This document shows positions 1 to 64,000 of a stretch of 64,000 nucleotides of DNA, piece after piece. Position 1 is the first letter of the stretch, and each line of letters begins with the position of its first letter. Made by a program: the position numbers and the translations under genes. The notes below the pieces were generated by a model. It searched no databases and was not told the DNA's origin. It was given only the letters and a program-made list of their open reading frames with translations. This DNA comes from Paraburkholderia phenazinium (GTDB taxonomy: Bacteria > Pseudomonadota > Gammaproteobacteria > Burkholderiales > Burkholderiaceae), in NCBI RefSeq assembly GCF_900141745.1, contig NZ_FSRM01000001.1, positions 3,224,001 to 3,288,000 on the forward strand. The letters are read 5' to 3'.

Positions 1-2
1 AA

Positions 3-3000
3 GATGCCGGCTACGATCCGGCGACGATCGCTGGCGCCGTCGGCGTATTCGCCGGCACCTCGATGAACACCTACTTCCTCAAGCATGTGCTGACGGACCG
101 TGGCGTCATCGACGAGTTCACGAGCCAGTTCCAGATCGGCGAGTATCAAAAGCTGGTCGGGGCCGGTGACTTCGTCGCCACGCGCACCGCGTACAAGCTG
201 GGTCTCAAGGGACCAGCTCTCTCAGTGCAGACGGCCTGCTCGACCTCGCTGACTGCAATTGGTCTTGCCGTAGAGAACCTGCGCTCGGGCCGCTGTGACA
301 TGGCATTGGCCGGCGGTGTGTCAATCACCTTCCCGCAAAAGCGCGGCTATTACTATGAAGAAGGCGGGATGGGCGCGCCCGACGGCGTGTGCCGCCCGTT
401 CGATGCCGAGGCCAAGGGCACGGTATTCGGCAGCGGCGCTGGGGTTGTCCTGCTGAAACGTCTCGAGGACGCGATCGCCGACGAGGATCCGATCTATGCC
501 GTGATCCGTGGTGTCGGCATCAACAACGACGGCTCCGACAAGGTCGGCTTCACGGCGCCTAGCGTCGATGCCCAGGCTCGCGCTATTGCGATCGCGCACG
601 CCGAAGCCGGTGTCGATGCAGCCTCCATTGGCTATGTCGAGGCTCATGGTACGGCGACGCCGCTCGGCGACCCGATCGAATTCGCCGGCCTCGTGCAGGC
701 ATTTCGTCTCGGCGGCGTCGAAGGCGGCCAGTTCTGCGCCCTTGGCTCGGCGAAGGCCAATGTCGGCCACCTCGACGCGGCCGCCGGCGTGACGGGCTTC
801 ATCGCTGCATCGCTCGCACTGCGCGACCGGGTCTTGCCGCCTCTCCTGCATTTCCGTTCAGCCAACCTGGGCATCGATGTCGCTAACAGCCCCTTCTTTT
901 TCAACGTCGGCGCGAACGCCTGGGCTGCCGGCGCGACGCCGCGTCGCGCCGGCGTGAGTTCGTTCGGCGTCGGCGGCACGAATGTGCACGTGGTGCTGGA
1001 AGAAGCGCCGCGCCGTGTCGACGCCGCATGTGAGCCGCAAGAAAAGCCACCAGAAGCGCTGCAGATTTTGCCGCTCTCGGCACGGAGCGCGGCAGCGCTC
1101 GAACGGGCCAAGGCCAATCTCGCCGGGCATCTGGCCGCCAACCCCGGCGTCTCGCTCACAGACGTGGCCGCGACGCTGCAAACGGGTCGCCGTGACTTCG
1201 CGCATCGCGCCGTCGTCATCGCGGACAGTGTCGACCAGGCTCAGGCCCGGCTCGTCAAAGGAGCGATCGAAGCACAGGCCCCTCAAGCCACGCCTCCGGT
1301 TGTGTTCATGTTTCCTGGCCAGGGCGCGCAGTACCCGGGCATGGGACAAGCGCTCTATCGCACCGAGCCGGTCTATCGCCAGTGGATCGACAAGGGTGCC
1401 GAAGCGTTGGCTCCGCATGTGGGCCTGGATATCCGCACCCTGCTGTTGAGCGACTCCCCGGAAGGCGACGATACCCCGCATCCCATCCGTTCGACGCTCT
1501 ACGCGCAGCCGGCCCTGTTCCTGGTCGAATACGCGCTGGCGCAACTGTGGATGTCGCGCGGCATCAAGCCGACGGCCATGATCGGCCATAGCATCGGCGA
1601 ACTGGTCGCGGCCTGCGTGGCCGAGGCGATCACCTTCGAGGATGCGCTGTACCTGATCGCCAGGCGCGGTGCGCTCATGCAGTCGGCCGAACCGGGCGCG
1701 ATGCTGGTGGTACGCCTGTCCGAGACGGACCTCGTCCCCCTTCTGCCCGCCGACGTCGATCTGGCCGCAGTCAATGCGCCATCGCTCAGCGTCGTAGCGG
1801 GCCCCTTCGCCGCGATCGAGGCTTTCGAAGCCACGCTGAAAGCGGGCGATATCGACCATCGACGGCTGCATACGTCTCATGCCTTCCACTCGCGCATGAT
1901 GTCCGGTGTGGTGGACGATCTCGCGAAGCTCGCGGACAGTCTTTCTTTCGCAAGGCCGAAGATCCCGTACGTGTCCTCGGTGACCGGACAGTGGGCGTCG
2001 ATGGATCAGCCGGTGCCGGGACATTACTGGGCCAGTCATTGCCGCAATGTCGTGCGCTTCAGCGATGCACTGGCTACGGTGACCGCCGAGGGCAAACCGC
2101 TGCTTCTCGAAATCGGTCCCGGCCGGACACTGTCGACCTTCGTCATGCAGGGGTTGCCCAAGGACCGGCATCTGGGCGCGATTGCCTCGCTGCCTGATTT
2201 CGCCATGCGCGACCGTGAACTCCCAGTCCTCGCCGAAGCGACCGGGCGACTGTGGCTGAACGGGGTCACGCCGAACTGGCAAACCGTCCGGGCCGAAGCC
2301 GGCCACCGCATTTCGCTACCGACCTATCCGTTCGAACCGGAACGGCATTGGATCGATGCCCCTGCAACCGCTTCTTCACATCACACGACGATGCCCGCCG
2401 CGGCGCTCGCCGCTCCAGCTTCGTCCGACGTCATAACCGACATTCCTCAGACCGCCATGGCCCATACTGACCAAATCGACCGCAAACCGCGTCTCATTGC
2501 CGAACTGGCATCACTGCTCGCCGAGATGTCCGGCGAGGCGCCGGATACGTCCAATCCGGACGTGACCTTCTGGGATCTCGGTTACGACTCTCTGTTCATG
2601 GGACAGGTGTCCCGCCAGCTTCGCCGCCGCTACGATGTCACGATCAGCTTCCGGCAGATCATGAGCGACTACCCGACGCTGCCCGCCCTGGCGCAATTCC
2701 TCGATGGCGCATTGCCGCCTGACCCGGAACCGGAGGTCGCGCCGGTCGTGGCCGAGGCCGCGCCTGCCGCAGTGGCAGTTGCCGTTGCAGCGCCGAGCGC
2801 GCCCAGCGTGGCCGCACCGGTCACTGTTGTGGCAGCGGCCGCTCCGTTTGCGGCTACCCCGGCCACGGGCGACATTCAATCGGTGTTCCGCGATCAGCTC
2901 GCGGCGATGCAGTCGCTGATGTCGCGTCAGCTCGACCTGCTGCAAGGCGCACCGGCAGCCGTCCAGCAGCCTGTGGCAGCGACTGTTGTGGCCACGCAGG

Positions 3001-6000
3001 CCCCTGCCGCGCCGGCACCGGCCGTGGCTCCAAGGCCAGCCGCAGTGCCCGCGCGGGCCGCTGCCCCCGAGATCAAGTTCGAGGAGAACCGGCCGACGCG
3101 CTTCACCGCGTACAAGCCGGGCGCATCCAGCTCGGCGCAGATCACGGATGCGCAGACGGCGTTCATCGCCGACCTGTCGGTCCGCTACTCGGCCAAAACA
3201 GCCACCTCCAAAGCTCGTACGCAGACCTATCGTGCAGTGCTCGCCGATCCGCGCACCGCGAGCGGCTTCCGCGAGGAATGGAAGGAACTCGTCTACCCGA
3301 TCGTCGCCCAGCGTTCCAAAGGTTCGAAGATCTGGGACGTCGACGGCAATGAATATATCGACGTGGTCAACGGCTACGGCCAGACCGCGTTTGGCCATAC
3401 GCCGGATTTCGTGGTCGAAGCGGTGAACGCGCAGATGGCGGAAGGCTTCGCCATCGGACCGCAGTCGCCGCTTGCGGGCGAGGTCGCCCAGATGTTCGCC
3501 GAGATGACCGGCCATGAGCGCGTCACCTTCTGCAATACCGGCTCGGAAGCCGTGATGGCAGCAATGCGTCTCGCGCGTACCGTGACGGGCAAGGAGAAGG
3601 TCGTCTGCTTCGACGGCGACTATCACGGCCAGTTCGACGAAGTGCTCGTCAAGCCGGGCAGCGAAGCCGGCGTGCCGCGTGCGTTCCCGCTCGCACCCGG
3701 CATCCCGCAGAGCTCCGTGGGCAACATGGTCGTGCTGCCCTACGCCAGGTCCGAAAGCCTCGAGTGGATCAAGGCCAACATCGACGATATCGCCGCGGTC
3801 CTGATCGAGCCTGTGCAGTCGCGCCATCCCAATCTGCGGCCGAAGGAATTCGTTCAGCAATTGCGCGAGGTCACCGCGGCCAACGAGTCCGCGCTGATCG
3901 TCGACGAGGTTGTGACGGGTTTTCGCGTGCACCCGGCCGGCATGCAAGGCTACTGGGGCATCAAGGGCGACATGGCGACGTACGGCAAGGTGGTCGGCGG
4001 CGGTCTGCCCGTCGGCGTGCTCGCCGGCAGCGCCCAGTACATGGATGCGCTCGACGGCGGCCAGTGGCAATTCGGCGACGCGTCGGTTCCCGAAGTCCCG
4101 CCGACCTTCTTCGCAGGCACCTTCGTGCGCCACCCGGTCGTGCTGGCCGCGATGAAAGCCGTTCTCCTGCATCTCAAGGAGGCCGGTCCGGCGCTGCAGG
4201 AATCGCTCGGTGCACGCATGGAGGGCCTCGTACAGCGCATCAACACGCATCTGGAAAAAGTCGGCATCACCACGCGGGCGGAATCCTTCTCGAGCTGGTT
4301 CTATATCAGCTTCGCAGGCGAGGATCGTCTGGGCAGTCTGTTCTATGCCTACATGCGTTACCTTGGCGTGCACATCATGGAAGGCTTCCCCTGCTTCCTG
4401 ACCACCAGCCATTCGGATGAGGACATTCGCAAGATCGGCGATGCCTTCGTCGAAAGCATTCGCGCACTCCAGAGCGTCGGCATTCTCGGAAGCACGCAGG
4501 AAGCACCGTCTCTCACGGCTCCGGTCGAAGCGAAGCCACTCACGCAGTCGCCGCTCACCGAGCCGCAGAAAGAGATCTGGATGTCGGCCCAGCTCGGCCA
4601 CGAAGCATCGCTCGCGTTCAATGAGTCCTTCACGCTCGAGCTCATGGGCAACCTGAACGAAGCGGCTTTCGAACGCGCCTTCGCGGCGACGATTGCCCGT
4701 CACGATGCGTTGCGCGCTCACTTCTCACGCGTCGGCGATACGATGTTCGTGGATGCAGCGACGACCGTGCCACTGGAAAGGATCGACTTCTCCGGCCACG
4801 CCGATGCAGCCGGCGATCTCAAGGCCCTCGTCGATGCGGAAGCGCGTGAGGTGTTCGATCTCACCCGCGCTCCGCTCGTGCGTGCCGCGTTGATCCGTCT
4901 GGAAAGCCAGAAGTGGGCGTTCGTGTTCACCGCGCACCACATCGTCTGCGACGGCTGGTCGATCAACATCGTCCTGCGCGATCTGCAAGCGCTCTACTCG
5001 GCCGAAATTTCAGGCCAAGCGCCTGAGCTCGACGAAGTGCAGAGCTTTCTCGCCTTTGCCAAGGATCAGGACGAGGCCGGCATCGACAAGGAGACGCGCG
5101 AGTTCTGGCTGAACCTTCATCGCGAGCCCGCTCCGCAACTCGACTTGCCCGGCGACCGCGCACGCCCAGAGGTGAAGACCTTCAACGGTGCATCGACGAC
5201 ACGTCATCTGGGTGCCGATCTCCTCAAGCAGGTCAAAACCGCTGCGTCGAAGCAGGGCTGCTCGCTGTTTGCCGCCCTGTTCGGCGCCGCTCAAGTACTG
5301 TTCGGCCGTCTGTCCGGCAGGGACGATGTCGTCATCGCCGCACCGATGGCAGGTCAGTCGCAAGCCGGCGAAGCGCTGCTGGTCGGGCACTGCGTCAACT
5401 TCCTGCCATTGCGCGTCAGGTTCGATGGCGACAAGCCTTTCGCCGCGCACATGAAGGCGGTGCGCGATCACCTCTTCGACGCCGGCGACCGGCAGAACTA
5501 CACCTACGGCGCGCTGGTGCGCGAGCTCGGTATCAAGCGTGACTTCAACCGGCTTCCGCTGACCGATCTGCAGTTCAATCTGGAGAAGGTCGACGGGCAG
5601 CTCGACATGGCCGGCGTCACCACGCGCTTTGCGCCGAACGCAAAGGCCTATAGCAACTTCGATCTGTTCCTGAACGTCATCGAATCGGCGCAGGGACTTC
5701 GTCTGGATTGCGACTTCAACACCGACGTCTATGACGAGGCGACGATCCAGCGCTGGCTCGGCCACTACGAAACCTTGCTGACGGCGATCGCCCACGATCC
5801 CGAAACGCCGGTTGCGGCACTGCCTCTGCTCAACGATGGCGAAATCCGCCACCTGCGCGACGAGTTGAACGCTTCCGGCCGTGCCTACGATCTCTCGCAG
5901 ACGACCGCCGCGCTGATCGCCGCGCAGGCCCGCCAGACCCCCGACGCCGCAGCCGTGTCGGACGAGACGACGCGCCTGACGTATGGCGCGCTCGATGCAC

Positions 6001-7799
6001 GCGCCAGCCAGATCGCCCGCAGACTCGTGGCGGCGGGTATCGCACCGCGCGGACGCATCGCCATCGCAATGGACCGCACGGCGATGACCGTGGCCGCCAT
6101 GATCGGCGTGTGGCGTGCCGGTTGCGCCTACGTGCCGCTCGACATGACGATGCCGCCTGCGCGCCTGCGCCAGATTCTCGACGGTGCCGGCATTGCCGCC
6201 ATCCTCAGCGATAGCGCAAGCCGCACCGTGCTGGAAGCGGGCGAACATCGCGTGCTGGAACTCGAGGCTCTGCTTGCGCAACGCGACGACGCGGCCGTGT
6301 CTTTGCCCCTCGTGCCGGATACCGATTCGGCCTACGTGATCTTCACGTCGGGCTCGACCGGCCAGCCCAAGGGCGTGGATATTCCCCATCGCGGCCTGAG
6401 CAACTTCCTGTTGTCGATGAAGGAAGCGCCAGGCTTCACGGCTGGCGACCGCATCATCGCGGTTACTACCTTCTCCTTCGATATTTCCGGTCTCGAACTG
6501 TTCCTGCCGCTCATCGTCGGTGGACAGACCTTCATTGCAGGTCATGAGGAAGTACGCACCGGCTTCGAGCTGGTGACCCGGCTGAAGGAGCAGAACGCCA
6601 CCGCGCTTCAGGCAACCCCGTCGCTCTGGCGCATGCTGCTGGAAGCGGGCTTCAAGGCACCGGAGAGCTTCAAGATCCTGTGCGGCGGTGAAGGCTTGCC
6701 GCGCGATCTCGCCGACGACCTGCTGGCGACCGGCGCGCAGGTTTGGAACCTCTACGGTCCGACCGAAACGACGATCTGGTCTGCGGCCTCGCGTGTCGTT
6801 GCCAACGGACCGGTGGTGATCGGCGCCCCGCTCGCCAATACGCAACTGCATGTGCTGACAGACGACCTGCGTCTGGCGCCGCAAGGTGTCAGCGGCGAAC
6901 TGTGGATCGGCGGTGAAGGCCTCGCAAAGGGCTATTTCAACCGTACCGATCTCACCGACGCCGCCTTCAGGCAGGTGGCCATCGAGGGCGCTGCGCCGAG
7001 CCGGCTCTACCGCACGGGCGACCTCGCAAAACGGCTCGCCGACGGCTCGTTGCAACACCTCGGCCGTCGCGACCAGCAGATCAAGCTGCGCGGCTTCCGC
7101 ATCGAGATCGAGGATATCGAAGCTGCCCTGCGCAAGGCGCCTGGCGTCGCTGCGGCAGCCGTGGCCCTGCATACGGTCAACGGCAGCCCTCGCCTCGCGG
7201 CCTACATCGTCGAGACGGCCTCGGACAAGACCGACCAGGGCGCGGTCGCAGCACACGTTGCCGCGCAACTGCCGGCCTACATGGTGCCGACTCTGTGGAT
7301 GACGCTCGACGCGCTGCCGCAGACCAGCAACGGCAAGCTCGACCGTAAAGCGCTGCCGGTACCGACGGCGGATATGGTGGCGGCGCCTGTACGTCAATCA
7401 CACGCTGCGCTCAAGGTGGTTCAGCCTGCCTCCACGCCAGTGGAACCAGCCGCGATGGAACCGGCGGAGCCCGAACTCATCGTGGTCAAACCAGCAGCGA
7501 TGACGCCGACCCAGGCTACCCTCGCGGCGATCTGGGCAGACGTGCTCGGCCTGCAGCATGTCGGCATCGACCAGCAGTTCTTCAGCCTCGGCGCAGACAG
7601 CCTGCAGCTGTTCCGCATCGTCGCGCGAATGAACGAGCGCGGACTGGGCGTGGATGCCCGTCAGCTCATGAAGAATGTCACGATCGCCGAATTGGCGGCA
7701 AGCCTTGACGGCACGCAGGAGAACGAATCGATGGAGGCTCCTGCGGTGAACCGGCCATCGATCCTGAACTTCAAGCGCAAGAACGCGGGGGGGATCTGA
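3..7799 (+). CDS. Hybrid PKS-NRPS synthase, KS-AT-ACP-AMT-C-A-PCP (5' partial)
   Basis: The reading frame is open from the first bases and already inside a ketosynthase, so the start lies upstream. Numbering from base 3, domains run as follows. KS (Cys79 in QTACSTSL, then VEAHGTATPLGD and KANVGHLDAAAG). AT about 430-720 (GHSIG; HAFHS, the malonyl-CoA signature). ACP (Ser863 in GYDSLF). An Ala/Pro/Val-rich linker. A class III PLP aminotransferase about 1090-1500 (DEVVTGFR; Lys1329). C about 1515-1950 (intact HHIVCDG). A about 1970-2460. A PCP with LGADSL. No KR, DH or ER is present, so the beta-keto product would be transaminated to a beta-amino acyl chain, as in iturin/mycosubtilin synthases. 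Aligning core A4-A5 with GrsA gives D-I-L-Q-L-G-L-I-W-K, the glycine code as I remember it. The lipid-loading part is probably upstream of the window. Confidence 0.93.
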   Translation, partial: DAGYDPATIAGAVGVFAGTSMNTYFLKHVLTDRGVIDEFTSQFQIGEYQKLVGAGDFVATRTAYKLGLKGPALSVQTACSTSLTAIGLAVENLRSGRCDMALAGGVSITFPQKRGYYYEEGGMGAPDGVCRPFDAEAKGTVFGSGAGVVLLKRLEDAIADEDPIYAVIRGVGINNDGSDKVGFTAPSVDAQARAIAIAHAEAGVDAASIGYVEAHGTATPLGDPIEFAGLVQAFRLGGVEGGQFCALGSAKANVGHLDAAAGVTGFIAASLALRDRVLPPLLHFRSANLGIDVANSPFFFNVGANAWAAGATPRRAGVSSFGVGGTNVHVVLEEAPRRVDAACEPQEKPPEALQILPLSARSAAALERAKANLAGHLAANPGVSLTDVAATLQTGRRDFAHRAVVIADSVDQAQARLVKGAIEAQAPQATPPVVFMFPGQGAQYPGMGQALYRTEPVYRQWIDKGAEALAPHVGLDIRTLLLSDSPEGDDTPHPIRSTLYAQPALFLVEYALAQLWMSRGIKPTAMIGHSIGELVAACVAEAITFEDALYLIARRGALMQSAEPGAMLVVRLSETDLVPLLPADVDLAAVNAPSLSVVAGPFAAIEAFEATLKAGDIDHRRLHTSHAFHSRMMSGVVDDLAKLADSLSFARPKIPYVSSVTGQWASMDQPVPGHYWASHCRNVVRFSDALATVTAEGKPLLLEIGPGRTLSTFVMQGLPKDRHLGAIASLPDFAMRDRELPVLAEATGRLWLNGVTPNWQTVRAEAGHRISLPTYPFEPERHWIDAPATASSHHTTMPAAALAAPASSDVITDIPQTAMAHTDQIDRKPRLIAELASLLAEMSGEAPDTSNPDVTFWDLGYDSLFMGQVSRQLRRRYDVTISFRQIMSDYPTLPALAQFLDGALPPDPEPEVAPVVAEAAPAAVAVAVAAPSAPSVAAPVTVVAAAAPFAATPATGDIQSVFRDQLAAMQSLMSRQLDLLQGAPAAVQQPVAATVVATQAPAAPAPAVAPRPAAVPARAAAPEIKFEENRPTRFTAYKPGASSSAQITDAQTAFIADLSVRYSAKTATSKARTQTYRAVLADPRTASGFREEWKELVYPIVAQRSKGSKIWDVDGNEYIDVVNGYGQTAFGHTPDFVVEAVNAQMAEGFAIGPQSPLAGEVAQMFAEMTGHERVTFCNTGSEAVMAAMRLARTVTGKEKVVCFDGDYHGQFDEVLVKPGSEAGVPRAFPLAPGIPQSSVGNMVVLPYARSESLEWIKANIDDIAAVLIEPVQSRHPNLRPKEFVQQLREVTAANESALIVDEVVTGFRVHPAGMQGYWGIKGDMATYGKVVGGGLPVGVLAGSAQYMDALDGGQWQFGDASVPEVPPTFFAGTFVRHPVVLAAMKAVLLHLKEAGPALQESLGARMEGLVQRINTHLEKVGITTRAESFSSWFYISFAGEDRLGSLFYAYMRYLGVHIMEGFPCFLTTSHSDEDIRKIGDAFVESIRALQSVGILGSTQEAPSLTAPVEAKPLTQSPLTEPQKEIWMSAQLGHEASLAFNESFTLELMGNLNEAAFERAFAATIARHDALRAHFSRVGDTMFVDAATTVPLERIDFSGHADAAGDLKALVDAEAREVFDLTRAPLVRAALIRLESQKWAFVFTAHHIVCDGWSINIVLRDLQALYSAEISGQAPELDEVQSFLAFAKDQDEAGIDKETREFWLNLHREPAPQLDLPGDRARPEVKTFNGASTTRHLGADLLKQVKTAASKQGCSLFAALFGAAQVLFGRLSGRDDVVIAAPMAGQSQAGEALLVGHCVNFLPLRVRFDGDKPFAAHMKAVRDHLFDAGDRQNYTYGALVRELGIKRDFNRLPLTDLQFNLEKVDGQLDMAGVTTRFAPNAKAYSNFDLFLNVIESAQGLRLDCDFNTDVYDEATIQRWLGHYETLLTAIAHDPETPVAALPLLNDGEIRHLRDELNASGRAYDLSQTTAALIAAQARQTPDAAAVSDETTRLTYGALDARASQIARRLVAAGIAPRGRIAIAMDRTAMTVAAMIGVWRAGCAYVPLDMTMPPARLRQILDGAGIAAILSDSASRTVLEAGEHRVLELEALLAQRDDAAVSLPLVPDTDSAYVIFTSGSTGQPKGVDIPHRGLSNFLLSMKEAPGFTAGDRIIAVTTFSFDISGLELFLPLIVGGQTFIAGHEEVRTGFELVTRLKEQNATALQATPSLWRMLLEAGFKAPESFKILCGGEGLPRDLADDLLATGAQVWNLYGPTETTIWSAASRVVANGPVVIGAPLANTQLHVLTDDLRLAPQGVSGELWIGGEGLAKGYFNRTDLTDAAFRQVAIEGAAPSRLYRTGDLAKRLADGSLQHLGRRDQQIKLRGFRIEIEDIEAALRKAPGVAAAAVALHTVNGSPRLAAYIVETASDKTDQGAVAAHVAAQLPAYMVPTLWMTLDALPQTSNGKLDRKALPVPTADMVAAPVRQSHAALKVVQPASTPVEPAAMEPAEPELIVVKPAAMTPTQATLAAIWADVLGLQHVGIDQQFFSLGADSLQLFRIVARMNERGLGVDARQLMKNVTIAELAASLDGTQENESMEAPAVNRPSILNFKRKNAGGI

Positions 7800-7802
7800 G
7801 CA

Positions 7803-10133
7803 ATGAACGGGATAGCCTTAAGGATCGCCGAGACCGACGAGAGCGAAGCCAGCTTCGCCTTGTTCCCGGCGACCGCCTGCCAGGTGCGGTTCTGGCATGA
7901 ACAGAACGCATCGCCGAAGGCGTCCGCGCTCAATATCGCCTTCCGGCTGCAGTTGTCCGGGCCGCTGAATGCCGCGAGGATCGAACGCGTACTCAGCGAA
8001 CTGGTTGCACGGCACGAGATATTACGCACTGGCTTCCTGATGACGGGTGCGGGGCTGCAGCAGCAGGTCTGGAGCTTCGCGCCCTTCCAGCTCGAAGTGG
8101 TCGACCTTGCCGGTTTCGACGAGAAGGCTGCTCTTGCCGAGGACGAACGTGTCGGCAGACAGCAGGCTCGCACGCCTTTCGCATTGTCGTCCCCCTCCTT
8201 CTTCCGCGCCGTGTGGTTGCCACGGTCGAACACGCAGGGCGAATTGCAGCTGACCTTCCACTCGCTTGTGATGGACGGCTGGTCCTTCGCAATCCTCACG
8301 CGCGAGCTAGTGGAAGGCCTTGCCGCATTGCATGCCGGCCATGACGCCGAATTTCCCGAAGTCGACCTTCATCATGGCGACTACGCGTTGTGGAAGGAAG
8401 CGTTCCTGACCAGCGGCGCGCTCGATCGCGCCCGCACCCATTGGCGTCAGGAGCTTCAGGGTTTCAGCCGCTTCGACGTTCCTGGCGATCGTCCCCGGCC
8501 GCAGGAGCGGCGCTTCCAGGGCGTCATTCGCTCCATTCTGTTGCCCGCTGCGCTGAGCGATCGCCTGATAGCGGCCGCCAAGGCCCAGGGCGTGACGCTG
8601 TTCAGCGTGGCGGCTGCGGGCCTCGCGATGGCGCTGCAAACGGCGGCCGGCCAGACCAGGGTAGCGATCAGCACGCAGATGTCGGTGCGCGATCAACAGG
8701 AACTCGAGGGCGTCGTCGGACCGCTCATCAACACGGTGATCCTGCGCCTCGATGTTCCGGAAGGCAGCACCGTTGCCTCCATAATCGCGCAGTGTGGCGC
8801 CAAGCTTAGCGACGCCATCGAACATCTGCACTTGCCGTTCGAAGAGATGATGCAGATGGCCGGCGAGGTTTCCGGCGTAGATCGCCCGCCGCTTTGCTCG
8901 GTGAACTTCGCCCTGCAGCAAAGCTTCGTCGGCATGGGCGACGAGGTTCGCCGCCAGGATTTCGCCGCGACGACCTCGCCCTCGTTCAACGCGGGCGCGC
9001 TCTACGATCTCAACTTCTTTATGGTGCGGCGCCCGGATGGCTGGCGCATCTCCTGCGAAGGCGACACGGACCTCTACGACGTCGAGACGATCGACCGTCA
9101 TCTGGCGAAGTGGCGTGAGGTGCTGGAAACCGTTGAAATCGTCACGCAGCGCTCGCCAGCACCCGCACCCGCGAAAGAGACGGTGAAACTCACGGCAGGC
9201 GTCGGCGCCAGCGGTTTCATGAGTCAGGCCGAGATCGAGGCAAAAGTGCGCAACATCGTGCGCTTCAACGAGAACGCGCCGGGCACGCCGATCATCGTGC
9301 TCAACAACACGGCCGTATTCTACGAACTGGCCCGGCAGATTGGCACCGACCGGCCCATCATCGACATTCCGATGGTGCCCGAAGGGCCGCCGCGCGAGTT
9401 CCCGCCGCGGGCCTTCCAGGATATCGCCGCGGACGCCGTACGCCTGATCAGGCTGGCCCGGCCAACAGGTCCCTACATCCTCATGGGACATTGCGTGCTG
9501 GGTTCGCTATCGCTGGAGGCGGCCCATCAGCTGCGGCGCGAGGGCGAAACGGTGGAGCTCGTCGTTCTCAACGATTCATGGTGCCCGGGTTATCGCGAGT
9601 CGATGCCCTGGTACGATCAGAAATTGCGCAAGATGCAGGTGCGTGCGGACAACATTCCGCGCGACTTCCGCAAGGCCATGCGCGGCGAAACCTCCATGGT
9701 CACCTTCCTCAAGCAGTATCGGATCGTGCGCTGGCTCGGCATCGCGGACCTTGCTCTCAGGCTCGGCCTCATCAAGGGTAATGCGTCGGAGCATATGGTT
9801 TCTGAGAATCGCTGGTACATCGAGTATTTGCTGGCTCAGCAGGCCCGCTACCGTCCGGCACCCTATGACGGCGACGTCCAGATCTTCCGCAGTGGTCAGG
9901 TGCTCAAAGGGCGTCTGTTCGCGTGGGACCTGGGATGGCAACCGGTGGTCGGGAACAGGCTGGTCGTCACCGAGGTGCCGGGCATGCACGATCAGATTTT
10001 CCGCCCCGCCGGCTCTGCGGTGATCGGCAAGCAATTGCGTGAACGCCTGGGCGGAATCGGAGCGAACAGGGTTGCAGCCAGTTCGGGTGAGCAGGACGCC
10101 CCGGCAGCATTGCTGAGCCGTGCCGAGGCCTAG
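7803..10133 (+). CDS. NRPS releasing protein: condensation domain plus thioesterase
   Basis: A 776-residue protein begins three bases after the synthase stop and is surely co-transcribed. Residues about 15-450 are a condensation-family domain. Residues about 480-760 are an alpha/beta-hydrolase thioesterase that would release the chain. There is no A or PCP domain. The condensation motif is HSLVMDG (His153, Ser154, Asp158): the second, catalytic His of HHxxxDG is replaced by Ser. The thioesterase elbow reads GHCVLG, with Cys564 where Ser is usual and Leu at nucleophile+2. An Asp (LNDSW) and a late His (GMHDQIF) complete a plausible triad. The C domain may be structural or acceptor-only, while the thioesterase could hydrolyse, cyclise or transfer the beta-amino-acyl-glycine product. 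Family assignment is firm; the chemistry is inference. Confidence 0.9.
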   Translation: MNGIALRIAETDESEASFALFPATACQVRFWHEQNASPKASALNIAFRLQLSGPLNAARIERVLSELVARHEILRTGFLMTGAGLQQQVWSFAPFQLEVVDLAGFDEKAALAEDERVGRQQARTPFALSSPSFFRAVWLPRSNTQGELQLTFHSLVMDGWSFAILTRELVEGLAALHAGHDAEFPEVDLHHGDYALWKEAFLTSGALDRARTHWRQELQGFSRFDVPGDRPRPQERRFQGVIRSILLPAALSDRLIAAAKAQGVTLFSVAAAGLAMALQTAAGQTRVAISTQMSVRDQQELEGVVGPLINTVILRLDVPEGSTVASIIAQCGAKLSDAIEHLHLPFEEMMQMAGEVSGVDRPPLCSVNFALQQSFVGMGDEVRRQDFAATTSPSFNAGALYDLNFFMVRRPDGWRISCEGDTDLYDVETIDRHLAKWREVLETVEIVTQRSPAPAPAKETVKLTAGVGASGFMSQAEIEAKVRNIVRFNENAPGTPIIVLNNTAVFYELARQIGTDRPIIDIPMVPEGPPREFPPRAFQDIAADAVRLIRLARPTGPYILMGHCVLGSLSLEAAHQLRREGETVELVVLNDSWCPGYRESMPWYDQKLRKMQVRADNIPRDFRKAMRGETSMVTFLKQYRIVRWLGIADLALRLGLIKGNASEHMVSENRWYIEYLLAQQARYRPAPYDGDVQIFRSGQVLKGRLFAWDLGWQPVVGNRLVVTEVPGMHDQIFRPAGSAVIGKQLRERLGGIGANRVAASSGEQDAPAALLSRAEA

Positions 10134-10201
10134 ATCAGAAGTGGCTTCAAAAATAGTCCTTTGCGCCAGAACGGGACGTGACTCGACAAGGCGGCTGGGT
10201 T

Positions 10202-11353
10202 ATGTCCCGTTTGCGTAGAGTGCTATTGGCAGCGTTTCTGGGTGCACTGACCGTGGCCGGCCTGATCTTTGTCACGCTCGCCATGCCTTACCTGTTCCGC
10301 CGGCCGCCCACCGCCCTTGCTGCCGGCTTGCCGATGCCGTCTGACAGGATACGACTTGCAGTGCTCGGCGATTCCGATAGCCAGTCCTACCATGACACGC
10401 GGATGTTGGGAGACCCGAACATGCGAGGCGGCCCCCGGCGCGCAACCACCTGGCAGTGGACCGAAGTCCTCGCCCGGCTGCGGGGCAACCAGATCGACCT
10501 CGGCGACTGGGGGACGTGGGGCACCGGCAAGTATCGCGCCTATTTCGACGAGGCTTTCGGTGCTCTCGCCCGGGCGCCTCGCAAGGACGACTATCGCTAC
10601 AATTTTGCCGTCAGCGGCGCTACCTGCAATCAACTGATGGGCCATCCGTTGCGCGAGACGCCCCGCCTCGTCGACCTGATGGACACCGAGCCACAAGCCT
10701 GGCGAGGCGGCATCGTGCTGATCCGGATTGGCATCAACGATCTCGGTGCGCAAGACATCCTCGACGAGCTCTCCCGTGATCCGAATGCTTCGCGCCCCGG
10801 GGCCGCGATCAACGCCTGCATTGGCGCAATCGCCGAGAGCGTCGCTCTGATCCGCAGAAAACACCCGGATACGAATATCGTGCTGGTGGGTGTGCTCAGC
10901 AATGCGGACTGGTCGATCAAGTTCGACAATTGGCAATCGGCCGGACAGATAGCCAATATCGACGCAGGCCTTGATCGCTTCGACAACGGCTTGCGCAAGT
11001 TGGCCGCGGCGGATCGACATGTCCACTTTCTCGATGATCGCGCCTGGTTCAGGAGTCTGTGGGGCACCCGCGACGACCAGGGCCGTCCGCTGTACAAGAC
11101 CGTGCATCTGTCGCCTGGCTGGGCAATCACCAATGCATCCGGCGATGATCCGCACAACGCTGTCCTTGCCGACGGACATGCCGGCGTAGTCTGGAATACC
11201 CTCTGGACGCAACACCTTGTCACTTCCCTGAACACTGCGTTCGGATTGCATCTCAAACCGGTCACGGATGCCGAGGTGTTCGGCTTTCTGCAGCCGAGCT
11301 TCACTGCAAGCACGCGCGCAGACGCGCCACTACTCACACCTTTAACCAAATAG
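10202..11353 (+). CDS. Membrane-anchored SGNH/GDSL-type hydrolase
   Basis: About 383 residues. An N-terminal hydrophobic segment (residues about 5-30, after MSRLRRVL) acts as a signal anchor, so the catalytic part should be periplasmic. SGNH blocks are visible: GDSDS near residue 60 (nucleophile Ser), a Gly in SGATCN, GINDLG (block III Asn) and LADGHAG near the C-terminus (Asp-x-His). Such enzymes are esterases, lipases or O-acetyl transferases/esterases. ATG at 10202 is preferred over an in-frame GTG at 10178 because AAGGCGG lies just before it and it opens directly into the signal segment. It follows the synthase genes by under 70 bases in the same direction, so a role in modifying or releasing the product is plausible but unproven. 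It could equally serve the neighbouring polysaccharide locus. Confidence 0.8.
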   Translation: MSRLRRVLLAAFLGALTVAGLIFVTLAMPYLFRRPPTALAAGLPMPSDRIRLAVLGDSDSQSYHDTRMLGDPNMRGGPRRATTWQWTEVLARLRGNQIDLGDWGTWGTGKYRAYFDEAFGALARAPRKDDYRYNFAVSGATCNQLMGHPLRETPRLVDLMDTEPQAWRGGIVLIRIGINDLGAQDILDELSRDPNASRPGAAINACIGAIAESVALIRRKHPDTNIVLVGVLSNADWSIKFDNWQSAGQIANIDAGLDRFDNGLRKLAAADRHVHFLDDRAWFRSLWGTRDDQGRPLYKTVHLSPGWAITNASGDDPHNAVLADGHAGVVWNTLWTQHLVTSLNTAFGLHLKPVTDAEVFGFLQPSFTASTRADAPLLTPLTK

Positions 11354-11550
11354 CATGACATGAGCGACGGCGCACATTCGCCGGGGCAAACACGGACCAC
11401 ACTTCAGGCCATATGAGCCAGTTGCAACAAAGCGGTTTATTCGAAACCCCTGAAATAGTACCGTTTTATAGATAAAGATTTTAATACCAGTGCCGCCAAG
11501 CGAGCGGCTGGATGAGACGGCTTCCTGATCAGACTGCAAGGAGCGATCGC

Positions 11551-12465
11551 ATGGACATGTCCACGGTTCCCCCAGTACTTGAAGCGACATTGCCTGACAA
11601 ATGGATCGACTCGGACTCTTCGCTGTTCCGCGAGAATTTCGAGCGGAAGAGCTTCGAGGTCGCCCACCATCTGGCGGGCCATCCGCTGTTTCAACTCCCT
11701 CAATTGATGGGCCTGGCGGAGCGAACCCTAAAGACGCGCCCATTTGATCTCTACTACGACATGGGCAACGTCGCACCTGGTCAAAAATGGCGCGATACGA
11801 ATCGCGCGTTCTCACCACTGAACGCGCTAACCCAGCTGGAAGAGTCAGACGCCTGGTTCATTTTCAGAAGTGCGCAACGAGATCCGCTCTATACCGAGCT
11901 GTACAGACAAGCGATGGAAGAGGTCAAGGATCTGGTCGGACGCCACATCGAACCCCAGATCAGCAGGGAAGACATCATCATCTTCGTGACGTCGCCGAAG
12001 CGGGTGACGGCCTATCACATCGATCGTGAATGCAATTTCATTCTTCAGCTCCAAGGGGAAAAGGATCTGTACGTCTTCGATCGTCAAGACCGGCAAATTC
12101 TTCCAGAGGAGGAAATCGAGGAATTCTGGGCGGTGGACAACAACGCGCCGAACTACAGACCCGAACTGCAGGACCGCGCGCGCCTGTACAAACTGGCTCC
12201 CGGAAATGGCGTTCACGTTCCTGTCAACTGTCCCCACTGGTTGAAGAACGCCGACAACATCTCTGTGACTTTGAGCGTGAACTTCCAGTTTATCGACTCC
12301 GTGCGAGCGGATATCTATCGGGCCAACCATCACCTCAGGAAGCTTGGAATCAATCCCACTCCACCCGGACAAAGCCCGGTGAAGGATCGCGCCAAGGCTA
12401 TGGCGTTTGGGACAGCGAAGGCCGTTCGCGAAGCTGCCAGGTCGGCTTTGCGCAGAGGCGGTTAG
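11551..12465 (+). CDS. Cupin-8/JmjC-like protein, putative Fe(II)/2-oxoglutarate oxygenase (copy 1)
   Basis: A 304-residue protein with the cupin-8/JmjC core. The HxD pair is His156/Asp158 (TAYHIDRECNF). The distal His is at about 222 in APGNGVHVPVNCPHW, after a Phe/Gln-rich strand (FILQLQGEKDLYVFD). These would be the three iron ligands of a 2-oxoglutarate-dependent hydroxylase. Start ATG 11551 is chosen because AAGGAG sits seven bases upstream; an in-frame start 39 bases earlier has no such site. The next gene is a clear paralog, sharing the ligand spacing and the C-terminal pattern NHxLRKLGxxPxPPG. Substrate is unknown: an amino-acid or fatty-acyl part of the upstream synthase product, or a polysaccharide, are candidates. 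Confidence 0.78.
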   Translation: MDMSTVPPVLEATLPDKWIDSDSSLFRENFERKSFEVAHHLAGHPLFQLPQLMGLAERTLKTRPFDLYYDMGNVAPGQKWRDTNRAFSPLNALTQLEESDAWFIFRSAQRDPLYTELYRQAMEEVKDLVGRHIEPQISREDIIIFVTSPKRVTAYHIDRECNFILQLQGEKDLYVFDRQDRQILPEEEIEEFWAVDNNAPNYRPELQDRARLYKLAPGNGVHVPVNCPHWLKNADNISVTLSVNFQFIDSVRADIYRANHHLRKLGINPTPPGQSPVKDRAKAMAFGTAKAVREAARSALRRGG

Positions 12466-12549
12466 TGCCGCAGAACGCGGAGTTGGATGAATGGGCATCG
12501 GTTTCTGCCGCGTTTGAGAAGTTGTTTCACCTAGTCCGGATTGACAATA

Positions 12550-13440
12550 ATGCTACCTTCTGCCGATGCTCTACTGACCGTTGATCCCGCTGTCTACAAG
12601 ACCGCGTTCAACAATACGCCGTTCAGTTTCAAACACTATCTGCATCAGCTGCCGATGTTCCAGCCGGAGGCATTGACGGAGCTGGCAAAGAAGTATCGTG
12701 AGAAACCCGCGGATTATTACGTCTCCAACTCGGCCCCCACGCCAGGGACCAGGTTCTTCGATGTCAAGGCAAAACCGTCGAAACCGGATGAAGCGCTCGC
12801 CCAGCTTGCCATGGGGCCGACGCGCGTGCTTTTGAAGCGGCCCGAAAATTATGACGCCGGCTTTCGAGAACTGCTGGACACACTGTTTGCAAGAGTGGCC
12901 GAACTGCGCGGCGGTCTCAACGGTGAAAAGATCGTGCGGCTCGAATCGGCCATCTTCATCAGCTCCGCCTCCTCGACCACACCGTTTCATTTCGATCCGG
13001 AAATCAATCACTTCTTTCAGATCGAGGGCGGCAAGCAATACCACGTCTATCGTCCGAGTGCGGTTCGGGAAGATGAACTCGAGGATTTCTACGTGCAGGG
13101 CAAAATAGAGATCGGCCAGGTGGATCTCGCCACGCGCGACAAGAGCCTCGAACACGTCTTCGACCTCGTGCCCGGTAATGGCTTTCATCAGCCGCAGGAC
13201 GCGCCCCATTGGGTTCAAACCGGCGCGGAACGTAGCGTGTCCTATGCGTTCGTCTACGAGACCGACGCGAGCCGGGCCCGTGGCCGTATCTTTGCCGCCA
13301 ATCACTTCCTGCGCAAACTCGGTGTCACTCCCCAGCCGCCCGGTACGAACCCCGGCACCGACAATGCGAAGTCATCGGTGATGAAGGTTGTCGTTCCCGT
13401 GCGCAGGCGTATCGTTCGCAATCTGGAGCGGGTCCGCTAA
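12550..13440 (+). CDS. Cupin-8/JmjC-like protein, putative Fe(II)/2-oxoglutarate oxygenase (copy 2)
   Basis: A 296-residue paralog of the preceding gene. It has HFD (His147/Asp149, PFHFDPEINHF) and the distal His at about 213 (VPGNGFHQPQDAPHW), so all three presumed iron ligands are kept. The Fe(II) oxygenase fold is supported by the motif PFHFD followed by the strand FFQIEGGKQYHVY. ATG 12550 is preferred over TTG 12541, though neither has a strong ribosome-binding site. It lies 84 bases after copy 1 and is the last plus-strand gene before the convergent glycosyltransferase pair, so it probably closes the natural-product operon. Function beyond a likely hydroxylase is not known. Confidence 0.77.
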   Translation: MLPSADALLTVDPAVYKTAFNNTPFSFKHYLHQLPMFQPEALTELAKKYREKPADYYVSNSAPTPGTRFFDVKAKPSKPDEALAQLAMGPTRVLLKRPENYDAGFRELLDTLFARVAELRGGLNGEKIVRLESAIFISSASSTTPFHFDPEINHFFQIEGGKQYHVYRPSAVREDELEDFYVQGKIEIGQVDLATRDKSLEHVFDLVPGNGFHQPQDAPHWVQTGAERSVSYAFVYETDASRARGRIFAANHFLRKLGVTPQPPGTNPGTDNAKSSVMKVVVPVRRRIVRNLERVR

Positions 13441-13473
13441 TCCCGCATCACAGTCGTAATTTTCCTGTCCGCT

Positions 13474-14550
13474 TCAGCTCACCCTCTCGATCAGCTCTCT
13501 CCAGCTGGCGAGGATGGGTTCGCGGGCAAAATTCAGGAGATGCGAGCGGGCCTGGGAAATTCGCCGGGCACGTTCCTCATCCGGCATGTCGGCCAGCAGC
13601 CGCATACCCGATGCGATCGATTCAGGATCAAGCGGATCGGCGTCCAGCATCGCCTCCCCACCTATCTCCGTCAAAATACTGGAGCTGGAAACGAGGCACG
13701 GCAAATCATGCTCCGTTGCTTCGACAACCGGCATTCCGAATCCTTCCAGCAGACTCATCAGCACAAAACCGGATGCGTTACGGTAGAGCCAGCGAAGCTC
13801 CTCATCAGTCGTATATCCCGGCATCACAACCCCGGGGGTTTGCTTCGCCAGCTGGATAGCGTTATCCGCACCGGGCTCGCGCCCACCGACGATCACATAC
13901 CGCCACCCTTTCTCCGCCAGCCCGCTTGCCGCGAAGGCCTCGATACAACGGGCCTGGTTTTTACGGTCACCGATACTTCCCACGGTCAGGATAAAGGGGG
14001 ACTGCAGTCCATCCACCGGGCGCCCTTCGCCCTCCGTTACCCCCAAGCGGGTCGGAATGTAGATGACATTCGACGAAGCAAAATCGTCGCCGTAGAGCCG
14101 ATGAAATTCCCGCTGGGACGTCTTGCTGACAAACACCATGTGAGGCCTGGTTCGACGGATCTGCTCATAAGCCTGGCTGTACAGATCATTCACGCCCGGG
14201 GCAAAGTATTGCGGATGCGTGATTGGACCGACGTCGTGACAGAGCACGATGTCCCTCGCCTCCAGGCGATGACGCACGACGCTGAGCGGATCGAGATGCA
14301 ACGTAGGACGGGGCGTACGAATGACCGGCATGAACGAAGCCAACCGGGGCCTATACACCCTCGCGATGGTTTCCTTGTGGGTCAGGCGACCCACCACACG
14401 GCGCATGAAATTATTGGGCGGAAATCCGTGAAAGCGCCCGTAGCGGACCTTCGCGATCCGGTGACCGAGCGAGGAAATAATGTCCCTCCCCAAAAAAAGC
14501 TTCCCGGTACGATCATTCAGCGCCAATGAGAAATCAACATCAATCGACAT
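13474..14550 (-). CDS. GT4-family glycosyltransferase
   Basis: A 358-residue glycosyltransferase with a GT-B fold. The C-terminal half carries FILTVGSIGDRKN and the EGFGMPVVEA E-x7-E motif that binds the donor nucleotide sugar. It would transfer a sugar onto the lipid-linked polysaccharide repeat at the cytoplasmic face. The ATG has GGAG seven bases upstream. It lies 33 bases downstream of another GT4 gene read in the same direction, so the two form a short operon transcribed toward the natural-product genes. The N-terminal half lacks a clean Rossmann start and diverges from the other GT4 proteins here. Donor and acceptor sugars cannot be read from sequence. Confidence 0.85.
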   Translation of the reverse strand: MSIDVDFSLALNDRTGKLFLGRDIISSLGHRIAKVRYGRFHGFPPNNFMRRVVGRLTHKETIARVYRPRLASFMPVIRTPRPTLHLDPLSVVRHRLEARDIVLCHDVGPITHPQYFAPGVNDLYSQAYEQIRRTRPHMVFVSKTSQREFHRLYGDDFASSNVIYIPTRLGVTEGEGRPVDGLQSPFILTVGSIGDRKNQARCIEAFAASGLAEKGWRYVIVGGREPGADNAIQLAKQTPGVVMPGYTTDEELRWLYRNASGFVLMSLLEGFGMPVVEATEHDLPCLVSSSSILTEIGGEAMLDADPLDPESIASGMRLLADMPDEERARRISQARSHLLNFAREPILASWRELIERVS

Positions 14551-14583
14551 TGTTTACTCCAAATATCTCTGTCTTCAGGCAAG

Positions 14584-15690
14584 TTAGCGGTTCGCGGCCC
14601 TCAGGGCGTCGCACAGGTTGCGCGCCGCCTGTTTCCAGGTGAAGCCGTCAGCCTGCCGGCGTCCGGCGGATATCAGGTAGTGCCGCACGGCTTCGTTGTC
14701 GAGCGCCTTCAGAATATTCAGACGCCACGCGTCCGGGCTGAAAGGGTCCGCAAACAGCGCGGCCTCGCCGCACACCTCAGGAAGTGCGCCGAACGGCGCG
14801 GCCACAACCGGACAGCCCAGCGCCATCGCTTCCAGCGGCGGCAAACCAAACCCTTCCGTTAGCGACGGAAAGGCGAGCGCGCCGGCATTAATCATCAGTC
14901 CAACGAGCTCCGGATCGCTAATGCGGCCGGCAAATCGCACGTTGGGCGGTACCACGTGCCCCAGATTTTCGAAATCGGCCTGTGTCGCGCCACCGAACAG
15001 CACGAGCTCGACGCCCCGCAGCTCCGCATCGGCGAAGGCCTTGAGCAGGACACCGATGTTTTTGTGCTTCTGGGTATTCGCGAGCGCAAGCACATAGCGT
15101 CGCGGCGTGAGGCGCAATGCCGCGAGTTGCCCCTCGTCCGGCACAACCTGCAAAACATGGTCGCAACCGTTGTGTACGACGACGATCTTGTCGGCACTGG
15201 CAACGCCGTAACGTACGAGTTCCTGTTTGGAGAACTCCGAAACGGTAAAAATGATCTTGTGCCGCTTGCCGATGAAAAAGAACAGAAACTTGTACCACGT
15301 CCGAAAACCCCGGGAATAGGATTCGGGTGCGGAATACACCTGGGCGTCGTGAATCATCGTCGCCGAATTGCGATGAAGCAGCGGCCCAAGATTGCAGAGA
15401 TTGAGAATGAAATCCTTCCTGCGCGCGAAAGGAAGATAGCCTTGTTCCCACGCGATCCTGTGGATCTTGCGAGCCCAATGACTCTCGCGAACGCACGAAA
15501 TATTGCGGTAAGGCGGAATCTCGACCCGATCTCTGACTACCACGGCGTAGTTCACGCCGTTACCGCCCTGCCCGGCGATCAGGGCATCCGTTGCGGCGAC
15601 CAGTTGCTCCGCAACCCTGTGCACGCCCGTCGGCGCCGCTCCGAAGAACTTGCCGTTGAACGCTATCGTTTTCGATGCGATCGTTTTCAT
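14584..15690 (-). CDS. GT4-family glycosyltransferase (paralog of the gene at 24825-25928)
   Basis: A 368-residue GT4 enzyme. It opens with FNGKFFGAAPTGVHR, has FTVSEFSKQEL mid-protein, RYVLALANTQKHKN at the inter-domain region and EGFGLPPLEAMALGCP as the donor-binding E-x7-E block. The same segments recur in order in the gene at 24825-25928 (INGRFLGRRATGVDR, LTVSEFSRREL, EGFGLPPVEALALGCP), so the pair are paralogs probably making similar linkages. Translation starts at ATG with GGAAAGG just upstream. It is the first gene of a two-gene operon and is divergent from the flippase gene across a 337-base spacer that carries tandem repeats. Confidence 0.86.
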   Translation of the reverse strand: MKTIASKTIAFNGKFFGAAPTGVHRVAEQLVAATDALIAGQGGNGVNYAVVVRDRVEIPPYRNISCVRESHWARKIHRIAWEQGYLPFARRKDFILNLCNLGPLLHRNSATMIHDAQVYSAPESYSRGFRTWYKFLFFFIGKRHKIIFTVSEFSKQELVRYGVASADKIVVVHNGCDHVLQVVPDEGQLAALRLTPRRYVLALANTQKHKNIGVLLKAFADAELRGVELVLFGGATQADFENLGHVVPPNVRFAGRISDPELVGLMINAGALAFPSLTEGFGLPPLEAMALGCPVVAAPFGALPEVCGEAALFADPFSPDAWRLNILKALDNEAVRHYLISAGRRQADGFTWKQAARNLCDALRAANR

Positions 15691-16027
15691 AGCCTTTCCG
15701 TACGCTCACGCGTGAATGTTCTTCGCAATAGTGCGCACGATGTTGCGGACGACCGGATGTGACGACATCACGCAGGACCAAGCAGTTTTCTCAAGAAGAC
15801 AGGTTATCGGCGCACAAAACGCGGCACTGCTGCCTACCGCACGCAACTGCAGCACGCAACTGCAGCATGCAACATGCATGCCGCTGCGGCACGCAAACGC
15901 CCGTCACCGCGTTGCCCCGCGGTGCAGGCGAATTTTAATAATGCAAAGCCCACCCCACCGTGCGCCGACACACAAACGCTCCGGGCCGCCTCGGCCAGAA
16001 TGTGCAAGTCGCGCATTGGAGTACCAC
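15691..16027. other. Intergenic spacer between divergent glycosyltransferase and flippase genes
   Basis: No credible gene. It must hold promoters for both directions. Toward the flippase, TTGCCC (15912-15917), a 16-base gap and TTTAAT (15934-15939) form a weak promoter candidate with a long leader. It also contains the 13-base tandem repeat at 15839-15877. Confidence 0.5.
15839..15877. repeat. Tandem 13-bp direct repeat (two exact copies plus a degenerate third)
   Basis: GCACGCAACTGCA occurs twice back to back (15839-15851 and 15852-15864), followed by the related GCATGCAACATGC. It sits in the divergent spacer between a glycosyltransferase and the flippase gene. Tandem sites of this kind can be regulator binding sites or a slippage-prone tract. 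Confidence 0.7.
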
Positions 16028-17512
16028 ATGACAGCTAGACCCAGCCTCAAACGCAGCGCCACGCTCAACTTCATCGGCGGAATCTTGCCCATGTTCGTCG
16101 CGCTGGTGACGACGCCCATTTATCTGCACTACATCGGCGCAGCACGCTACGGTGTGCTCGCCATCGTCTGGATGGTGCAGGGCTATTTCGGCTTTCTCGA
16201 TCTGGGGCTGTCATCCGCGACGTCCAACCGCATCGCGCAACTCGGCGAAGAGCCGCACCGCGAGCGCGAGGCCGTCCTGTGGACCGCGTTGATCCTCAAC
16301 GCCGCACTGGGTCTCGCGGGCGGCGTCGCACTGTATGGGCTCATGCACGTTCTGCTCTCGTACTTCGACATGGGTCCGGACCTGCGTAACGAGTTGTTGC
16401 CCGCGCTGCCCTGCGTGGCCTGCCTCGTGCCGCTCTCGAACCTCATTTCCGTTTTCAACGGCGCACTGGTGGGGCGCGAGCGTTTTGGCACGCTCAACGT
16501 CGTCACGCTTCCGGTCACCCTGATGTACCAGCTCGTGCCGCTTGGGGCGGCGCTTCTCTTCGGCCCGAACCTGCGGTATCTGGTGTACGGCACGCTAGTG
16601 GCCGGGATCGCGGCGCTGCTGGTGACCGCGTTCGCGGTGTGGCGCGTCTTTCCGCTGCGCCTCGCCGCCGGCCCGCGCCGCGACCTGGTCGGCAAACTCT
16701 TCTCGTACGGCGCCTGGATCAGCGTGACCAGCCTCGCGCAGCCTCTGCTGGAGACCGCCGACCGCCTCATGATCGGCCACGCGCTCGGACCGCAGGCGGT
16801 CACCTACTATCAGGTGCCTTTCAATCTCGCCGGCCGTGTGCGGATCTTTCCCTCGGTCATTGTCCGGACGCTATTTCCGCGCCTCTCTGCGCTCGACGCC
16901 GCGAGCGCCGCAGCGCTCTCCTCCAGTTCGATACGGGGCCTCGCCGCCGCACTCACGCCGATGACCGTGTTCGGCATATTCCTGATGCATCCGTTTCTCT
17001 CGCTGTGGGTGGGCCAGGACTTCGCCGCACGGGCCGCGTCGGTGGGTGAAACGATTCTCGTCGGCATCTGGCTCACCTCGATTGCATCGCTCGCTGCCTG
17101 TCACCTGCAGGCAATCGGCAAGCCCGGCATCGTCGCGCGTTTCCAGGCCTACGAAATGTTGCCGTTCTTCGCCCTGCTGTGGTGGATGCTGCAACACTTC
17201 GGCGTACTGGGCGCTGCGCTCGCATGGAGCGCGCGCTGCCTGCTCGATGGCGTGCTGCTGCTCCATGCCGCGCGCCTCGATGCCCGGCCAACGCGCATGC
17301 TGGCCGTGCCGGCGCTGATCATCGCGCTCGCGTATGTCGGCACACTCGTCTTCGCTCCACTCACGTGGCCCGCTATCGTGGTCTGGCTCGGCACGACAGC
17401 CGTTGCGCTTGCATGGAGCGCGCGCACCGAACCACGGGCCTACGCGCGTTTGCTCGAACTGGTCGCGTCGATGCGCAACTACACGCGCCGCTGGGCGCAA
17501 AGTAGCCAATGA
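16028..17512 (+). CDS. Wzx-type lipid-linked oligosaccharide flippase
   Basis: A 494-residue polytopic membrane protein with about 12-14 hydrophobic helices and no soluble domain, of the polysaccharide_synt/MVF (Wzx) superfamily. It begins SLKRSATLNFIGGILPMFVALVTTPIYLHYIGAARYG, quoted here in part as the signature: an amphipathic start, a first helix, then a Tyr/Gly-rich loop. It would flip the undecaprenyl-linked repeat unit to the periplasmic face for polymerisation. The frame is open far upstream, but ATG 16028 has GGAG six bases before it and starts at the conserved N-terminus. The following acyltransferase begins seven bases after its stop, so the two are co-transcribed. Confidence 0.88.
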   Translation: MTARPSLKRSATLNFIGGILPMFVALVTTPIYLHYIGAARYGVLAIVWMVQGYFGFLDLGLSSATSNRIAQLGEEPHREREAVLWTALILNAALGLAGGVALYGLMHVLLSYFDMGPDLRNELLPALPCVACLVPLSNLISVFNGALVGRERFGTLNVVTLPVTLMYQLVPLGAALLFGPNLRYLVYGTLVAGIAALLVTAFAVWRVFPLRLAAGPRRDLVGKLFSYGAWISVTSLAQPLLETADRLMIGHALGPQAVTYYQVPFNLAGRVRIFPSVIVRTLFPRLSALDAASAAALSSSSIRGLAAALTPMTVFGIFLMHPFLSLWVGQDFAARAASVGETILVGIWLTSIASLAACHLQAIGKPGIVARFQAYEMLPFFALLWWMLQHFGVLGAALAWSARCLLDGVLLLHAARLDARPTRMLAVPALIIALAYVGTLVFAPLTWPAIVVWLGTTAVALAWSARTEPRAYARLLELVASMRNYTRRWAQSSQ

Positions 17513-17519
17513 GCCGCCC

Positions 17520-18626
17520 ATGACGAACAAGCTCCACTCGCTAACCGTGCTGCGCGCCATCGCAGCCACGACGGTGATTTTCTTTCACACCCTCGCGCCG
17601 ACCGGCCACACGTTCGGCGGATTCGGTGTGGACATTTTCTTCGTGCTGAGCGGCTTTGTGATCGCACTCGTGCTGGATAGCCCCGGCATGACCGCACGGC
17701 ACTTCCTCGCCGACCGCATTGCCCGGATCGTGCCGCTCTACTGGCTGCTGACCTTCAGCGTGTTCGCCGCCACCCTGATCGCCCCGTCATTGTTCAATTC
17801 AACCACGGCCAATCTCGGGAACCTGCTCAAGTCACTGCTTTTCATTCCCTACCGCAAGGAAAGCGGCGAAATCTTCCCGATGTTGTTCGTCGGCTGGACG
17901 CTGAACTACGAAATGATGTTTTACATGGTCGCCGCCGTGTCGTTGATACTGATGCGCCGCCATCGGCTGCTATTCGCATCGGCGTTGATTCTCGCGATCT
18001 TTTGCGTAGTCAGGGCATCCGGCTCGCACGGCGCGATTGCCACGTTCTACTCTCACGAGCGTGTCTTTGAGTTCCCGCTCGGCTTCACGGCCTGGTGGCT
18101 CTGGAAGCGTGGGATCCGGATCAATCCGGTCCTCGCCGCCTGCACGGTGGCAGGATGTTACGTGTGGATGGCGTTCGTCGACTGGCACCAGATGGCCGAT
18201 GCGCCGCTGCTGTATTTCGGCATTCCGGCGTTTCTGATGGTCTTCGGCAGCCTGAGTCTCGAATCGATGATCGGTTCCGACCCGCTGACCCGTGGCGCGA
18301 TATTCGTTGGCAATGCCAGCTATGCCGTCTACCTGAGCCATCCCTACTGCGTCGAAGCCGCGCGCAAACTGTTGCCAAAGGCGATCCACGGTTTTGACGT
18401 CACGTCGCCCATCGGGGTGGCGACCATCATCGTCGTGGCGACCGCCGTGGGCGGCATGCTCTACTGGTTCGTCGACAAGCCACTGCACACCGGCGCGCGC
18501 CGGCTGTTGCACCGGCTAATGAAGATGCCGCGGCATGGAACGAGGCACGCGGTAATCAACCAGCCGGTCATGGCTGCCCATGACGTCCCGGCACGCAACG
18601 TGTCCGTCAAACAGGACGCGATCTGA
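17520..18626 (+). CDS. Acyltransferase-3 family membrane protein
   Basis: A 368-residue membrane O-acyltransferase (acyltransferase_3). The conserved N-terminal pattern is LTVLRAIAATTVIFFHTLAP, with the active-site His after two Phe. Then come GGFGVDIFFVLSGFVIAL and about ten membrane helices ending at a basic tail. It would add acetyl or another short acyl group to a polysaccharide intermediate. ATG 17520 is chosen because it lies seven bases after the flippase stop and the family N-terminus starts there. It ends only six bases from the end of the convergent AT3-SGNH gene, so any terminator must overlap coding sequence. Confidence 0.87.
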   Translation: MTNKLHSLTVLRAIAATTVIFFHTLAPTGHTFGGFGVDIFFVLSGFVIALVLDSPGMTARHFLADRIARIVPLYWLLTFSVFAATLIAPSLFNSTTANLGNLLKSLLFIPYRKESGEIFPMLFVGWTLNYEMMFYMVAAVSLILMRRHRLLFASALILAIFCVVRASGSHGAIATFYSHERVFEFPLGFTAWWLWKRGIRINPVLAACTVAGCYVWMAFVDWHQMADAPLLYFGIPAFLMVFGSLSLESMIGSDPLTRGAIFVGNASYAVYLSHPYCVEAARKLLPKAIHGFDVTSPIGVATIIVVATAVGGMLYWFVDKPLHTGARRLLHRLMKMPRHGTRHAVINQPVMAAHDVPARNVSVKQDAI

Positions 18627-18631
18627 CTGGC

Positions 18632-20683
18632 TCAGGTCCCGTCTGCGTCTTCGACGTCTTGCGCGAGCCACTTGCCGACGTAGCGTGAACCGTCAGGCGT
18701 CAGGTGATCCCGGTCCGCGTACATGAACTCGCCGCCCCGCCGCGCGTAGCAATTCTGCGCATCGCACAGGAACGGCAGCGGATTGAACACCTTTACACCG
18801 GGATACCTCGCCAGCACCGCGAGGATGCGCGTTTCCGCGCGCGTCAGTCGACGCTCGACTTTCGCGCGTGGGACCGCGCAGGGTGAGCGCAGCGAAAATT
18901 GCACAGGACGGCGTACGCAGGTGCTGGGATCGAAATCCAGCTCCGGCGTGTCGAGCACGAACACCACGCGCTTACCTGCGGCAGTGAGCCGGGTCAGGGT
19001 GTGTTCGAGACCCGCGAGATAGACGCTCAGGTTGCTCCCGTCGCTCTGACCTACCGTCGTCAGACCCGCCCGGCCGCTGTCCGCTGTCAGCAGACGGATG
19101 GTGTCGCCCTCGCCATAGTCGAGGCCACCCGCGATCGTCGAAATGGCATAGCTCGACAGGATCACCGAATGGACGTCGGGCGAATTCACAACGTAATCGA
19201 GCACGCTGCGGAACAGCTCCGAGCAATGCTTGACGTGTTTATCAAGATAAATGTCGACGTCGGAGAACGGTGGGCAATTGCCGGCGCCGACCGCAAAGAG
19301 GCTATCCCCGTCGGATGCCAATGCCGGTTGCAGCCCATCGTAAAAGTGATTGGCGTGACTGTCGCCGAGCAAGGCAATCTCGGGACGGCCGTTGGGCGCG
19401 GGCATTACACATAGCTCGGAGGCCGGGAAGGCCTTCTTGCACGCATCGGTGGATGCCCAGTGTTCCGGATTCGCACCAAAGTTCGCATCGGGGAAACGGC
19501 CGGGCAAGCCGTTGTCGCGCGAGATCGCGTAGCTGGACAGGCCGATGCCCATCATCATCGCGACGAGAACGCACGCTGCGCGCAGCGGATACCATTGCAC
19601 CACGCGGCTGTAGCGCACAGGCCTCTCGATAAACCTGAATGTGATGGATGACAACGCAAAGGCGACGACGATGGCGGCGACCAGCATGGCAACGGTTGGC
19701 GTATCGCTGCTCAACAGACGCACAAAGACCAGTATCGGCCAATGCCAGAGATAGAGCGGGTAGCTGACGAGTCCGATGTAGGTCATCGGCTTGACGGAAA
19801 GCACGCGCCGGTTGAACCACGCCGCCGGACCCGCGGCAATGATGAGCGTAGCGCCGCCGGCAGGCAGTGCCGCACGCCAGCCCGGAAACACCGTACCCGG
19901 ATCGAACAGCGCGAAGCTCGTGGCAAGGAGAATCGCGCCTGCCGCCGAGGCCAGATCGCGCAGCGTCAGGCGGCCTGCCTGCACCGTGTCGCCTGCAGGC
20001 ATGGCGGCGCGTTTGGCGGAATGAAACTGCGCCCATGCGAGCGCGGAACCGAACAGCAATTCCCAGAAGCGCGTGAGCGGCAGATAGAACGCTGCGATAG
20101 CGTGCGTCCTGCTCAGCACGATACTGCAGGCAAGCGAGAGCAAGATGGCCGCCGCGATCGCAAACGTCGCCACGCGCCGGCTCGTGAATCGCCAGAGCAC
20201 GAACAGCGCTACCGGCCAGATGATGTAGTACTGCTCCTCCACGCCGAGCGACCACAGATGCAATAGCGGGCTTGCCGACGCGCCCTGCGAAAAGTAGTCG
20301 CGCGTCATATAAAAATAGATGTTCGCGACGAACGCGACGCTCGCGAGCGCATCCGCGGCGAGCTGCCTGAGTTCGCCCGAGGCCATCAGCGCGATGCCCG
20401 CCGCAAGCGTGGCGACCATCACGGTGATGAGCGCCGGATAGATGCGCTTGATCCGCCGTACGTAGAAGTCAATCAGGCTGAAACGTCCCTGATCGAGCGT
20501 CTCGATGATGTGCTGCGAAATCAGGTAGCCGGAGATCGCGAAGAAGATGTCCACACCGGCGAAGCCACCGGCCAACACTGTCGGGAACGCATGAAAAATG
20601 ACGACTGAGATAACCGCGACCGCGCGTAATCCATCAATGTCCGGCCGATAGCCGGCCACGGGCCTGCGTAATGTGACGCTCAC
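18632..20683 (-). CDS. OafA-like acyltransferase-3 fused to a C-terminal SGNH domain
   Basis: About 683 residues in two parts. The N-terminal about 370 residues form an acyltransferase-3 membrane domain (YRPDIDGLRAVAVISVVIFH, then GFAGVDIFFAISGYLI). After a last helix comes a periplasmic SGNH domain with ALLGDSHANHFYDG (block I) and YADRDHLTPDGSRYV (C-terminal Asp/His). Such fusions, known from OafA/OatA-type enzymes, carry an acyl group across the membrane and place it on a periplasmic glycan. GTG at 20683 is preferred since GGGGGAA lies six bases upstream; an in-frame TTG at 20698 would add five residues. It probably decorates the polymer made by the surrounding genes. Confidence 0.88.
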   Translation of the reverse strand: MSVTLRRPVAGYRPDIDGLRAVAVISVVIFHAFPTVLAGGFAGVDIFFAISGYLISQHIIETLDQGRFSLIDFYVRRIKRIYPALITVMVATLAAGIALMASGELRQLAADALASVAFVANIYFYMTRDYFSQGASASPLLHLWSLGVEEQYYIIWPVALFVLWRFTSRRVATFAIAAAILLSLACSIVLSRTHAIAAFYLPLTRFWELLFGSALAWAQFHSAKRAAMPAGDTVQAGRLTLRDLASAAGAILLATSFALFDPGTVFPGWRAALPAGGATLIIAAGPAAWFNRRVLSVKPMTYIGLVSYPLYLWHWPILVFVRLLSSDTPTVAMLVAAIVVAFALSSITFRFIERPVRYSRVVQWYPLRAACVLVAMMMGIGLSSYAISRDNGLPGRFPDANFGANPEHWASTDACKKAFPASELCVMPAPNGRPEIALLGDSHANHFYDGLQPALASDGDSLFAVGAGNCPPFSDVDIYLDKHVKHCSELFRSVLDYVVNSPDVHSVILSSYAISTIAGGLDYGEGDTIRLLTADSGRAGLTTVGQSDGSNLSVYLAGLEHTLTRLTAAGKRVVFVLDTPELDFDPSTCVRRPVQFSLRSPCAVPRAKVERRLTRAETRILAVLARYPGVKVFNPLPFLCDAQNCYARRGGEFMYADRDHLTPDGSRYVGKWLAQDVEDADGT

Positions 20684-21059
20684 CGGGAATTCCCCCAATC
20701 ATTCTTTTGACTGCGGGCCTGGCCAATGGCTGGTCCGCTCGATGACGACGCGCGACGCAGCGCCGGTCAGTTTGTCCCTGAATAGTATCGGCTCGCCAGT
20801 ACGCGTACTGCGACCTACCCCACGTAAGCGCAACCATCCTTCATGCTCAGGCAGCGTCCTTTCGGCACATTCCATGCGGAACACACTCACCGCGGCCCCC
20901 GCTCGAGACGCGTGCGCTTGCGTGTGCGGTAGGCAGCAGTGTTGTATCTGCGTCACCCATACCATGCCCTCCTATATGCGGGCTGGCGTTGCTTGTGGCA
21001 TCTGGGATTTTCAGCCCGAGACCAGACCGCGGAAGTTGGCTCCAGCATAGGAACTGAGG
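20684..21059. other. Divergent intergenic spacer without a recognisable gene
   Basis: It separates the AT3-SGNH gene from the GT2 gene. Short open frames exist but none has a convincing start or composition. It should hold promoters for both neighbours; I see no near-consensus pair. Confidence 0.5.
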
Positions 21060-21980
21060 ATGGAAACTGTGAAAATAAGCCCCGACAAAGGCTCCTCTCC
21101 CGGCAAACGATCAAGAATCTGCCTGATCTTCGCCACGCGGGGCCGCGCCGAACTCCTTGAGCATGTCATCGCCTTCGTCGATTTGCAGACTGTCAAGCCG
21201 GACCTGACCATTGTCTCCTGCGTGTCGGATGAGGATGTGGGCAACGTGGCCAGCCACCCCGGAATACTCGTGATCAAGGGGAAGCCCGGCCTCCCCGCGC
21301 AACGTAACAATGCGTTGAACCATGTGCCGGACGGCTTCGATGTCGTGATCTTTCTGGACGATGATTTCCTGATGCATGGCACATGGATTCAGGAAGTCCT
21401 CAAGGTCATGGACAGCGACCCCTCGATTGCCTGCGTGACTGGAACCGTCATCGCGGATGGCATCCATGGACCGGGTTATTCTTTCGAAGAGGGACGGGCA
21501 ATCCTCGCCAGGACGAATGAAATTCCGGAGAGGTTATCCATCACTTCGACGGGCGGTCCCTATGGATGCAATATGGCATTCCGGGCGCGCAGCATTGCAG
21601 GCCTTCGCTTCGACGAGCGCCTGGTTCTCTATGGCTGGCAGGAGGACCGCGACTTTGGAGGCCAGATCTGGAATCTGGGCAGCCGCGTGGTTCGCATCAA
21701 TACTGCGCTCGGGGTGCACCTGGGCGTCAAGCGCGGAAGAGTATCTGGGCGCAAGTTCGGCTATTCGCAGGTTATCAATCCGCTCTATCTGGTGAGAAAG
21801 AATACGATGCCGTTGCGCGATGCGCTTGACCATGTTCTGCGTAACGTGGGCAGCAATATTGTGCGAAGCGTTGCGCCGGAGCCTTGGGTCGACCGTCGGG
21901 GCCGTCTGAGCGGCAATCTGATCGGCCTGTGGGACTTTCTGCGCGGAAGGCTGACGCCCGAACGCGCGGCCAAGCTGTAA
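21060..21980 (+). CDS. GT2-like (GT-A fold) glycosyltransferase
   Basis: A 306-residue protein with GT-A features: ICLIFATRGR at the N-terminus, the metal-binding FLDDDF near residue 100, and YGWQEDRDFGGQ, which resembles the ED-containing acceptor motif of family 2 enzymes. It would add a sugar from a nucleotide donor to the repeat unit. ATG 21060 is supported by AGGAACTGAGG immediately upstream. It is a lone plus-strand gene between two minus-strand genes and converges on the polymerase gene, with a strong hairpin spanning the junction. Confidence 0.85.
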   Translation: METVKISPDKGSSPGKRSRICLIFATRGRAELLEHVIAFVDLQTVKPDLTIVSCVSDEDVGNVASHPGILVIKGKPGLPAQRNNALNHVPDGFDVVIFLDDDFLMHGTWIQEVLKVMDSDPSIACVTGTVIADGIHGPGYSFEEGRAILARTNEIPERLSITSTGGPYGCNMAFRARSIAGLRFDERLVLYGWQEDRDFGGQIWNLGSRVVRINTALGVHLGVKRGRVSGRKFGYSQVINPLYLVRKNTMPLRDALDHVLRNVGSNIVRSVAPEPWVDRRGRLSGNLIGLWDFLRGRLTPERAAKL

Positions 21981-21987
21981 CTCAGAC

Positions 21988-22021
21988 GCGCCGGACCAAA
22001 AGGTCCTAAAAGGTCCGGCGC
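21988..22021. terminator. Hairpin between convergent GT2 and polymerase genes
   Basis: GCGCCGGACC pairs perfectly with GGTCCGGCGC across a 14-base loop, just after the GT2 stop and overlapping the stop codon of the convergent polymerase gene. The loop contains AAAAGGTCC, repeated at the right arm. It is probably a two-way terminator, though T-runs are poor. Confidence 0.6.
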
Positions 22022-23556
22022 ACTCTCGCAAGCTTCTCTTCGACAGAACGCTTGCGGCCGCGCCGCGGCTCCATCACCACTTCGACATTTTCCACGTTCA
22101 CCGTTTCTACGTTCGCAGCTTCTGCGTGCATGACGGGTTCCGCGTTGTGACTGGGCCAGACATAGGCCGCAGATGCAACCCGTGTCTGGCGCCTCGACAC
22201 GCCCGTCGATGCAAGCGGCGAGAGTGCGCCCGCAGCGGCCGCAAACAGGTAGAAACACGAGCCAAGCTCGAACACCCCGGCCGAAGTCGAAGCCACGATC
22301 AATGCTGCGATCATGGCGTGCCGGGACGCGTAGCAGACGGCGCGCTCCGTGAACGAGTAATGGGTTGGCATGGGCGACAGCAAAGACTTGCCCACGAATA
22401 TCCCGTAGCAGACCACACCCACCACACCCAGGCTCCCCAGCAAGACCACCAGGAAGCTCGATGCCCGGATGCTGCCCAATCCAACGCCTATCCCATAGGT
22501 ATCGAAGAAGTTGGTGATGCCCTGATTGTTCCACCCCATCCGTTCGACGCCGGAGGAGCTGCCCGCTTTACTCAGGATCGCGGCGTCGACAAAATCGCCA
22601 ATCGTCGTTACCACAGCCGGCAGGAAAAGCATGACATAGATCACTCCGAGCATGCCGAGGCAGGCCGAGATGAGCCACATGCGCTGCTTGCGTGCGGCGG
22701 CGTCACGCGTGACGAGACCGGGCCGGCTGAACACCAGCACGACCAGATACCCGGCCATCCCGACATAGGCGCTCCCCGACGTGGACAGCAACATCAGTAT
22801 CCCCGTCGCAACAGCCAGCGCGCCAGCCAGTTTCTGACGCCACCCGACCAGCCACAGGTTCAGGCAAAAGACAAACAACGGCAGCGTGAAGGTCGAGAAT
22901 GCGGACGTCTCGCTGAACGTGCCGCTGATGCGCACCAGTCCACCCAGTTCCTCGCCGCTCAGGTCGGCGAACTGGGCAGTCTTGACGGACGAAAGAATGT
23001 CCATGCCGGCGATGTGCGACACGGCATCGAGCACGCCCGCGACCACGTCGAGCAGGGTCAGCAGAAGGAGAGCGTTGGCGAGCGTCCTGTACGTGCCACG
23101 CCACTTCAGAAACGCATACATGCAGCAATACACCAGCACGTCGCCAATGCAATACACCGCTTGGGACAGATTGCCCGAGACGGGAGCGAGCGGCTTCAGC
23201 AGAATTTCCGTGGTACTGCGATCGACGGGAAACACGAGCGTCGTACCGAGCAACAGGCGCGGCAGCAGCATGGCGCCCACGCTTGCCCACACGCAGTTGC
23301 ACAGCAGCCAGAAGCCCGGCTGATCCATCGAGAACGCCTCGTTAATCTTCTTCCCGCCCCCCATCTGGAAGGCCTTCAGGACGAAGAATGCGAGAAAGAG
23401 CTGCGGGGGCAGGATGCCGATTCCGCCCAATCCGAGCGCGAGCGCACAACCGAACAGCGAGTACACCGCCATTCCGTACACCACGCCGCTATGCGACGTG
23501 TAGAGCGCCACCATGCCGGTGACGATCACCAGGATCCCAAATACCGTCAGTTCCAC
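22006..23556 (-). CDS. O-antigen polymerase/ligase-like membrane protein (Wzy candidate)
   Basis: A 516-residue protein with about 11-12 hydrophobic helices and a large periplasmic loop. It has the general form of Wzy polymerases and O-antigen ligases, which show little sequence conservation. In this locus a polymerase that joins flipped repeat units is the natural role. The C-terminal about 60 residues are a soluble, charged tail rich in Val/Glu (ETVNVENVEVV) and ending in basic residues, which is not needed for activity in known family members. GTG 23556 has an AGGGG site upstream. It is the last gene of a minus-strand run of three with the two GT4 genes. Confidence 0.78.
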   Translation of the reverse strand: MELTVFGILVIVTGMVALYTSHSGVVYGMAVYSLFGCALALGLGGIGILPPQLFLAFFVLKAFQMGGGKKINEAFSMDQPGFWLLCNCVWASVGAMLLPRLLLGTTLVFPVDRSTTEILLKPLAPVSGNLSQAVYCIGDVLVYCCMYAFLKWRGTYRTLANALLLLTLLDVVAGVLDAVSHIAGMDILSSVKTAQFADLSGEELGGLVRISGTFSETSAFSTFTLPLFVFCLNLWLVGWRQKLAGALAVATGILMLLSTSGSAYVGMAGYLVVLVFSRPGLVTRDAAARKQRMWLISACLGMLGVIYVMLFLPAVVTTIGDFVDAAILSKAGSSSGVERMGWNNQGITNFFDTYGIGVGLGSIRASSFLVVLLGSLGVVGVVCYGIFVGKSLLSPMPTHYSFTERAVCYASRHAMIAALIVASTSAGVFELGSCFYLFAAAAGALSPLASTGVSRRQTRVASAAYVWPSHNAEPVMHAEAANVETVNVENVEVVMEPRRGRKRSVEEKLARVRRTF

Positions 23557-23619
23557 TTGCTTGAACCCCTATCCGTTCACCGCACGCTCATGCGCGAACG
23601 ATCCTGTTGCTGCACCGTC

Positions 23620-24837
23620 TTATGCGGAGCGTCGGTACTGGAGCGCCGGCTGTGCATCGGCGAACCCCTTGTTGTCATGCATCGCGCGTTCCACGACATC
23701 CATGAATTCGTGTTTGAACCGTTCCGCTGTAAAGCGCAACGCATTGCGACGGCAGACTTCCCCGCGAAACGCCGGGCGCTGCTCGAAACGCTCCACCGCA
23801 TCGACGATGGACGCCACAGTCTGTTCTTCGAAGAACAGCCCGGTGCCGCGCTCGGGATCCGCCGAATCGACGACGATCTCCCGTACACCGCCGCGGCCCA
23901 AAGCGATCACCGGAGTGCCGCAGGCCTGTGCCTCGACCACCGAAATGCCAAAATCCTCTTCCGCGGCGAAAACGAAGGCACGCGCGCGCTGCATGTAGTC
24001 CACCAGCACCGCATCGGGCTGATAGCCGAGCAGCGTCACGTTGGGCGTCGCGCTCGCTTTGGCGCGCGCGAAATCAGTGCCGTCGCCGATTACCACGAGA
24101 CGCCGCGAGGGCATCGCCGCAAAGGCCTCGACGATCAGCGGAATCCGCTTGTACGGCACCATGCGCGAGGCAATCAGATAGAAGTCCTCATGCTGGGTGC
24201 CAAGCTCGAATCGCTCGACATCGACCGGCGGGTAGACGACGGTGGCGTCGCTACCATAAGCCTTGCGGATGCGCCTTCCGACGAAGGCCGAATTGGCGAC
24301 GAAAGCGTCCACGCCGTGAGCGGTGCGCTGGTCCCAGATACGCATGTAATGCAGCAGCAGGCGCACGATCCAGCTCTTCATTCCACGTTGCATGCCGGCT
24401 TCGGCCAGATATTGATGCTGCAGATCCCACGCATAGCGAATCGGCGAATGCACATAGCTCACATGCACCTGATGCGGTCCGGTCAGCACGCCCTTGGCCA
24501 CGGCATGGCTCGACGAAATCACGAGGTCGTAAGACGAGAGATCGAACTGCTCGATCGCCAGCGGCATGAGCGGGAGATAAGCGCGAAACGATTTGCGCGC
24601 CCGCGGCAAGTGTTGAATGAATGAAGTATGGGCGCGCTTGCCGCCCAGCACACTGCGCTGCGACTCCGGGAAGAAGTCGACGATGCTGTAGAGATCGGCA
24701 TGGGGAAACAGTTGCAGAATCTGTTCCACCACCTTTTCCGAACCCGCGTATGCAGCGAGCCAGTCGTGCACAAGGGCGACCCGGCCGAAACGACGTGTGT
24801 CGCTTGCAAGGGTTGCGGCAAGCGTTACATTAGCCAC
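23620..24837 (-). CDS. GT4-family glycosyltransferase
   Basis: A 405-residue GT4 enzyme: VALVHDWLAAYAGSEKV at the N-terminus (acceptor-domain glycine/serine loop), YVHSPIRYAWD in the middle, FYLIASRMVPYKR at the start of the donor domain, and EDFGISVVEAQACGTP as the E-x7-E block. The HDWL...GSEKV and HSPIRYAWD patterns are typical of mannosyltransferase-like enzymes of exopolysaccharide loci, so mannose transfer is a reasonable guess only. GTG 24837 is preceded by GGAG. Its start overlaps the end of the upstream GT4 gene by 13 bases, implying translational coupling. Confidence 0.88.
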   Translation of the reverse strand: MANVTLAATLASDTRRFGRVALVHDWLAAYAGSEKVVEQILQLFPHADLYSIVDFFPESQRSVLGGKRAHTSFIQHLPRARKSFRAYLPLMPLAIEQFDLSSYDLVISSSHAVAKGVLTGPHQVHVSYVHSPIRYAWDLQHQYLAEAGMQRGMKSWIVRLLLHYMRIWDQRTAHGVDAFVANSAFVGRRIRKAYGSDATVVYPPVDVERFELGTQHEDFYLIASRMVPYKRIPLIVEAFAAMPSRRLVVIGDGTDFARAKASATPNVTLLGYQPDAVLVDYMQRARAFVFAAEEDFGISVVEAQACGTPVIALGRGGVREIVVDSADPERGTGLFFEEQTVASIVDAVERFEQRPAFRGEVCRRNALRFTAERFKHEFMDVVERAMHDNKGFADAQPALQYRRSA

Positions 24838-25928
24838 GGCGAGATCTCCTCGATCAGTTTGACTGCGGTGGCACGCCAGGTCAGTTCCGCGGTACGCGCG
24901 CGGCCCCGCTCACGCAGGCTCGCGCGCAACGCAGCGTCGCCGGTGATCTGTTCAAGCAGGCGCGCCAGTTCCGCGGGATCGTCCGGTGAGGTATAAAGCA
25001 CGGCATCGCCGCACGCTTCCATCACGGCCGGCAACCTCGAGGCGATGACGGGACAACCGAGCGCCAGCGCTTCGACCGGCGGAAGCCCGAAACCCTCGTA
25101 AAGCGACGGATACACAAAACAGGCCGCACGCTGGTAGAGCGCTGCCAGTTCGCCGTCGCTCACGTAACCGAGGTGCTTCACGAATTCGGGCAAGGCATTC
25201 TGGCCCGCTCCATACACCCGCGCATCGCCGCCGCCCACCACCACGATGTCGAACTGCGCATCGTTAATAAGGCGCGCGGCCTCGGCCACGAGACGAAAAT
25301 TCTTATGCCGGTTGAGGCTTCCCACCGCAAGCACGAACGGACGTCCGTTCAGCGTGGCCTTCACGGCGCCTTGCTCCTGCTGGACGCGCAACATGTGCTC
25401 GCCGCTCTCGGGCACGACGCCAATCTTGCCGGCAGGAATCCGGTAAGCGTCGCTCAACTCGCGCCGCGAGAATTCCGACACGGTCAGCACGCGGCGCGAT
25501 ACCTGGCCGATGCGCGGCGCCATCAGGCGGTACCAGGCGACAAAGGAGCGGCTGTAGCTGTCCGGCACGCGCGCGGGCGCCGCGTCGTGCAGCACCGTCA
25601 CCTGGCGGCCGTACAGCAGCGGCCCGGAGTTGCAGAGATTGACCAGCAACCGTCCGGATGCGGCCTTCGGCAACGCCAGCTGTTCCCAACGCAGACCGCC
25701 GCCTTTACCGCTCGCCCGCAGTCCGACGTGCCTGAACGGATTGGCCATATCGGCCAGTGCTTCGGGCACGACGATCTCGGTCCTCAGTCCGGCGACGAGC
25801 GGATCGCCCACTTCGATCATCTGGTCGAGCGCCCGAATGGTCTCGAATGCAAAGCGATCGACGCCCGTCGCGCGTCGGCCCAGAAATCGGCCATTGATTA
25901 CCAGATTCGGAATATGCAGGGATTTCAT
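24825..25928 (-). CDS. GT4-family glycosyltransferase (paralog of the gene at 14584-15690)
   Basis: A 367-residue GT4 protein with INGRFLGRRATGVDR at the start, LTVSEFSRREL, FVLAVGSLNRHKN and the donor-site block EGFGLPPVEALALGCP. The shared motifs and order with the gene at 14584-15690 make them paralogs. ATG 25928 is preferred over an in-frame TTG at 25952: it has GGAA upstream and begins directly at the conserved N-terminus. It heads a coupled minus-strand operon with another GT4 gene and the polymerase candidate and is divergent from the glycosidase gene. Donor specificity cannot be read. Confidence 0.87.
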   Translation of the reverse strand: MKSLHIPNLVINGRFLGRRATGVDRFAFETIRALDQMIEVGDPLVAGLRTEIVVPEALADMANPFRHVGLRASGKGGGLRWEQLALPKAASGRLLVNLCNSGPLLYGRQVTVLHDAAPARVPDSYSRSFVAWYRLMAPRIGQVSRRVLTVSEFSRRELSDAYRIPAGKIGVVPESGEHMLRVQQEQGAVKATLNGRPFVLAVGSLNRHKNFRLVAEAARLINDAQFDIVVVGGGDARVYGAGQNALPEFVKHLGYVSDGELAALYQRAACFVYPSLYEGFGLPPVEALALGCPVIASRLPAVMEACGDAVLYTSPDDPAELARLLEQITGDAALRASLRERGRARTAELTWRATAVKLIEEISPWLM

Positions 25929-26251
25929 CGGCGGGTTCCGGGCATCGCTCAAAGTACGTCGTTACGCGTGCGCAAAGTCACCGCGACACACAACCAGATT
26001 CGGCAGACCATGTGATACAGGTCTTATGGCCCAGAGTGTGACCGACCCACCGCCAGAAAAATGTTCGCCGTCGCTCATGCAACGCCAGTTTTCAGAGGGG
26101 GCGCCCTATCCGTTCGCCGCCCCACACACGAAGCACGCCACCACGCATCAAAATGATCGATGAATACGCCTCCATACTAGGTGAACCCATCGAGCTGCCG
26201 GCATGGCGCAAAGCGCGCGGAACCGGCAACCTTCCCGCGCAAGGAGTCCCC
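25929..26251. other. Divergent spacer between glycosyltransferase and glycosidase genes
   Basis: No credible gene is visible. The frame of the glycosidase is open through part of it, but this stretch lacks a start with a binding site. It presumably contains promoters for both directions; no near-consensus element stands out. Confidence 0.45.
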
Positions 26252-27643
26252 GTGAAGCATTCCGCAGCAACCGCCCATAACGTGCTCGCCAGCCCAGCCG
26301 CCCCTCCCGGCGCGCGACACGCGAGACGGGAAAGGCCCTACAGGGCGTTTGGCGTGCGCACCGCCGCAAGCCTCGCAGCCAGCCTCTGCGCGCTCGCATG
26401 CGCATCGACGGTGCAAGCCGCCGATGCCGTGCACGCCATGCCAACCGACGCCTTCATCGAAACGCTCGCTGTCATCACGCACGTGAACTACACCGATGGC
26501 GCCTACGTCAATGTGCACAACGTCGCCGACGATCTGGCATGGCTCGGGATCCACTACGTTCGCGACTATGCACCCGGCGACTCGCCGCCGTTTTCGACTT
26601 ATGTCTATCTCGCGCAACGCGGCGTCAAATTCAACTTCCTGACGGGCTCGAAGTTCGTGGAAGCGATCGGGCAAGCGGCGAAGCTGAACGCCGCCGTGCC
26701 TGGCAGCGTCGCGGCCGTCGAAGGTTTCAACGAGATCAACAACTGGCCCATCCCTTATCACGGCCTCACGGGCACGGCCGCCGGACTGGCCGTGCAGCGC
26801 GAGATCTTTACACGCGTACACGCTACGCCTGAGCTCAAGGGCGTACCCGTCTACGATCTCACGGGCTACGACGAAAAGACGGTCGACACACGCGCGGATT
26901 CGGCCGATTACGCGAATCAGCACGTCTACCCGCAAAACGGCGAACAACCCACCTATAACGCGAACGGCGACAGGTGGATGGGCTCGGCCATCGATGTCGT
27001 CAAGAAGTACCATCTACCGCTCGTCATCACCGAGTTCGGCTACTTCTCGATGCCTCAGGCGGGCTGGTACATGATCGGCGTCGACGAGCGGACCCAGGCC
27101 AAAGGCATTCTCAACGGCTACATGGACGCAGCGGCGGCGGGCGTGAAGCGGACCTACGTCTACGAACTGCTCGACGAAAAGCCCGACCCGGACAGCAAGA
27201 GCGGCGAGATGCACTACGGCCTCTTTCGCAACGACAACAGTCCCAAGCCGGTGGCCGAGGCGATCCGCAATCTCACGTCGATCCTGAACGACGGCGCGCC
27301 GCACCGTGCCAACGGCGCATCGCAAGGCACGCTCGCGTATACGCTCCAGGGAATGCCGGTATCGGCCAACAGCCTGTTGCTGCAGAAAAAGGATGGTCGC
27401 TTCGTGCTGGCGCTATGGAACGAAACGCCGATCTGGAACCGGGAGAAGGGAAAGCCGCTCACCAGCCCACCCGCCAGCGTCGAACTGGACCTCGGCGCGC
27501 AGGTAAGCCGTATCGACGTCTACGATCCACTCGTTTCGGCAACGCCGGGCGCAAGCCATCGCGACCTGCGCCAACTCACCGTGGATGTACCCGATCATGT
27601 CATTCTGCTCGAAATCACACCGGCGAATACACCGGGAACCTGA
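26252..27643 (+). CDS. Secreted clan GH-A-like glycoside hydrolase
   Basis: About 463 residues. GTG 26252 is chosen because AAGGAG lies seven bases before it. A basic N-region of about 37 residues leads into a hydrophobic core and a probable signal-peptidase site (ASTVQA-ADA), so the product is exported. The catalytic core has a (beta/alpha)8 look: EGFNEINNWP, where Glu after Asn is the likely acid/base, and VITEFGYFS, whose Glu is the likely nucleophile, as in GH5/GH39-type retaining enzymes. Inside a polysaccharide locus it may trim or release the polymer, as PslG and similar enzymes do. Family number and substrate are not certain. Confidence 0.8.
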   Translation: MKHSAATAHNVLASPAAPPGARHARRERPYRAFGVRTAASLAASLCALACASTVQAADAVHAMPTDAFIETLAVITHVNYTDGAYVNVHNVADDLAWLGIHYVRDYAPGDSPPFSTYVYLAQRGVKFNFLTGSKFVEAIGQAAKLNAAVPGSVAAVEGFNEINNWPIPYHGLTGTAAGLAVQREIFTRVHATPELKGVPVYDLTGYDEKTVDTRADSADYANQHVYPQNGEQPTYNANGDRWMGSAIDVVKKYHLPLVITEFGYFSMPQAGWYMIGVDERTQAKGILNGYMDAAAAGVKRTYVYELLDEKPDPDSKSGEMHYGLFRNDNSPKPVAEAIRNLTSILNDGAPHRANGASQGTLAYTLQGMPVSANSLLLQKKDGRFVLALWNETPIWNREKGKPLTSPPASVELDLGAQVSRIDVYDPLVSATPGASHRDLRQLTVDVPDHVILLEITPANTPGT

Positions 27644-27666
27644 GCACCTGCCAAGTTAGCACCTGA

Positions 27667-27703
27667 AAGTGCAACCGCCGCGTCTCGCGCGGCGGTTTTC
27701 ACT
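27667..27703. terminator. Bidirectional terminator between glycosidase and wzc
   Basis: AACCGCCGCG (27673-27682) and CGCGGCGGTT (27688-27697) form a 10-bp stem with a five-base loop, flanked by AAGTG/CACTT that extends it. It lies between convergent genes, with T residues after the right arm. Confidence 0.75.
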
Positions 27704-27719
27704 TGCGAATCAGTCAACC

Positions 27720-30026
27720 CTACGTCGGCACGTCATTGCCATGGCTGGCGTAGCCGTAGGTGGTATACGCCCTTCCGTAGCGGCCTGGCCTCGTCGGCAT
27801 CGCGTCGTTGAAAATCACGCCGCGAATCGGCACGCCGATCTGCTCGAACCTGCGCGCGGATTCGCGCAGCTCTTCAACCGTCGTCACGCCGTGTCGCGCA
27901 ATCACGAACACCATGCCGGCGAGAGATGCCACGATGCCCGAGTCGGCTACCGGCAGAATCGGCGGCGCGTCGATCAGCACCACGTCGTATTCGCTGTCGG
28001 CCTGCTGGGCGAACGCGAGGAAGTTCCGATGTTTGAGAATCTCGCTCGCACTCTGCATGTAGCCGCCGTTAGCAACGAAATCGACGCCAGGCAGTATGTT
28101 GCGGTGTACCGCATTTTCGAACGTACGGCCACGCGTGACGATATTCGAAATGCCCGGGCTGCACGGCACCCCGAGGTACTGATGCAACGTGCCCCTTCTA
28201 AGGTCGGCGTCGACGAGTAGCACACGCTGTCCCGATGCGCCGATCAGCGCCGCGAGATTGACGGACACGAACGACTTTCCGACGATCGGTGTCGGCCCGG
28301 CGAGCAGGACGATCCGGTTCGGTGCGTCGACCAGCGCAAATTCAAGCGCGCTTCTGAAGCTTCGCAGACTTTCGATCGCCGCATCTCCGCTTGCCGAATG
28401 CGCTAGCACCAGGTTCGAGTCGACGTTGGTCTGGAGGCTCCGCGTGAGCGTTTCCTGCACCTTGCTGCGCGGGATGGTGGCGTACACGGCCAGCCCCGTT
28501 CCTGTTTCGATATCGTCCTGAGCCGTGATGCCGTCGAAGACCTTGCGTTTGAGCAATACCACCGCGACGCTCACGAACAGGCCCGCCATCAGGGCTCCGA
28601 TCAACGCGAGCGCACGTTTCGGACGAACCGGACTATCCGGCACGATCGCCGGGTCGACCAGTCGCACATTCGACACCTTACCTGCCTTGAGCAGGCGGAG
28701 CTGTTCACGCGTGTTCAACAGGTTCGTGTAAATGGTGGTGTCTACCTGAACCTCTCTCTGCAGCCGCAGCAGGCTCTGCTCCATGGGCGGCAGTTGCCGC
28801 GTGACGGAGGCAATGCCGCCAACCTCCCTTTCGGCCTCGGCCAGTTCGTCATTGACGGCGATCACCGCTGGGTTTTCCGACGTGTACCGCGCAAGAAGCA
28901 ACGCCCGCTGCTGCTGAAGATCGGCAACCTTGCCTTGCGCGAGAGCCGAGCGTTGCAGAAGCGCGGCGGCCTCTGCGTTCAGATCCACCGTCCCGTTCTT
29001 CGCGCGGAACGTGTTGAACTCGCTTTCCGCGGTCTCCAGTTTGGTCTTCAGTTCAGGCAACTGACCATCGAGGAAGGTGATCGACTTCTGCGCCTCTTCC
29101 TGGGTCCGCAGGACATTTTGCCGGACATATGCCGTGCCGATCGCGTTGAGAATGGCGCTGATCTTCTTCGGGTCGGTGCCTTCCAGCGCAACGCCGATCA
29201 CGTCCGAGTCCTTGCCCTTCTCCACAATCAGCAAGCCCGATTGCACATCCTGGATCGCGGAAAGCTCGGAAGTCCGAACCAGTTCGAAACGTACGCCCGG
29301 CTTTCCGACAACCTGGTCGACGAGAAGAGCGATCGGCCCGTACTCCGTGTCTGCCTGCATGAGCTCGCCGACGCGCCCGGACAAATCGATATCTTTGTAC
29401 TTCAGCGAATAGTTGCCGTTCTTCTGCAGCGTCAGGACGAATTTCTCGCCTTGCAGCGCGTCAGGCACATCGAATTTTGAAACGCCGATCCGCTCGTCAC
29501 CCCATGCATAGCCGCCCAGGCCCGAGTGGGACAGGTCATTCAGATGGTTGGCAATCCACCGGCCGACCACCGGAAAATAGCGCGGCACCGCGCTGAGGTT
29601 CAGTTGCGCAGCGGTCACGGCTCCTGCGATCACCAGCCGCGAACGCAAAACCTCGATCTCGGCCGAAGCGGCCGTCTTGACGGCGAACATCGACTTCACG
29701 TCGCCCAGGGCGTCCTTGGCGGCGGTCGGATTCTCCTCGACCTGGATCAGAATGTCGGCCTGATACACGGGCGCTGCAAGCAGTGCATAAGCCGCACCCA
29801 CAAAGAGAAAGCAAGCGGTGATCAGGAAGATCAAGCCGCGGTTCTGATACAGGACGTCTATATAGCTACCAAGGTGGTCGCCCTGCGGGGGGCCTATATC
29901 TATCGTATCGACTGACGTATCACGGTATTTCATGCGCCCTCTCCCCATTCCCACGCGTTCCGGCCGCGCCTGTTCCAACGCGCTACCGGATGCCTTGCCA
30001 CCTGGCCGGACAAATAGTTGGCTCAT
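27720..30026 (-). CDS. wzc: Wzc-type polysaccharide co-polymerase and tyrosine autokinase
   Basis: A 768-residue inner-membrane protein. A Wzz domain follows the first helix (GLIFLITACFLFVGAAYALL). A large periplasmic coiled-coil region runs about 200-470, a second helix (ALIGALMAGLFVSVAVVLL) follows, then a cytosolic BY-kinase. Kinase motifs are GPTPIVGKS (Walker A), VLLVDADLRRG (Walker A') and VVLIDAPP (Walker B). The tail GRYGRAYTTYGY is the tyrosine cluster that is autophosphorylated. It controls chain length and export together with Wza. The start overlaps the wza stop as TGATG, arguing for coupling; an internal ATG at 29933 with GGGAGAG upstream is an alternative giving 737 residues. 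Confidence 0.93.
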   Translation of the reverse strand: MSQLFVRPGGKASGSALEQARPERVGMGRGRMKYRDTSVDTIDIGPPQGDHLGSYIDVLYQNRGLIFLITACFLFVGAAYALLAAPVYQADILIQVEENPTAAKDALGDVKSMFAVKTAASAEIEVLRSRLVIAGAVTAAQLNLSAVPRYFPVVGRWIANHLNDLSHSGLGGYAWGDERIGVSKFDVPDALQGEKFVLTLQKNGNYSLKYKDIDLSGRVGELMQADTEYGPIALLVDQVVGKPGVRFELVRTSELSAIQDVQSGLLIVEKGKDSDVIGVALEGTDPKKISAILNAIGTAYVRQNVLRTQEEAQKSITFLDGQLPELKTKLETAESEFNTFRAKNGTVDLNAEAAALLQRSALAQGKVADLQQQRALLLARYTSENPAVIAVNDELAEAEREVGGIASVTRQLPPMEQSLLRLQREVQVDTTIYTNLLNTREQLRLLKAGKVSNVRLVDPAIVPDSPVRPKRALALIGALMAGLFVSVAVVLLKRKVFDGITAQDDIETGTGLAVYATIPRSKVQETLTRSLQTNVDSNLVLAHSASGDAAIESLRSFRSALEFALVDAPNRIVLLAGPTPIVGKSFVSVNLAALIGASGQRVLLVDADLRRGTLHQYLGVPCSPGISNIVTRGRTFENAVHRNILPGVDFVANGGYMQSASEILKHRNFLAFAQQADSEYDVVLIDAPPILPVADSGIVASLAGMVFVIARHGVTTVEELRESARRFEQIGVPIRGVIFNDAMPTRPGRYGRAYTTYGYASHGNDVPT

Positions 30027-31336
30027 CAGTAACCAACGGCCCGGCTAGCGGCCGCCGCCTGGGTGCTTGGCACAATCAGACCCATCACGCGGCTCCACCT
30101 GACCAGCGCAGACGCATCGACAAACACAACATCATTAGGCTTCAACGCAAAGCCATCTGCGGTCGCCATCGCAGCCGGTGACCCGGCATTCAGATGGTAG
30201 ACCACCGGCTTGCCCGCGTCGCGCCCACGCACGACAAAGACCTGCGAAGCATCGCCCGAGGTCTGGCTGATGCCGCCGGCATCGCCCAACGCTTCATTCA
30301 GGCTCATCCGGCCGTTGTTGAACGTCAAACTTCCGGGTTTGTTCACTTCGCCGAAAACGTACACTTTCGTGTCGGTCTGCGCGAAGACGCGCACCAGATC
30401 ACCCCTGCGCAACTCGATGTTATCGGGATTCACACCCTTGGCGATCATGTCGGGAATATTGACAACCACAGTCTTGTCGCCACGCGTAATCGCGACCGTC
30501 GACCGGTCTGCGATCGGCGTAAATCCGCCGGCACGATTGATCGCCTCAGGCAAAGTCATCGGCATGTCGTTAAGAGCGAGCACGCCCGGATTCCTGACCG
30601 CGCCGTCCATATAGACCCGCTTGCTCCGGTAGGCCTCGATCCGCAAGGTGACCTGAGGCGCCCGCACGAAACGGCTGAGCTTTTGGGCCAGCGCATCGCG
30701 CGCTTCCATTTCGGTGAGCCCTGAAACCTTCAGCGGACCGATATAGGCATACTGGATCATGCCGCCCGCATCCACCGTATAGCCCGAGGTCATCGAATCG
30801 GTGCCAGTCGCTTCCGGTCCATTGGTCGCCGCGGCTCCGGGCATATTCAGCTCGGGGTGATCCCATACGACGATGCTTAATATGTCACCCGGGCCCAGCG
30901 TGTAGGGCGCAGGCTTCGCAAACAGTTGCGTGACGTCTTCGGGCACGGCCTTCGAGCGTTCGGCGCGTTCCGTCTCAACAAGGTCGTCGGTGATTTCGAT
31001 CAGTTTGCCCGCTGGCGGCGCGTCGGCGCCCTTACTTGGGTGAACATCGGCCGTCGTGCGCATGCCGCTGTCGACTGTGCTGTTGCCAGTGTTCGCGGGT
31101 GTCTGATTGGCCACCCCTGAAGGAGCGTTGTACGACATCCCCGGCGACCACGCACAGCCTGCCAGGCATGCCGCCAGCACAACGCCGGTGAACGCGGCCC
31201 TAACCCGGTGCGGATGACGCCCAGCGTCAGACTGAGTCAATGAATCGTGTACCTCGGCCGCCGGCGCTTCGATCAGCACGTTTGACTTTGATGCGTTCGT
31301 GGTCCTTTCCGAACCCAACTTGTTGCATGACATCAT
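30026..31336 (-). CDS. wza: Wza-type outer-membrane polysaccharide export lipoprotein
   Basis: About 436 residues. The Poly_export domain has YTLGPGDILSIVVWDHPELN, followed by two SLBB repeats (VYMDGAVRNPGVLALND and VYVFGEVNKPGSLTFNN). VVLAACLAGC is a lipobox, so the mature protein should be lipidated on Cys. This is unusually deep, about 60 residues after ATG 31336, leaving a long charged N-region (AAEVHDSLTQSD). A second start at 31387 is even longer; ATG 31336 has AGGGAG upstream. The protein forms the octameric export pore and pairs with the coupled wzc gene. Confidence 0.92.
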   Translation of the reverse strand: MMSCNKLGSERTTNASKSNVLIEAPAAEVHDSLTQSDAGRHPHRVRAAFTGVVLAACLAGCAWSPGMSYNAPSGVANQTPANTGNSTVDSGMRTTADVHPSKGADAPPAGKLIEITDDLVETERAERSKAVPEDVTQLFAKPAPYTLGPGDILSIVVWDHPELNMPGAAATNGPEATGTDSMTSGYTVDAGGMIQYAYIGPLKVSGLTEMEARDALAQKLSRFVRAPQVTLRIEAYRSKRVYMDGAVRNPGVLALNDMPMTLPEAINRAGGFTPIADRSTVAITRGDKTVVVNIPDMIAKGVNPDNIELRRGDLVRVFAQTDTKVYVFGEVNKPGSLTFNNGRMSLNEALGDAGGISQTSGDASQVFVVRGRDAGKPVVYHLNAGSPAAMATADGFALKPNDVVFVDASALVRWSRVMGLIVPSTQAAAASRAVGY

Positions 31337-31508
31337 CGCTACTCCCTTCCGTCGCGCGCCCAAGCCACTGCCCCCGCTGAGACGCACACACCGCTATGTA
31401 GATTTTTTTATGCTCTAGTCCGGGACGGCTACCGCCTTCATCGCCGACGATACCCGGCCCCCCAAAATCAACCCGCCATATCACCTTCAACCAACCCGGC
31501 CCGCTGTT

Positions 31509-32627
31509 TCAGTACGCCCCACTACCTTTGAAAACAACCTTGAAAGTCTTGAACAGAATCGAGACATCGCGCAGCAACGACCAGTTCTTTACGTATGCGA
31601 CGTCCAGTGACACCCGCGTCGCGTAGTCCGTGGTGCTGCGCCCGCTCACCTGCCACAAGCCGGTCATGCCAGGCTTGGCCATCAGGTAGTACCTGACGTT
31701 TGCGCCATAGCGCTCCAGCTCCTGATCGATGACGGGCCGTGGTCCGACGAGACTCATGTCGCCGCGAACCACGTTCCACAGCTGCGGCAATTCGTCGAGA
31801 CTCGTGCGGCGCAGAAACCGCCCAATCCGCGTGATACGCACATCGTTCTTCAGTTTGAAATCGCGTTCCCACTCTGCACGTACCTGTGGGTCGCTTTCGA
31901 TCAAGGCCTTGAGCACCTGATCGGCGTTCAGAACCATCGAACGGAATTTCAGGCAACGAAAGCTCTTGCCGTTACGTCCTACGCGAACGTGTCCGAACGT
32001 CGCGGGACCGCCGTCGCTCATCACCAGAACCGCAAGCAGCGCGAACACGGGCAGCAGCGAGACAATCAGCAAGGTGCCGAACACGATGTCAAAGCCGCGC
32101 TTGACCACTTGTCGCGCTGCTCCTGCGCAGTCCAGACCGGTCTTGCCGGAGCTCGCCGCGCTAGCGGGTGCCGCGGATCCCGCGGAACTCGTATTGAACT
32201 GCGGCGCGTCGACCGTCGCGGTGCGGAACAGGCGCAGTCCTGCATTCCGGGCAAGGTTGAATTCAGCAAAGATCAACGTATGCGAGCCAAGCAGCGAGAT
32301 GCCGGTCGTCAGCGTCCAGTACAGAAACCACGGCATGGACACCTGATTCTCGCGATGAATGGCGTACAGCAAGGCGAGACCGCAGAGCTGCACTGCCAGC
32401 CACGCGAACGCTGTACGGCTCGCGAGACTCACCACCGAGCGGGTGCGTCGCGACGGGTAGGTTCCGCACGCAGGAAACACGGACAACGCAAGCGCGGCCA
32501 CGAACGCGACCAGTGAAGGATCAAGCTGATGCGGATGACCTGCCTGCGGCAGGTTCAGATGCAACGCGCCGACCGCACCCAGTACGATAAGTACGATGTC
32601 GATCACTCGATGGACTAGTTCTGACAT
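31509..32627 (-). CDS. Initiating undecaprenyl-phosphate sugar phosphotransferase (WcaJ/WbaP family), short form
   Basis: About 372 residues. The C-terminal half is the bac_transf catalytic domain: [19 protein letters not shown], then [37 protein letters not shown] and [12 protein letters not shown]. It transfers a sugar-1-phosphate, likely glucose or galactose, to undecaprenyl phosphate, the first step of repeat assembly. The N-terminal about 130 residues hold about four helices. Between them and the catalytic part is only an Ala/Ser-rich linker of about 60 residues, where longer family members carry a nucleotide-binding-like domain. ATG 32627 is used; an upstream in-frame ATG at 32660 lacks support. 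It is first in the minus-strand order before wza and wzc. Confidence 0.9.
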
Positions 32628-33045
32628 TTCGGTTACCCCAAACCTTAACGTTCTCCGCACCGAGCGTTTCGGCCTCGTCGCGACACATGGTTACTGCGCT
32701 TGCCATCCGGATGGCCATAGACCAGCGACGGAAAGCTCGCTTCCTGTATCGCTAGCGGCGAGACGCGCCCTATCGTCCACGCCGACGTATCCCATCGACC
32801 GCACCTTGTTGATCCCGAACGGCAGCTTGCCCCGGGGTTCGGCTCTTCCACGCCGTTCAGCGCGGAGCATGCACACTCGTTCACGGGTACTCCGTGCCGG
32901 TGCGCGTCACCGTTTTATCCACCGGTTAAGCACTCTTTCAGTCCACAGTAATAAGCTACGTCCTCGACCGGATACATTCCGTGCGGCATCACACCAACCG
33001 CACGGTTTCATCGGCGACGACGGAAAATCGTCCAAAGAAGCAGCG

Positions 33046-33258
33046 ATGAATTTTCAAAAGATTGTCAAGAAAACGTGTGGCCGCCTTCCTCGTGTAAAGG
33101 CCGAAGAAGTTCGCGTTTTGGGTGTCCGGCAGCGTGAAAAGCAGCGTGCGATTGAAATGCGAAACGCCAGGACAGAGGCCTCGCGCCCGTTTAATAATCA
33201 GACCCGGCGAATTAATTCGCACAATGCTGATTCATTAGGAAAACGAATTTTCAATTAG
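33046..33258 (+). CDS. Doubtful small basic protein, 70 residues
   Basis: ATG 33046 opens a 70-codon frame starting MNFQKIVKKTCGRLPR and ending KRIFN. It is rich in Arg/Lys and has no signal or membrane segment. The only binding-site candidate is AAGAAG seven bases upstream. It lies in an AT-rich regulatory spacer and overlaps a palindrome, so it may not be a gene. No family is recognised. Confidence 0.2.
   Translation: MNFQKIVKKTCGRLPRVKAEEVRVLGVRQREKQRAIEMRNARTEASRPFNNQTRRINSHNADSLGKRIFN
33207..33220. promoter_or_regulatory. Perfect 14-bp palindrome, candidate operator
   Basis: GCGAATTAATTCGC is its own reverse complement. It lies in the AT-rich spacer between the export genes and the HigA-like regulator, about 580 bases from the transferase start and 100 bases beyond the regulator's 3' end. 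Confidence 0.35.
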
Positions 33259-33321
33259 TCATGCATTGCTGAAACACGCCCGGTACTTTCGTGCGGGCGA
33301 TTCAACGTCCTTGATGTGGCG

Positions 33322-33744
33322 TCAGATAAAAACGCTGACGTCTGTTCGAAAGCGCACGGCCAGCGCCTTTGCCACGTTCTTGCTGATTGCCCGGCGTCCT
33401 GCGAGGATGTCGCTGACCACAGTGGGCGAGGCAATATCGGCCAGGTCCTTTTGCTTGAGACCGTGGGTTTCCAGCAGATGGCGCAGCACCTCACGCGGCT
33501 CCGCGCTGGGCACCACCACCTGGCGAGACTCCCAGCCGCCGATCAGAGCGGACAGAACGCCGAGCAGATCCGTTAGCGGATTGTCCGCGTCGCCGTGAAG
33601 GTGGTTCGTCAGCGCATTCGCGAGCTGCGTCAGCTGCTCGTATTCCTGCTCATTGCGAATAGGCTTGAGAGGCACCTTGCTCTGCAACGCAGCCCAAGCT
33701 TCAACGATATCGGGGACCTGGCCCGAAAGGCGATCGGCATTCAT
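33322..33744 (-). CDS. HigA-type antitoxin/XRE regulator without a visible toxin
   Basis: A 140-residue protein resembling E. coli HigA. The N-terminal part has IRNEQEYEQLTQLANALTNHL and NPLTDLLGVLSALIGGWE. The C-terminal helix-turn-helix is HGLKQKDLADIASPTVVSDILAGRRAISKNVAKALAVRF. HigA neutralises the HigB mRNA interferase and represses its own operon. HigB is normally encoded just upstream. Here the 553 bases upstream contain no toxin-like frame, so this is an orphan, either a remnant or a stand-alone regulator. It lies between the export locus and rpiA. Confidence 0.82.
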   Translation of the reverse strand: MNADRLSGQVPDIVEAWAALQSKVPLKPIRNEQEYEQLTQLANALTNHLHGDADNPLTDLLGVLSALIGGWESRQVVVPSAEPREVLRHLLETHGLKQKDLADIASPTVVSDILAGRRAISKNVAKALAVRFRTDVSVFI

Positions 33745-34297
33745 GTTGTTTGAATTTTCCTTGTCAGAAGATCGTATTCTTTAGGCGTTGGTCAATGCGG
33801 GCTGACAGCGAGCGCTGTTCTCTCACGACTCCCTCTCCCTGAATGACGGCAATTACCCATATCAATCTTTTCATTTTAATAAGGATGACGAATTGCTAAC
33901 AGTTCGAAAGCATTTAATCGATCCGTACCGCCGGCGTGGTCACCGGACGATGAGGCGAACAGTGCCGCTCATCGCTTTCGCGACTTCACCTGGGCGTAAC
34001 TGTCCAACGCCACGAGACCGAGTTTAAAAGGAGCGCCGTCCGCAGAGCGTGCGCCCGACCACACTCCGCAATCGAGAGACAGCAAAATGTGAGGGTTTGT
34101 CGACTAGCCGAAAGCGGAACGTTGAATGTGGGGGAACGGCAAACGCGATCGGAGCAGGCTGGCGCAGAGGAGAGAGGACGTGGGCCGGCAACCGGGAGAG
34201 GATGACGGCGCGGCGGGTCGCCTGGGAGATGCGCATTCGCGCCACCGTCACCGCGTCGCGCCTGACGCGGTGCGGTGCCTTGAACGCGCAGCTTTAT
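33745..34297. other. Spacer between the HigA-like gene and rpiA, no gene seen
   Basis: The part up to about 33930 is AT-richer and should hold the HigA promoter; the remainder is GC-rich. No HigB-like frame or RNA gene is recognisable on either strand. Confidence 0.45.
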
Positions 34298-34993
34298 TTA
34301 GCGCGGCGTGTAGCGAATGGTTTCTACGCCGGTGTCGGTGCCAAGCAGCGACAGGGTCGCTCCGCGTTCTGCGAAGAGACCTACAGTGACGACGCCTGGC
34401 CACGCATTGATCTGTGCTTCGAGCGCGCGAGGATCGGCGATCTTCAGCCCTTTGATGTCGATGATCTCGTTGCCGTTGTCGGTAATAAACGGCGTGCCGT
34501 CCTTCGTCACGCGCACCACCGGCACGCCGCCCAACGCGATCACGCGGCGGCCGATTGCGGTGCGTGCCATCGGCACCACTTCAACCGGCAACGGAAACTG
34601 GCCGAGCACATCGACGCGTTTCGATGAATCCACGATGCAGACGAACACTTCCGACACCGACGCCACGATCTTCTCGCGCGTCAGCGCACCGCCGCCGCCT
34701 TTGATCATCGCACCGCTGGCGTCGATCTCGTCCGCGCCGTCGACATAGACCGGCAGCGATTCGATTTCATTCAGATCGAGCACCTTGAAGCCGTGCGACT
34801 GCAGGCGCGCGGTGCTCGCCAGCGAGCTGGACACGGCGCCGCGATAACGGTGCTTCGTGGCGGCCAGTGCATCGATAAAGCAGTTGGCGGTCGAGCCGGT
34901 GCCGACGCCGATCACGACGCCTTCGGGTACGTTGGCGTTCACGTAGTCGGCGGCGGCCTGACCGACCAGTTGCTTGAGTTCGTCTTGAGTCAT
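34298..34993 (-). CDS. rpiA: Ribose-5-phosphate isomerase A
   Basis: A 231-residue cytosolic enzyme, the usual RpiA length. It interconverts ribose 5-phosphate and ribulose 5-phosphate in the non-oxidative pentose phosphate pathway. Motifs: [17 protein letters not shown] (phosphate loop), [21 protein letters not shown] (active-site Asp and Lys) and [11 protein letters not shown]. The reading frame is complete. The next gene on the same strand, rlmB, ends about 140 bases upstream of its start, so it may have its own promoter. Confidence 0.96.
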
Positions 34994-35132
34994 GGGAATT
35001 GCTGGCTAGAGGCGGAAAACCGCAAGTTTACCGGACTAGCATGCGCCGCTCGCACTTATCCGGCAAGTGGGCACAATCGGGACCGGAAGACCCGGCGCGG
35101 CACGACGGTCATCGTGCATGCCGCGTCCTGAA

Positions 35133-35882
35133 TCAGGTCTTGACCTTCACCGAGCGTTGGCGCACGGCTTCGAACAGGCACACGCCGCTCGCGACCGACA
35201 CGTTCAGGCTTTCCACACTGCCGGCCATGGGAATCTGCATGACTTCGTCGCAAGTATCGCGCGTCAGACGGCGCATGCCCTCGCCTTCCGCACCCATCAC
35301 GAGCGCGACCGGACCGTCGAGCCTGGTCTCATACAGGCTTTTGCTCGCCTCGCCCGCCGTGCCCACCACCCATACGCCCGCGTCCTTCAGTTCGCGCAGT
35401 GCGCGCGCCAGATTCGTCACCGTGATGTAAGGCACCGTATCGGCCGCGCCGCTCGCCACTTTCGCGGCCGTCGCGTTCAGGCCGACAGCACGATCGCGTG
35501 GCACGATCACCGCATGCGCGCCAGCCGCATCGGCGACCCGCAGACACGCGCCGAGGTTGTGCGGATCGGTCACGCCATCGAGCACCAGAATCAGCGGCGA
35601 ACCGTTGATGCCATCCAGCAGCTCCGCGAGATTCTGCGCCAGCGGCATGTCCCCTGCCCGCGCCACCACGCCCTGGTGGCGCTCCGTGTGCGCGAGGCCC
35701 CACAGGCGCGTTTCGTCGGCAGCAATCAGACGCACGCCCGCTTCCTTAGCCGTGTGCAGGAACTCCGTCATGCGGCGGTCTTTGCGCGTCGCGTCGTAAT
35801 AGACCTCTTCGACCGTGGACGCATCGTGACGCAGACGGGCGGTCACCGCGTGGAAACCGTATAGAACCTTGAGACGTGACAT
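35133..35882 (-). CDS. rlmB: 23S rRNA (guanosine-2251-2'-O)-methyltransferase RlmB
   Basis: A 249-residue SPOUT methyltransferase. The N-terminal about 75 residues form the L30e-like RNA-binding domain ([15 protein letters not shown]). The C-terminal knotted domain has the three SPOUT motifs: [30 protein letters not shown] and [17 protein letters not shown]. It methylates the ribose of G2251 in the peptidyl-transferase P-loop of 23S rRNA. It lies downstream of rnr on the same strand, the common rnr-rlmB order, with a 172-base gap. Confidence 0.96.
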
Positions 35883-36054
35883 GACTGAACAACCTTTGAT
35901 TGAGCGCGCCGCGACGCGGCTGCGCTACTGGGATAAAGACAAACCGAAATGCAGACCGCGCGCAACCGGCACATGAACCTGTACCGGTTGCGCGCGGCGA
36001 ACCCGCTGCAGCGAGCCTGCTGGTGCCGACTCGCCACGCGATTTGCGTGTGAGC

Positions 36055-38553
36055 TCAGCGCTTCTTGCGTGTCTGTGCCTTCGAAGAAGAAGCAGACTTG
36101 GCCGAGGCGCCGTGTTTCCTGGCGGCGCTGCGTGCCGCGCGCGCCTCCTTGACCGCGAGCGTCGGTGCCGGTGCGGCCTTCTTTCGGCGTGCCCCCGCGC
36201 CGGCTTCGGCCGGCGCCAGCGAGCGTACACGTGCACCGCCGCTTTCAACGGCAGCCTTGTCGGCGAGCGCGGGACGCGCACCCGGCGACTTGATCGGCGT
36301 ATCGCGCACCAGCCGGAAGTCGATCTTGCGTGCGTCGAGATCGACGCGGCTCACCTGCACGCGCACACGGTCCGACAGGCGGTAGCGGATGCCCGTGCGT
36401 TCGCCGCGTAGCTCGTTCTTGATCTCGTCGTACTGGAAGTAATCGGAGCCCAGTTCGGTGACATGCACGAGGCCTTCGATAAACAGCGCATCGAGCTGCA
36501 CGAAAATGCCGAATGAAGTCACGCCGCTCACCATGCCGCCGTACTCTTCACCGAGCTTGTCGCGCATGAAGTAGCACTTGAGCCAGGCTTCGACGTCGCG
36601 CGAGGCTTCGTCCGCCCGACGCTCGTTGGCCGAGCAGTGCAAGCCGAGCTCCTCCCAGATCGCCACGTTGTTCGAACGCGTACGGCCGCGCTTTTCGTCG
36701 TCGGCCTGCTGCATCGCGCGGGCGCGCGGCGACAGCGCCGTATTCAGATCGACGCCATGCGGCGCTTCCGGCGTGTACTTGCGCCCCTGCAGGACCGCGT
36801 AGATTGCACGGTGCGTCAGCAGATCGGGGTAGCGCCGGATCGGACTCGTGAAGTGCGCGTACGCCTCATATGCGAGACCGAAGTGGCCGATATTGTCCGG
36901 ACTGTAGACAGCCTGTTGCATCGAGCGCAGCAACATGGTCTGCAACATCTGCGCGTCGGGCCGGTCGCGGATGTGCGCCATCAACGCGGCGTAGTCGCTC
37001 GCGTGCGGCGAGTCGCCGCCACCCAGCGTCAGGCCCATGCCACGCAGGAAGGAGCGCAGGTTCTCGAGCTTTTCGGCGGTCGGTCCGGCGTGCACGCGGT
37101 ACAAGCCCGGGTGCTTGTTGCGCTTCATGAAGTCGGCCGCGCAGACGTTCGCGGCCAGCATGCATTCTTCGATCAGCTTGTGCGCGTCGTTGCGCGTGCG
37201 CGGGATGATCTGTTCGATCTTGCCCTGCGCATTGCAGACGATGTAAGTCTCGGTGGTGTCGAAGTCGATCGCGCCGCGTTTTTGCCGGGCGGCGAACAGC
37301 GACTTGTACACGCCATACAGATTCTGCAGTTGCGGCAACAGCGCCGCGCGGCGCGTTGCTTCCGGGCCCTTGGTGTTCTTCAGCACCGCGGCGACTTCGG
37401 TATAGGTCAGGCGCGCTGACGAGTGCATCACACCGGGATAGAACTGGTACGCCTTGATCTCGCCACGCGCGGTGATCACCATGTCGCACACCAGCACGCA
37501 ACGGTCGACGTGCGGGTTTAACGAACACAGGCCGTTCGACAACTTCTCCGGCAGCATGGGAATGACGCGGCGCGGGAAGTAGACCGAGGTGCTGCGTTCG
37601 ATCGCGTCCACATCGAGACCGCTCTTCGGATGCACATAGTGCGAGACATCGGCGATCGCCACGATCAGGCGAAAGCCCTCGCCCTTGCCGACCGCGATTG
37701 GCTCGCAGTACACCGCATCGTCGAAGTCGCGGGCGTCTTCACCGTCGATCGTAACGAGCGGCACATCGCGCAGATCGACGCGATGGCGAATATCCACGGG
37801 ACGCACTTCGTCCGGCAGCCTTGCGGCGTCGTCGAGCGCGGCCTGGCTGAACTCGTGTGGCACGCCGTACTTGCGCACGGCAATTTCGATTTCCATGCCG
37901 GGATCGTCGATATCCCCCAGCACTTCCACCACGCGGCCAAGCGGCTGCGAATGGCGACTCGGGAAATCCGTCAGCTCGACCACCACCACCTGGCCGACCT
38001 TGGCCTTCTTGGTGTTCTGCGTGATCAGGATGTCGTGGCCGATTCGCTTGTCTTCAGGTGCGACGATCAGCGCGCCGTTCTCGTTCAGCAGTCGCCCGAT
38101 CACGCGCTTGTTGGCGCGGTCCGTGACTTCGACGATGTGGCCTTCGGGCCGTCCGCGCCGGTCATAACCGACGATCCGCGCCAGCACGCGGTCGTTGTGC
38201 ATGACCTTCTGCATCTCGCCGGTGGGCAGGAACAGATCGTCCTGACCGTCGTCGCGCACGAGGAAACCGTAGCCGTCGCGATGGCCCTGCACTCGGCCGC
38301 CGACAAAATTGGACGGATGCGTAAGCTGGTAATGGTTGCGCTGATCGAGCCGGATCTGGCCGTCGCGCTCCATGGCCGCGAGACGCTTGAAAAATCCTTC
38401 GCGCTCCTGGCGCTTGATCGACAACGCTTCGGCAATGTCATTCGCTGCAAGCGGCGCTTCACTCGTGCGGAGCACGCCGAGGATTTCCTCGCGGCTCGGA
38501 ATCGGGTACGGATATTTGCTCAAGGGCTTGTCGATGATTTTTTCTCGTTGCAT
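36055..38553 (-). CDS. rnr: Ribonuclease R
   Basis: An 832-residue 3'-5' exoribonuclease of the RNB family that degrades structured RNA. Order: an N-terminal winged-helix region (residues about 15-75), cold-shock domains about 85-240, an RNB catalytic domain with DGEDARDFDDAVYCEP (metal-binding Asp cluster) about 270-600, an S1 domain about 650-730 (YGGMVSGVTSFGIFVQLD), and a long basic tail rich in Lys/Ala/Ser (SAKSASSSKAQTRKKR). ATG 38553 is used. It is followed by rlmB and begins about 270 bases from the first tRNA-Leu, in the opposite direction. Confidence 0.96.
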   Translation of the reverse strand: MQREKIIDKPLSKYPYPIPSREEILGVLRTSEAPLAANDIAEALSIKRQEREGFFKRLAAMERDGQIRLDQRNHYQLTHPSNFVGGRVQGHRDGYGFLVRDDGQDDLFLPTGEMQKVMHNDRVLARIVGYDRRGRPEGHIVEVTDRANKRVIGRLLNENGALIVAPEDKRIGHDILITQNTKKAKVGQVVVVELTDFPSRHSQPLGRVVEVLGDIDDPGMEIEIAVRKYGVPHEFSQAALDDAARLPDEVRPVDIRHRVDLRDVPLVTIDGEDARDFDDAVYCEPIAVGKGEGFRLIVAIADVSHYVHPKSGLDVDAIERSTSVYFPRRVIPMLPEKLSNGLCSLNPHVDRCVLVCDMVITARGEIKAYQFYPGVMHSSARLTYTEVAAVLKNTKGPEATRRAALLPQLQNLYGVYKSLFAARQKRGAIDFDTTETYIVCNAQGKIEQIIPRTRNDAHKLIEECMLAANVCAADFMKRNKHPGLYRVHAGPTAEKLENLRSFLRGMGLTLGGGDSPHASDYAALMAHIRDRPDAQMLQTMLLRSMQQAVYSPDNIGHFGLAYEAYAHFTSPIRRYPDLLTHRAIYAVLQGRKYTPEAPHGVDLNTALSPRARAMQQADDEKRGRTRSNNVAIWEELGLHCSANERRADEASRDVEAWLKCYFMRDKLGEEYGGMVSGVTSFGIFVQLDALFIEGLVHVTELGSDYFQYDEIKNELRGERTGIRYRLSDRVRVQVSRVDLDARKIDFRLVRDTPIKSPGARPALADKAAVESGGARVRSLAPAEAGAGARRKKAAPAPTLAVKEARAARSAARKHGASAKSASSSKAQTRKKR

Positions 38554-38773
38554 GGACGTCGGTCGGCGTTATGACGCGGCTCTGTTGCACCTGCGATTGA
38601 CTGCTCGGGTCTGGCTCATTCAAAGCTGAGTCCGACGGGCCTGGGCACCGTGCCAACGAACTACTGCGAGGCATTCTAACACCCGTATTGCGCGCCAAGC
38701 GGCGCGTCAATACTTGCTGCAGTACTTGCCGTGAACCGCAATCCGACGCCATGCGGAGGCTTTCTCGAAATGC

Positions 38774-38801
38774 TTGACAGCTTTGAAGCTGTCGCTATAA
38801 T
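38774..38801 (+). promoter_or_regulatory. Consensus sigma-70 promoter of the first tRNA-Leu
   Basis: TTGACA (38774-38779), 16 bases, TATAAT (38796-38801): both hexamers are exact consensus. The following AGCGGTC is a GC-rich discriminator, as in stringently controlled stable-RNA promoters. The spacer contains the palindrome GACAGCTT-TG-AAGCTGTC (38776-38793). Confidence 0.9.
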
Positions 38802-38826
38802 AGCGGTCTCTGTTGTACAGACACCT

Positions 38827-38913
38827 GCCCAGGTGGCGAAATTGGTAGACGCACTAGGTTCAGGTCCTAGCGGTGGCAACACTGTGGAGGTTCGAGTCCT
38901 CTCTTGGGCACCA
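38827..38913 (+). tRNA. tRNA-Leu (CAG), copy 1
   Basis: An 87-base class II tRNA including encoded CCA. The acceptor stem is GCCCAGG/CTTGGGC with one G-T pair. The anticodon stem CTAGG/CCTAG encloses TTCAGGT (anticodon CAG, reading CUG). There is a long variable arm, and TTCGAGT in the T loop. It has its own promoter and terminator. Confidence 0.98.
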
Positions 38914-38918
38914 GATTC

Positions 38919-38953
38919 AAAAGCAAAGCCGCTTCCGAGCGGCTTTGCTTTTT
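38919..38953 (+). terminator. Intrinsic terminator after the first tRNA-Leu
   Basis: AAGCAAAGCCGCT (38921-38933) and AGCGGCTTTGCTT (38938-38950) form a perfect 13-bp stem with the stable tetraloop TCCG, followed by a T tract. Confidence 0.92.
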
Positions 38954-39086
38954 GTGTGAGGCTCTGCGGTTCGTTTGAACTTGTTCGAATGAATAACAGG
39001 GTATCGGCAGTGCGGAAGTCAGTATCGAACCTGATTCGATACCTGAAAGTCCGGACGGTGCAATGAAGCGGTTGTTGAAGTCCCCA

Positions 39087-39114
39087 TTGACACGCTGAGT
39101 CGTCCCGTTAAAAT
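39087..39114 (+). promoter_or_regulatory. Sigma-70 promoter of the second tRNA-Leu
   Basis: TTGACA (39087-39092), 16 bases, TAAAAT (39109-39114), ending 22 bases before the tRNA. The spacing equals that of the first tRNA promoter, but the sequence differs and there is no palindrome in the spacer. Confidence 0.82.
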
Positions 39115-39136
39115 AACGGTTTAGCTTGAAAATGTG

Positions 39137-39223
39137 CCCAGGTGGCGGAATTGGTAGACGCACTAGGTTCAGGTCCTAGCGGTGGCAACACCGTGGAGGT
39201 TCGAGTCCTCTCCTGGGCACCAT
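39137..39223 (+). tRNA. tRNA-Leu (CAG), copy 2
   Basis: The same length and anticodon as copy 1. It differs at three positions: one in the D arm, one in the variable arm, and one in the acceptor stem, where a C-G pair replaces the G-T pair (GCCCAGG/CCTGGGC). CCA is encoded. Confidence 0.98.
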
Positions 39224-39256
39224 CGGTTGTTCCGGCATAAGCCGGCGAAGTTCGAG

Positions 39257-39291
39257 AAACCCCGTAAGATCAACGTCTTACGGGGTTTTTT
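39257..39291 (+). terminator. Intrinsic terminator after the second tRNA-Leu
   Basis: AAACCCCGTAAGA (39257-39269) pairs with TCTTACGGGGTTT (39276-39288), loop TCAACG, with a run of six T at 39286-39291. Confidence 0.92.
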
Positions 39292-39389
39292 GTTGCCTGC
39301 GCTGTTGCCTGCGTTCTTGTCTGCGCAAGCCAGCAACGCCATCGTATGTCGACAAATGCAGTTGGGCTCCGAATGAGCGTGGCTGCGTT

Positions 39390-40316
39390 TCACCCCAGTT
39401 CGCCCGCTTCGCTTCGAAGATCCCCGGCGATGAAATCGACAAACGCGCGAATCCGCGTGGACATCTGGTGCCGTTGCGAATAGACGGCGAAGATATCCGC
39501 GTTCGGCGTGTCGTGATCGGGCAATACGAGGACCAGCGACCCATCGGCCAGATATTGCTTGATGTCCCACTCGGCCCGCATCAGGATGCCGTGTCCTTCC
39601 AGCGCCCACTTCACCGCGATTTCGCCGTCGTTCGTCGTCAGCGTGCCGTTGATGCGCACGGCCTCCGTTTTGCGTGACGCTCCCCTGCCCGAAGTCAGAC
39701 GCCACACGCCGTAAGCCTCGTCACCCTGGCGGATGCCGATGCAGTTGTGCCGCGTCAGGTCATGCGCGGTCACCGGCATCCCACGTGCGGCGATGTACGA
39801 AGGCGCCGCACACAGCAAGCGCCGGTTCGTCGCCAGACGACGCGCGACCACCCGCGTATCGGGCGGCTCGCCGAAGCGGATGCAGACATCGAACGTATCG
39901 TCCGTCAGCGGAGGCGGCGTGACCGATAGCTGAAGCTGAACCGATACTTGCGGGTGCTTCGCGACAAAGCGCGAAATCGCAGGGGCGACATGGCTGCGCC
40001 CAAAGCCAAGCGTCGCGTTCACGCGCAGCAATCCCTTCGGACTTTTCTTCGCGGTACCCAGCAATTCGGCCAGTTCGTCGATCTCGTCGAGAATCCGGCG
40101 CGCATGCTCGAGGTACAACTCGCCCTCCGGCGTCAGCATCATCCGCCGCGTCGTGCGGTTGATCAGCCCCACGCCCGCGCGACTTTCCATCTGCGTCAGG
40201 TGCTTGCTGACCGCCGCTGCCGTCAGTCCCAGTTCCCGCGCGGCGGCGCTCAGGCTGCCGGACGCCGCAAGCGTCGAGAAAAAGCTCAAATCCGACGGAT
40301 CGACCGTATCTCGCAT
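39390..40316 (-). CDS. LysR-family transcriptional regulator, divergent from the tartrate/malate dehydrogenase gene
   Basis: About 308 residues. The N-terminal winged helix-turn-helix has DLSFFSTLAASGSLSAAARELGLTAAAVSKHLTQMES. The rest is the periplasmic-binding-like effector domain. ATG 40316 starts at the conserved N-terminus; a GTG at 40325 would add three residues. It is divergent from the dehydrogenase gene across about 110 bases, the usual LysR arrangement, so it probably activates that gene and the adjacent transporter in response to the substrate. The short inverted repeat TTCAC-TT-GTGAA at 40321-40332 overlaps the regulator start and could be part of its site. Confidence 0.93.
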   Translation of the reverse strand: MRDTVDPSDLSFFSTLAASGSLSAAARELGLTAAAVSKHLTQMESRAGVGLINRTTRRMMLTPEGELYLEHARRILDEIDELAELLGTAKKSPKGLLRVNATLGFGRSHVAPAISRFVAKHPQVSVQLQLSVTPPPLTDDTFDVCIRFGEPPDTRVVARRLATNRRLLCAAPSYIAARGMPVTAHDLTRHNCIGIRQGDEAYGVWRLTSGRGASRKTEAVRINGTLTTNDGEIAVKWALEGHGILMRAEWDIKQYLADGSLVLVLPDHDTPNADIFAVYSQRHQMSTRIRAFVDFIAGDLRSEAGELG

Positions 40317-40425
40317 GGCTTTCACTTGTGAATGAAAGTTAAAGATGCTTTGAGTGTAGCACCGGTTTTTGCGCCCGGAGATAGGTAGAGTTCATTCATT
40401 CGTACAACACCTGAAGGACGGAGAC

Positions 40426-41520
40426 ATGAAAACCTATCGCATCGCGACCATCCCTGGCGACGGCATCGGCAAGGAGGTCATCCCGGCCGGCGCGCAGGTG
40501 CTCGAAGCACTGGCAAAGACGACGAAGTCGTTCGCATTCGAATTCGAGAACTTCGACTGGGGCGCAGACTACTACCGCGAGCACGGCGTCATGATGCCCG
40601 CCGACGGGCTCGACGCGATCCGCAACAAGGACGCGATCCTGTTCGGCTCGGCGGGCGATCCCGACATTCCCGATCACATCACGTTGTGGGGCCTTCGCCT
40701 CAAGATCTGCCAGGGCTTCGACCAGTACGCCAACGTGCGTCCGACCCGCATCCTGCCGGGTATCGACGGACCGCTCAAGCGCTGCGGGCCGGAGGACCTG
40801 AACTGGGTCATCGTCCGCGAAAACTCGGAAGGCGAATATGCCGGCGTAGGCGGACGCGTCCACCAGGGACACCCGATCGAAGCCGCGACGGATGTGTCGA
40901 TGATGACGCGCGCCGGTGTCGAGCGGATCATGCGTTTTGCGTTCCGTCTCGCGCAATCCCGTCCGCGCAAACTGCTGACCGTCATTACGAAGAGCAACGC
41001 GCAACGTCACGCCATGGTGATGTGGGACGAGATTGCGCTGCAGATTTCGAAGGAATTCCCGGACGTCAAATGGGACAAGGAACTGGTGGACGCGTCGACC
41101 GCCCGCATGATCAACCGTCCCGCCTCGCTCGATACGATCGTCGCCACCAATCTGCACGCCGACATCCTCAGCGACCTCGCCGCGGCACTCGCCGGCAGTC
41201 TCGGCATTGCACCGACAGGCAACATCGATCCGGAACGCCGCTATCCGTCGATGTTCGAACCCATCCACGGCTCCGCGTTCGACATCATGGGCAAAGGTCT
41301 CGCCAACCCGGTGGGCACGTTCTGGTCGGTTGTGATGCTGCTCGAACATCTGGGCGAATTCGACGCGGCAAAACGCGTGATGCAAGCCGTCGAAGCGGTG
41401 ACTGCCGATACATCGCTGCACACCCGCGACCTTGGCGGCACGGCAACGACCGCGCAGGTGACCGCGGCCGTCTGCTCTTTCATTGAAAAAGCCGCAGTGC
41501 CCTCGGCCAACGCAGCTTAA
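40426..41520 (+). CDS. Tartrate dehydrogenase/decarboxylase or D-malate dehydrogenase
   Basis: A 364-residue NAD-dependent beta-decarboxylating dehydrogenase of the isocitrate/isopropylmalate family, in the TtuC/DmlA branch. Seen: IATIPGDGIGKEV at the N-terminus, RPTRILPGIDGPL (substrate-binding Arg region), VRENSEGEYAGVGG, TNLHADILSDLAAAL (metal Asp) and FEPIHGSAFDIMGKG. It oxidises and decarboxylates D-malate, tartrate or a related 2-hydroxy acid. ATG 40426 has AAGGACGGAG upstream. The divergent LysR gene and the following ACS transporter suggest a small uptake-and-catabolism unit for a C4 hydroxy acid. Confidence 0.92.
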   Translation: MKTYRIATIPGDGIGKEVIPAGAQVLEALAKTTKSFAFEFENFDWGADYYREHGVMMPADGLDAIRNKDAILFGSAGDPDIPDHITLWGLRLKICQGFDQYANVRPTRILPGIDGPLKRCGPEDLNWVIVRENSEGEYAGVGGRVHQGHPIEAATDVSMMTRAGVERIMRFAFRLAQSRPRKLLTVITKSNAQRHAMVMWDEIALQISKEFPDVKWDKELVDASTARMINRPASLDTIVATNLHADILSDLAAALAGSLGIAPTGNIDPERRYPSMFEPIHGSAFDIMGKGLANPVGTFWSVVMLLEHLGEFDAAKRVMQAVEAVTADTSLHTRDLGGTATTAQVTAAVCSFIEKAAVPSANAA

Positions 41521-41727
41521 CTCTCCACAGCGGCTCCCCAGGAGTCTGGAACGCACGGCCGTCATCCGGCGGCCGTGGCCCCGCTCGCCCCGAGCGCGGC
41601 GATACGAGGGTTTGACCGGCAAGCGCGCCGAAAAAAACAGGAGAGCCGCACCGGACGGCCACGACGCGCTTTGTAACTCAACTCCGTTTCTGAATAGAGC
41701 ACTGCTCAAGCCTCCACGGAGGAGACA

Positions 41728-43038
41728 ATGATTTCCGAACTCGAAAGCCGGGTTTCGCGCAAGCTCATGCTGCGCATTATCCCGTTCGTGATGCTGCTGT
41801 ATTTCGTGAGTTTTCTGGATCGCGTCAACGTGGGGTTTGCGGCGCTGTCGATGAACAAGGCTATCGGTCTGTCGCCGACGGCGTTCGGTCTCGGCGGTGG
41901 ACTGTTTTTCATCGGCTATTTTCTGTGCGAAGTGCCGTCGAACCTGATTCTTCACAAGGTCGGCGCGCGCCGCTGGATTGCCCGCGTGATGGTGTCATGG
42001 GGGATCGTGTCGGCGGCCTCCGCATTCGTGATCGGCCCGAACAGCTTCTACGCGCTGCGCTTCCTGCTGGGCGTCGCCGAAGCGGGCTTCTTTCCCGGCA
42101 TCATTCTGTATCTCAGTCTGTGGTTCCCATTGCGTCAACGCGCGGTCGCTGCAGCATGGTTCATGGCCGCGGCGCCGATCTCCACCGCGATCGGCTCGCC
42201 GATTTCCGGCGCGATCATGAAACTGCCTCCGCTCGCCGGACTTGCCGACTGGCAGATGCTCTACATTCTCGAAGCGGTGCCGGCAATCATCCTGGGCTTC
42301 TGCGTGCTGAAGTACCTCACGGATACACCGGCGAAAGCGGAGTGGCTGCAGCCGGAAGAGCGCGAATGGCTGATCGCAAAACTGACGACGGAAGCAGCAG
42401 CGAAGCAGTCACATGCCGGCCACACCGCCGGTGCACTCACCGCCTTGCGCGACCCACGGGTTCTGGCGCTGGCGCTGATCTACTTCGGCACGTCGGCAGG
42501 ACTTTATACGCTTGGACTGTGGGCACCGCTGATTATTCGCCAGTATGGCTTCGGATCGTTCGAAACGGGCCTGCTGGCAGGCCTGCCGAGCATTCTCGCG
42601 GTCATTGCGATGATCTGGTGGGCGAAGCATTCGGACCGCACGGAAGAGCGCACGTGGCACGTTGTCATCCCATGTATCCTGGCATGCCTCGGATTCATCT
42701 TTGCCGGTAGCGCGACTACAGCGCTGATGATCATCCTGGCGCTCGTAATCGTGAACATCGGCATCAGTGCAGCCAAGGCACCGCTGTGGGCGATGCCCAG
42801 CATGTTCCTGTCAGGCGCCGGCGCGGCTGCGGGGATTGCGATGATCAATTCGGTGGGGAACCTGGGCGGCTTCGTCGGCCCGTTCGCGATCGGATGGCTC
42901 AAGAACGTAACGGGCGGCTATGCAGCAGGCTTGTATGTGGTGGGTGCGACGTTGGCGGTGTCGGCCGTCGTCACCGTGATGCTGAGCCGGCAGTCGAAGC
43001 AGCCACCCTCGCCTGTTGCCGAACGGCACAGCCACTGA
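41728..43038 (+). CDS. MFS transporter, ACS (anion:cation symporter) family, tartrate-like
   Basis: A 436-residue major facilitator with 12 helices. The ACS signature is clear: RIIPFVMLLYFVSFLDRVNVGFAALSM at the start, GYFLCEVPSNLILHKVGARRWIARVMVSWG, and RFLLGVAEAGFFPGIILYLSLWFP. Members import carboxylates such as tartrate, phthalate or sugar acids with protons. It lies 207 bases after the dehydrogenase on the same strand; that gap holds a CACGGCC/GGCCGTG hairpin (41554-41577) without a T-run. The dehydrogenase context favours tartrate or D-malate as substrate. Confidence 0.92.
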   Translation: MISELESRVSRKLMLRIIPFVMLLYFVSFLDRVNVGFAALSMNKAIGLSPTAFGLGGGLFFIGYFLCEVPSNLILHKVGARRWIARVMVSWGIVSAASAFVIGPNSFYALRFLLGVAEAGFFPGIILYLSLWFPLRQRAVAAAWFMAAAPISTAIGSPISGAIMKLPPLAGLADWQMLYILEAVPAIILGFCVLKYLTDTPAKAEWLQPEEREWLIAKLTTEAAAKQSHAGHTAGALTALRDPRVLALALIYFGTSAGLYTLGLWAPLIIRQYGFGSFETGLLAGLPSILAVIAMIWWAKHSDRTEERTWHVVIPCILACLGFIFAGSATTALMIILALVIVNIGISAAKAPLWAMPSMFLSGAGAAAGIAMINSVGNLGGFVGPFAIGWLKNVTGGYAAGLYVVGATLAVSAVVTVMLSRQSKQPPSPVAERHSH

Positions 43039-43063
43039 GCGGGGATTCTGCCCCGCCCTCCCG

Positions 43064-44443
43064 TCACAGCACCTTGCCGGGATTCAGAATGCCGAGCGGA
43101 TCGAGCGCCGCCTTGACGCGGTGCATCAGCGCGATTTCCGTATCGCTGCGCGTGCAGCCAAGATACGGGCGCTTCAGCGCACCGATGCCGTGCTCCGCCG
43201 AGATCGATCCGCCCATCGCCTGCACGACCGCGTAGACGCAGTGATCGAGCGCGTCCACCGTCGCGCCGTCCATCTCGCGCAGCGATACGCCGACATGCAC
43301 GTTGCCGTCGCCGACATGCCCGAAGAACAGGCACGTGATGTCCGGCCATCGCCGTCGCAGTTCGGCCTCGCAACGCGAGGCGAACGCGCCGAGCTCACCC
43401 GTCGGCAGACTCACGTCGAAGCCCGCCAGATGCGGCAACTCATCGATCGCGTGGCTCTCGCGCAGCGCCCACATATCGCGCGCCTGCCGCTCCGACGTCG
43501 CGAGCGCCGCGTCGTCAATCAGCCCCGCGTCGAAGGCATCGGCAAGACACGCCTCCAGGCCGGCCGCGGCGTCGCCATCCGGTGCGCTCGTCGCGAATTC
43601 GATCAGCACCACGAAATTGCCGTCGGCCGCGAACGGCGCGACGACACCGGATGTGTTCGCAGCCACATGCGCGTAGAACGACGGCCACATCGCTTCGAAG
43701 CTGACGACATCGGGGCGCGCACGCACGCGGTCCCACAGCCGCAGCAGCGCTTCATAATCGGCGACGCGGCCCAACGCAGTCGCGCTCGCGGCGAGCTTCG
43801 GATGCAGCCGCAGTACCGCACGCGTGATCACGCCGAGGGTGCCCTCGCTGCCAATGAAAAACTGCTTCAGATCGTAGCCGGCATTGTTCTTCAGCATCCG
43901 GTTCATTGACGACACGATCGTGCCGTCGGCGAGCACCGCTTCGAGCCCGAGCACCTGCTCGCGCATCAGCCCGTAGCGGATCGCGCGCGTGCCACCCGCG
44001 TTGGTCGCGAGCATCCCGCCAATCTGGCACGAGCCGCGCGCGCCGAGATCGACGCCGAACGTGAAACCCGCCGCCTCGGCCGCTTCCTGCACGATCTGCA
44101 GCGGCGTGCCGGCGCGTACCGTGATCGTCGCTGCAGCCGCGTCGAGCGACTCGATGCCCGCGAAGCGCTCCATCGATAGCACGACCTCGCCGCCCAGCGC
44201 GACGCCGCCGCGCGCGAGTCCGGTCATGCCGCCCTGTGGGACCACCGGTTGCCCGAGCCGTGTGCAGAGCGCGAGCGCACGCGACACGTCGTCGACGCAC
44301 ATCGGCCGGATGAGCGCTCGCGGTCTGACGCCCGGCGCTTCGTTGTACGCGGTGAAAAAACGCGGCTCGATGTCTTCGGACCGCGTGACGACGTCCGCGC
44401 CTAACTCAGCGGTCAGCGCGGCGTCGATCTGATTGTCTGGCAT
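43064..44443 (-). CDS. FAD-linked D-2-hydroxyacid dehydrogenase (GlcD/DLD family)
   Basis: A 459-residue flavoprotein. The FAD-binding PCMH domain has PQGGMTGLARGGVAL, GARGSCQIGGMLATNAGGTRAIRYG and NAGYDLKQFFIGSEGTLGVITRAV. The FAD-oxidase C domain has CLFFGHVGDGNVHVGVS and ISAEHGIGALKRPYLG. Enzymes of this shape oxidise D-lactate, glycolate or D-2-hydroxyglutarate to 2-oxo acids, passing electrons to a quinone or electron-transfer flavoprotein. It follows the binding-protein gene by 17 bases on the same strand and converges with the transporter at 43038. Substrate unknown. Confidence 0.92.
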   Translation of the reverse strand: MPDNQIDAALTAELGADVVTRSEDIEPRFFTAYNEAPGVRPRALIRPMCVDDVSRALALCTRLGQPVVPQGGMTGLARGGVALGGEVVLSMERFAGIESLDAAAATITVRAGTPLQIVQEAAEAAGFTFGVDLGARGSCQIGGMLATNAGGTRAIRYGLMREQVLGLEAVLADGTIVSSMNRMLKNNAGYDLKQFFIGSEGTLGVITRAVLRLHPKLAASATALGRVADYEALLRLWDRVRARPDVVSFEAMWPSFYAHVAANTSGVVAPFAADGNFVVLIEFATSAPDGDAAAGLEACLADAFDAGLIDDAALATSERQARDMWALRESHAIDELPHLAGFDVSLPTGELGAFASRCEAELRRRWPDITCLFFGHVGDGNVHVGVSLREMDGATVDALDHCVYAVVQAMGGSISAEHGIGALKRPYLGCTRSDTEIALMHRVKAALDPLGILNPGKVL

Positions 44444-44460
44444 CGCATCGTCGTCCGGCG

Positions 44461-45237
44461 TTACTTTGTCGAGATGTCGATATCGCCGAAGTATTTCGCG
44501 CCGAGCGACTTCACGCTGCCGTCCGCCTTGAGTTTCGCGATCGCCTCGTTCAGCTTCGCCTTCAGCGCGTCGTCGCCCTTGCGCACGCCGAACGCGATCC
44601 CGCTGCCGAGGATCTTGTCGTCGTGCACCGGTTGCCCGACGAACGAGAAGTCCTTGCCGTCCGGACGCTGCAGGAACGGCTGGCCCGCCGGCGCGAGCAG
44701 CAGTGTGCCGTCGAGGCGGCCCGACGTCAGATCCGCGAACACCTGGTTCTGATCCTGGTACGGCACCACGATGACGCCGGCCGGTTCCCAGTGCACTTTC
44801 ATGAACGTCTCCTGGATCGAACCCTGCAGCACGCCGATGCGCTTGCCTTTCAGCGATTCCGTCGTCGTCACCAAACCGCTGCCGGTGCGCGCGATCAGTT
44901 CGGTGGGCACGCGGTAGATCGGTGTCGTGAAGTCAATCGCCTCGCGCCGCTTGTCGGTCGCATTCATCGCCGAATTGATCGCGTCGAACTTGCGGCCGTT
45001 CAGCGCCGGAATCAGGCCGTCGAACGACGTCTCGGACCACGCGCACGTCATTTTCGTGGCCTTGCACACTGCATTGCCGACATCGATGTCCATCCCTTGC
45101 AACTCACCGTTCGGCGCCTTCGATTCGAACGGCGGATATTGCGCCTCGAGGCCGAAGCGCAGCGTCTGCGCATCGGCGAGCGCCGCACAGGAACCGAACG
45201 CGCAGGCGAGCGCAAGCCAGATTTTCAGGTGCTTCAT
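44461..45237 (-). CDS. ABC transporter periplasmic substrate-binding protein, basic amino-acid type
   Basis: A 258-residue protein with a signal peptide (MKHLKIWLALACAFGSCAALADA) and the SBP_bac_3 fold: TLRFGLEAQYPPFESKAPNGELQGMDIDVGNAVC, then SFDGLIPALNGRKFDAINSAMNATDKRREAIDF, the pattern of lysine/arginine/ornithine/histidine-binding proteins. It should capture an amino acid or opine in the periplasm. No permease or ATPase gene is near, so it is an orphan that must borrow a membrane complex. AGAAGGA precedes the start. It lies between an aminotransferase and the FAD oxidase on the same strand. Confidence 0.92.
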   Translation of the reverse strand: MKHLKIWLALACAFGSCAALADAQTLRFGLEAQYPPFESKAPNGELQGMDIDVGNAVCKATKMTCAWSETSFDGLIPALNGRKFDAINSAMNATDKRREAIDFTTPIYRVPTELIARTGSGLVTTTESLKGKRIGVLQGSIQETFMKVHWEPAGVIVVPYQDQNQVFADLTSGRLDGTLLLAPAGQPFLQRPDGKDFSFVGQPVHDDKILGSGIAFGVRKGDDALKAKLNEAIAKLKADGSVKSLGAKYFGDIDISTK

Positions 45238-45299
45238 CGTGATGTCCTTCTATTGGAATCGTGAATAGTCGGGCGGGTGGCTGCCGTACGTCGACGGCC

Positions 45300-46454
45300 T
45301 CAGATATTGCTCAGACGGCGCGCGCCTTCAATCAGCGTCGCGTCGTCCTTCGAAAAGCTGAGCCGGATCACGCCGGGGTCGGTGCCATCCGTGTAGAACG
45401 CGGACAGCGGAATCGTCGCAACGCGCGCGTCGCGGATCAGGCGCAACACGAAATCGCTATCGCGCTCGTCGGAGAAATGCCGGAAGCGCGCGAGCATGAA
45501 GAACGAGCCTTCGCTCGGTAACAGCTCGAAGCGCGAACCCGCGAGCTCGCGCGCAAGCAGGTCGCGCTTTGCCTGATAAAACGCGGACAACCCCAGATAG
45601 CTGTCGGCCTGTGCGAGGTGCTCAACGAACGCGAACTGCATCGGCGTGTCAGCCGAGAACACCATGAACTGATGGATCTTGCGGATCTCGTCCATCAATG
45701 CGGCAGGCGCGAAGCAGTAGCCGACGCGCCAGCCGGTCACGTGAAACGACTTGCCGAACGACGACACGATAACGCTGCGCTCCGCGAGCTCGCGATGCCG
45801 CGCCATGCTCTCGTGGCGCACACCGTCGAACACGATGTGCTCGTAGACCTCGTCGGACAGGATCACGATGTCGGTCTGCCGCGTGAGCCTCGCGAGCTGC
45901 TCGATGTCATGGGCCGAGAACACGGTCGCGGTCGGGTTGTGCGGCGTGTTGACGATGATCATCCGCGTGCGCGGCGTGATCGCGGCGGCGACCGCGTCCC
46001 AGTCGACGCGGAAGTCCGGCGCCGCGAGCTTGATGGCGACCGGCGTCGCGCCCTGCATCCGCACGATCGGCGCGTAGCTGTCGAACGACGGCTCGAAGTA
46101 GATCACCTCGTCGCCATGATGCACGAGCGCGCTGATCGCGGCATACAGCCCCTCGCTCGCACTCGCGATCACGGTGACTTCGGTCTGCGGATCGTAGCGC
46201 GCGCCGTACAGGCGCTCGGTCTTGTCGGCGAGCGCTTCGCGCAGCGCCCCGATGCCGGCCATCGGCGCGTACTGGTTGTGTCCGTTGCGCATCGCACGCG
46301 CCACGCCTTCGACAAGCGCCGGATCCGGCGCGAAGTTCGGTGCGCCCTGTGACAGGTTGAGCGCGTCGTGCTCGGACGCGAGCTGGCCGATCACGGTAAA
46401 GATCGTGGTGCCGACGTCGGGTAGCTTCGAACGGGGCGCGCTGGCGCTTCGCAT
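45300..46454 (-). CDS. Class I PLP aminotransferase, methionine aminotransferase (YbdL)-like
   Basis: A 384-residue fold-type I aminotransferase. PLP-site motifs: NTPHNPTATVF, ILSDEVYEHIVFDG and SSFGKSFHVTGWRVGY with the Schiff-base Lys. The opening GTTIFTVIGQLASEHDALNLSQGAPNF is typical of YbdL/kynurenine-aminotransferase-like enzymes, which convert methionine and other amino acids to 2-oxo acids. A strong GAGGAGG site precedes the ATG. It is first in a minus-strand order with the amino-acid binding protein and the FAD oxidase, suggesting amino-acid uptake followed by deamination. Confidence 0.9.
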   Translation of the reverse strand: MRSASAPRSKLPDVGTTIFTVIGQLASEHDALNLSQGAPNFAPDPALVEGVARAMRNGHNQYAPMAGIGALREALADKTERLYGARYDPQTEVTVIASASEGLYAAISALVHHGDEVIYFEPSFDSYAPIVRMQGATPVAIKLAAPDFRVDWDAVAAAITPRTRMIIVNTPHNPTATVFSAHDIEQLARLTRQTDIVILSDEVYEHIVFDGVRHESMARHRELAERSVIVSSFGKSFHVTGWRVGYCFAPAALMDEIRKIHQFMVFSADTPMQFAFVEHLAQADSYLGLSAFYQAKRDLLARELAGSRFELLPSEGSFFMLARFRHFSDERDSDFVLRLIRDARVATIPLSAFYTDGTDPGVIRLSFSKDDATLIEGARRLSNI

Positions 46455-46628
46455 GGGTCCTCCTCGGGGATCGGGTCCGGATGAACGCTTCCGTGCATCC
46501 GGGGTGTGCGGAGGAATTTAGCCCGAGCCGATATCAGCGGCCAATCGAAAGTTTGTCATGGCGTCCATGAGCGGATGTCATGGACTCAAAGCTCAAAGCG
46601 CCGGTGCAAGACACGGCGCATCGCCTGC

Positions 46629-47648
46629 TCACTCATTTGCACCGATTGGCGGCGGATAGTGATCTTCGTCGGCTTGCGATTCGCGGTTCTCGCGATCGAT
46701 CTGTGCGTCCGGCTGCAGCTGTTTCTTTTGTTGTTTCCGGAATACCCAGGCAGTCAGAATCGGCGTAAGCACGGCCGTCACGATCACCGATGCCGCCACC
46801 TGGATGGTTGCAGCCGGCGCGATCGCCGCATAGGAGTGGTCCGCCAGCGCGATCGCCTGCGGCGTGCCGGTTGCATTGCCTGCCGTGCTCGACGCGGCGG
46901 CGCCCGCCACGCCGGAGCCGCCCAGCAAACGGTCCGCGAAGATGCAGACGATGCCGGTCACGACAAAGACGGCCACGCCCAGCACGATGCCTGGCACACC
47001 TGCCGTAAATACCGCTTTGAGATTGATCCCCTGTCCAAGCGTGAAGGCCATGAACGGCACGATCAGCGGTTCATGCCTGCCAAAGAAATCACGCAGTTCG
47101 CTGTCGAGATTACCAAGAATCGCGCCGGCGAAAATCGGCGCGATAACCGATAGCATGGTCAGCCACGGGATATTGGCGAGGCCGGCGCCGACAAGGACGA
47201 TCATCGTCACGAACGGACCCGTCTCGATGCTTTGCGCGACATACGTGCCGGAATCTTCCTTGCTGCCAAAGGTGCTTGTCAGCGCGAGGAACATACCGCC
47301 ATTGGTGTCGTTCATGGCGGCCAGCACCGCGAGCGTGCTGAGTCCCAGAAAATTACCGTGAAAGAAATGCGAGATGGCGAGTGCAATCAGAACCGCGATA
47401 CCCACCTTCGAAAGCAGAATGCCGAAACCGCGTTTGAGCATGCCGGGGGCCGCTCGCAAGGTCATCTTGGTGCCGACCGTGAACAGATACATCGCAAGGA
47501 CAGTTGGATATCCCTGATTAGTCAGCGCCTGGGTAAAGCCGCCGATTTTTAAAGCGTTCGGACAGAATGTATTGATCAGCATGCCGATAAACAGCGGAAC
47601 CACCATTAGCCCGCCCGGCACCTTATTGATGAACTGGTAAATACGCAT
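46629..47648 (-). CDS. kdgT: 2-keto-3-deoxygluconate permease
   Basis: A 339-residue inner-membrane transporter of the KdgT family with about ten helices. The start is MRIYQFINKVPGGLMVVPLFIGMLINTFCP, followed by MYLFTVGTKMTL, AAMNDTNGGMFLALTSTFGS and PFMAFTLGQGINL. It imports 2-keto-3-deoxygluconate with protons. The C-terminal about 30 residues are a charged extension not typical of the family. ATG 47648 has CAGGAGA upstream. No other KDG-pathway gene lies nearby, so it stands alone, with an AT-rich repeat-containing region in front that may bind its regulator. Confidence 0.93.
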   Translation of the reverse strand: MRIYQFINKVPGGLMVVPLFIGMLINTFCPNALKIGGFTQALTNQGYPTVLAMYLFTVGTKMTLRAAPGMLKRGFGILLSKVGIAVLIALAISHFFHGNFLGLSTLAVLAAMNDTNGGMFLALTSTFGSKEDSGTYVAQSIETGPFVTMIVLVGAGLANIPWLTMLSVIAPIFAGAILGNLDSELRDFFGRHEPLIVPFMAFTLGQGINLKAVFTAGVPGIVLGVAVFVVTGIVCIFADRLLGGSGVAGAAASSTAGNATGTPQAIALADHSYAAIAPAATIQVAASVIVTAVLTPILTAWVFRKQQKKQLQPDAQIDRENRESQADEDHYPPPIGANE

Positions 47649-47707
47649 GCTTACCGTCTCCTGGGTACACCGCGTTGTCCCTGACTACATGATCGTTATC
47701 CGTTGCA

Positions 47708-47729
47708 TTTTGAATTCAATATTTTGAAT
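47708..47729. promoter_or_regulatory. Repeat cluster upstream of kdgT, candidate operator
   Basis: TTTTGAAT occurs twice (47708-47715 and 47722-47729). The second copy is also the right half of ATTCAA-TATT-TTGAAT (47714-47729). It sits 60-80 bases upstream of the kdgT start in an AT-rich stretch. Confidence 0.45.
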
Positions 47730-47907
47730 ATATTAGGCGAATAAACTGACGCTGCGGTATCACGTAAACCCTGCGCGTACCCGTGAGAATAAGAGCAAAG
47801 CGATGAGCGTGCACCGCGCTATTGCGGTCGCCATGATGCGCAAAGGGGAATGCCGCCGCGACGAGGATCGGGCGGCTCCATGCGGCAGGCGGTGGCGGTG
47901 ACTTACG

Positions 47908-47930
47908 CGCGGGAATTTCAAAGTCCCGCG
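47908..47930 (-). terminator. Hairpin downstream of the chemoreceptor gene
   Basis: CGCGGGA (47908-47914) and TCCCGCG (47924-47930) enclose nine bases, just past the chemoreceptor stop. No clear T-run follows, so termination is only a guess. Confidence 0.4.
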
Positions 47931-47940
47931 AAATCCGGAC

Positions 47941-49689
47941 TCAGAATTTCTCCCAGTCCGCAGCACTGGTATCCGCCACGATGGCCGTCGGCCTGTCTGC
48001 GGCGGCGGCAGGTGACGGCTTTGCCTTCGTTGTACGGGCTGGCGGCGTGCGAACGGCCACCGCAGGCCGGCGTGATGCGCTTTGCGAGGCAATGTGCGGA
48101 GCCACGGCTCGCGACACCGTCGAAGTGCCCGTCTCGGCGACCCTGAACACCGCTACTGCGTCGCTGAGTGTGCGAGCCTGTCCAGCCATCGATTGCGCAG
48201 CGGCCGACGCTTCTTCGACCAATGCCGCGTTCTGCTGGGTCACCTCGTCCATCTGCGCGACGGCCAGGTTGACCTGATCGATGCCCACGCTCTGCTCGGC
48301 TGAAGCCGCCGCGATCTCGTTCATGATCGAACTCACGCGTGCGATCGACTGGACGATCTCGGTAATCGTCGTGCCTGACTGGTCGACCAGCTCGGAGCCC
48401 GACTGCACCCGGGAGGTCGACTCGGCGATCAATCCTTTGATCTCCTTGGCGGCGCCGGCGCTGCGCTGCGCGAGCGCACGCACCTCGCTCGCGACCACCG
48501 CGAAGCCACGTCCCTGCTCGCCCGCGCGGGCGGCTTCCACCGCTGCGTTCAACGCCAGAATATTGGTCTGAAAGGCGATGCCTTCGATCACCCCGACGAT
48601 GTCGGCGATCTTGTGCGAATCACCGACGATGTTCTGCATCGTGCCCACCACCTGCTGCGTCAGCTCACCGCCTTTCACGGCCAGCCCGGATGCGCTCTGC
48701 GCGAGCTGGCTCGCCTGCCTGGCGTTCTCCGCGGTCTGTTTGACCGTCGAGGTCAGTTCTTCGATGCTCGCAGCCGTTTGCTCGAGCGATGCTGCCTGCT
48801 CTTCCGTGCGTTGCGACAGGTCGGCGTTGCCCGCGGCAATTTCGTTCACCCCAACATTGATCGATTCGGTGCCACCCCGCACGGAGGTGATCGCTGCACG
48901 CAGCGAATCCTGCATCTTCTGCAACGCGGCCGTGAGCTTGCTCATCTCGTTGGCGCCCGTCGCGACGATCCGGCCCGTCAGGTCGCCCTCGGCGATACGG
49001 TTGAAATACCCGATCGCCGCGTTGACCGGATCGACGATCGCGCGCATCAGCATCATGCGGCCGCCCAAGGCGAGCAGCAGTGCGGCTACGAGACCGGCGG
49101 CGACCGTCACGCTGACCATGTGGAAGCGGTTTTCCGCATCCTGGTAGCGACGCGCACCGCGATCGAGTTGCGCATTGATGAGCGCCGCCATCGCCGTCGA
49201 ATACACGTTGAACAGTTTTGGCATGACGTGCGCCTGAAGTTGCACGAAGGCTTGCGTGTCGCCGGATTTGATCGCGGCGAGAGCTGGCTCCAGGCCCTGA
49301 TGCAGGAACGCGGCACGCTTGTCCTGCATGTCCTTGACGAGGGCCTGCTCCTCATCGCCATGGCCTGCATGGCTCAAATAGTGCGACAGGTAATCGTTGG
49401 AGGCCTGCAGGTAGGTACTTAAGCGGCCCAGCACGGCGTCCTGGCCAGCCTGATCCTTCAGTTCGGCAAGCGACGCGTAGGTCGCAAGCGCGAGCCGTGC
49501 GTTCAGCAACTTGACGGAATCGCCCTCGAGGTCAGCCACGGCAGGCGTATCGACGGTGTACATCTGGCGCAAGGATTCATTGCCATCACGCATTGATAAA
49601 AGCCCGACCGCAGCCCCTACCGCCAGCAGGATCCCGAACAACGCGATCATAAGGTTAAGGCTGGCGCGAATCGACAGGTTTTTCAACAT
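47941..49689 (-). CDS. Methyl-accepting chemotaxis protein with four-helix-bundle sensor
   Basis: A 582-residue transmembrane chemoreceptor. TM1 (residues about 8-30), a periplasmic helical-bundle ligand domain about 35-185, TM2 about 190-210, HAMP about 212-265, and a long cytosolic coiled coil with the signalling tip [43 protein letters not shown]. The C-terminus ends in DWEKF, matching the xWxxF tether that recruits CheR/CheB. It sends ligand signals to CheA/CheW. ATG 49689 has GGGGGAC upstream and starts the conserved [13 protein letters not shown] sigma-28-like promoter lies 48 bases upstream, tying it to the flagellar regulon. Confidence 0.95.
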
Positions 49690-50144
49690 GCTTTTTGTCC
49701 CCCGGCAGATGTGGTCTCTATCTACTTGTCCTATGTATATCGGGTTGAAATGGCCGAACTTTAATCGAAATGGCCCCACAGCCGATGTTCAATCGTTTTC
49801 TTTTTCTCGTTCGTATTTTATGAACATCGAATAGAGCTGAACAAACACAAGCTTCGGATATGGAGCGCGCTTGCCACTTCGCTGGAGCCGTCGGGGCGGA
49901 CAGGTTGCGGTGGCGTGAAGAATCCGGGCAGCTGCAAAGAACGGGGAGCTAAAGCCCGCCTACAGGGCGCCGTACACGGCTGACTGTGCGCCAACCAACA
50001 GTTCACGTGTTAGCGGCTGGTTAGGATCAGTTGCAAAGCCGTTTTGTCCATCACAACGATGGCGACTTTGGTCGTGCAGTAGATGCAATTGCCATCCCGC
50101 GGTCAACCCGCAGGCATTCTTCTCCGCTCCAAAGGATCGACAGC
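49690..50144. other. Divergent spacer between chemoreceptor and acyltransferase
   Basis: No gene recognised. It contains the sigma-28-like promoter for the chemoreceptor (49737-49763). The remainder, toward 50144, has no clear promoter for the acyltransferase. Confidence 0.5.
49737..49763 (-). promoter_or_regulatory. Sigma-28 (FliA)-type promoter of the chemoreceptor gene
   Basis: Read on the minus strand: TAAAGTTC, 11 bases, CCCGATAT. The FliA consensus is TAAAGTTT-N11-GCCGATAA, so 13 of 16 positions match with exact spacing. It ends 47 bases before the start codon. Confidence 0.85.
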
Positions 50145-51311
50145 ATGACGGCCACCCAACCCGCCAGCATCCTCTCTGAAAGCAACACCGAAGGCGAAAA
50201 ATCACGGAGCAAAATATTAGGTCTCGAATGCATACGATTTGTATCTGCACTCGCGATTCTTGTCTGGCATTACAAACACTTTTCATATCTTGGCAGCGAG
50301 CCCGTTGAATTTTCGCCGTCGACCCAACCGCTCTATTCTTTATTGCTCCCGATATATCGATATGGATACCTTGGGGTCCAGATATTCTGGTGCATAAGCG
50401 GCTATATTTTCTTCTGGAAATACGGTGAGGCGATAGCAACGGGATCGATTTCAGGATGGAATTTCTTTGTCTACAGACTATCCCGCCTTTATCCTCTCCA
50501 CTTCGTCACCCTTCTGGCTGTAGCGCTTCTGCAGTACGCTTACTTCCGGAAAAGCGGCGTTTATTTTGTTTATCAGAACAATAATTTTAGGGAATTCTTT
50601 CTCCAGATCTTCATGGCGAGCAGCTGGATCGGTACGGCTCCAGTTGGATTTAACGGTCCGATCTGGTCGATTTCAGTGGAAATCTTGATATATTTTATAT
50701 TCTATGCATTTTTGCGAATTTTTTTAAATAACATCTTTCTCTCTGGAATGGTGGTGGTTGCAACTGCCGTTGCAATGGGCTTCGGCGTGTCAAGCCCAGT
50801 ACTTCAGTGCCTGGCCCTGTTCTATGCCGGCGGGGTGCTGACGATGGCGGGTCCGTTTATGCGGAGACACCGAACGGCGGCGGGAGCTTCTTTTTTTGTG
50901 GTCATTGCAATGATAGCCGGTTGGCATTTCCTTAACAGCAGACCCGAACTTGAAATTCAGCCAAAATTTTTCCTGATGGCGGCAACCCTATCCTGCGTAT
51001 ATTTTATGTCGGAATATTTCAATCCTCCGGCGAGGATTCGCGGCGCTATTGAAACAGCGGGGAATATGACATATTCCAGCTATCTGCTTCACTTCCCTAT
51101 CCAGCTATGCATTATGCTGGTCTGTCGCGAAACTGGCGTGGCTGTGCCCTATTGGAGCGTCTGGTTCTTTCTCGGGTTTATTGCCGTAACCCTGGTGTCT
51201 TCAAAATATGCTTTCGCGATGATTGAAAGACCTGCCCAGGCATTCATACGAAGACGGCTAGCGAGTCACCATAGAATTAAACCCATGCAAGCCGAAGATG
51301 CACCAATATGA
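50145..51311 (+). CDS. Acyltransferase-3 family protein in an AT-rich segment
   Basis: A 388-residue membrane O-acyltransferase. The family start is ILGLECIRFVSALAILVWHYKHF (active-site His), then GYLGVQIFWCISGYIFFWKYGE and about ten helices. It could acylate lipopolysaccharide or a surface glycan. ATG 50145 has AAAGGA upstream. Its codon use is unlike all its neighbours: AT-ending codons, ATA and TTT/TTA runs are common (for example near 50690-50740). This suggests recent acquisition. It converges with the ClC gene at only 20 bases distance, and no transposon or integrase is near. Confidence 0.87.
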   Translation: MTATQPASILSESNTEGEKSRSKILGLECIRFVSALAILVWHYKHFSYLGSEPVEFSPSTQPLYSLLLPIYRYGYLGVQIFWCISGYIFFWKYGEAIATGSISGWNFFVYRLSRLYPLHFVTLLAVALLQYAYFRKSGVYFVYQNNNFREFFLQIFMASSWIGTAPVGFNGPIWSISVEILIYFIFYAFLRIFLNNIFLSGMVVVATAVAMGFGVSSPVLQCLALFYAGGVLTMAGPFMRRHRTAAGASFFVVIAMIAGWHFLNSRPELEIQPKFFLMAATLSCVYFMSEYFNPPARIRGAIETAGNMTYSSYLLHFPIQLCIMLVCRETGVAVPYWSVWFFLGFIAVTLVSSKYAFAMIERPAQAFIRRRLASHHRIKPMQAEDAPI

Positions 51312-51331
51312 GCTGGGCGGTATCTACCCCC

Positions 51332-52684
51332 TTAGCCCTCGCCCGCCGACCTCGCCATCACCGCGCCCGCCGGCTTCGCCGACGCCGCGGCCGGCACGTT
51401 GCGCGCCGCCCATACGGTCGCCAGCAGCTTGAAGGTCGACACGGAGCCAGCCACCGCGAGCAGGATGGGAACAAGAAAGTCATGGCTCACACGAGTGAAC
51501 TCGAGAATCAGCACGACCGCCGTCAACGGCATCTGCATCGATGCGGCCAGAAACGCCCCCGCGCCGACAATCGCAAAAGCCCCCGAAGACGTGCCCGGCC
51601 AGATCATGTTCCATATCCCGCCAAGCACGATCGCGAGCAATGCGCCGTTCGCGAGCCCCGGCGTCAGCAGACCGCCTTCGGCACCGGCACGCAGACTGCC
51701 GGCTGTTATAGCAACCTTCAGAACCAGCAGTACGGCCGCCAGCCCGATGGTCAGCTCGCTATTGAACGACAGACCCGCCGGGCCCTTGCCATTGCCGAGC
51801 AATTGCGGAAACTCAATGGCCAGCACACCGATGATGGCAAAGTTGATGAGCGCCAGAACCGGCAGTCGCCAGTCCTTCGGCGCATGAGCGCGGGCGCGGG
51901 TGGTCAGTTGCGTGAAGCCCCACGCCGCCAGCCCGAAAATGGGACCGCACAGCGCCGACCAGACGACCAGAGGCGTGCTCAGCAGCAGCTGCGGAACCGA
52001 ATACTGATGCTCATCGCCCAGACCGATCCAGGCGACCACGGCGGCAATCGAAGACGTCGCCAACGCCGGCACCAACGCGGCCCAGCCGAACGTGCCCAGC
52101 AACACTTCGAGCACGAACACCGCGCCGCCTAACGGTACGTTATAGACGGCAGCCAGCCCCGCCCCGGCCCCGCACGCCACCATGATGCGGCTTTCGGCAA
52201 CCGTCAGCCCCGCGCGATGCGACAGCCAGCCGGCCCACACCGAGCCGATCTCGCGTGGCGCCACCTCGCGGCCAAGCGGCGAGCCCAGCGCGACCGTCAC
52301 GATCTGCAGCACGGCATGAATCACCGTGCTGACGACAGGCATACGCGGATCTTCCGATTTGACCGCCTTCTTGATGCTGACGAGCGGACGCCCGTAGCGA
52401 TACAGCGCCCACCAGCCGAGACCGGCGACAAGGCCGCAGACGACCATCACCAGCACTCGCCGTTCGGGCGCCGCGCCGCTCACGCCGCTCAGGAAGCTCT
52501 CGTTGCTGATGACGTGCTCGAGGCTGTAGCCAAACGCAACGTGCTGGATCCAGTGCAGCAACAGCGCCAGCGACATGCCGCCGAGACCTGCGCCGACGCC
52601 GGTGAGCAAGGTCACGCTGACAAGCACGGCGAACGGGCTTCGGTGATCAGCCGCAGGCTCGGAGGGGATCGGTCTGGTGGACAT
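51332..52684 (-). CDS. ClC-family chloride channel/transporter
   Basis: A 450-residue protein of the voltage-gated chloride channel fold with about 10-12 helices. Motifs: GSPLGREVAPREIGSVWAG (the GREGP-like anion-binding loop, here GREVAP), ACGAGAGLAAVYNVPLGGAVFVLEV and GAGAFLAASMQMPLTAVVLILEFT. The N-terminal GSGIP motif is not obvious and the loop differs from GREGP, so transport stoichiometry and selectivity may differ from E. coli ClcA. Nothing nearby explains a specific role; acid resistance or ion balance are the usual ones. Confidence 0.92.
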   Translation of the reverse strand: MSTRPIPSEPAADHRSPFAVLVSVTLLTGVGAGLGGMSLALLLHWIQHVAFGYSLEHVISNESFLSGVSGAAPERRVLVMVVCGLVAGLGWWALYRYGRPLVSIKKAVKSEDPRMPVVSTVIHAVLQIVTVALGSPLGREVAPREIGSVWAGWLSHRAGLTVAESRIMVACGAGAGLAAVYNVPLGGAVFVLEVLLGTFGWAALVPALATSSIAAVVAWIGLGDEHQYSVPQLLLSTPLVVWSALCGPIFGLAAWGFTQLTTRARAHAPKDWRLPVLALINFAIIGVLAIEFPQLLGNGKGPAGLSFNSELTIGLAAVLLVLKVAITAGSLRAGAEGGLLTPGLANGALLAIVLGGIWNMIWPGTSSGAFAIVGAGAFLAASMQMPLTAVVLILEFTRVSHDFLVPILLAVAGSVSTFKLLATVWAARNVPAAASAKPAGAVMARSAGEG

Positions 52685-52772
52685 GGTGAGAGCAATGATA
52701 GGAGCTATTTTCGGATGCCGTCATCGTATGCCGCACCACAGCATGAGGCAAATTTATTTTTATAATTTATTG

Positions 52773-52787
52773 ATTCATTTTATGAAT
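52773..52787. promoter_or_regulatory. Inverted repeat upstream of the MFS gene
   Basis: ATTCAT-TTT-ATGAAT lies in a strongly AT-rich stretch (52750-52790) between the divergent ClC and MFS genes, about 190 bases before the MFS start. It could be an operator; no regulator is adjacent. Confidence 0.4.
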
Positions 52788-52975
52788 ATATCTATAGCCA
52801 GCACGCGCTCGGGGACGTGCAGACATTAGGGACATCTACTGAGAAACCGCATTTCAAGCATGCAGACGCTTAACCGTCGGCGTACACTCCCTGCGAGCCC
52901 GCTGCACGGGGCGCGCGGGTCGCCTTGCGATCCGCCGTAAGGCACGGGTTGTTCGGAGACTTGGAGAAAAAACAC

Positions 52976-54193
52976 ATGAGTTGGACTCGGGAACAGAAAA
53001 ACGTCACTATCGCCGCCTATCTCGGGTGGACGCTCGATGCATTCGATTTCTTTCTGATGGTGTTCATCCTGAAAGATATCGCGAGCGAATTCGGTACGGA
53101 CGTCAAAACCGTAGCCTTTGGCATCACGTTGAGTCTCATGATGCGCCCAGTCGGCGCACTCATCTTTGGCTGGCTCGCCGATAAATTCGGCCGCCGCCCC
53201 ACGCTGATGGTCAACATCGCGTGCTATTCGTTGCTTGAACTGCTGTCCGGCTTCTCCCCCAACCTCACCACACTGCTCGTGCTGCGCGCGCTGTTCGGTA
53301 TCGCCATGGGCGGCGAATGGGGCGTGGGCGGCGCACTGACCATGGAAACCGTGCCGGCCAAATCGCGCGGCATCGTCTCCGGTCTGCTGCAGGCCGGTTA
53401 TCCCAGCGGCTATCTGCTCGCCTCGGTCGTGTTCGGCGTGCTGTATCAATACATCGGCTGGCGCGGCATGTTCATGGTCGGCGTGCTGCCTGCACTGCTG
53501 GTGCTTTATGTGCGCGCGCACGTGCCTGAGTCGCCGGCGTTCAAAACGCTGGAAAAGCGCGCAAGGCCAGGGCTGCTTGCAACGCTGAAGAAGAACGTCA
53601 CGCTGTCGATCTACTCGATCATCCTGATGACCGCGTTCAATTTCTTCTCGCACGGCTCACAGGATCTGTACCCAACCTTCCTGCGCGAACAGCATCATTT
53701 CGATGCGCATACGGTCTCGCTGATCTCCATCGTGCTGAATATCGGCGCGATCTGCGGGGGCCTCTTCTTCGGCTTCTTCTCCGAGAAAATCGGCCGCAAG
53801 CGCGCGATCTTTATCGCAGCACTGATCGCACTGCCGGTTCTGCCGCTGTGGGCGTTCTCGACCACGCCGGTGCTACTGGCGGTCGGCGCGTTCCTGATGC
53901 AGATTTCGGTGCAAGGCGCCTGGGGTGTGATCCCGGTCCACCTGAACGAAATCTCGCCGGATGAAATCCGCGCCACCTTCCCGGGCCTCGTGTACCAGCT
54001 CGGCAACCTGCTCGCTTCGGTCAACGCGCCGCTGCAGGCAGGCCTCGCCGAGAAACACGGCAACAACTATGCGCTCGTCATGGCCGTGGTGATCGGTATC
54101 GTCGCCGTGGCAATTGCGGTACTTATTCCGTTTAGTCGTGAACGTCGAGGCATAGATATGACACAATCTGCCAAAGAGGTTGCAGCGGTTTAG
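52976..54193 (+). CDS. MFS transporter, metabolite:H+ symporter (lactate/sialate-like)
   Basis: A 405-residue major facilitator with 12 helices. The N-terminal WTREQKNVTIAAYLGWTLDAFDFFLMVFILKDIA has the LDAFD motif of carboxylate/sialate:H+ symporters. GWLADKFGRRPTLM is the loop 2-3 motif, and GIAMGGEWGVGGALTMETVP follows. Likely substrates are lactate, pyruvate or similar monocarboxylates. ATG 52976 is nine bases after GGAG. The gene stands alone: an AT-rich region precedes it and strong tandem terminators follow, so it is a single-gene unit. Confidence 0.92.
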   Translation: MSWTREQKNVTIAAYLGWTLDAFDFFLMVFILKDIASEFGTDVKTVAFGITLSLMMRPVGALIFGWLADKFGRRPTLMVNIACYSLLELLSGFSPNLTTLLVLRALFGIAMGGEWGVGGALTMETVPAKSRGIVSGLLQAGYPSGYLLASVVFGVLYQYIGWRGMFMVGVLPALLVLYVRAHVPESPAFKTLEKRARPGLLATLKKNVTLSIYSIILMTAFNFFSHGSQDLYPTFLREQHHFDAHTVSLISIVLNIGAICGGLFFGFFSEKIGRKRAIFIAALIALPVLPLWAFSTTPVLLAVGAFLMQISVQGAWGVIPVHLNEISPDEIRATFPGLVYQLGNLLASVNAPLQAGLAEKHGNNYALVMAVVIGIVAVAIAVLIPFSRERRGIDMTQSAKEVAAV

Positions 54194-54266
54194 TATCAGC
54201 AGCACCGAAAGACGCGAAACACACTTATAGGCGGCCCCAGGCCGCCACGCCAGGCAGTACCCGCGA

Positions 54267-54300
54267 GGCCGTTCCGATTGCTATCGGAACGGCCTTTTTT
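54267..54300 (+). terminator. Intrinsic terminator after the MFS gene
   Basis: GGCCGTTCCGAT (54267-54278) and ATCGGAACGGCC (54283-54294), loop TGCT, followed by six T: a perfect 12-bp stem. Confidence 0.93.
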
Positions 54301-54346
54301 ATTCGGCAACCGGAACAGCAACCGTGCGGTGTCCGAAGCATTTGAT

Positions 54347-54367
54347 GCACCGCAGCGGTGCTTTTTT
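54347..54367 (+). terminator. Second hairpin with T-run upstream of the TetR gene
   Basis: GCACCGC-A-GCGGTGC (54347-54361) followed by six T. It stands in tandem with the stronger terminator 50 bases earlier, insulating the fatty-acid operon from read-through. Confidence 0.7.
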
Positions 54368-54437
54368 AGAGGAGTCCGTCCATAGAGAGCCCTTGCCCGA
54401 TGATCCATAACCTTCTTATCCTGAAAAAAACGCGCGT

Positions 54438-54455
54438 TTCAAATGCGCATTTGAA
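54438..54455. promoter_or_regulatory. Perfect 18-bp palindrome, candidate PsrA-type operator
   Basis: TTCAAATGCGCATTTGAA is identical to its reverse complement. It lies 43 bases before the start of the PsrA-like repressor gene. Its TTTGAA half-sites resemble those of fatty-acid-responsive TetR regulators. Autoregulation of the operon is the likely role. Confidence 0.8.
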
Positions 54456-54498
54456 TCGCTTGTTTGCGGCCGGGCAACCGGTAATTGGGAGACGCAAC

Positions 54499-55365
54499 AT
54501 GGCAGTTCGTACGACAGGCCGGCACACCGGCGACACGAAGTCTCGCATCCTCGATGCCGCAGAAACGCTGTTCATTGAATGCGGTTACGAGGCCATGTCG
54601 CTGCGTCAGATTACCTCGCGCGCCGAGGTCAATCTCGCAGCGGTCAACTATCACTTCGGCAGCAAGGAAGCGCTGATTCACGCGATGCTCTCGCGTCGCC
54701 TCGACCGCCTCAACCAGGAACGGGTCAAGCTGCTCGAGCGTTTCGACGGCATGCTCGGTCCCCGGCTTACCTGCGAGCACGTGCTGGGCGCGATGTTCAT
54801 TCCGGCGTTGCGGCTGTCGCGCGATCCGCGGGTGGGCGGTAAGGCGTTCCTGCGTCTGCTCGGACGCGCGTACACCGATCCGTCGTCGTTCATTCGCGAC
54901 TTTCTGAATGGACACTACGCCCTGGTGGCGGAGCGTTTCTTTGCAGCGTTCCAGCGCGCGCTGCCGCATCTGCCGCGCGACGAACTCGGCTGGCGCCTGC
55001 ACTTTGCGATCGGCGCGCTCTCCGGCGTACTGGCGGGCACCGATACCGACAGCCTGATCACGGAGTTCTCGCAAGGCAAGTCGATGAACGATCTGCAACT
55101 GATCGCGCGCCTCGCCTCGCTGATGGTCGCCGCGCTCAAGGCGCCGCTACCCGATGCGACCCAGCTGGCCGCCTTCGCGGCCGTACTGGGCGATGCCACC
55201 GACGGTACGGGCGACGGTCAGGACAGTGGCAGCGGCTGCAACGCAGCGGCTGCGCTGGGCGCCACCGAACCCGAGGCGCTGTCACGTGAACCGGAACGCC
55301 TGGGCGGTGGACTGAGTGGCGGCCTGAGCGGTTCATTGCGGCACGTCGCGCACGGCGCAGCCTGA
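54499..55365 (+). CDS. psrA: PsrA-like TetR-family regulator of fatty-acid degradation
   Basis: A 288-residue repressor. The TetR helix-turn-helix covers about residues 12-60: RILDAAETLFIECGYEAMSLRQITSRAEVNLAAVNYHFGSKEALI. The NLAAVNYHFGSKEALI stretch closely matches the PsrA group of Pseudomonas, which senses long-chain acyl-CoA or free fatty acids. The C-terminal 75 residues are a low-complexity Gly/Ala/Glu-rich tail not usual for PsrA. ATG 54499 has GGGAG eight bases upstream. A perfect palindrome precedes it, and the genes that follow are all fatty-acid degradation genes in the same direction. Ligand is inferred. Confidence 0.9.
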   Translation: MAVRTTGRHTGDTKSRILDAAETLFIECGYEAMSLRQITSRAEVNLAAVNYHFGSKEALIHAMLSRRLDRLNQERVKLLERFDGMLGPRLTCEHVLGAMFIPALRLSRDPRVGGKAFLRLLGRAYTDPSSFIRDFLNGHYALVAERFFAAFQRALPHLPRDELGWRLHFAIGALSGVLAGTDTDSLITEFSQGKSMNDLQLIARLASLMVAALKAPLPDATQLAAFAAVLGDATDGTGDGQDSGSGCNAAAALGATEPEALSREPERLGGGLSGGLSGSLRHVAHGAA

Positions 55366-55369
55366 GCAG

Positions 55370-55397
55370 GTCACGTCCGGGCCGGCCCGGATGTGAC
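55370..55397 (+). repeat. Contiguous inverted repeat between psrA and fadE
   Basis: GTCACGTCCGGGCC and GGCCCGGATGTGAC (55370-55397) abut with no spacer, giving a 14-bp stem with one G-T pair. There is no T-run. It may lower read-through or protect the fadE message. Confidence 0.6.
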
Positions 55398-55519
55398 CGC
55401 CCTGTCTCCCACCGGCGCCGCGGTGCACCTGGCACCGCATGTGCTGTCAAACAAACAATGCGAACCTTCCGCATCCTGCGGACGCGTCCGCGCGCACCAT
55501 CAAATCAGGAGGAAACGCC

Positions 55520-58018
55520 ATGTCATGGTTCTTCTTAGTGCTGGTTCTCGCCGCTGCGGCACTCGTCTATGTGCAGGCCCGCGCCTCGTGGTGGCTTGCC
55601 TTCCTGATCGTATGGGTCGCCGCCGCGCATCTGAGCGGCGCGGCGGGGCCGGTTGCTACGGCTATCCTCGCCATCGTGTTCGTGCTGCCCGCGCTTGTTC
55701 TCACGCTCAAGCCGTTGCGGCGTGCCTGGATCTCGAAGCCGGTGCTCGAGATCTTTCGCAAGATCCTGCCGGAGATGTCGCCGACCGAGCGCGATGCCAT
55801 CGAAGCAGGGACGGTCTGGTGGGACGCTGCACTCTTCTCCGGACGCCCGCATTGGGACACCCTGCTTGGGCACGGCCCCGCGAAACTCACCGCTGAAGAG
55901 CAGTCGTTTCTCGACGTCGAATGCCAGCATCTGTGCGATCTCGCCAACGACTGGGAAACCACCGCTGTCTGGCAAGACCTGTCGCCGCAAACCTGGCAAT
56001 ACATCAAGGAGCGCGGCTTCCTCGGCATGATCATTCCGAAGCAGTACGGCGGCAAGCAGTTCTCCGCTTACGCGCATTCGCAGGTCATCATGAAGCTTGC
56101 CACGCGTTGCTCGGCCGCCGCCGTTTCGGTGATGGTGCCGAACTCGCTCGGGCCGGCCGAACTGCTGATGCACTACGGCACGGAAGAGCAGAAGAACCAC
56201 TACCTGCCGCGTCTCGCGCGCGGCATCGAAATCCCCTGCTTCGCGTTGACGAGTCCTTACGCGGGTTCGGATGCCGCGGCAATTCCCGATGTGGGCATCG
56301 TCTGCAAGGGCACCTTTGAAGGTCGCGAGACGCTCGGCTTTCGCGTCACCTGGGACAAGCGCTACATCACGCTCGGACCGATTGCGACCGTGCTGGGCCT
56401 CGCGTTCCGTGCGCTCGATCCCGATCATCTGCTCGGTTCTACTGATGAACCCGGCATCACCTGCGCGCTGATTCCGACCAGTCATCCTGGCGTCAACATC
56501 GGCCGCCGTCACTGGCCGCTCAACGCCGTGTTCCAGAACGGTCCGAACTCGGGCAAGGACGTCTTCATACCGATCGACTGGGTGATCGGCGGACGCGATC
56601 AGGTCGGCAACGGCTGGCGCATGCTGATGGAATGCCTCGCCGCGGGCCGCGCGATCTCGCTGCCGTCATCGAATGTCGGCATGGCGAAGATCGCCGTGCG
56701 CGGTACCGGTGCCTACGCCGCCGTGCGCCGCCAGTTCCGCACCGCGGTCGGCAAGTTCGAAGGAGTACAGGAAGCGCTCGGCCGCATGGGCGGCAACCTG
56801 TACGTCATGGACGCGGCACGGCGACTCTCCGCGCACGCAGTCGATCTCGGCGAAAAACCTTCGGTGATCTCGGCGATCGCGAAGTATCACGTCACCGAGC
56901 GCGCCCGCAAGGTCATCAACGACGGCATGGACGTCACCGCCGGCAAGGGCATCTGCATGGGACCGTCGAACTTTCTCGCGCGTGCCTACCAGCAGGTGCC
57001 GGTGTCGATCACCGTCGAAGGGGCGAACATTCTCACGCGCTGCCTGATCATCTTCGGCCAGGGCGCCATCCGCTGCCACCCGTATGTGCTCAAGGAAATG
57101 GCTGCGACGCGCGAAGCAGACCGCGGCAAAGCGCTGCGCGAATTCGATGAAGCGTTCTTCGGGCATGTCAGCTTTACGCTGTCGAACGTCGTGCGCAGCT
57201 TCATCTATGGCATCACGGCCGGCGCATTCATCAGGAGACCGCAGCGTGCGTATGCGCCGCTGGTCCCCTACTATCGCGCAGCCACGCGTATCTCCACGGT
57301 GTTCGCGCTGCTCGCCGACGTATCGATGTTCGTGCTGGGCGGCGATCTGAAGCGGCGCGAGCGGATTTCCGGCCGGCTGGGCGACGTGCTGTCGCAGCTC
57401 TATCTGATCTCGGCGACACTCAAGCGCTTTGAGGACGAAGGCCGTCAGGAAAGCGACCTGCCGCTCGTGCGCTGGGGCGTCGAGGATGCATTGCATCAGG
57501 CGCAGGAGGCTATCGACGGCGTGCTGGTTAACTATCCGAACCGTCTCGCCGCGGGTCTCGTGCGTCTGCTGGCGTTTCCGTTCGGCCTGCCACATCGTGC
57601 GCCTTCCGACACGCTCGGAACGGCAATCGCCGAGCTGATGCAAACGCCGGGCGCAGCGCGTGAACGGCTGGTATCCGACTCCTATGTGCCGCATCCTGAC
57701 GTCGACCCGCTCGGGTACGGCGAACTGCTGTTCGCGCTGAGTCCGAGTATCGACGCCATCGATCGCAAGCTGCGCGATGCGGTCAAGCAGGGCCTGCTCG
57801 CGCCGATGCCGCAAAGCCTCGCCCATCTCGCGGAGTGGACCGCCAATGCCCAACAGCAGGGTCTGCTCGACACCGACGAGCGGCGAGTGCTCGACGACTA
57901 TGCCCGCTATGGCGCCGAGGTCATCAAGGTGGACGACTTCGAACCGGACTTCGGCATGCTCGAAGCGCTGCAGCGGCGCAAGGAGGCACTGGAAAAAGCG
58001 ATGCAGCTTGCAGCCTGA
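55520..58018 (+). CDS. fadE: Acyl-CoA dehydrogenase FadE
   Basis: An 832-residue membrane-associated acyl-CoA dehydrogenase, close to E. coli FadE in length. Two helices at the N-terminus (MSWFFLVLVLAAAALVYVQ and WWLAFLIVWVAAA) anchor it. The dehydrogenase domain runs about 100-550 (IPKQYGGKQFSAYAHS, CFALTSPYAGSDAA, VPVSITVEGANILTRC with the catalytic Glu). A C-terminal DUF1974-type domain follows. It catalyses the first, FAD-dependent step of beta-oxidation. AGGAGG stands directly before ATG 55520. It is the second gene of the PsrA-headed unit. Confidence 0.96.
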   Translation: MSWFFLVLVLAAAALVYVQARASWWLAFLIVWVAAAHLSGAAGPVATAILAIVFVLPALVLTLKPLRRAWISKPVLEIFRKILPEMSPTERDAIEAGTVWWDAALFSGRPHWDTLLGHGPAKLTAEEQSFLDVECQHLCDLANDWETTAVWQDLSPQTWQYIKERGFLGMIIPKQYGGKQFSAYAHSQVIMKLATRCSAAAVSVMVPNSLGPAELLMHYGTEEQKNHYLPRLARGIEIPCFALTSPYAGSDAAAIPDVGIVCKGTFEGRETLGFRVTWDKRYITLGPIATVLGLAFRALDPDHLLGSTDEPGITCALIPTSHPGVNIGRRHWPLNAVFQNGPNSGKDVFIPIDWVIGGRDQVGNGWRMLMECLAAGRAISLPSSNVGMAKIAVRGTGAYAAVRRQFRTAVGKFEGVQEALGRMGGNLYVMDAARRLSAHAVDLGEKPSVISAIAKYHVTERARKVINDGMDVTAGKGICMGPSNFLARAYQQVPVSITVEGANILTRCLIIFGQGAIRCHPYVLKEMAATREADRGKALREFDEAFFGHVSFTLSNVVRSFIYGITAGAFIRRPQRAYAPLVPYYRAATRISTVFALLADVSMFVLGGDLKRRERISGRLGDVLSQLYLISATLKRFEDEGRQESDLPLVRWGVEDALHQAQEAIDGVLVNYPNRLAAGLVRLLAFPFGLPHRAPSDTLGTAIAELMQTPGAARERLVSDSYVPHPDVDPLGYGELLFALSPSIDAIDRKLRDAVKQGLLAPMPQSLAHLAEWTANAQQQGLLDTDERRVLDDYARYGAEVIKVDDFEPDFGMLEALQRRKEALEKAMQLAA

Positions 58019-58111
58019 GCGTTGCGCCGTGCACACTGATGCATCACGTAATCCAAACCTGAAACCCAGGCATACGAAAGCAACCCCGACTGGCCAGCGG
58101 AGCAACAGAAG

Positions 58112-59521
58112 ATGAACGACACCTACCTGAACTTCGTGAACTCGCCGTTCGGCGCGCGCCTCGCGCGCTCGATCGGCTTGCCGAAGCCCGAGGTATTGCG
58201 CCGCTATCGCGCGGACCAGCCTGAGTTCGATGGACTCGTGGCGATCGGCGCGGGGCGCGAGCCGCGTCTGCTCAATGCACTGGCGGGTGTGATCGCGCGC
58301 ACCGGTTTCACCAGCGTCGCGCACCAAAGCGCCGGATTGTGGGTATCGCTCGCGGCGCGTCATGGTCTGATGACGGGCCGCTTCGAGCCCGCCGAAGCCG
58401 GACCGCATGGACGGGTTGCCGCGCTGATTTTCGACGCGAGCGGTATCGAAGACAGCGGCCAGCTCGATACGCTGTTCGCGTTCTTCCACGACACGCTGCG
58501 CTCGCTCGGCAAATGCGGCCGCATCGTTGTGCTTGGGCGACCGCCCGAAGCGTGCGCGAGCTCGCGGCAATGGACCGCGCAACGTGCGCTCGAAGGACTC
58601 ACGCGTTCGCTCGGCAAGGAGGCGCGGCGCGGCGTCACGGCGAATCTGGTCTACGTTGCAGAAGGCGCTGAACATGAGGCCGAGGCGACGCTGCGCTTTT
58701 TTCTGTCGCCACGCTCGGCGTATGTTTCGGGTCAGGTGGTGCGCGTTGCTGCGAACGGCACCTCTCACGCAACCACGTTCGACTGGGCTCAACCTCTCGC
58801 CGGCAAACGCGCGATCGTAACCGGTGCGGCACGCGGAATCGGCGCGGCGATCGCCAGTGCCCTGTCAGCCGAAGGCGCGCACGTCATCGGCATCGATATC
58901 CCCTCGGCCAAAGACGCGCTCGACGCCACCATCCGGCCACTCGGCGGTACCGCCCTCGCCTTCGATATCGCCGCCGCCGAGACACCCGCGCAGATCGCCG
59001 CGGCGCTCGATGAACTCGGTGTCGACATCGTCGTGCACAACGCCGGCATCACGAAGGACAAAACCATCGCCCGCATGACAGAAGCCGCGTGGCACAGCGT
59101 GATCGACATCAATCTGTCCGCGCAGGAACGCCTCGACGACGCCCTGCTCGCGGCCGGGACGCTGCGCGACGGCGGCCGCATCGTGTGCGTGTCGTCGATC
59201 AGCGGCATCGCCGGCAACATGGGTCAGACCAATTACGCAACCTCGAAAGCGGGCGTGATCGGCCGCGTGCAAAGCATGGCTATCCCGTTAGGCAAACGAA
59301 ACATCACGATCAACGCCGTGGCCCCCGGTTTCATCGAAACGCAGATGACCGCAAAAATTCCGCTGGCCATCCGCGAAGCCGGACGCCGGATGAATTCGAT
59401 GAGTCAGGGCGGCCAACCTGTGGACGTGGCCCAGACTATTGCGTGGCTCGCGCATCCTGGATCGGCAGGCGTCACCGGCCAGGTGGTGCGCGTCTGCGGT
59501 CAAAGCTTGATCGGAGCATGA
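58112..59521 (+). CDS. High-molecular-weight 3-oxoacyl thioester reductase (FabG4-like)
   Basis: A 469-residue SDR enzyme with two halves. The C-terminal half (about 225-469) is a complete FabG domain: AIVTGAARGIGAAIASAL (NAD(P)-binding), HNAGITKDKTI, VSSISGIAGNMGQTNYATSKAG (catalytic Ser, Tyr, Lys) and NAVAPGFIETQMTAKIP. The N-terminal about 220 residues are a flavodoxin/Rossmann-like extension without a dinucleotide motif, as in the HMwFabG group (mycobacterial FabG4). It interconverts 3-oxoacyl- and 3-hydroxyacyl-CoA. It lies between fadE and a MaoC dehydratase, whose start is two bases past its stop. Confidence 0.93.
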   Translation: MNDTYLNFVNSPFGARLARSIGLPKPEVLRRYRADQPEFDGLVAIGAGREPRLLNALAGVIARTGFTSVAHQSAGLWVSLAARHGLMTGRFEPAEAGPHGRVAALIFDASGIEDSGQLDTLFAFFHDTLRSLGKCGRIVVLGRPPEACASSRQWTAQRALEGLTRSLGKEARRGVTANLVYVAEGAEHEAEATLRFFLSPRSAYVSGQVVRVAANGTSHATTFDWAQPLAGKRAIVTGAARGIGAAIASALSAEGAHVIGIDIPSAKDALDATIRPLGGTALAFDIAAAETPAQIAAALDELGVDIVVHNAGITKDKTIARMTEAAWHSVIDINLSAQERLDDALLAAGTLRDGGRIVCVSSISGIAGNMGQTNYATSKAGVIGRVQSMAIPLGKRNITINAVAPGFIETQMTAKIPLAIREAGRRMNSMSQGGQPVDVAQTIAWLAHPGSAGVTGQVVRVCGQSLIGA

Positions 59522-59523
59522 GC

Positions 59524-60435
59524 ATGCACGAGCCCTCCGGCATCGGCCAGGCTTACGGCGCGGTGCGTCCGAAGACGGTGGTCATCGAGGCGTTACCCGC
59601 GCCGGCGAAGCTGTATGCACGCGCGCTGTCCGGCCTGATCAAACGCGGCCGCCCCTCCCAGTTGCCGGCGCTGCGGCTCGTGCGTCCGGCGGCGCCGCTC
59701 GAGCCGGCAGCGATCGAACGCTATGCGCGGGTCTGCGGTTTTATCCCCGAGCACGGCGTGCCCTTGACCTTCCCGCATCTGCTCGCCTTCCCGCTGCATC
59801 TGCTGATGCTGACCGATCCGGCCTTCCCATGGCCCGCGCTCGGGCTCGTGCATCTCGCCAATCACGTGCGGCTGCGCAGACCGCTCGCGTACAACGAGGC
59901 GTTGCGGGTTGAGGTCGAATTCGGTGCCTTGCTGCGTCACGACAAGGGTCAGGCGTTCGTACTGCATACGCGCCTGTACCGGCGCGGCGAAGCGGTGTGG
60001 GACGGCGACAGCGTCTATCTGAAGCGCGGTGCCGCCCCAATGGGCGATCCCCTGGCCGCACTCGAGATCGAACGCGACACGTTGCACCGAGTGGCACGCT
60101 GGCAGCTTCCTGCGCAACTCGGGCGGGACTACGCACATGCGTCCGGCGACTACAACCCGATTCATCTGACCACGCTGACGGCCAAGGCATTTGGTTTCCC
60201 ACGCGCCATCGCACACGGCATGTGGACGCTCGCGCGCAGCGCCGCCGCACTGCAGCCGCCCAAGCCGCTCGCCGAAGCGGTCATCAGCGCGGAATTCAAG
60301 CTGCCGATGCTGCTGCCCGGCGACGCCTCGTTATGGACCAGCTCACCCTCGCCCAGCACACGCGAACTGGAAGTGCGCGACGCGGCTGGTGACAAACCGC
60401 ATTTGCGCGGCCGCTTTCAATGGACATCTCTATGA
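59524..60435 (+). CDS. MaoC-type 3-hydroxyacyl thioester dehydratase (HtdX-like)
   Basis: A 303-residue hot-dog-fold protein with two MaoC-like halves. The catalytic hydratase-2 motif is in the C-terminal half: RDYAHASGDYNPIHLTTLTAKAFGFPRAIAHGMWTLA, with the Asp/His dyad in GDYNPIH. It would hydrate enoyl-CoA or dehydrate (R)-3-hydroxyacyl thioesters, supplying the step next to the reductase. ATG 59524 is preferred because GGAG lies seven bases before it. A closer ATG at 59518 overlaps the reductase stop but is too near that site. The pairing with a large FabG mirrors the mycobacterial htdX-fabG4 locus. Confidence 0.92.
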   Translation: MHEPSGIGQAYGAVRPKTVVIEALPAPAKLYARALSGLIKRGRPSQLPALRLVRPAAPLEPAAIERYARVCGFIPEHGVPLTFPHLLAFPLHLLMLTDPAFPWPALGLVHLANHVRLRRPLAYNEALRVEVEFGALLRHDKGQAFVLHTRLYRRGEAVWDGDSVYLKRGAAPMGDPLAALEIERDTLHRVARWQLPAQLGRDYAHASGDYNPIHLTTLTAKAFGFPRAIAHGMWTLARSAAALQPPKPLAEAVISAEFKLPMLLPGDASLWTSSPSPSTRELEVRDAAGDKPHLRGRFQWTSL

Positions 60436-60577
60436 ACCGGCCACCGTCATGACCCATCGTTCGCCCTTTTGAGCTCGCGGTGCGCCATACCCGCAAAGCT
60501 GCAAACGGCCCATCCACGCAGCAGTCGTGGCCACCGCTCAACCCAATCAACCCGCTTCACCCTGCAAGGAGTCACGC

Positions 60578-61879
60578 ATGTCCCACCCGCTTCCCGCTGT
60601 GCGACGCGTCGCCATCATCGGCGGCAACCGGATTCCGTTTGCGCGTTCGAACACCGCCTACGCGAGCGCCTCGAACCAGGACATGCTGACCTTCACCCTG
60701 CAAGGGCTGGTTGACCGCTTTAACCTGCACGGCGAGCGCCTCGGCGAAGTGGCAGCGGGCGCGGTCATCAAGCATTCGCGCGACTTCAACCTCACGCGCG
60801 AGTCGGTCCTCTCAACAACCCTCGCGAAAGAAACCCCAGCCTACGACGTGCAACAGGCCTGCGGCACCGGCCTGGAAGCCGCCATCCTCGTTGCCAACAA
60901 GATCGCGTTGGGACAGATCGAAGTGGGCATTGCAGGCGGCGTCGACACCACCTCGGACGCGCCGATCGGCGTCAACGAGCGGATGCGCAAGATCCTGCTC
61001 GAAGCGAATCGCGGCAAGACGCCTGGCCAACGGGTCGGCGCGCTGACCAAACTAAGGCCCGGCATGTTCTTCAAACCGCTCCTGCCGCGCAATGGCGAAC
61101 CGCGCACCGGCCTCTCGATGGGCGAGCACTGCGAGCTGATGGCCAAGCGCTGGAGCATTGCGCGCGAGGCGCAGGACGAACTGGCCTACGAGAGCCATCG
61201 CAAGCTCGCCGACGCCTACACACGTGGCTTTCTCAACGATCTGATGACGCCCTACAAAGGCCTCGCGCGCGATAACAACCTGCGCGCCGATCTGACGCTG
61301 GAAAAACTGGCCGGCCTGAAACCCGTGTTCGACCGCGATGCCGGCACGCTGACCGCCGGCAATTCGACGCCGCTCACCGACGGCGCCTCCGCGGTGCTGC
61401 TCGCCAGCGAAGCGTGGGCTGCAGAACACGGCCTGCCGGTGCTCGCCTATCTGAGCTGGTCGGAGACCGCTGCGGTCGACTACTTCGACAAAAAAGAGGG
61501 CCTGCTGATGGCGCCCGCCTACGCCGTGCCACGCATGCTGGCCCGCGCCGGACTCAGCCTGCAGGACTTCGACCTGTACGAGATTCACGAAGCTTTTGCG
61601 GCCCAGGTGCTATGCACGCTCACAGCGTGGCAGGATGATGAGTACTGCCGCACACAACTGGGCTTATCCGGAACGCTCGGTGCGATCGACCGTGCGAAAC
61701 TGAACGTCAATGGCAGCTCTCTCGCCACCGGTCATCCATTCGCCGCAACCGGTGGACGAATTGTCGCCGGCCTCGCGAAGATGCTTGCACAGCTCGACAA
61801 ACCGGCTGGCACAGCGCGCGGTCTCATTTCGATTTGCGCAGCGGGCGGCCAGGGCGTTGTTGCGATTCTCGAACGCTAG
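60578..61879 (+). CDS. Thiolase, FadI/acetyl-CoA acetyltransferase type
   Basis: A 433-residue thiolase. The nucleophile Cys is in YDVQQACGTGLEAA, the His in SSLATGHPFAATGGRIV and the second Cys in GLISICAAGGQGVVAI. RRVAIIGGNRIPFARSNTAY opens the protein as in FadI and mycobacterial FadA2. It cleaves 3-oxoacyl-CoA to acetyl-CoA and a shortened acyl-CoA. ATG 60578 follows AAGGAG by seven bases. No FadB/FadJ multifunctional protein is encoded, so the reductase and dehydratase genes upstream would supply the middle steps. Confidence 0.94.
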   Translation: MSHPLPAVRRVAIIGGNRIPFARSNTAYASASNQDMLTFTLQGLVDRFNLHGERLGEVAAGAVIKHSRDFNLTRESVLSTTLAKETPAYDVQQACGTGLEAAILVANKIALGQIEVGIAGGVDTTSDAPIGVNERMRKILLEANRGKTPGQRVGALTKLRPGMFFKPLLPRNGEPRTGLSMGEHCELMAKRWSIAREAQDELAYESHRKLADAYTRGFLNDLMTPYKGLARDNNLRADLTLEKLAGLKPVFDRDAGTLTAGNSTPLTDGASAVLLASEAWAAEHGLPVLAYLSWSETAAVDYFDKKEGLLMAPAYAVPRMLARAGLSLQDFDLYEIHEAFAAQVLCTLTAWQDDEYCRTQLGLSGTLGAIDRAKLNVNGSSLATGHPFAATGGRIVAGLAKMLAQLDKPAGTARGLISICAAGGQGVVAILER

Positions 61880-61966
61880 CTCCCGCCATGCATTTTCACC
61901 GTACATAGCCAGCCATAGGCATACATAACGGACACAGACGAAGCGTTTCGCTTCAGGAGACAAAAG

Positions 61967-63736
61967 ATGAACCAACCTATCCAGTCGGCGCCTACCGCGC
62001 CTCTCGATGCCAAACCGGCACCGCGCGCACCGAATACCGACGGCATCTGGTATGCGTCGTACCCAGCGGATGTGCCACACGAAATCGACGTGCGGCAGTA
62101 CGAATCGATCGTGCAGTTCTTCGACGAATGCACCACGCAGTTCCGCGAACGGGTTGCGTATGTGAGTGTCGGCGCCAATCTGACCTATGGAGAACTGGCG
62201 CGCAAGGCCACGGCTTTCGCCGCATGGCTGCAGGACATCGGCGTCAAACCGGGCGAACGGGTCGCCATCATGCTTCCCAACACCTTCCAGTATCCGGTCG
62301 CATTGTTCGGCATCCTGAAGGCTGGTGCGGTGGTGGTCAACGTCAATCCGCTCTACACGGTGCGTGAACTGGCGCATCAGCTGAAAGACAGCGGCGCGCA
62401 GACCATCATCGTGTTCGAGAACTTCGCGAAGACCGTCGAACAGGCGCTGCCTGGCACACGCGTGCAGAACGTGGTGGTCACCGGTCTCGGCGACCTGCTC
62501 GCCGACGGCCTGAATCTCAAGGGACGGCTACTCAATTTCATGCTGCGGCACGTGAAAAAGATGGTGCCGAAGTATCACCTGCCAAAGGCGGTGCGTCTGC
62601 TCGACGTGCTCGCCATCGGTTATACAAAACCACTGACGCCAGTGCGTCTCACGCAGGGCGATCTGGCATTCCTGCAATACACGGGCGGCACGACCGGCGT
62701 CGCCAAGGGGGCAATGCTCACGCATCAGAACATCATCGCCAACCTGCTGCAGGCGAAGGTCTGGTCGCAGGGGCAATTGAGCGGCGAGATCGAGACCGTG
62801 CTCACCCCGCTGCCGCTTTATCACATCTATTCGCTGACCGTGAATGCGATGATCTTCATGGGGCTCGGCGGGCGCAACATCCTGATCGCCAATCCGCGCG
62901 ACACCAAACGCGTGATGATGATCATCCGTCACGAGAAATTCACCGGCATCACCGCCGTCAATACGCTCTACAGCGCGTTCCTCGAAAACGAGGAGTTCAG
63001 AAAGCGCGACTTCTCGAACCTGAAACTCGCCATGGCCGGCGGCATGGCGACGCAAAAGGCTGTCGCCGAGCGCTTCAAGGCGGTGACAGGCAAGCCGATC
63101 ATCGAAGGCTATGGCCTCACCGAATGCTCGCCGATCGTCTCGATGAACCCGGTGGACCTGAAGAACCTGCGCGATTGCGAAGGCTCGATCGGCCTGCCGG
63201 CGCCCTCCACCCAGGTGCGCTTCAAGAAAGACGACGGCGCCTGGGCCAATATCGGCGAAGCGGGTGAACTGTGCGTCAAGGGCCCGCAGGTGATGAAAGG
63301 CTACTGGAACCGGCCCGACGAAACCGCCAAGGTCTTCGACGAAGATGGCTGGCTCGCTACCGGCGATATCGGTGTGATGGATTCACGCGGTTTCATGCGC
63401 CTGATCGACCGCAAGAAAGACATGATTCTCGTCTCCGGCTTCAACGTCTATCCGAACGAAATCGAGGATGTGATCGCCATGCACCCCGATGTACGCGAAG
63501 TGGCGGCTATCGGTATTCCCGACCCCGCGCAGGGAGAACGCGTCAAGGTGTTCATCGTTTCGCGCAATCCCGCGCTGACCGCTGAGAAGGTCATCGAGCA
63601 CTGCCGCAAGAATCTGACCGGCTACAAGGTGCCGAAGGCCGTCGAGTTCCGCAGCGAACTCCCGCAGACCAATGTCGGCAAAATCTTGCGGCGGGCGCTA
63701 CGCGACGAGGAACTCGCGAAAGAAAAGCGTGCCTGA
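61967..63736 (+). CDS. fadD: Long-chain fatty acid-CoA ligase FadD
   Basis: A 589-residue acyl-CoA synthetase of the ANL superfamily. The phosphate-binding loop is LQYTGGTTGVAKGAMLTH; then come YGLTECSPIVSMNP and WLATGDIGVMDSRGFMRLIDRKKDMILVSGFNVYPNEIE (hinge and FadD signature), and a C-terminal catalytic Lys near NVGKILRRALRDEE. It activates long-chain fatty acids with ATP and CoA at the inner membrane, feeding the beta-oxidation enzymes upstream. An in-frame ATG with AGGAGAC upstream supports the start. It is the last complete gene of the operon in view. Confidence 0.96.
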   Translation: MNQPIQSAPTAPLDAKPAPRAPNTDGIWYASYPADVPHEIDVRQYESIVQFFDECTTQFRERVAYVSVGANLTYGELARKATAFAAWLQDIGVKPGERVAIMLPNTFQYPVALFGILKAGAVVVNVNPLYTVRELAHQLKDSGAQTIIVFENFAKTVEQALPGTRVQNVVVTGLGDLLADGLNLKGRLLNFMLRHVKKMVPKYHLPKAVRLLDVLAIGYTKPLTPVRLTQGDLAFLQYTGGTTGVAKGAMLTHQNIIANLLQAKVWSQGQLSGEIETVLTPLPLYHIYSLTVNAMIFMGLGGRNILIANPRDTKRVMMIIRHEKFTGITAVNTLYSAFLENEEFRKRDFSNLKLAMAGGMATQKAVAERFKAVTGKPIIEGYGLTECSPIVSMNPVDLKNLRDCEGSIGLPAPSTQVRFKKDDGAWANIGEAGELCVKGPQVMKGYWNRPDETAKVFDEDGWLATGDIGVMDSRGFMRLIDRKKDMILVSGFNVYPNEIEDVIAMHPDVREVAAIGIPDPAQGERVKVFIVSRNPALTAEKVIEHCRKNLTGYKVPKAVEFRSELPQTNVGKILRRALRDEELAKEKRA

Positions 63737-63803
63737 GAGAAAGCACGCCTCGAACGGCATGACCGAGCGCGATTCCGCCAACACTGGATCTGGAGGGAGA
63801 TGA

Positions 63804-64000
63804 ATGAAGCACTGCCGCTCGTGCAGCCTGGATCACCGTCTGGATTACCTTCCCCCCCTTGACGATGGGTGTCGCTTGCATCCATCGCTCAAGCCTGCTC
63901 CGGCCGCATCAGCAGCGGCGCTCAGGCGCACCGCGCACCTGCTGCGGCGCGCACTGGCCTCCTCGTTGCTCGCCGGCGCGGCGCTGGGTTTGGCGCCTGC
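63804..64000 (+). CDS. Start of a gene with a signal-peptide-like N-terminus (3' partial)
   Basis: ATG 63804, preceded by GGAGGGAG, opens a frame running to the window edge (about 65 codons seen). The first 40 residues are Cys/Leu/His-rich and not signal-like. The end, RRTAHLLRRALASSLLAGAALGLAP, looks like the n- and h-regions of an export signal. Either the true start is inside this stretch or the product has a long leader. It follows fadD in the same direction. Outer-membrane fatty-acid import or lipoprotein-sorting genes often follow such operons, but the protein cannot be named from what is visible. Confidence 0.45.
   Translation, partial: MKHCRSCSLDHRLDYLPPLDDGCRLHPSLKPAPAASAAALRRTAHLLRRALASSLLAGAALGLAP

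Follow-up and report, generated by a model that had tools for sequence, protein, structure and literature searches.

The locus described here raises the question of what a short hybrid NRPS-PKS assembly line makes when it is found within an exopolysaccharide (EPS) cluster. The window, i.e., the whole stretch of 64,000 nucleotides that was analysed (G000:C1:3224001-3288000), lies in the 8.3-Mb, two-contig genome of Paraburkholderia phenazinium (Table 1). A preliminary description made from the letters of the window had placed a two-gene line for a beta-amino fatty acid joined to glycine at positions 3 to 10,133; the line is indeed found there, although its first gene begins before the window, and the surrounding EPS cluster, which reaches beyond these positions, had been missed. 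We tentatively propose, at a little short of an even chance, that the line belongs to one EPS pathway and makes an aminoacyl-type group for that EPS.

Table 1. Assembly line and EPS genes in the window (positions counted from its first letter).
Feature	Position	Strand	Residues, motifs or basis
Hybrid NRPS-PKS, C-terminal 2598 of 3317 aa	1-7799	+	ORF and Pfam
KS (N-terminal part precedes the window)	3-854	+	Active site Cys798, His934, His975 (full-protein numbering)
AT	1302-2162	+	GHSIG and HAFH motif
ACP (approximate limits)	2478-2681	+	Ser1582
Class-III aminotransferase (AMT)	3294-4256	+	Lys2048
First condensation domain	4548-5855	+	HHIVCDG intact
Adenylation domain, Gly pocket DILQLGLIWK	5919-7356	+	Pocket alignment
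PCP	7518-7700	+	Ser3252
C-TE protein, 776 aa	7803-10133	+	3 bases past the synthetase stop
Second condensation domain	7866-9134	+	HSLVMDG; Ser replaces the catalytic second His
Thioesterase	9312-10043	+	Cys564 replaces Ser; Asp591 and His729 conserved
SGNH (GDSL) esterase-fold protein	10178-11353	+	One predicted N-terminal membrane segment
Cupin_8-like protein	11512-12465	+	HID motif; Pfam match below cut-off
Second Cupin_8-like protein	12541-13440	+	HFD motif; Pfam match below cut-off
Two GT4-type glycosyltransferases	13474-14550, 14584-15690	-	
Wzx-type flippase (Polysacc_synt)	15716-17512	+	
Acyltransferase-3	17334-18626	+	
AT3-SGNH acyltransferase	18632-20698	-	
GT2-type glycosyltransferase	21060-21980	+	
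Wzy-like membrane protein	22006-23556	-	11 predicted TM segments; Wzy label provisional because no Pfam or NCBIfam match
Two GT4-type glycosyltransferases	23620-24837, 24825-25952	-	
Wzc-type chain-length/tyrosine kinase protein	27720-30026	-	
Wza-type polysaccharide export protein	30026-31387	-	
WbaP-type undecaprenyl-phosphate sugar phosphotransferase	31509-32660	-	

Both genes of the line are real, but the first is truncated by the window, whose start falls inside the KS with an open reading frame at 3-7799; in the upstream DNA, the synthetase gene was found to start 2154 bases earlier and to encode 3317 residues at full length (L004:7846-17799). Pfam matches on the full protein follow the order AMP-binding, PP-binding, KS, AT, PP-binding, class-III aminotransferase, Condensation, AMP-binding and PP-binding, with no KR, DH or ER family among them, so that the synthetase reads A-PCP-KS-AT-ACP-AMT-C-A(Gly)-PCP and is followed by C-TE on a separate protein. 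This agrees with the KS-AT-ACP-AMT-C-A-PCP order without a reductive domain, then C-TE, that had been seen before. Given E-values as low as 5e-88 in the window and the intact catalytic residues of the synthetase, these matches are not chance, and the active sites of its KS, AT, carrier, C and A domains are all intact, as expected of a hybrid NRPS-PKS line. The HAFH motif of the AT is presumably of the malonyl type, and the best solved relative of the AMT is the aminotransferase of mycosubtilin synthase A (6kfu; E 1e-120), in line with its earlier assignment to the iturin type. An acyl-ligase/ACP loading module had been named as a feature to look for upstream, where we found the A-PCP instead. 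A place of the module in the middle of a longer NRPS was rejected, with the A-PCP at the start of the first gene, a phosphopantetheinyl transferase (PPTase) gene next upstream (0.3 kb away, same strand) and no Condensation match on the contig other than the two of the line, which is therefore short, as originally described. A manC-type gene is also located upstream of the synthetase.

The upstream loading domain is an NRPS adenylation domain carrying Asp235 and Lys517, not an acyl ligase, and its pocket, when it is aligned with the second A domain (ten of ten columns coincide), reads as the valine-like DALWLGGTFK. Nearly all of the best 60 of 193 solved relatives (E 1e-10) are named as NRPS or amino-acid ligases, the best being A domains of linear gramicidin, tyrocidine and surfactin synthetases; taken together, these features imply that the starter should be an amino acid. 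DALWIGGTFK, which differs from the pocket at one position, is among the commonest Leu/Ile/Val codes in PMC12283262, where it is treated together with Val-type sequences; we read it as Val because it stands third in order after Leu and Ile. The same paper names DILQLGMIWK as a Gly code, and this is the form found in most relatives of the line, which itself carries the DILQLGLIWK reported before and reproduced by our alignment. As predicted from these pockets, the malonyl-type AT and the AMT, the acyl chain would be a beta,gamma-diamino acid joined to Gly, and 3,4-diamino-5-methylhexanoyl-Gly if Val is loaded. The glycine end of the product originally proposed is thus retained, but its fatty acid is not, since the starter domain is a valine-like NRPS A domain.

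For a wider comparison, genome_contigs was scanned with an alignment of six C-TE proteins, and the best 80 of 192 relatives were combined with the window and seven plasmid loci into a set of 88 loci (L004, L006-L092). Named close relatives of the C-TE protein come from Paraburkholderia, Caballeronia and Burkholderia sp. strains, and one relative is listed for Paraburkholderia phymatum. The C and TE domains of this protein had been recognized in the preliminary description, but not the loss of a catalytic His from the one and the Cys nucleophile of the other. In 80 loci of the 88, Q, S or T stands in place of the second His of the HHxxxDG motif, which sets this C domain apart from canonical condensation domains. 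The thioesterase differs from the canonical Ser-His-Asp type in that its nucleophile is a Cys within a GxCVxG motif in 86 of 88 loci (of the other two, one has no TE and one is broken), with the partner Asp in 85 and the His in 80 of 88; its matches in the PDB are other NRPS/PKS thioesterases such as 4zxh and NocB. A degenerate C domain and a Cys-thioesterase without any further A domain point, at the level of sequence, to release by transfer or hydrolysis and not to another peptide bond. Most relatives in Rhizobiales and Rhodobacterales have a PCP between C and TE; by pattern search, a PCP motif was found in 61 of 88 loci, and none in the window, its close relatives or two alphaproteobacterial assemblies. 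In most alphaproteobacterial relatives, this PCP is accompanied by no A domain that could load it, which a model of EPS decoration does not explain.

The glycine pocket, as DILQLG[LM][IV]WK, is kept in 83 of 88 loci; of the other five, two differ by a single residue, one is a Variovorax variant and two read DTIQITLIWK. Starter pockets came in 28 kinds among the 83 that could be read; they are mostly hydrophobic, and all 83 start with D and end with K. A chain that almost always ends in Gly where it is released, and whose head varies, would fit a constant linker with variable decoration. Of 87 aligned synthetases (one broken locus was dropped), all have the AMT Lys, 84 have TSHAFHS as their AT motif and 86 retain the His in their first C domain. 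In Rhizobiales and Rhodobacterales relatives, the starter A-PCP occurs either as a separate gene or fused, and in a midpoint-rooted tree of 28 synthetases the Paraburkholderia group joins a Caulobacterales assembly with a support of 1.0. At E 1e-60, C-TE was detected in 33 of 144 genomes of the genus, and a search of 399 genomes drawn evenly from the order (at most two candidates scored per genome listed) returned it solely from the window's own genome; C-TE therefore seems to be rare in the order beyond its genus.

Downstream of C-TE and on the same strand follow the SGNH protein and the two cupin-type genes, with gaps of 44, 158 and 75 bases; the cupin-type protein with the HID motif is a possible Fe(II)/2-oxoglutarate hydroxylase judging from its sequence. 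The genes beyond comprise Wza, Wzc, an initiating sugar transferase, a flippase and glycosyltransferases, and together these make up a Wzx/Wzy-dependent EPS cluster. Wza lies 13.2 to 27.4 kb downstream of C-TE on the opposite strand in 32 of the 33 C-TE genomes of the genus, the 33rd having C-TE on a 9.7-kb contig too short to show it. Among genomes of other groups, Wza was found 10 to 26 kb from C-TE in 10 of 12, and no Wza shares the C-TE contig in the remaining two (Chelativorans sp. J32 and Rhizobium tubonense) or the contig on which the Caulobacterales assembly (a MAG) has another copy of C-TE. Genes for EPS assembly or export accompany a PPTase, in differing gene orders, at all seven plasmid loci, from Rhizobium (two), Loktanella (two), Rhodobacter, Jannaschia and Variovorax; for their annotation, we had chosen six of 19 records with a C-TE coverage of at least 80% (two of them of one species) and one Variovorax. 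With a Wza like that of the window in 79 of the 144 genomes of the genus, Wza by itself is no specific marker of the assembly line. As a control, NRPS loci were counted in 12 few-contig genomes; once Condensation matches separated by less than 20 kb had been merged, there were 22 loci. Measured from the C domains, all 12 C-TE loci lie 17 to 28 kb from a Wza, and none of the ten other NRPS loci (two of which are on contigs that lack Wza; five of the genomes contribute none) lies within 30 kb of one, the nearest being 172 kb away. A chance neighbourhood with EPS genes was rejected on the basis of this difference, and the association of the line with the EPS cluster is well supported by the comparison of gene positions.

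How closely the line is tied to individual genes of the cluster differs between them. The SGNH protein was detected at E 1e-30 in 32 of 144 genus genomes, all of them among the 33 with C-TE and none among the 111 others; in the C-TE genomes, it is missing from one and reduced to a 100-residue remnant in another. The PPTase occurs in 34 genomes of the genus, namely the 33 with C-TE and a fragmented one (86% complete) whose EPS contig ends early. The neighbouring EPS glycosyltransferase (the GT4 at 24825-25952, 83% to 92% identical in the other 32 C-TE genomes) is found in 52, including 19 without C-TE. In stretches of 9 to 36 kb beside the glycosyltransferase, 18 of these 19 show related sugar machinery and no synthetase; two of the stretches (9 and 15 kb) do not extend to the expected place of C-TE, so that its absence there relies on the genome search. 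The line consequently looks like an optional addition to the EPS system that comes with its own PPTase and SGNH partner. Among 20 stretches from C-TE-less sister EPS loci, three hold a protein with a weak match (22% to 23% identity) covering 16% to 18% of the synthetase.

The genes downstream of C-TE differ between bacterial groups. In a survey of 10-kb downstream flanks at 56 alphaproteobacterial and 24 Burkholderiales loci, the former carried a GINT1_N protein (52 of 56), the PPTase (51), a DegT aminotransferase (44), a GMC oxidoreductase (42), Wzx (37) and a TIGR04325 methyltransferase (33), and none carried the SGNH protein; the proposed SGNH partner is therefore not universal. Of the 24 Burkholderiales loci, 21 have SGNH (the other three being a cut at the locus end, a remnant and the 9.7-kb contig) and 18 have cupin-type proteins. 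Profile searches of solved structures returned no solved relative of the SGNH protein and no useful match for the GINT1_N protein. A predicted model of the SGNH protein, of low confidence (mean pLDDT 65, pTM 0.68), matches esterases including a family 3 carbohydrate esterase and sialate O-acetylesterases, and polymer O-acyltransferases such as DltD or AlgJ are absent among the 50 matches shown. Since the enzymes matched by the model are hydrolytic, removal of a group would be as possible as its addition. Of the proteins encoded at the locus, it nonetheless seems the likeliest to act on the group outside the cytoplasm.

We infer the chemistry of the line and its release step as follows. The starter A-PCP would load a branched hydrophobic amino acid, Val-like in the line of the window, to which KS-AT-ACP would add one malonyl unit without reduction; the AMT would then convert the beta-keto group to an amine, so that a beta,gamma-diamino acyl chain results, and C-A-PCP would join Gly. 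From there the chain may pass onto the TE cysteine of the C-TE protein, with the C domain as a docking or gating domain, and be released onto a nucleophile, for which we propose the EPS repeat unit (through an amino or hydroxyl group) or a carrier for it. The SGNH protein, probably membrane-anchored, could complete, edit or trim the group across the membrane, and the cupin-type proteins might hydroxylate it. Covalent attachment of the group to the polysaccharide is the most tentative step of this scheme; the match of the SGNH model to carbohydrate esterases would lend weak support to an EPS group, and none of the genes scanned plainly encodes an enzyme for transferring the chain onto a sugar.

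A free small molecule that is merely co-regulated with EPS and biofilm genes is nearly as likely as an EPS group. It might be a peptide of the diamino-acyl-Gly kind, which could be cyclised to a diazepanedione, or else an inhibitor or signal resembling aminostatine. Assembly lines ending in a TE usually release free products, and lines containing an AMT are known for free lipopeptides; both habits speak for this reading, as does the lack of a dedicated sugar transferase for the chain among the genes scanned. A free product secreted beside the EPS would give the same neighbourhood, and the TE might do no more than hydrolyse or cyclise the chain. Against a free product, no peptide-type transporter was found among the scanned genes between the synthetase and Wza (a subset of the open reading frames), the linkage to EPS export persists in very divergent relatives with rearranged gene order, and other NRPS loci have no such linkage.

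The product could also stand at the start or end of the polysaccharide chain, as a cap, a primer or a group bound to a lipid carrier, and not decorate each repeat. The EPS neighbourhood applies to it equally, and the conserved glycosyltransferases occur with or without the line, but the sequence does not distinguish a terminal from a repeating position and a WbaP-type initiating enzyme is already present, so that we consider this version unlikely. An iturin-like line joining a beta-amino fatty acid to Gly, as first described, appears highly improbable: the order KS-AT-ACP-AMT-C-A-PCP is identical and the AMT is closest to that of mycosubtilin synthase A, but the loading domain has the Asp/Lys pair, valine-type pocket and amino-acid-activating solved relatives given above, and the starter of a relative that encodes it in a separate gene is also an A-PCP.

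The aminoacyl-type EPS group that we favour may be extended, with less assurance still, to EPS pathways of alpha- and beta-rhizobia and their relatives as a class, for which we found no established name. Such a class would covalently add a cationic beta,gamma-diamino-acyl-glycine group by means of its own PKS-NRPS, PPTase, Cys-thioesterase and, in Paraburkholderia, SGNH protein, with a head that varies between lineages and a kept Gly linker.

If this is true, a natural-product assembly line would serve as a tailoring tool for a bacterial surface polymer, and biofilm polysaccharides of alpha- and beta-rhizobia would bear positively charged groups. Even without attachment, the loci form an NRPS-PKS family with a conserved Gly end, a variable head, a degenerate C domain and a Cys-thioesterase, and the window alone would have led to the likely product being mispredicted as a lipopeptide. 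No NRPS-PKS inside an EPS cluster of such kind was described in the titles and abstract starts of open-licence literature among the matches listed, and the main text of the paper on the P. phymatum cepacian cluster (PMC7378592) does not contain the words nonribosomal, NRPS or polyketide. The domains and the EPS machinery are each of known kinds; it is their combination, an amino-acid-loaded AMT line in an EPS cluster of alpha- and betaproteobacteria, that we did not find described in this literature.

Among known systems, the line resembles iturin/mycosubtilin synthase A (MycA), whose order we take to be KS-AT-ACP-AMT-C-A-PCP without reductive domains, in having an AMT after KS-AT-ACP and no reductive domain. 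It differs in starting with A-PCP amino-acid loading where iturin-type synthetases have an N-terminal fatty-acyl ligase and ACP for a fatty acid, in having one C-A-PCP and a C-TE in place of the several NRPS modules that make the cyclic heptapeptide of the iturin type, in adding only Gly, and in its degenerate C domain and location within an EPS cluster. The thioesterases of the sulfazecin and obafluorin NRPS likewise use a Cys nucleophile, at the GxCxG position of an NRPS-type TE, but the beta-lactam or beta-lactone chemistry of these systems is not indicated for the TE described here. D-alanylation (Dlt) and related systems combine a carrier-protein-bound aminoacyl group with a membrane-anchored SGNH-type protein near polymer machinery, an arrangement that the locus would share; the searches with the SGNH protein described above brought up no homology to DltB or DltD, and at the locus a multi-domain PKS-NRPS would build a new acyl chain. 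Closest in its surroundings are the Wzx/Wzy EPS clusters of Burkholderiaceae such as the cepacian bce cluster, with which it has in common Wza, Wzc, a WbaP-type transferase, a flippase, a Wzy-like protein, glycosyltransferases and acyltransferases, and from which it is set apart by its PPTase, its NRPS-PKS line and an SGNH protein of its own.

In the alphaproteobacterial C-PCP-TE proteins, the degenerate C domain and the Cys-TE are separated by a PCP that lacks an A domain for its loading. Across the 88 loci (the window, seven plasmid loci and the best 80 of 192 C-TE relatives), the PCP motif is present in 61, the Variovorax protein described below among them. The aligned position of the TE His lacks this residue in four Rhodobacterales loci (L007, L008, L009 and L012) and in Tianweitania (L067), and four of these five proteins retain the full HH in their last C domain, a pattern that would fit a switch in which half of the protein does the work. 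In L006, the gene after C-PCP-TE encodes a GINT1_N-domain protein whose N-terminal half is unrecognised; relatives of this protein occur in 52 of the 56 alphaproteobacterial loci.

On a Variovorax paradoxus plasmid (L011), the order of the line is rearranged to A-PCP-KS-AT-ACP-AMT, then C-A-PCP-C-PCP. This second part has no TE and is followed by genes for a PPTase and two alpha/beta-hydrolases, with EPS genes adjoining.

Location of features in the window, its genome and related loci
Feature	Location	Remark
GINT1_N-domain protein	L006 28295-29896
Rearranged synthetase	L011 14278-26528
SGNH gene remnant	G009:C54:290037-290336	100-residue match
Second C-TE-like copy, Caulobacterales assembly	G152:C97:4197-5579	no Wza on contig
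Separate, larger NRPS region, second contig	G000:C2:1553818-1594784	nearest Wza >2 Mb off
Glycoside-hydrolase-like protein	window 26153-27643	resemblance judged by eye

The glycoside-hydrolase-like protein gave no match when a family was sought for it; it is also encoded in two sister EPS clusters, which share the glycosyltransferase and lack the synthetase.

Where the SGNH gene of a same-genus genome (G009) is reduced to a remnant, the C-TE gene is intact. In Burkholderia sp. Ac-20365 (L017) and Paraburkholderia sp. C35 (L033), neither of which has a cupin-type gene within the 10-kb flank (a longer stretch of the latter genome, L140, holds a distant cupin-type match at 31-32%), the Gly pocket is altered from the usual DILQLG[LM][IV]WK to DTIQITLIWK. 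The SGNH proteins adjoining both synthetases have Ala for the Asn of their GxND block, and these paired substitutions suggest that product and SGNH partner may have changed jointly.
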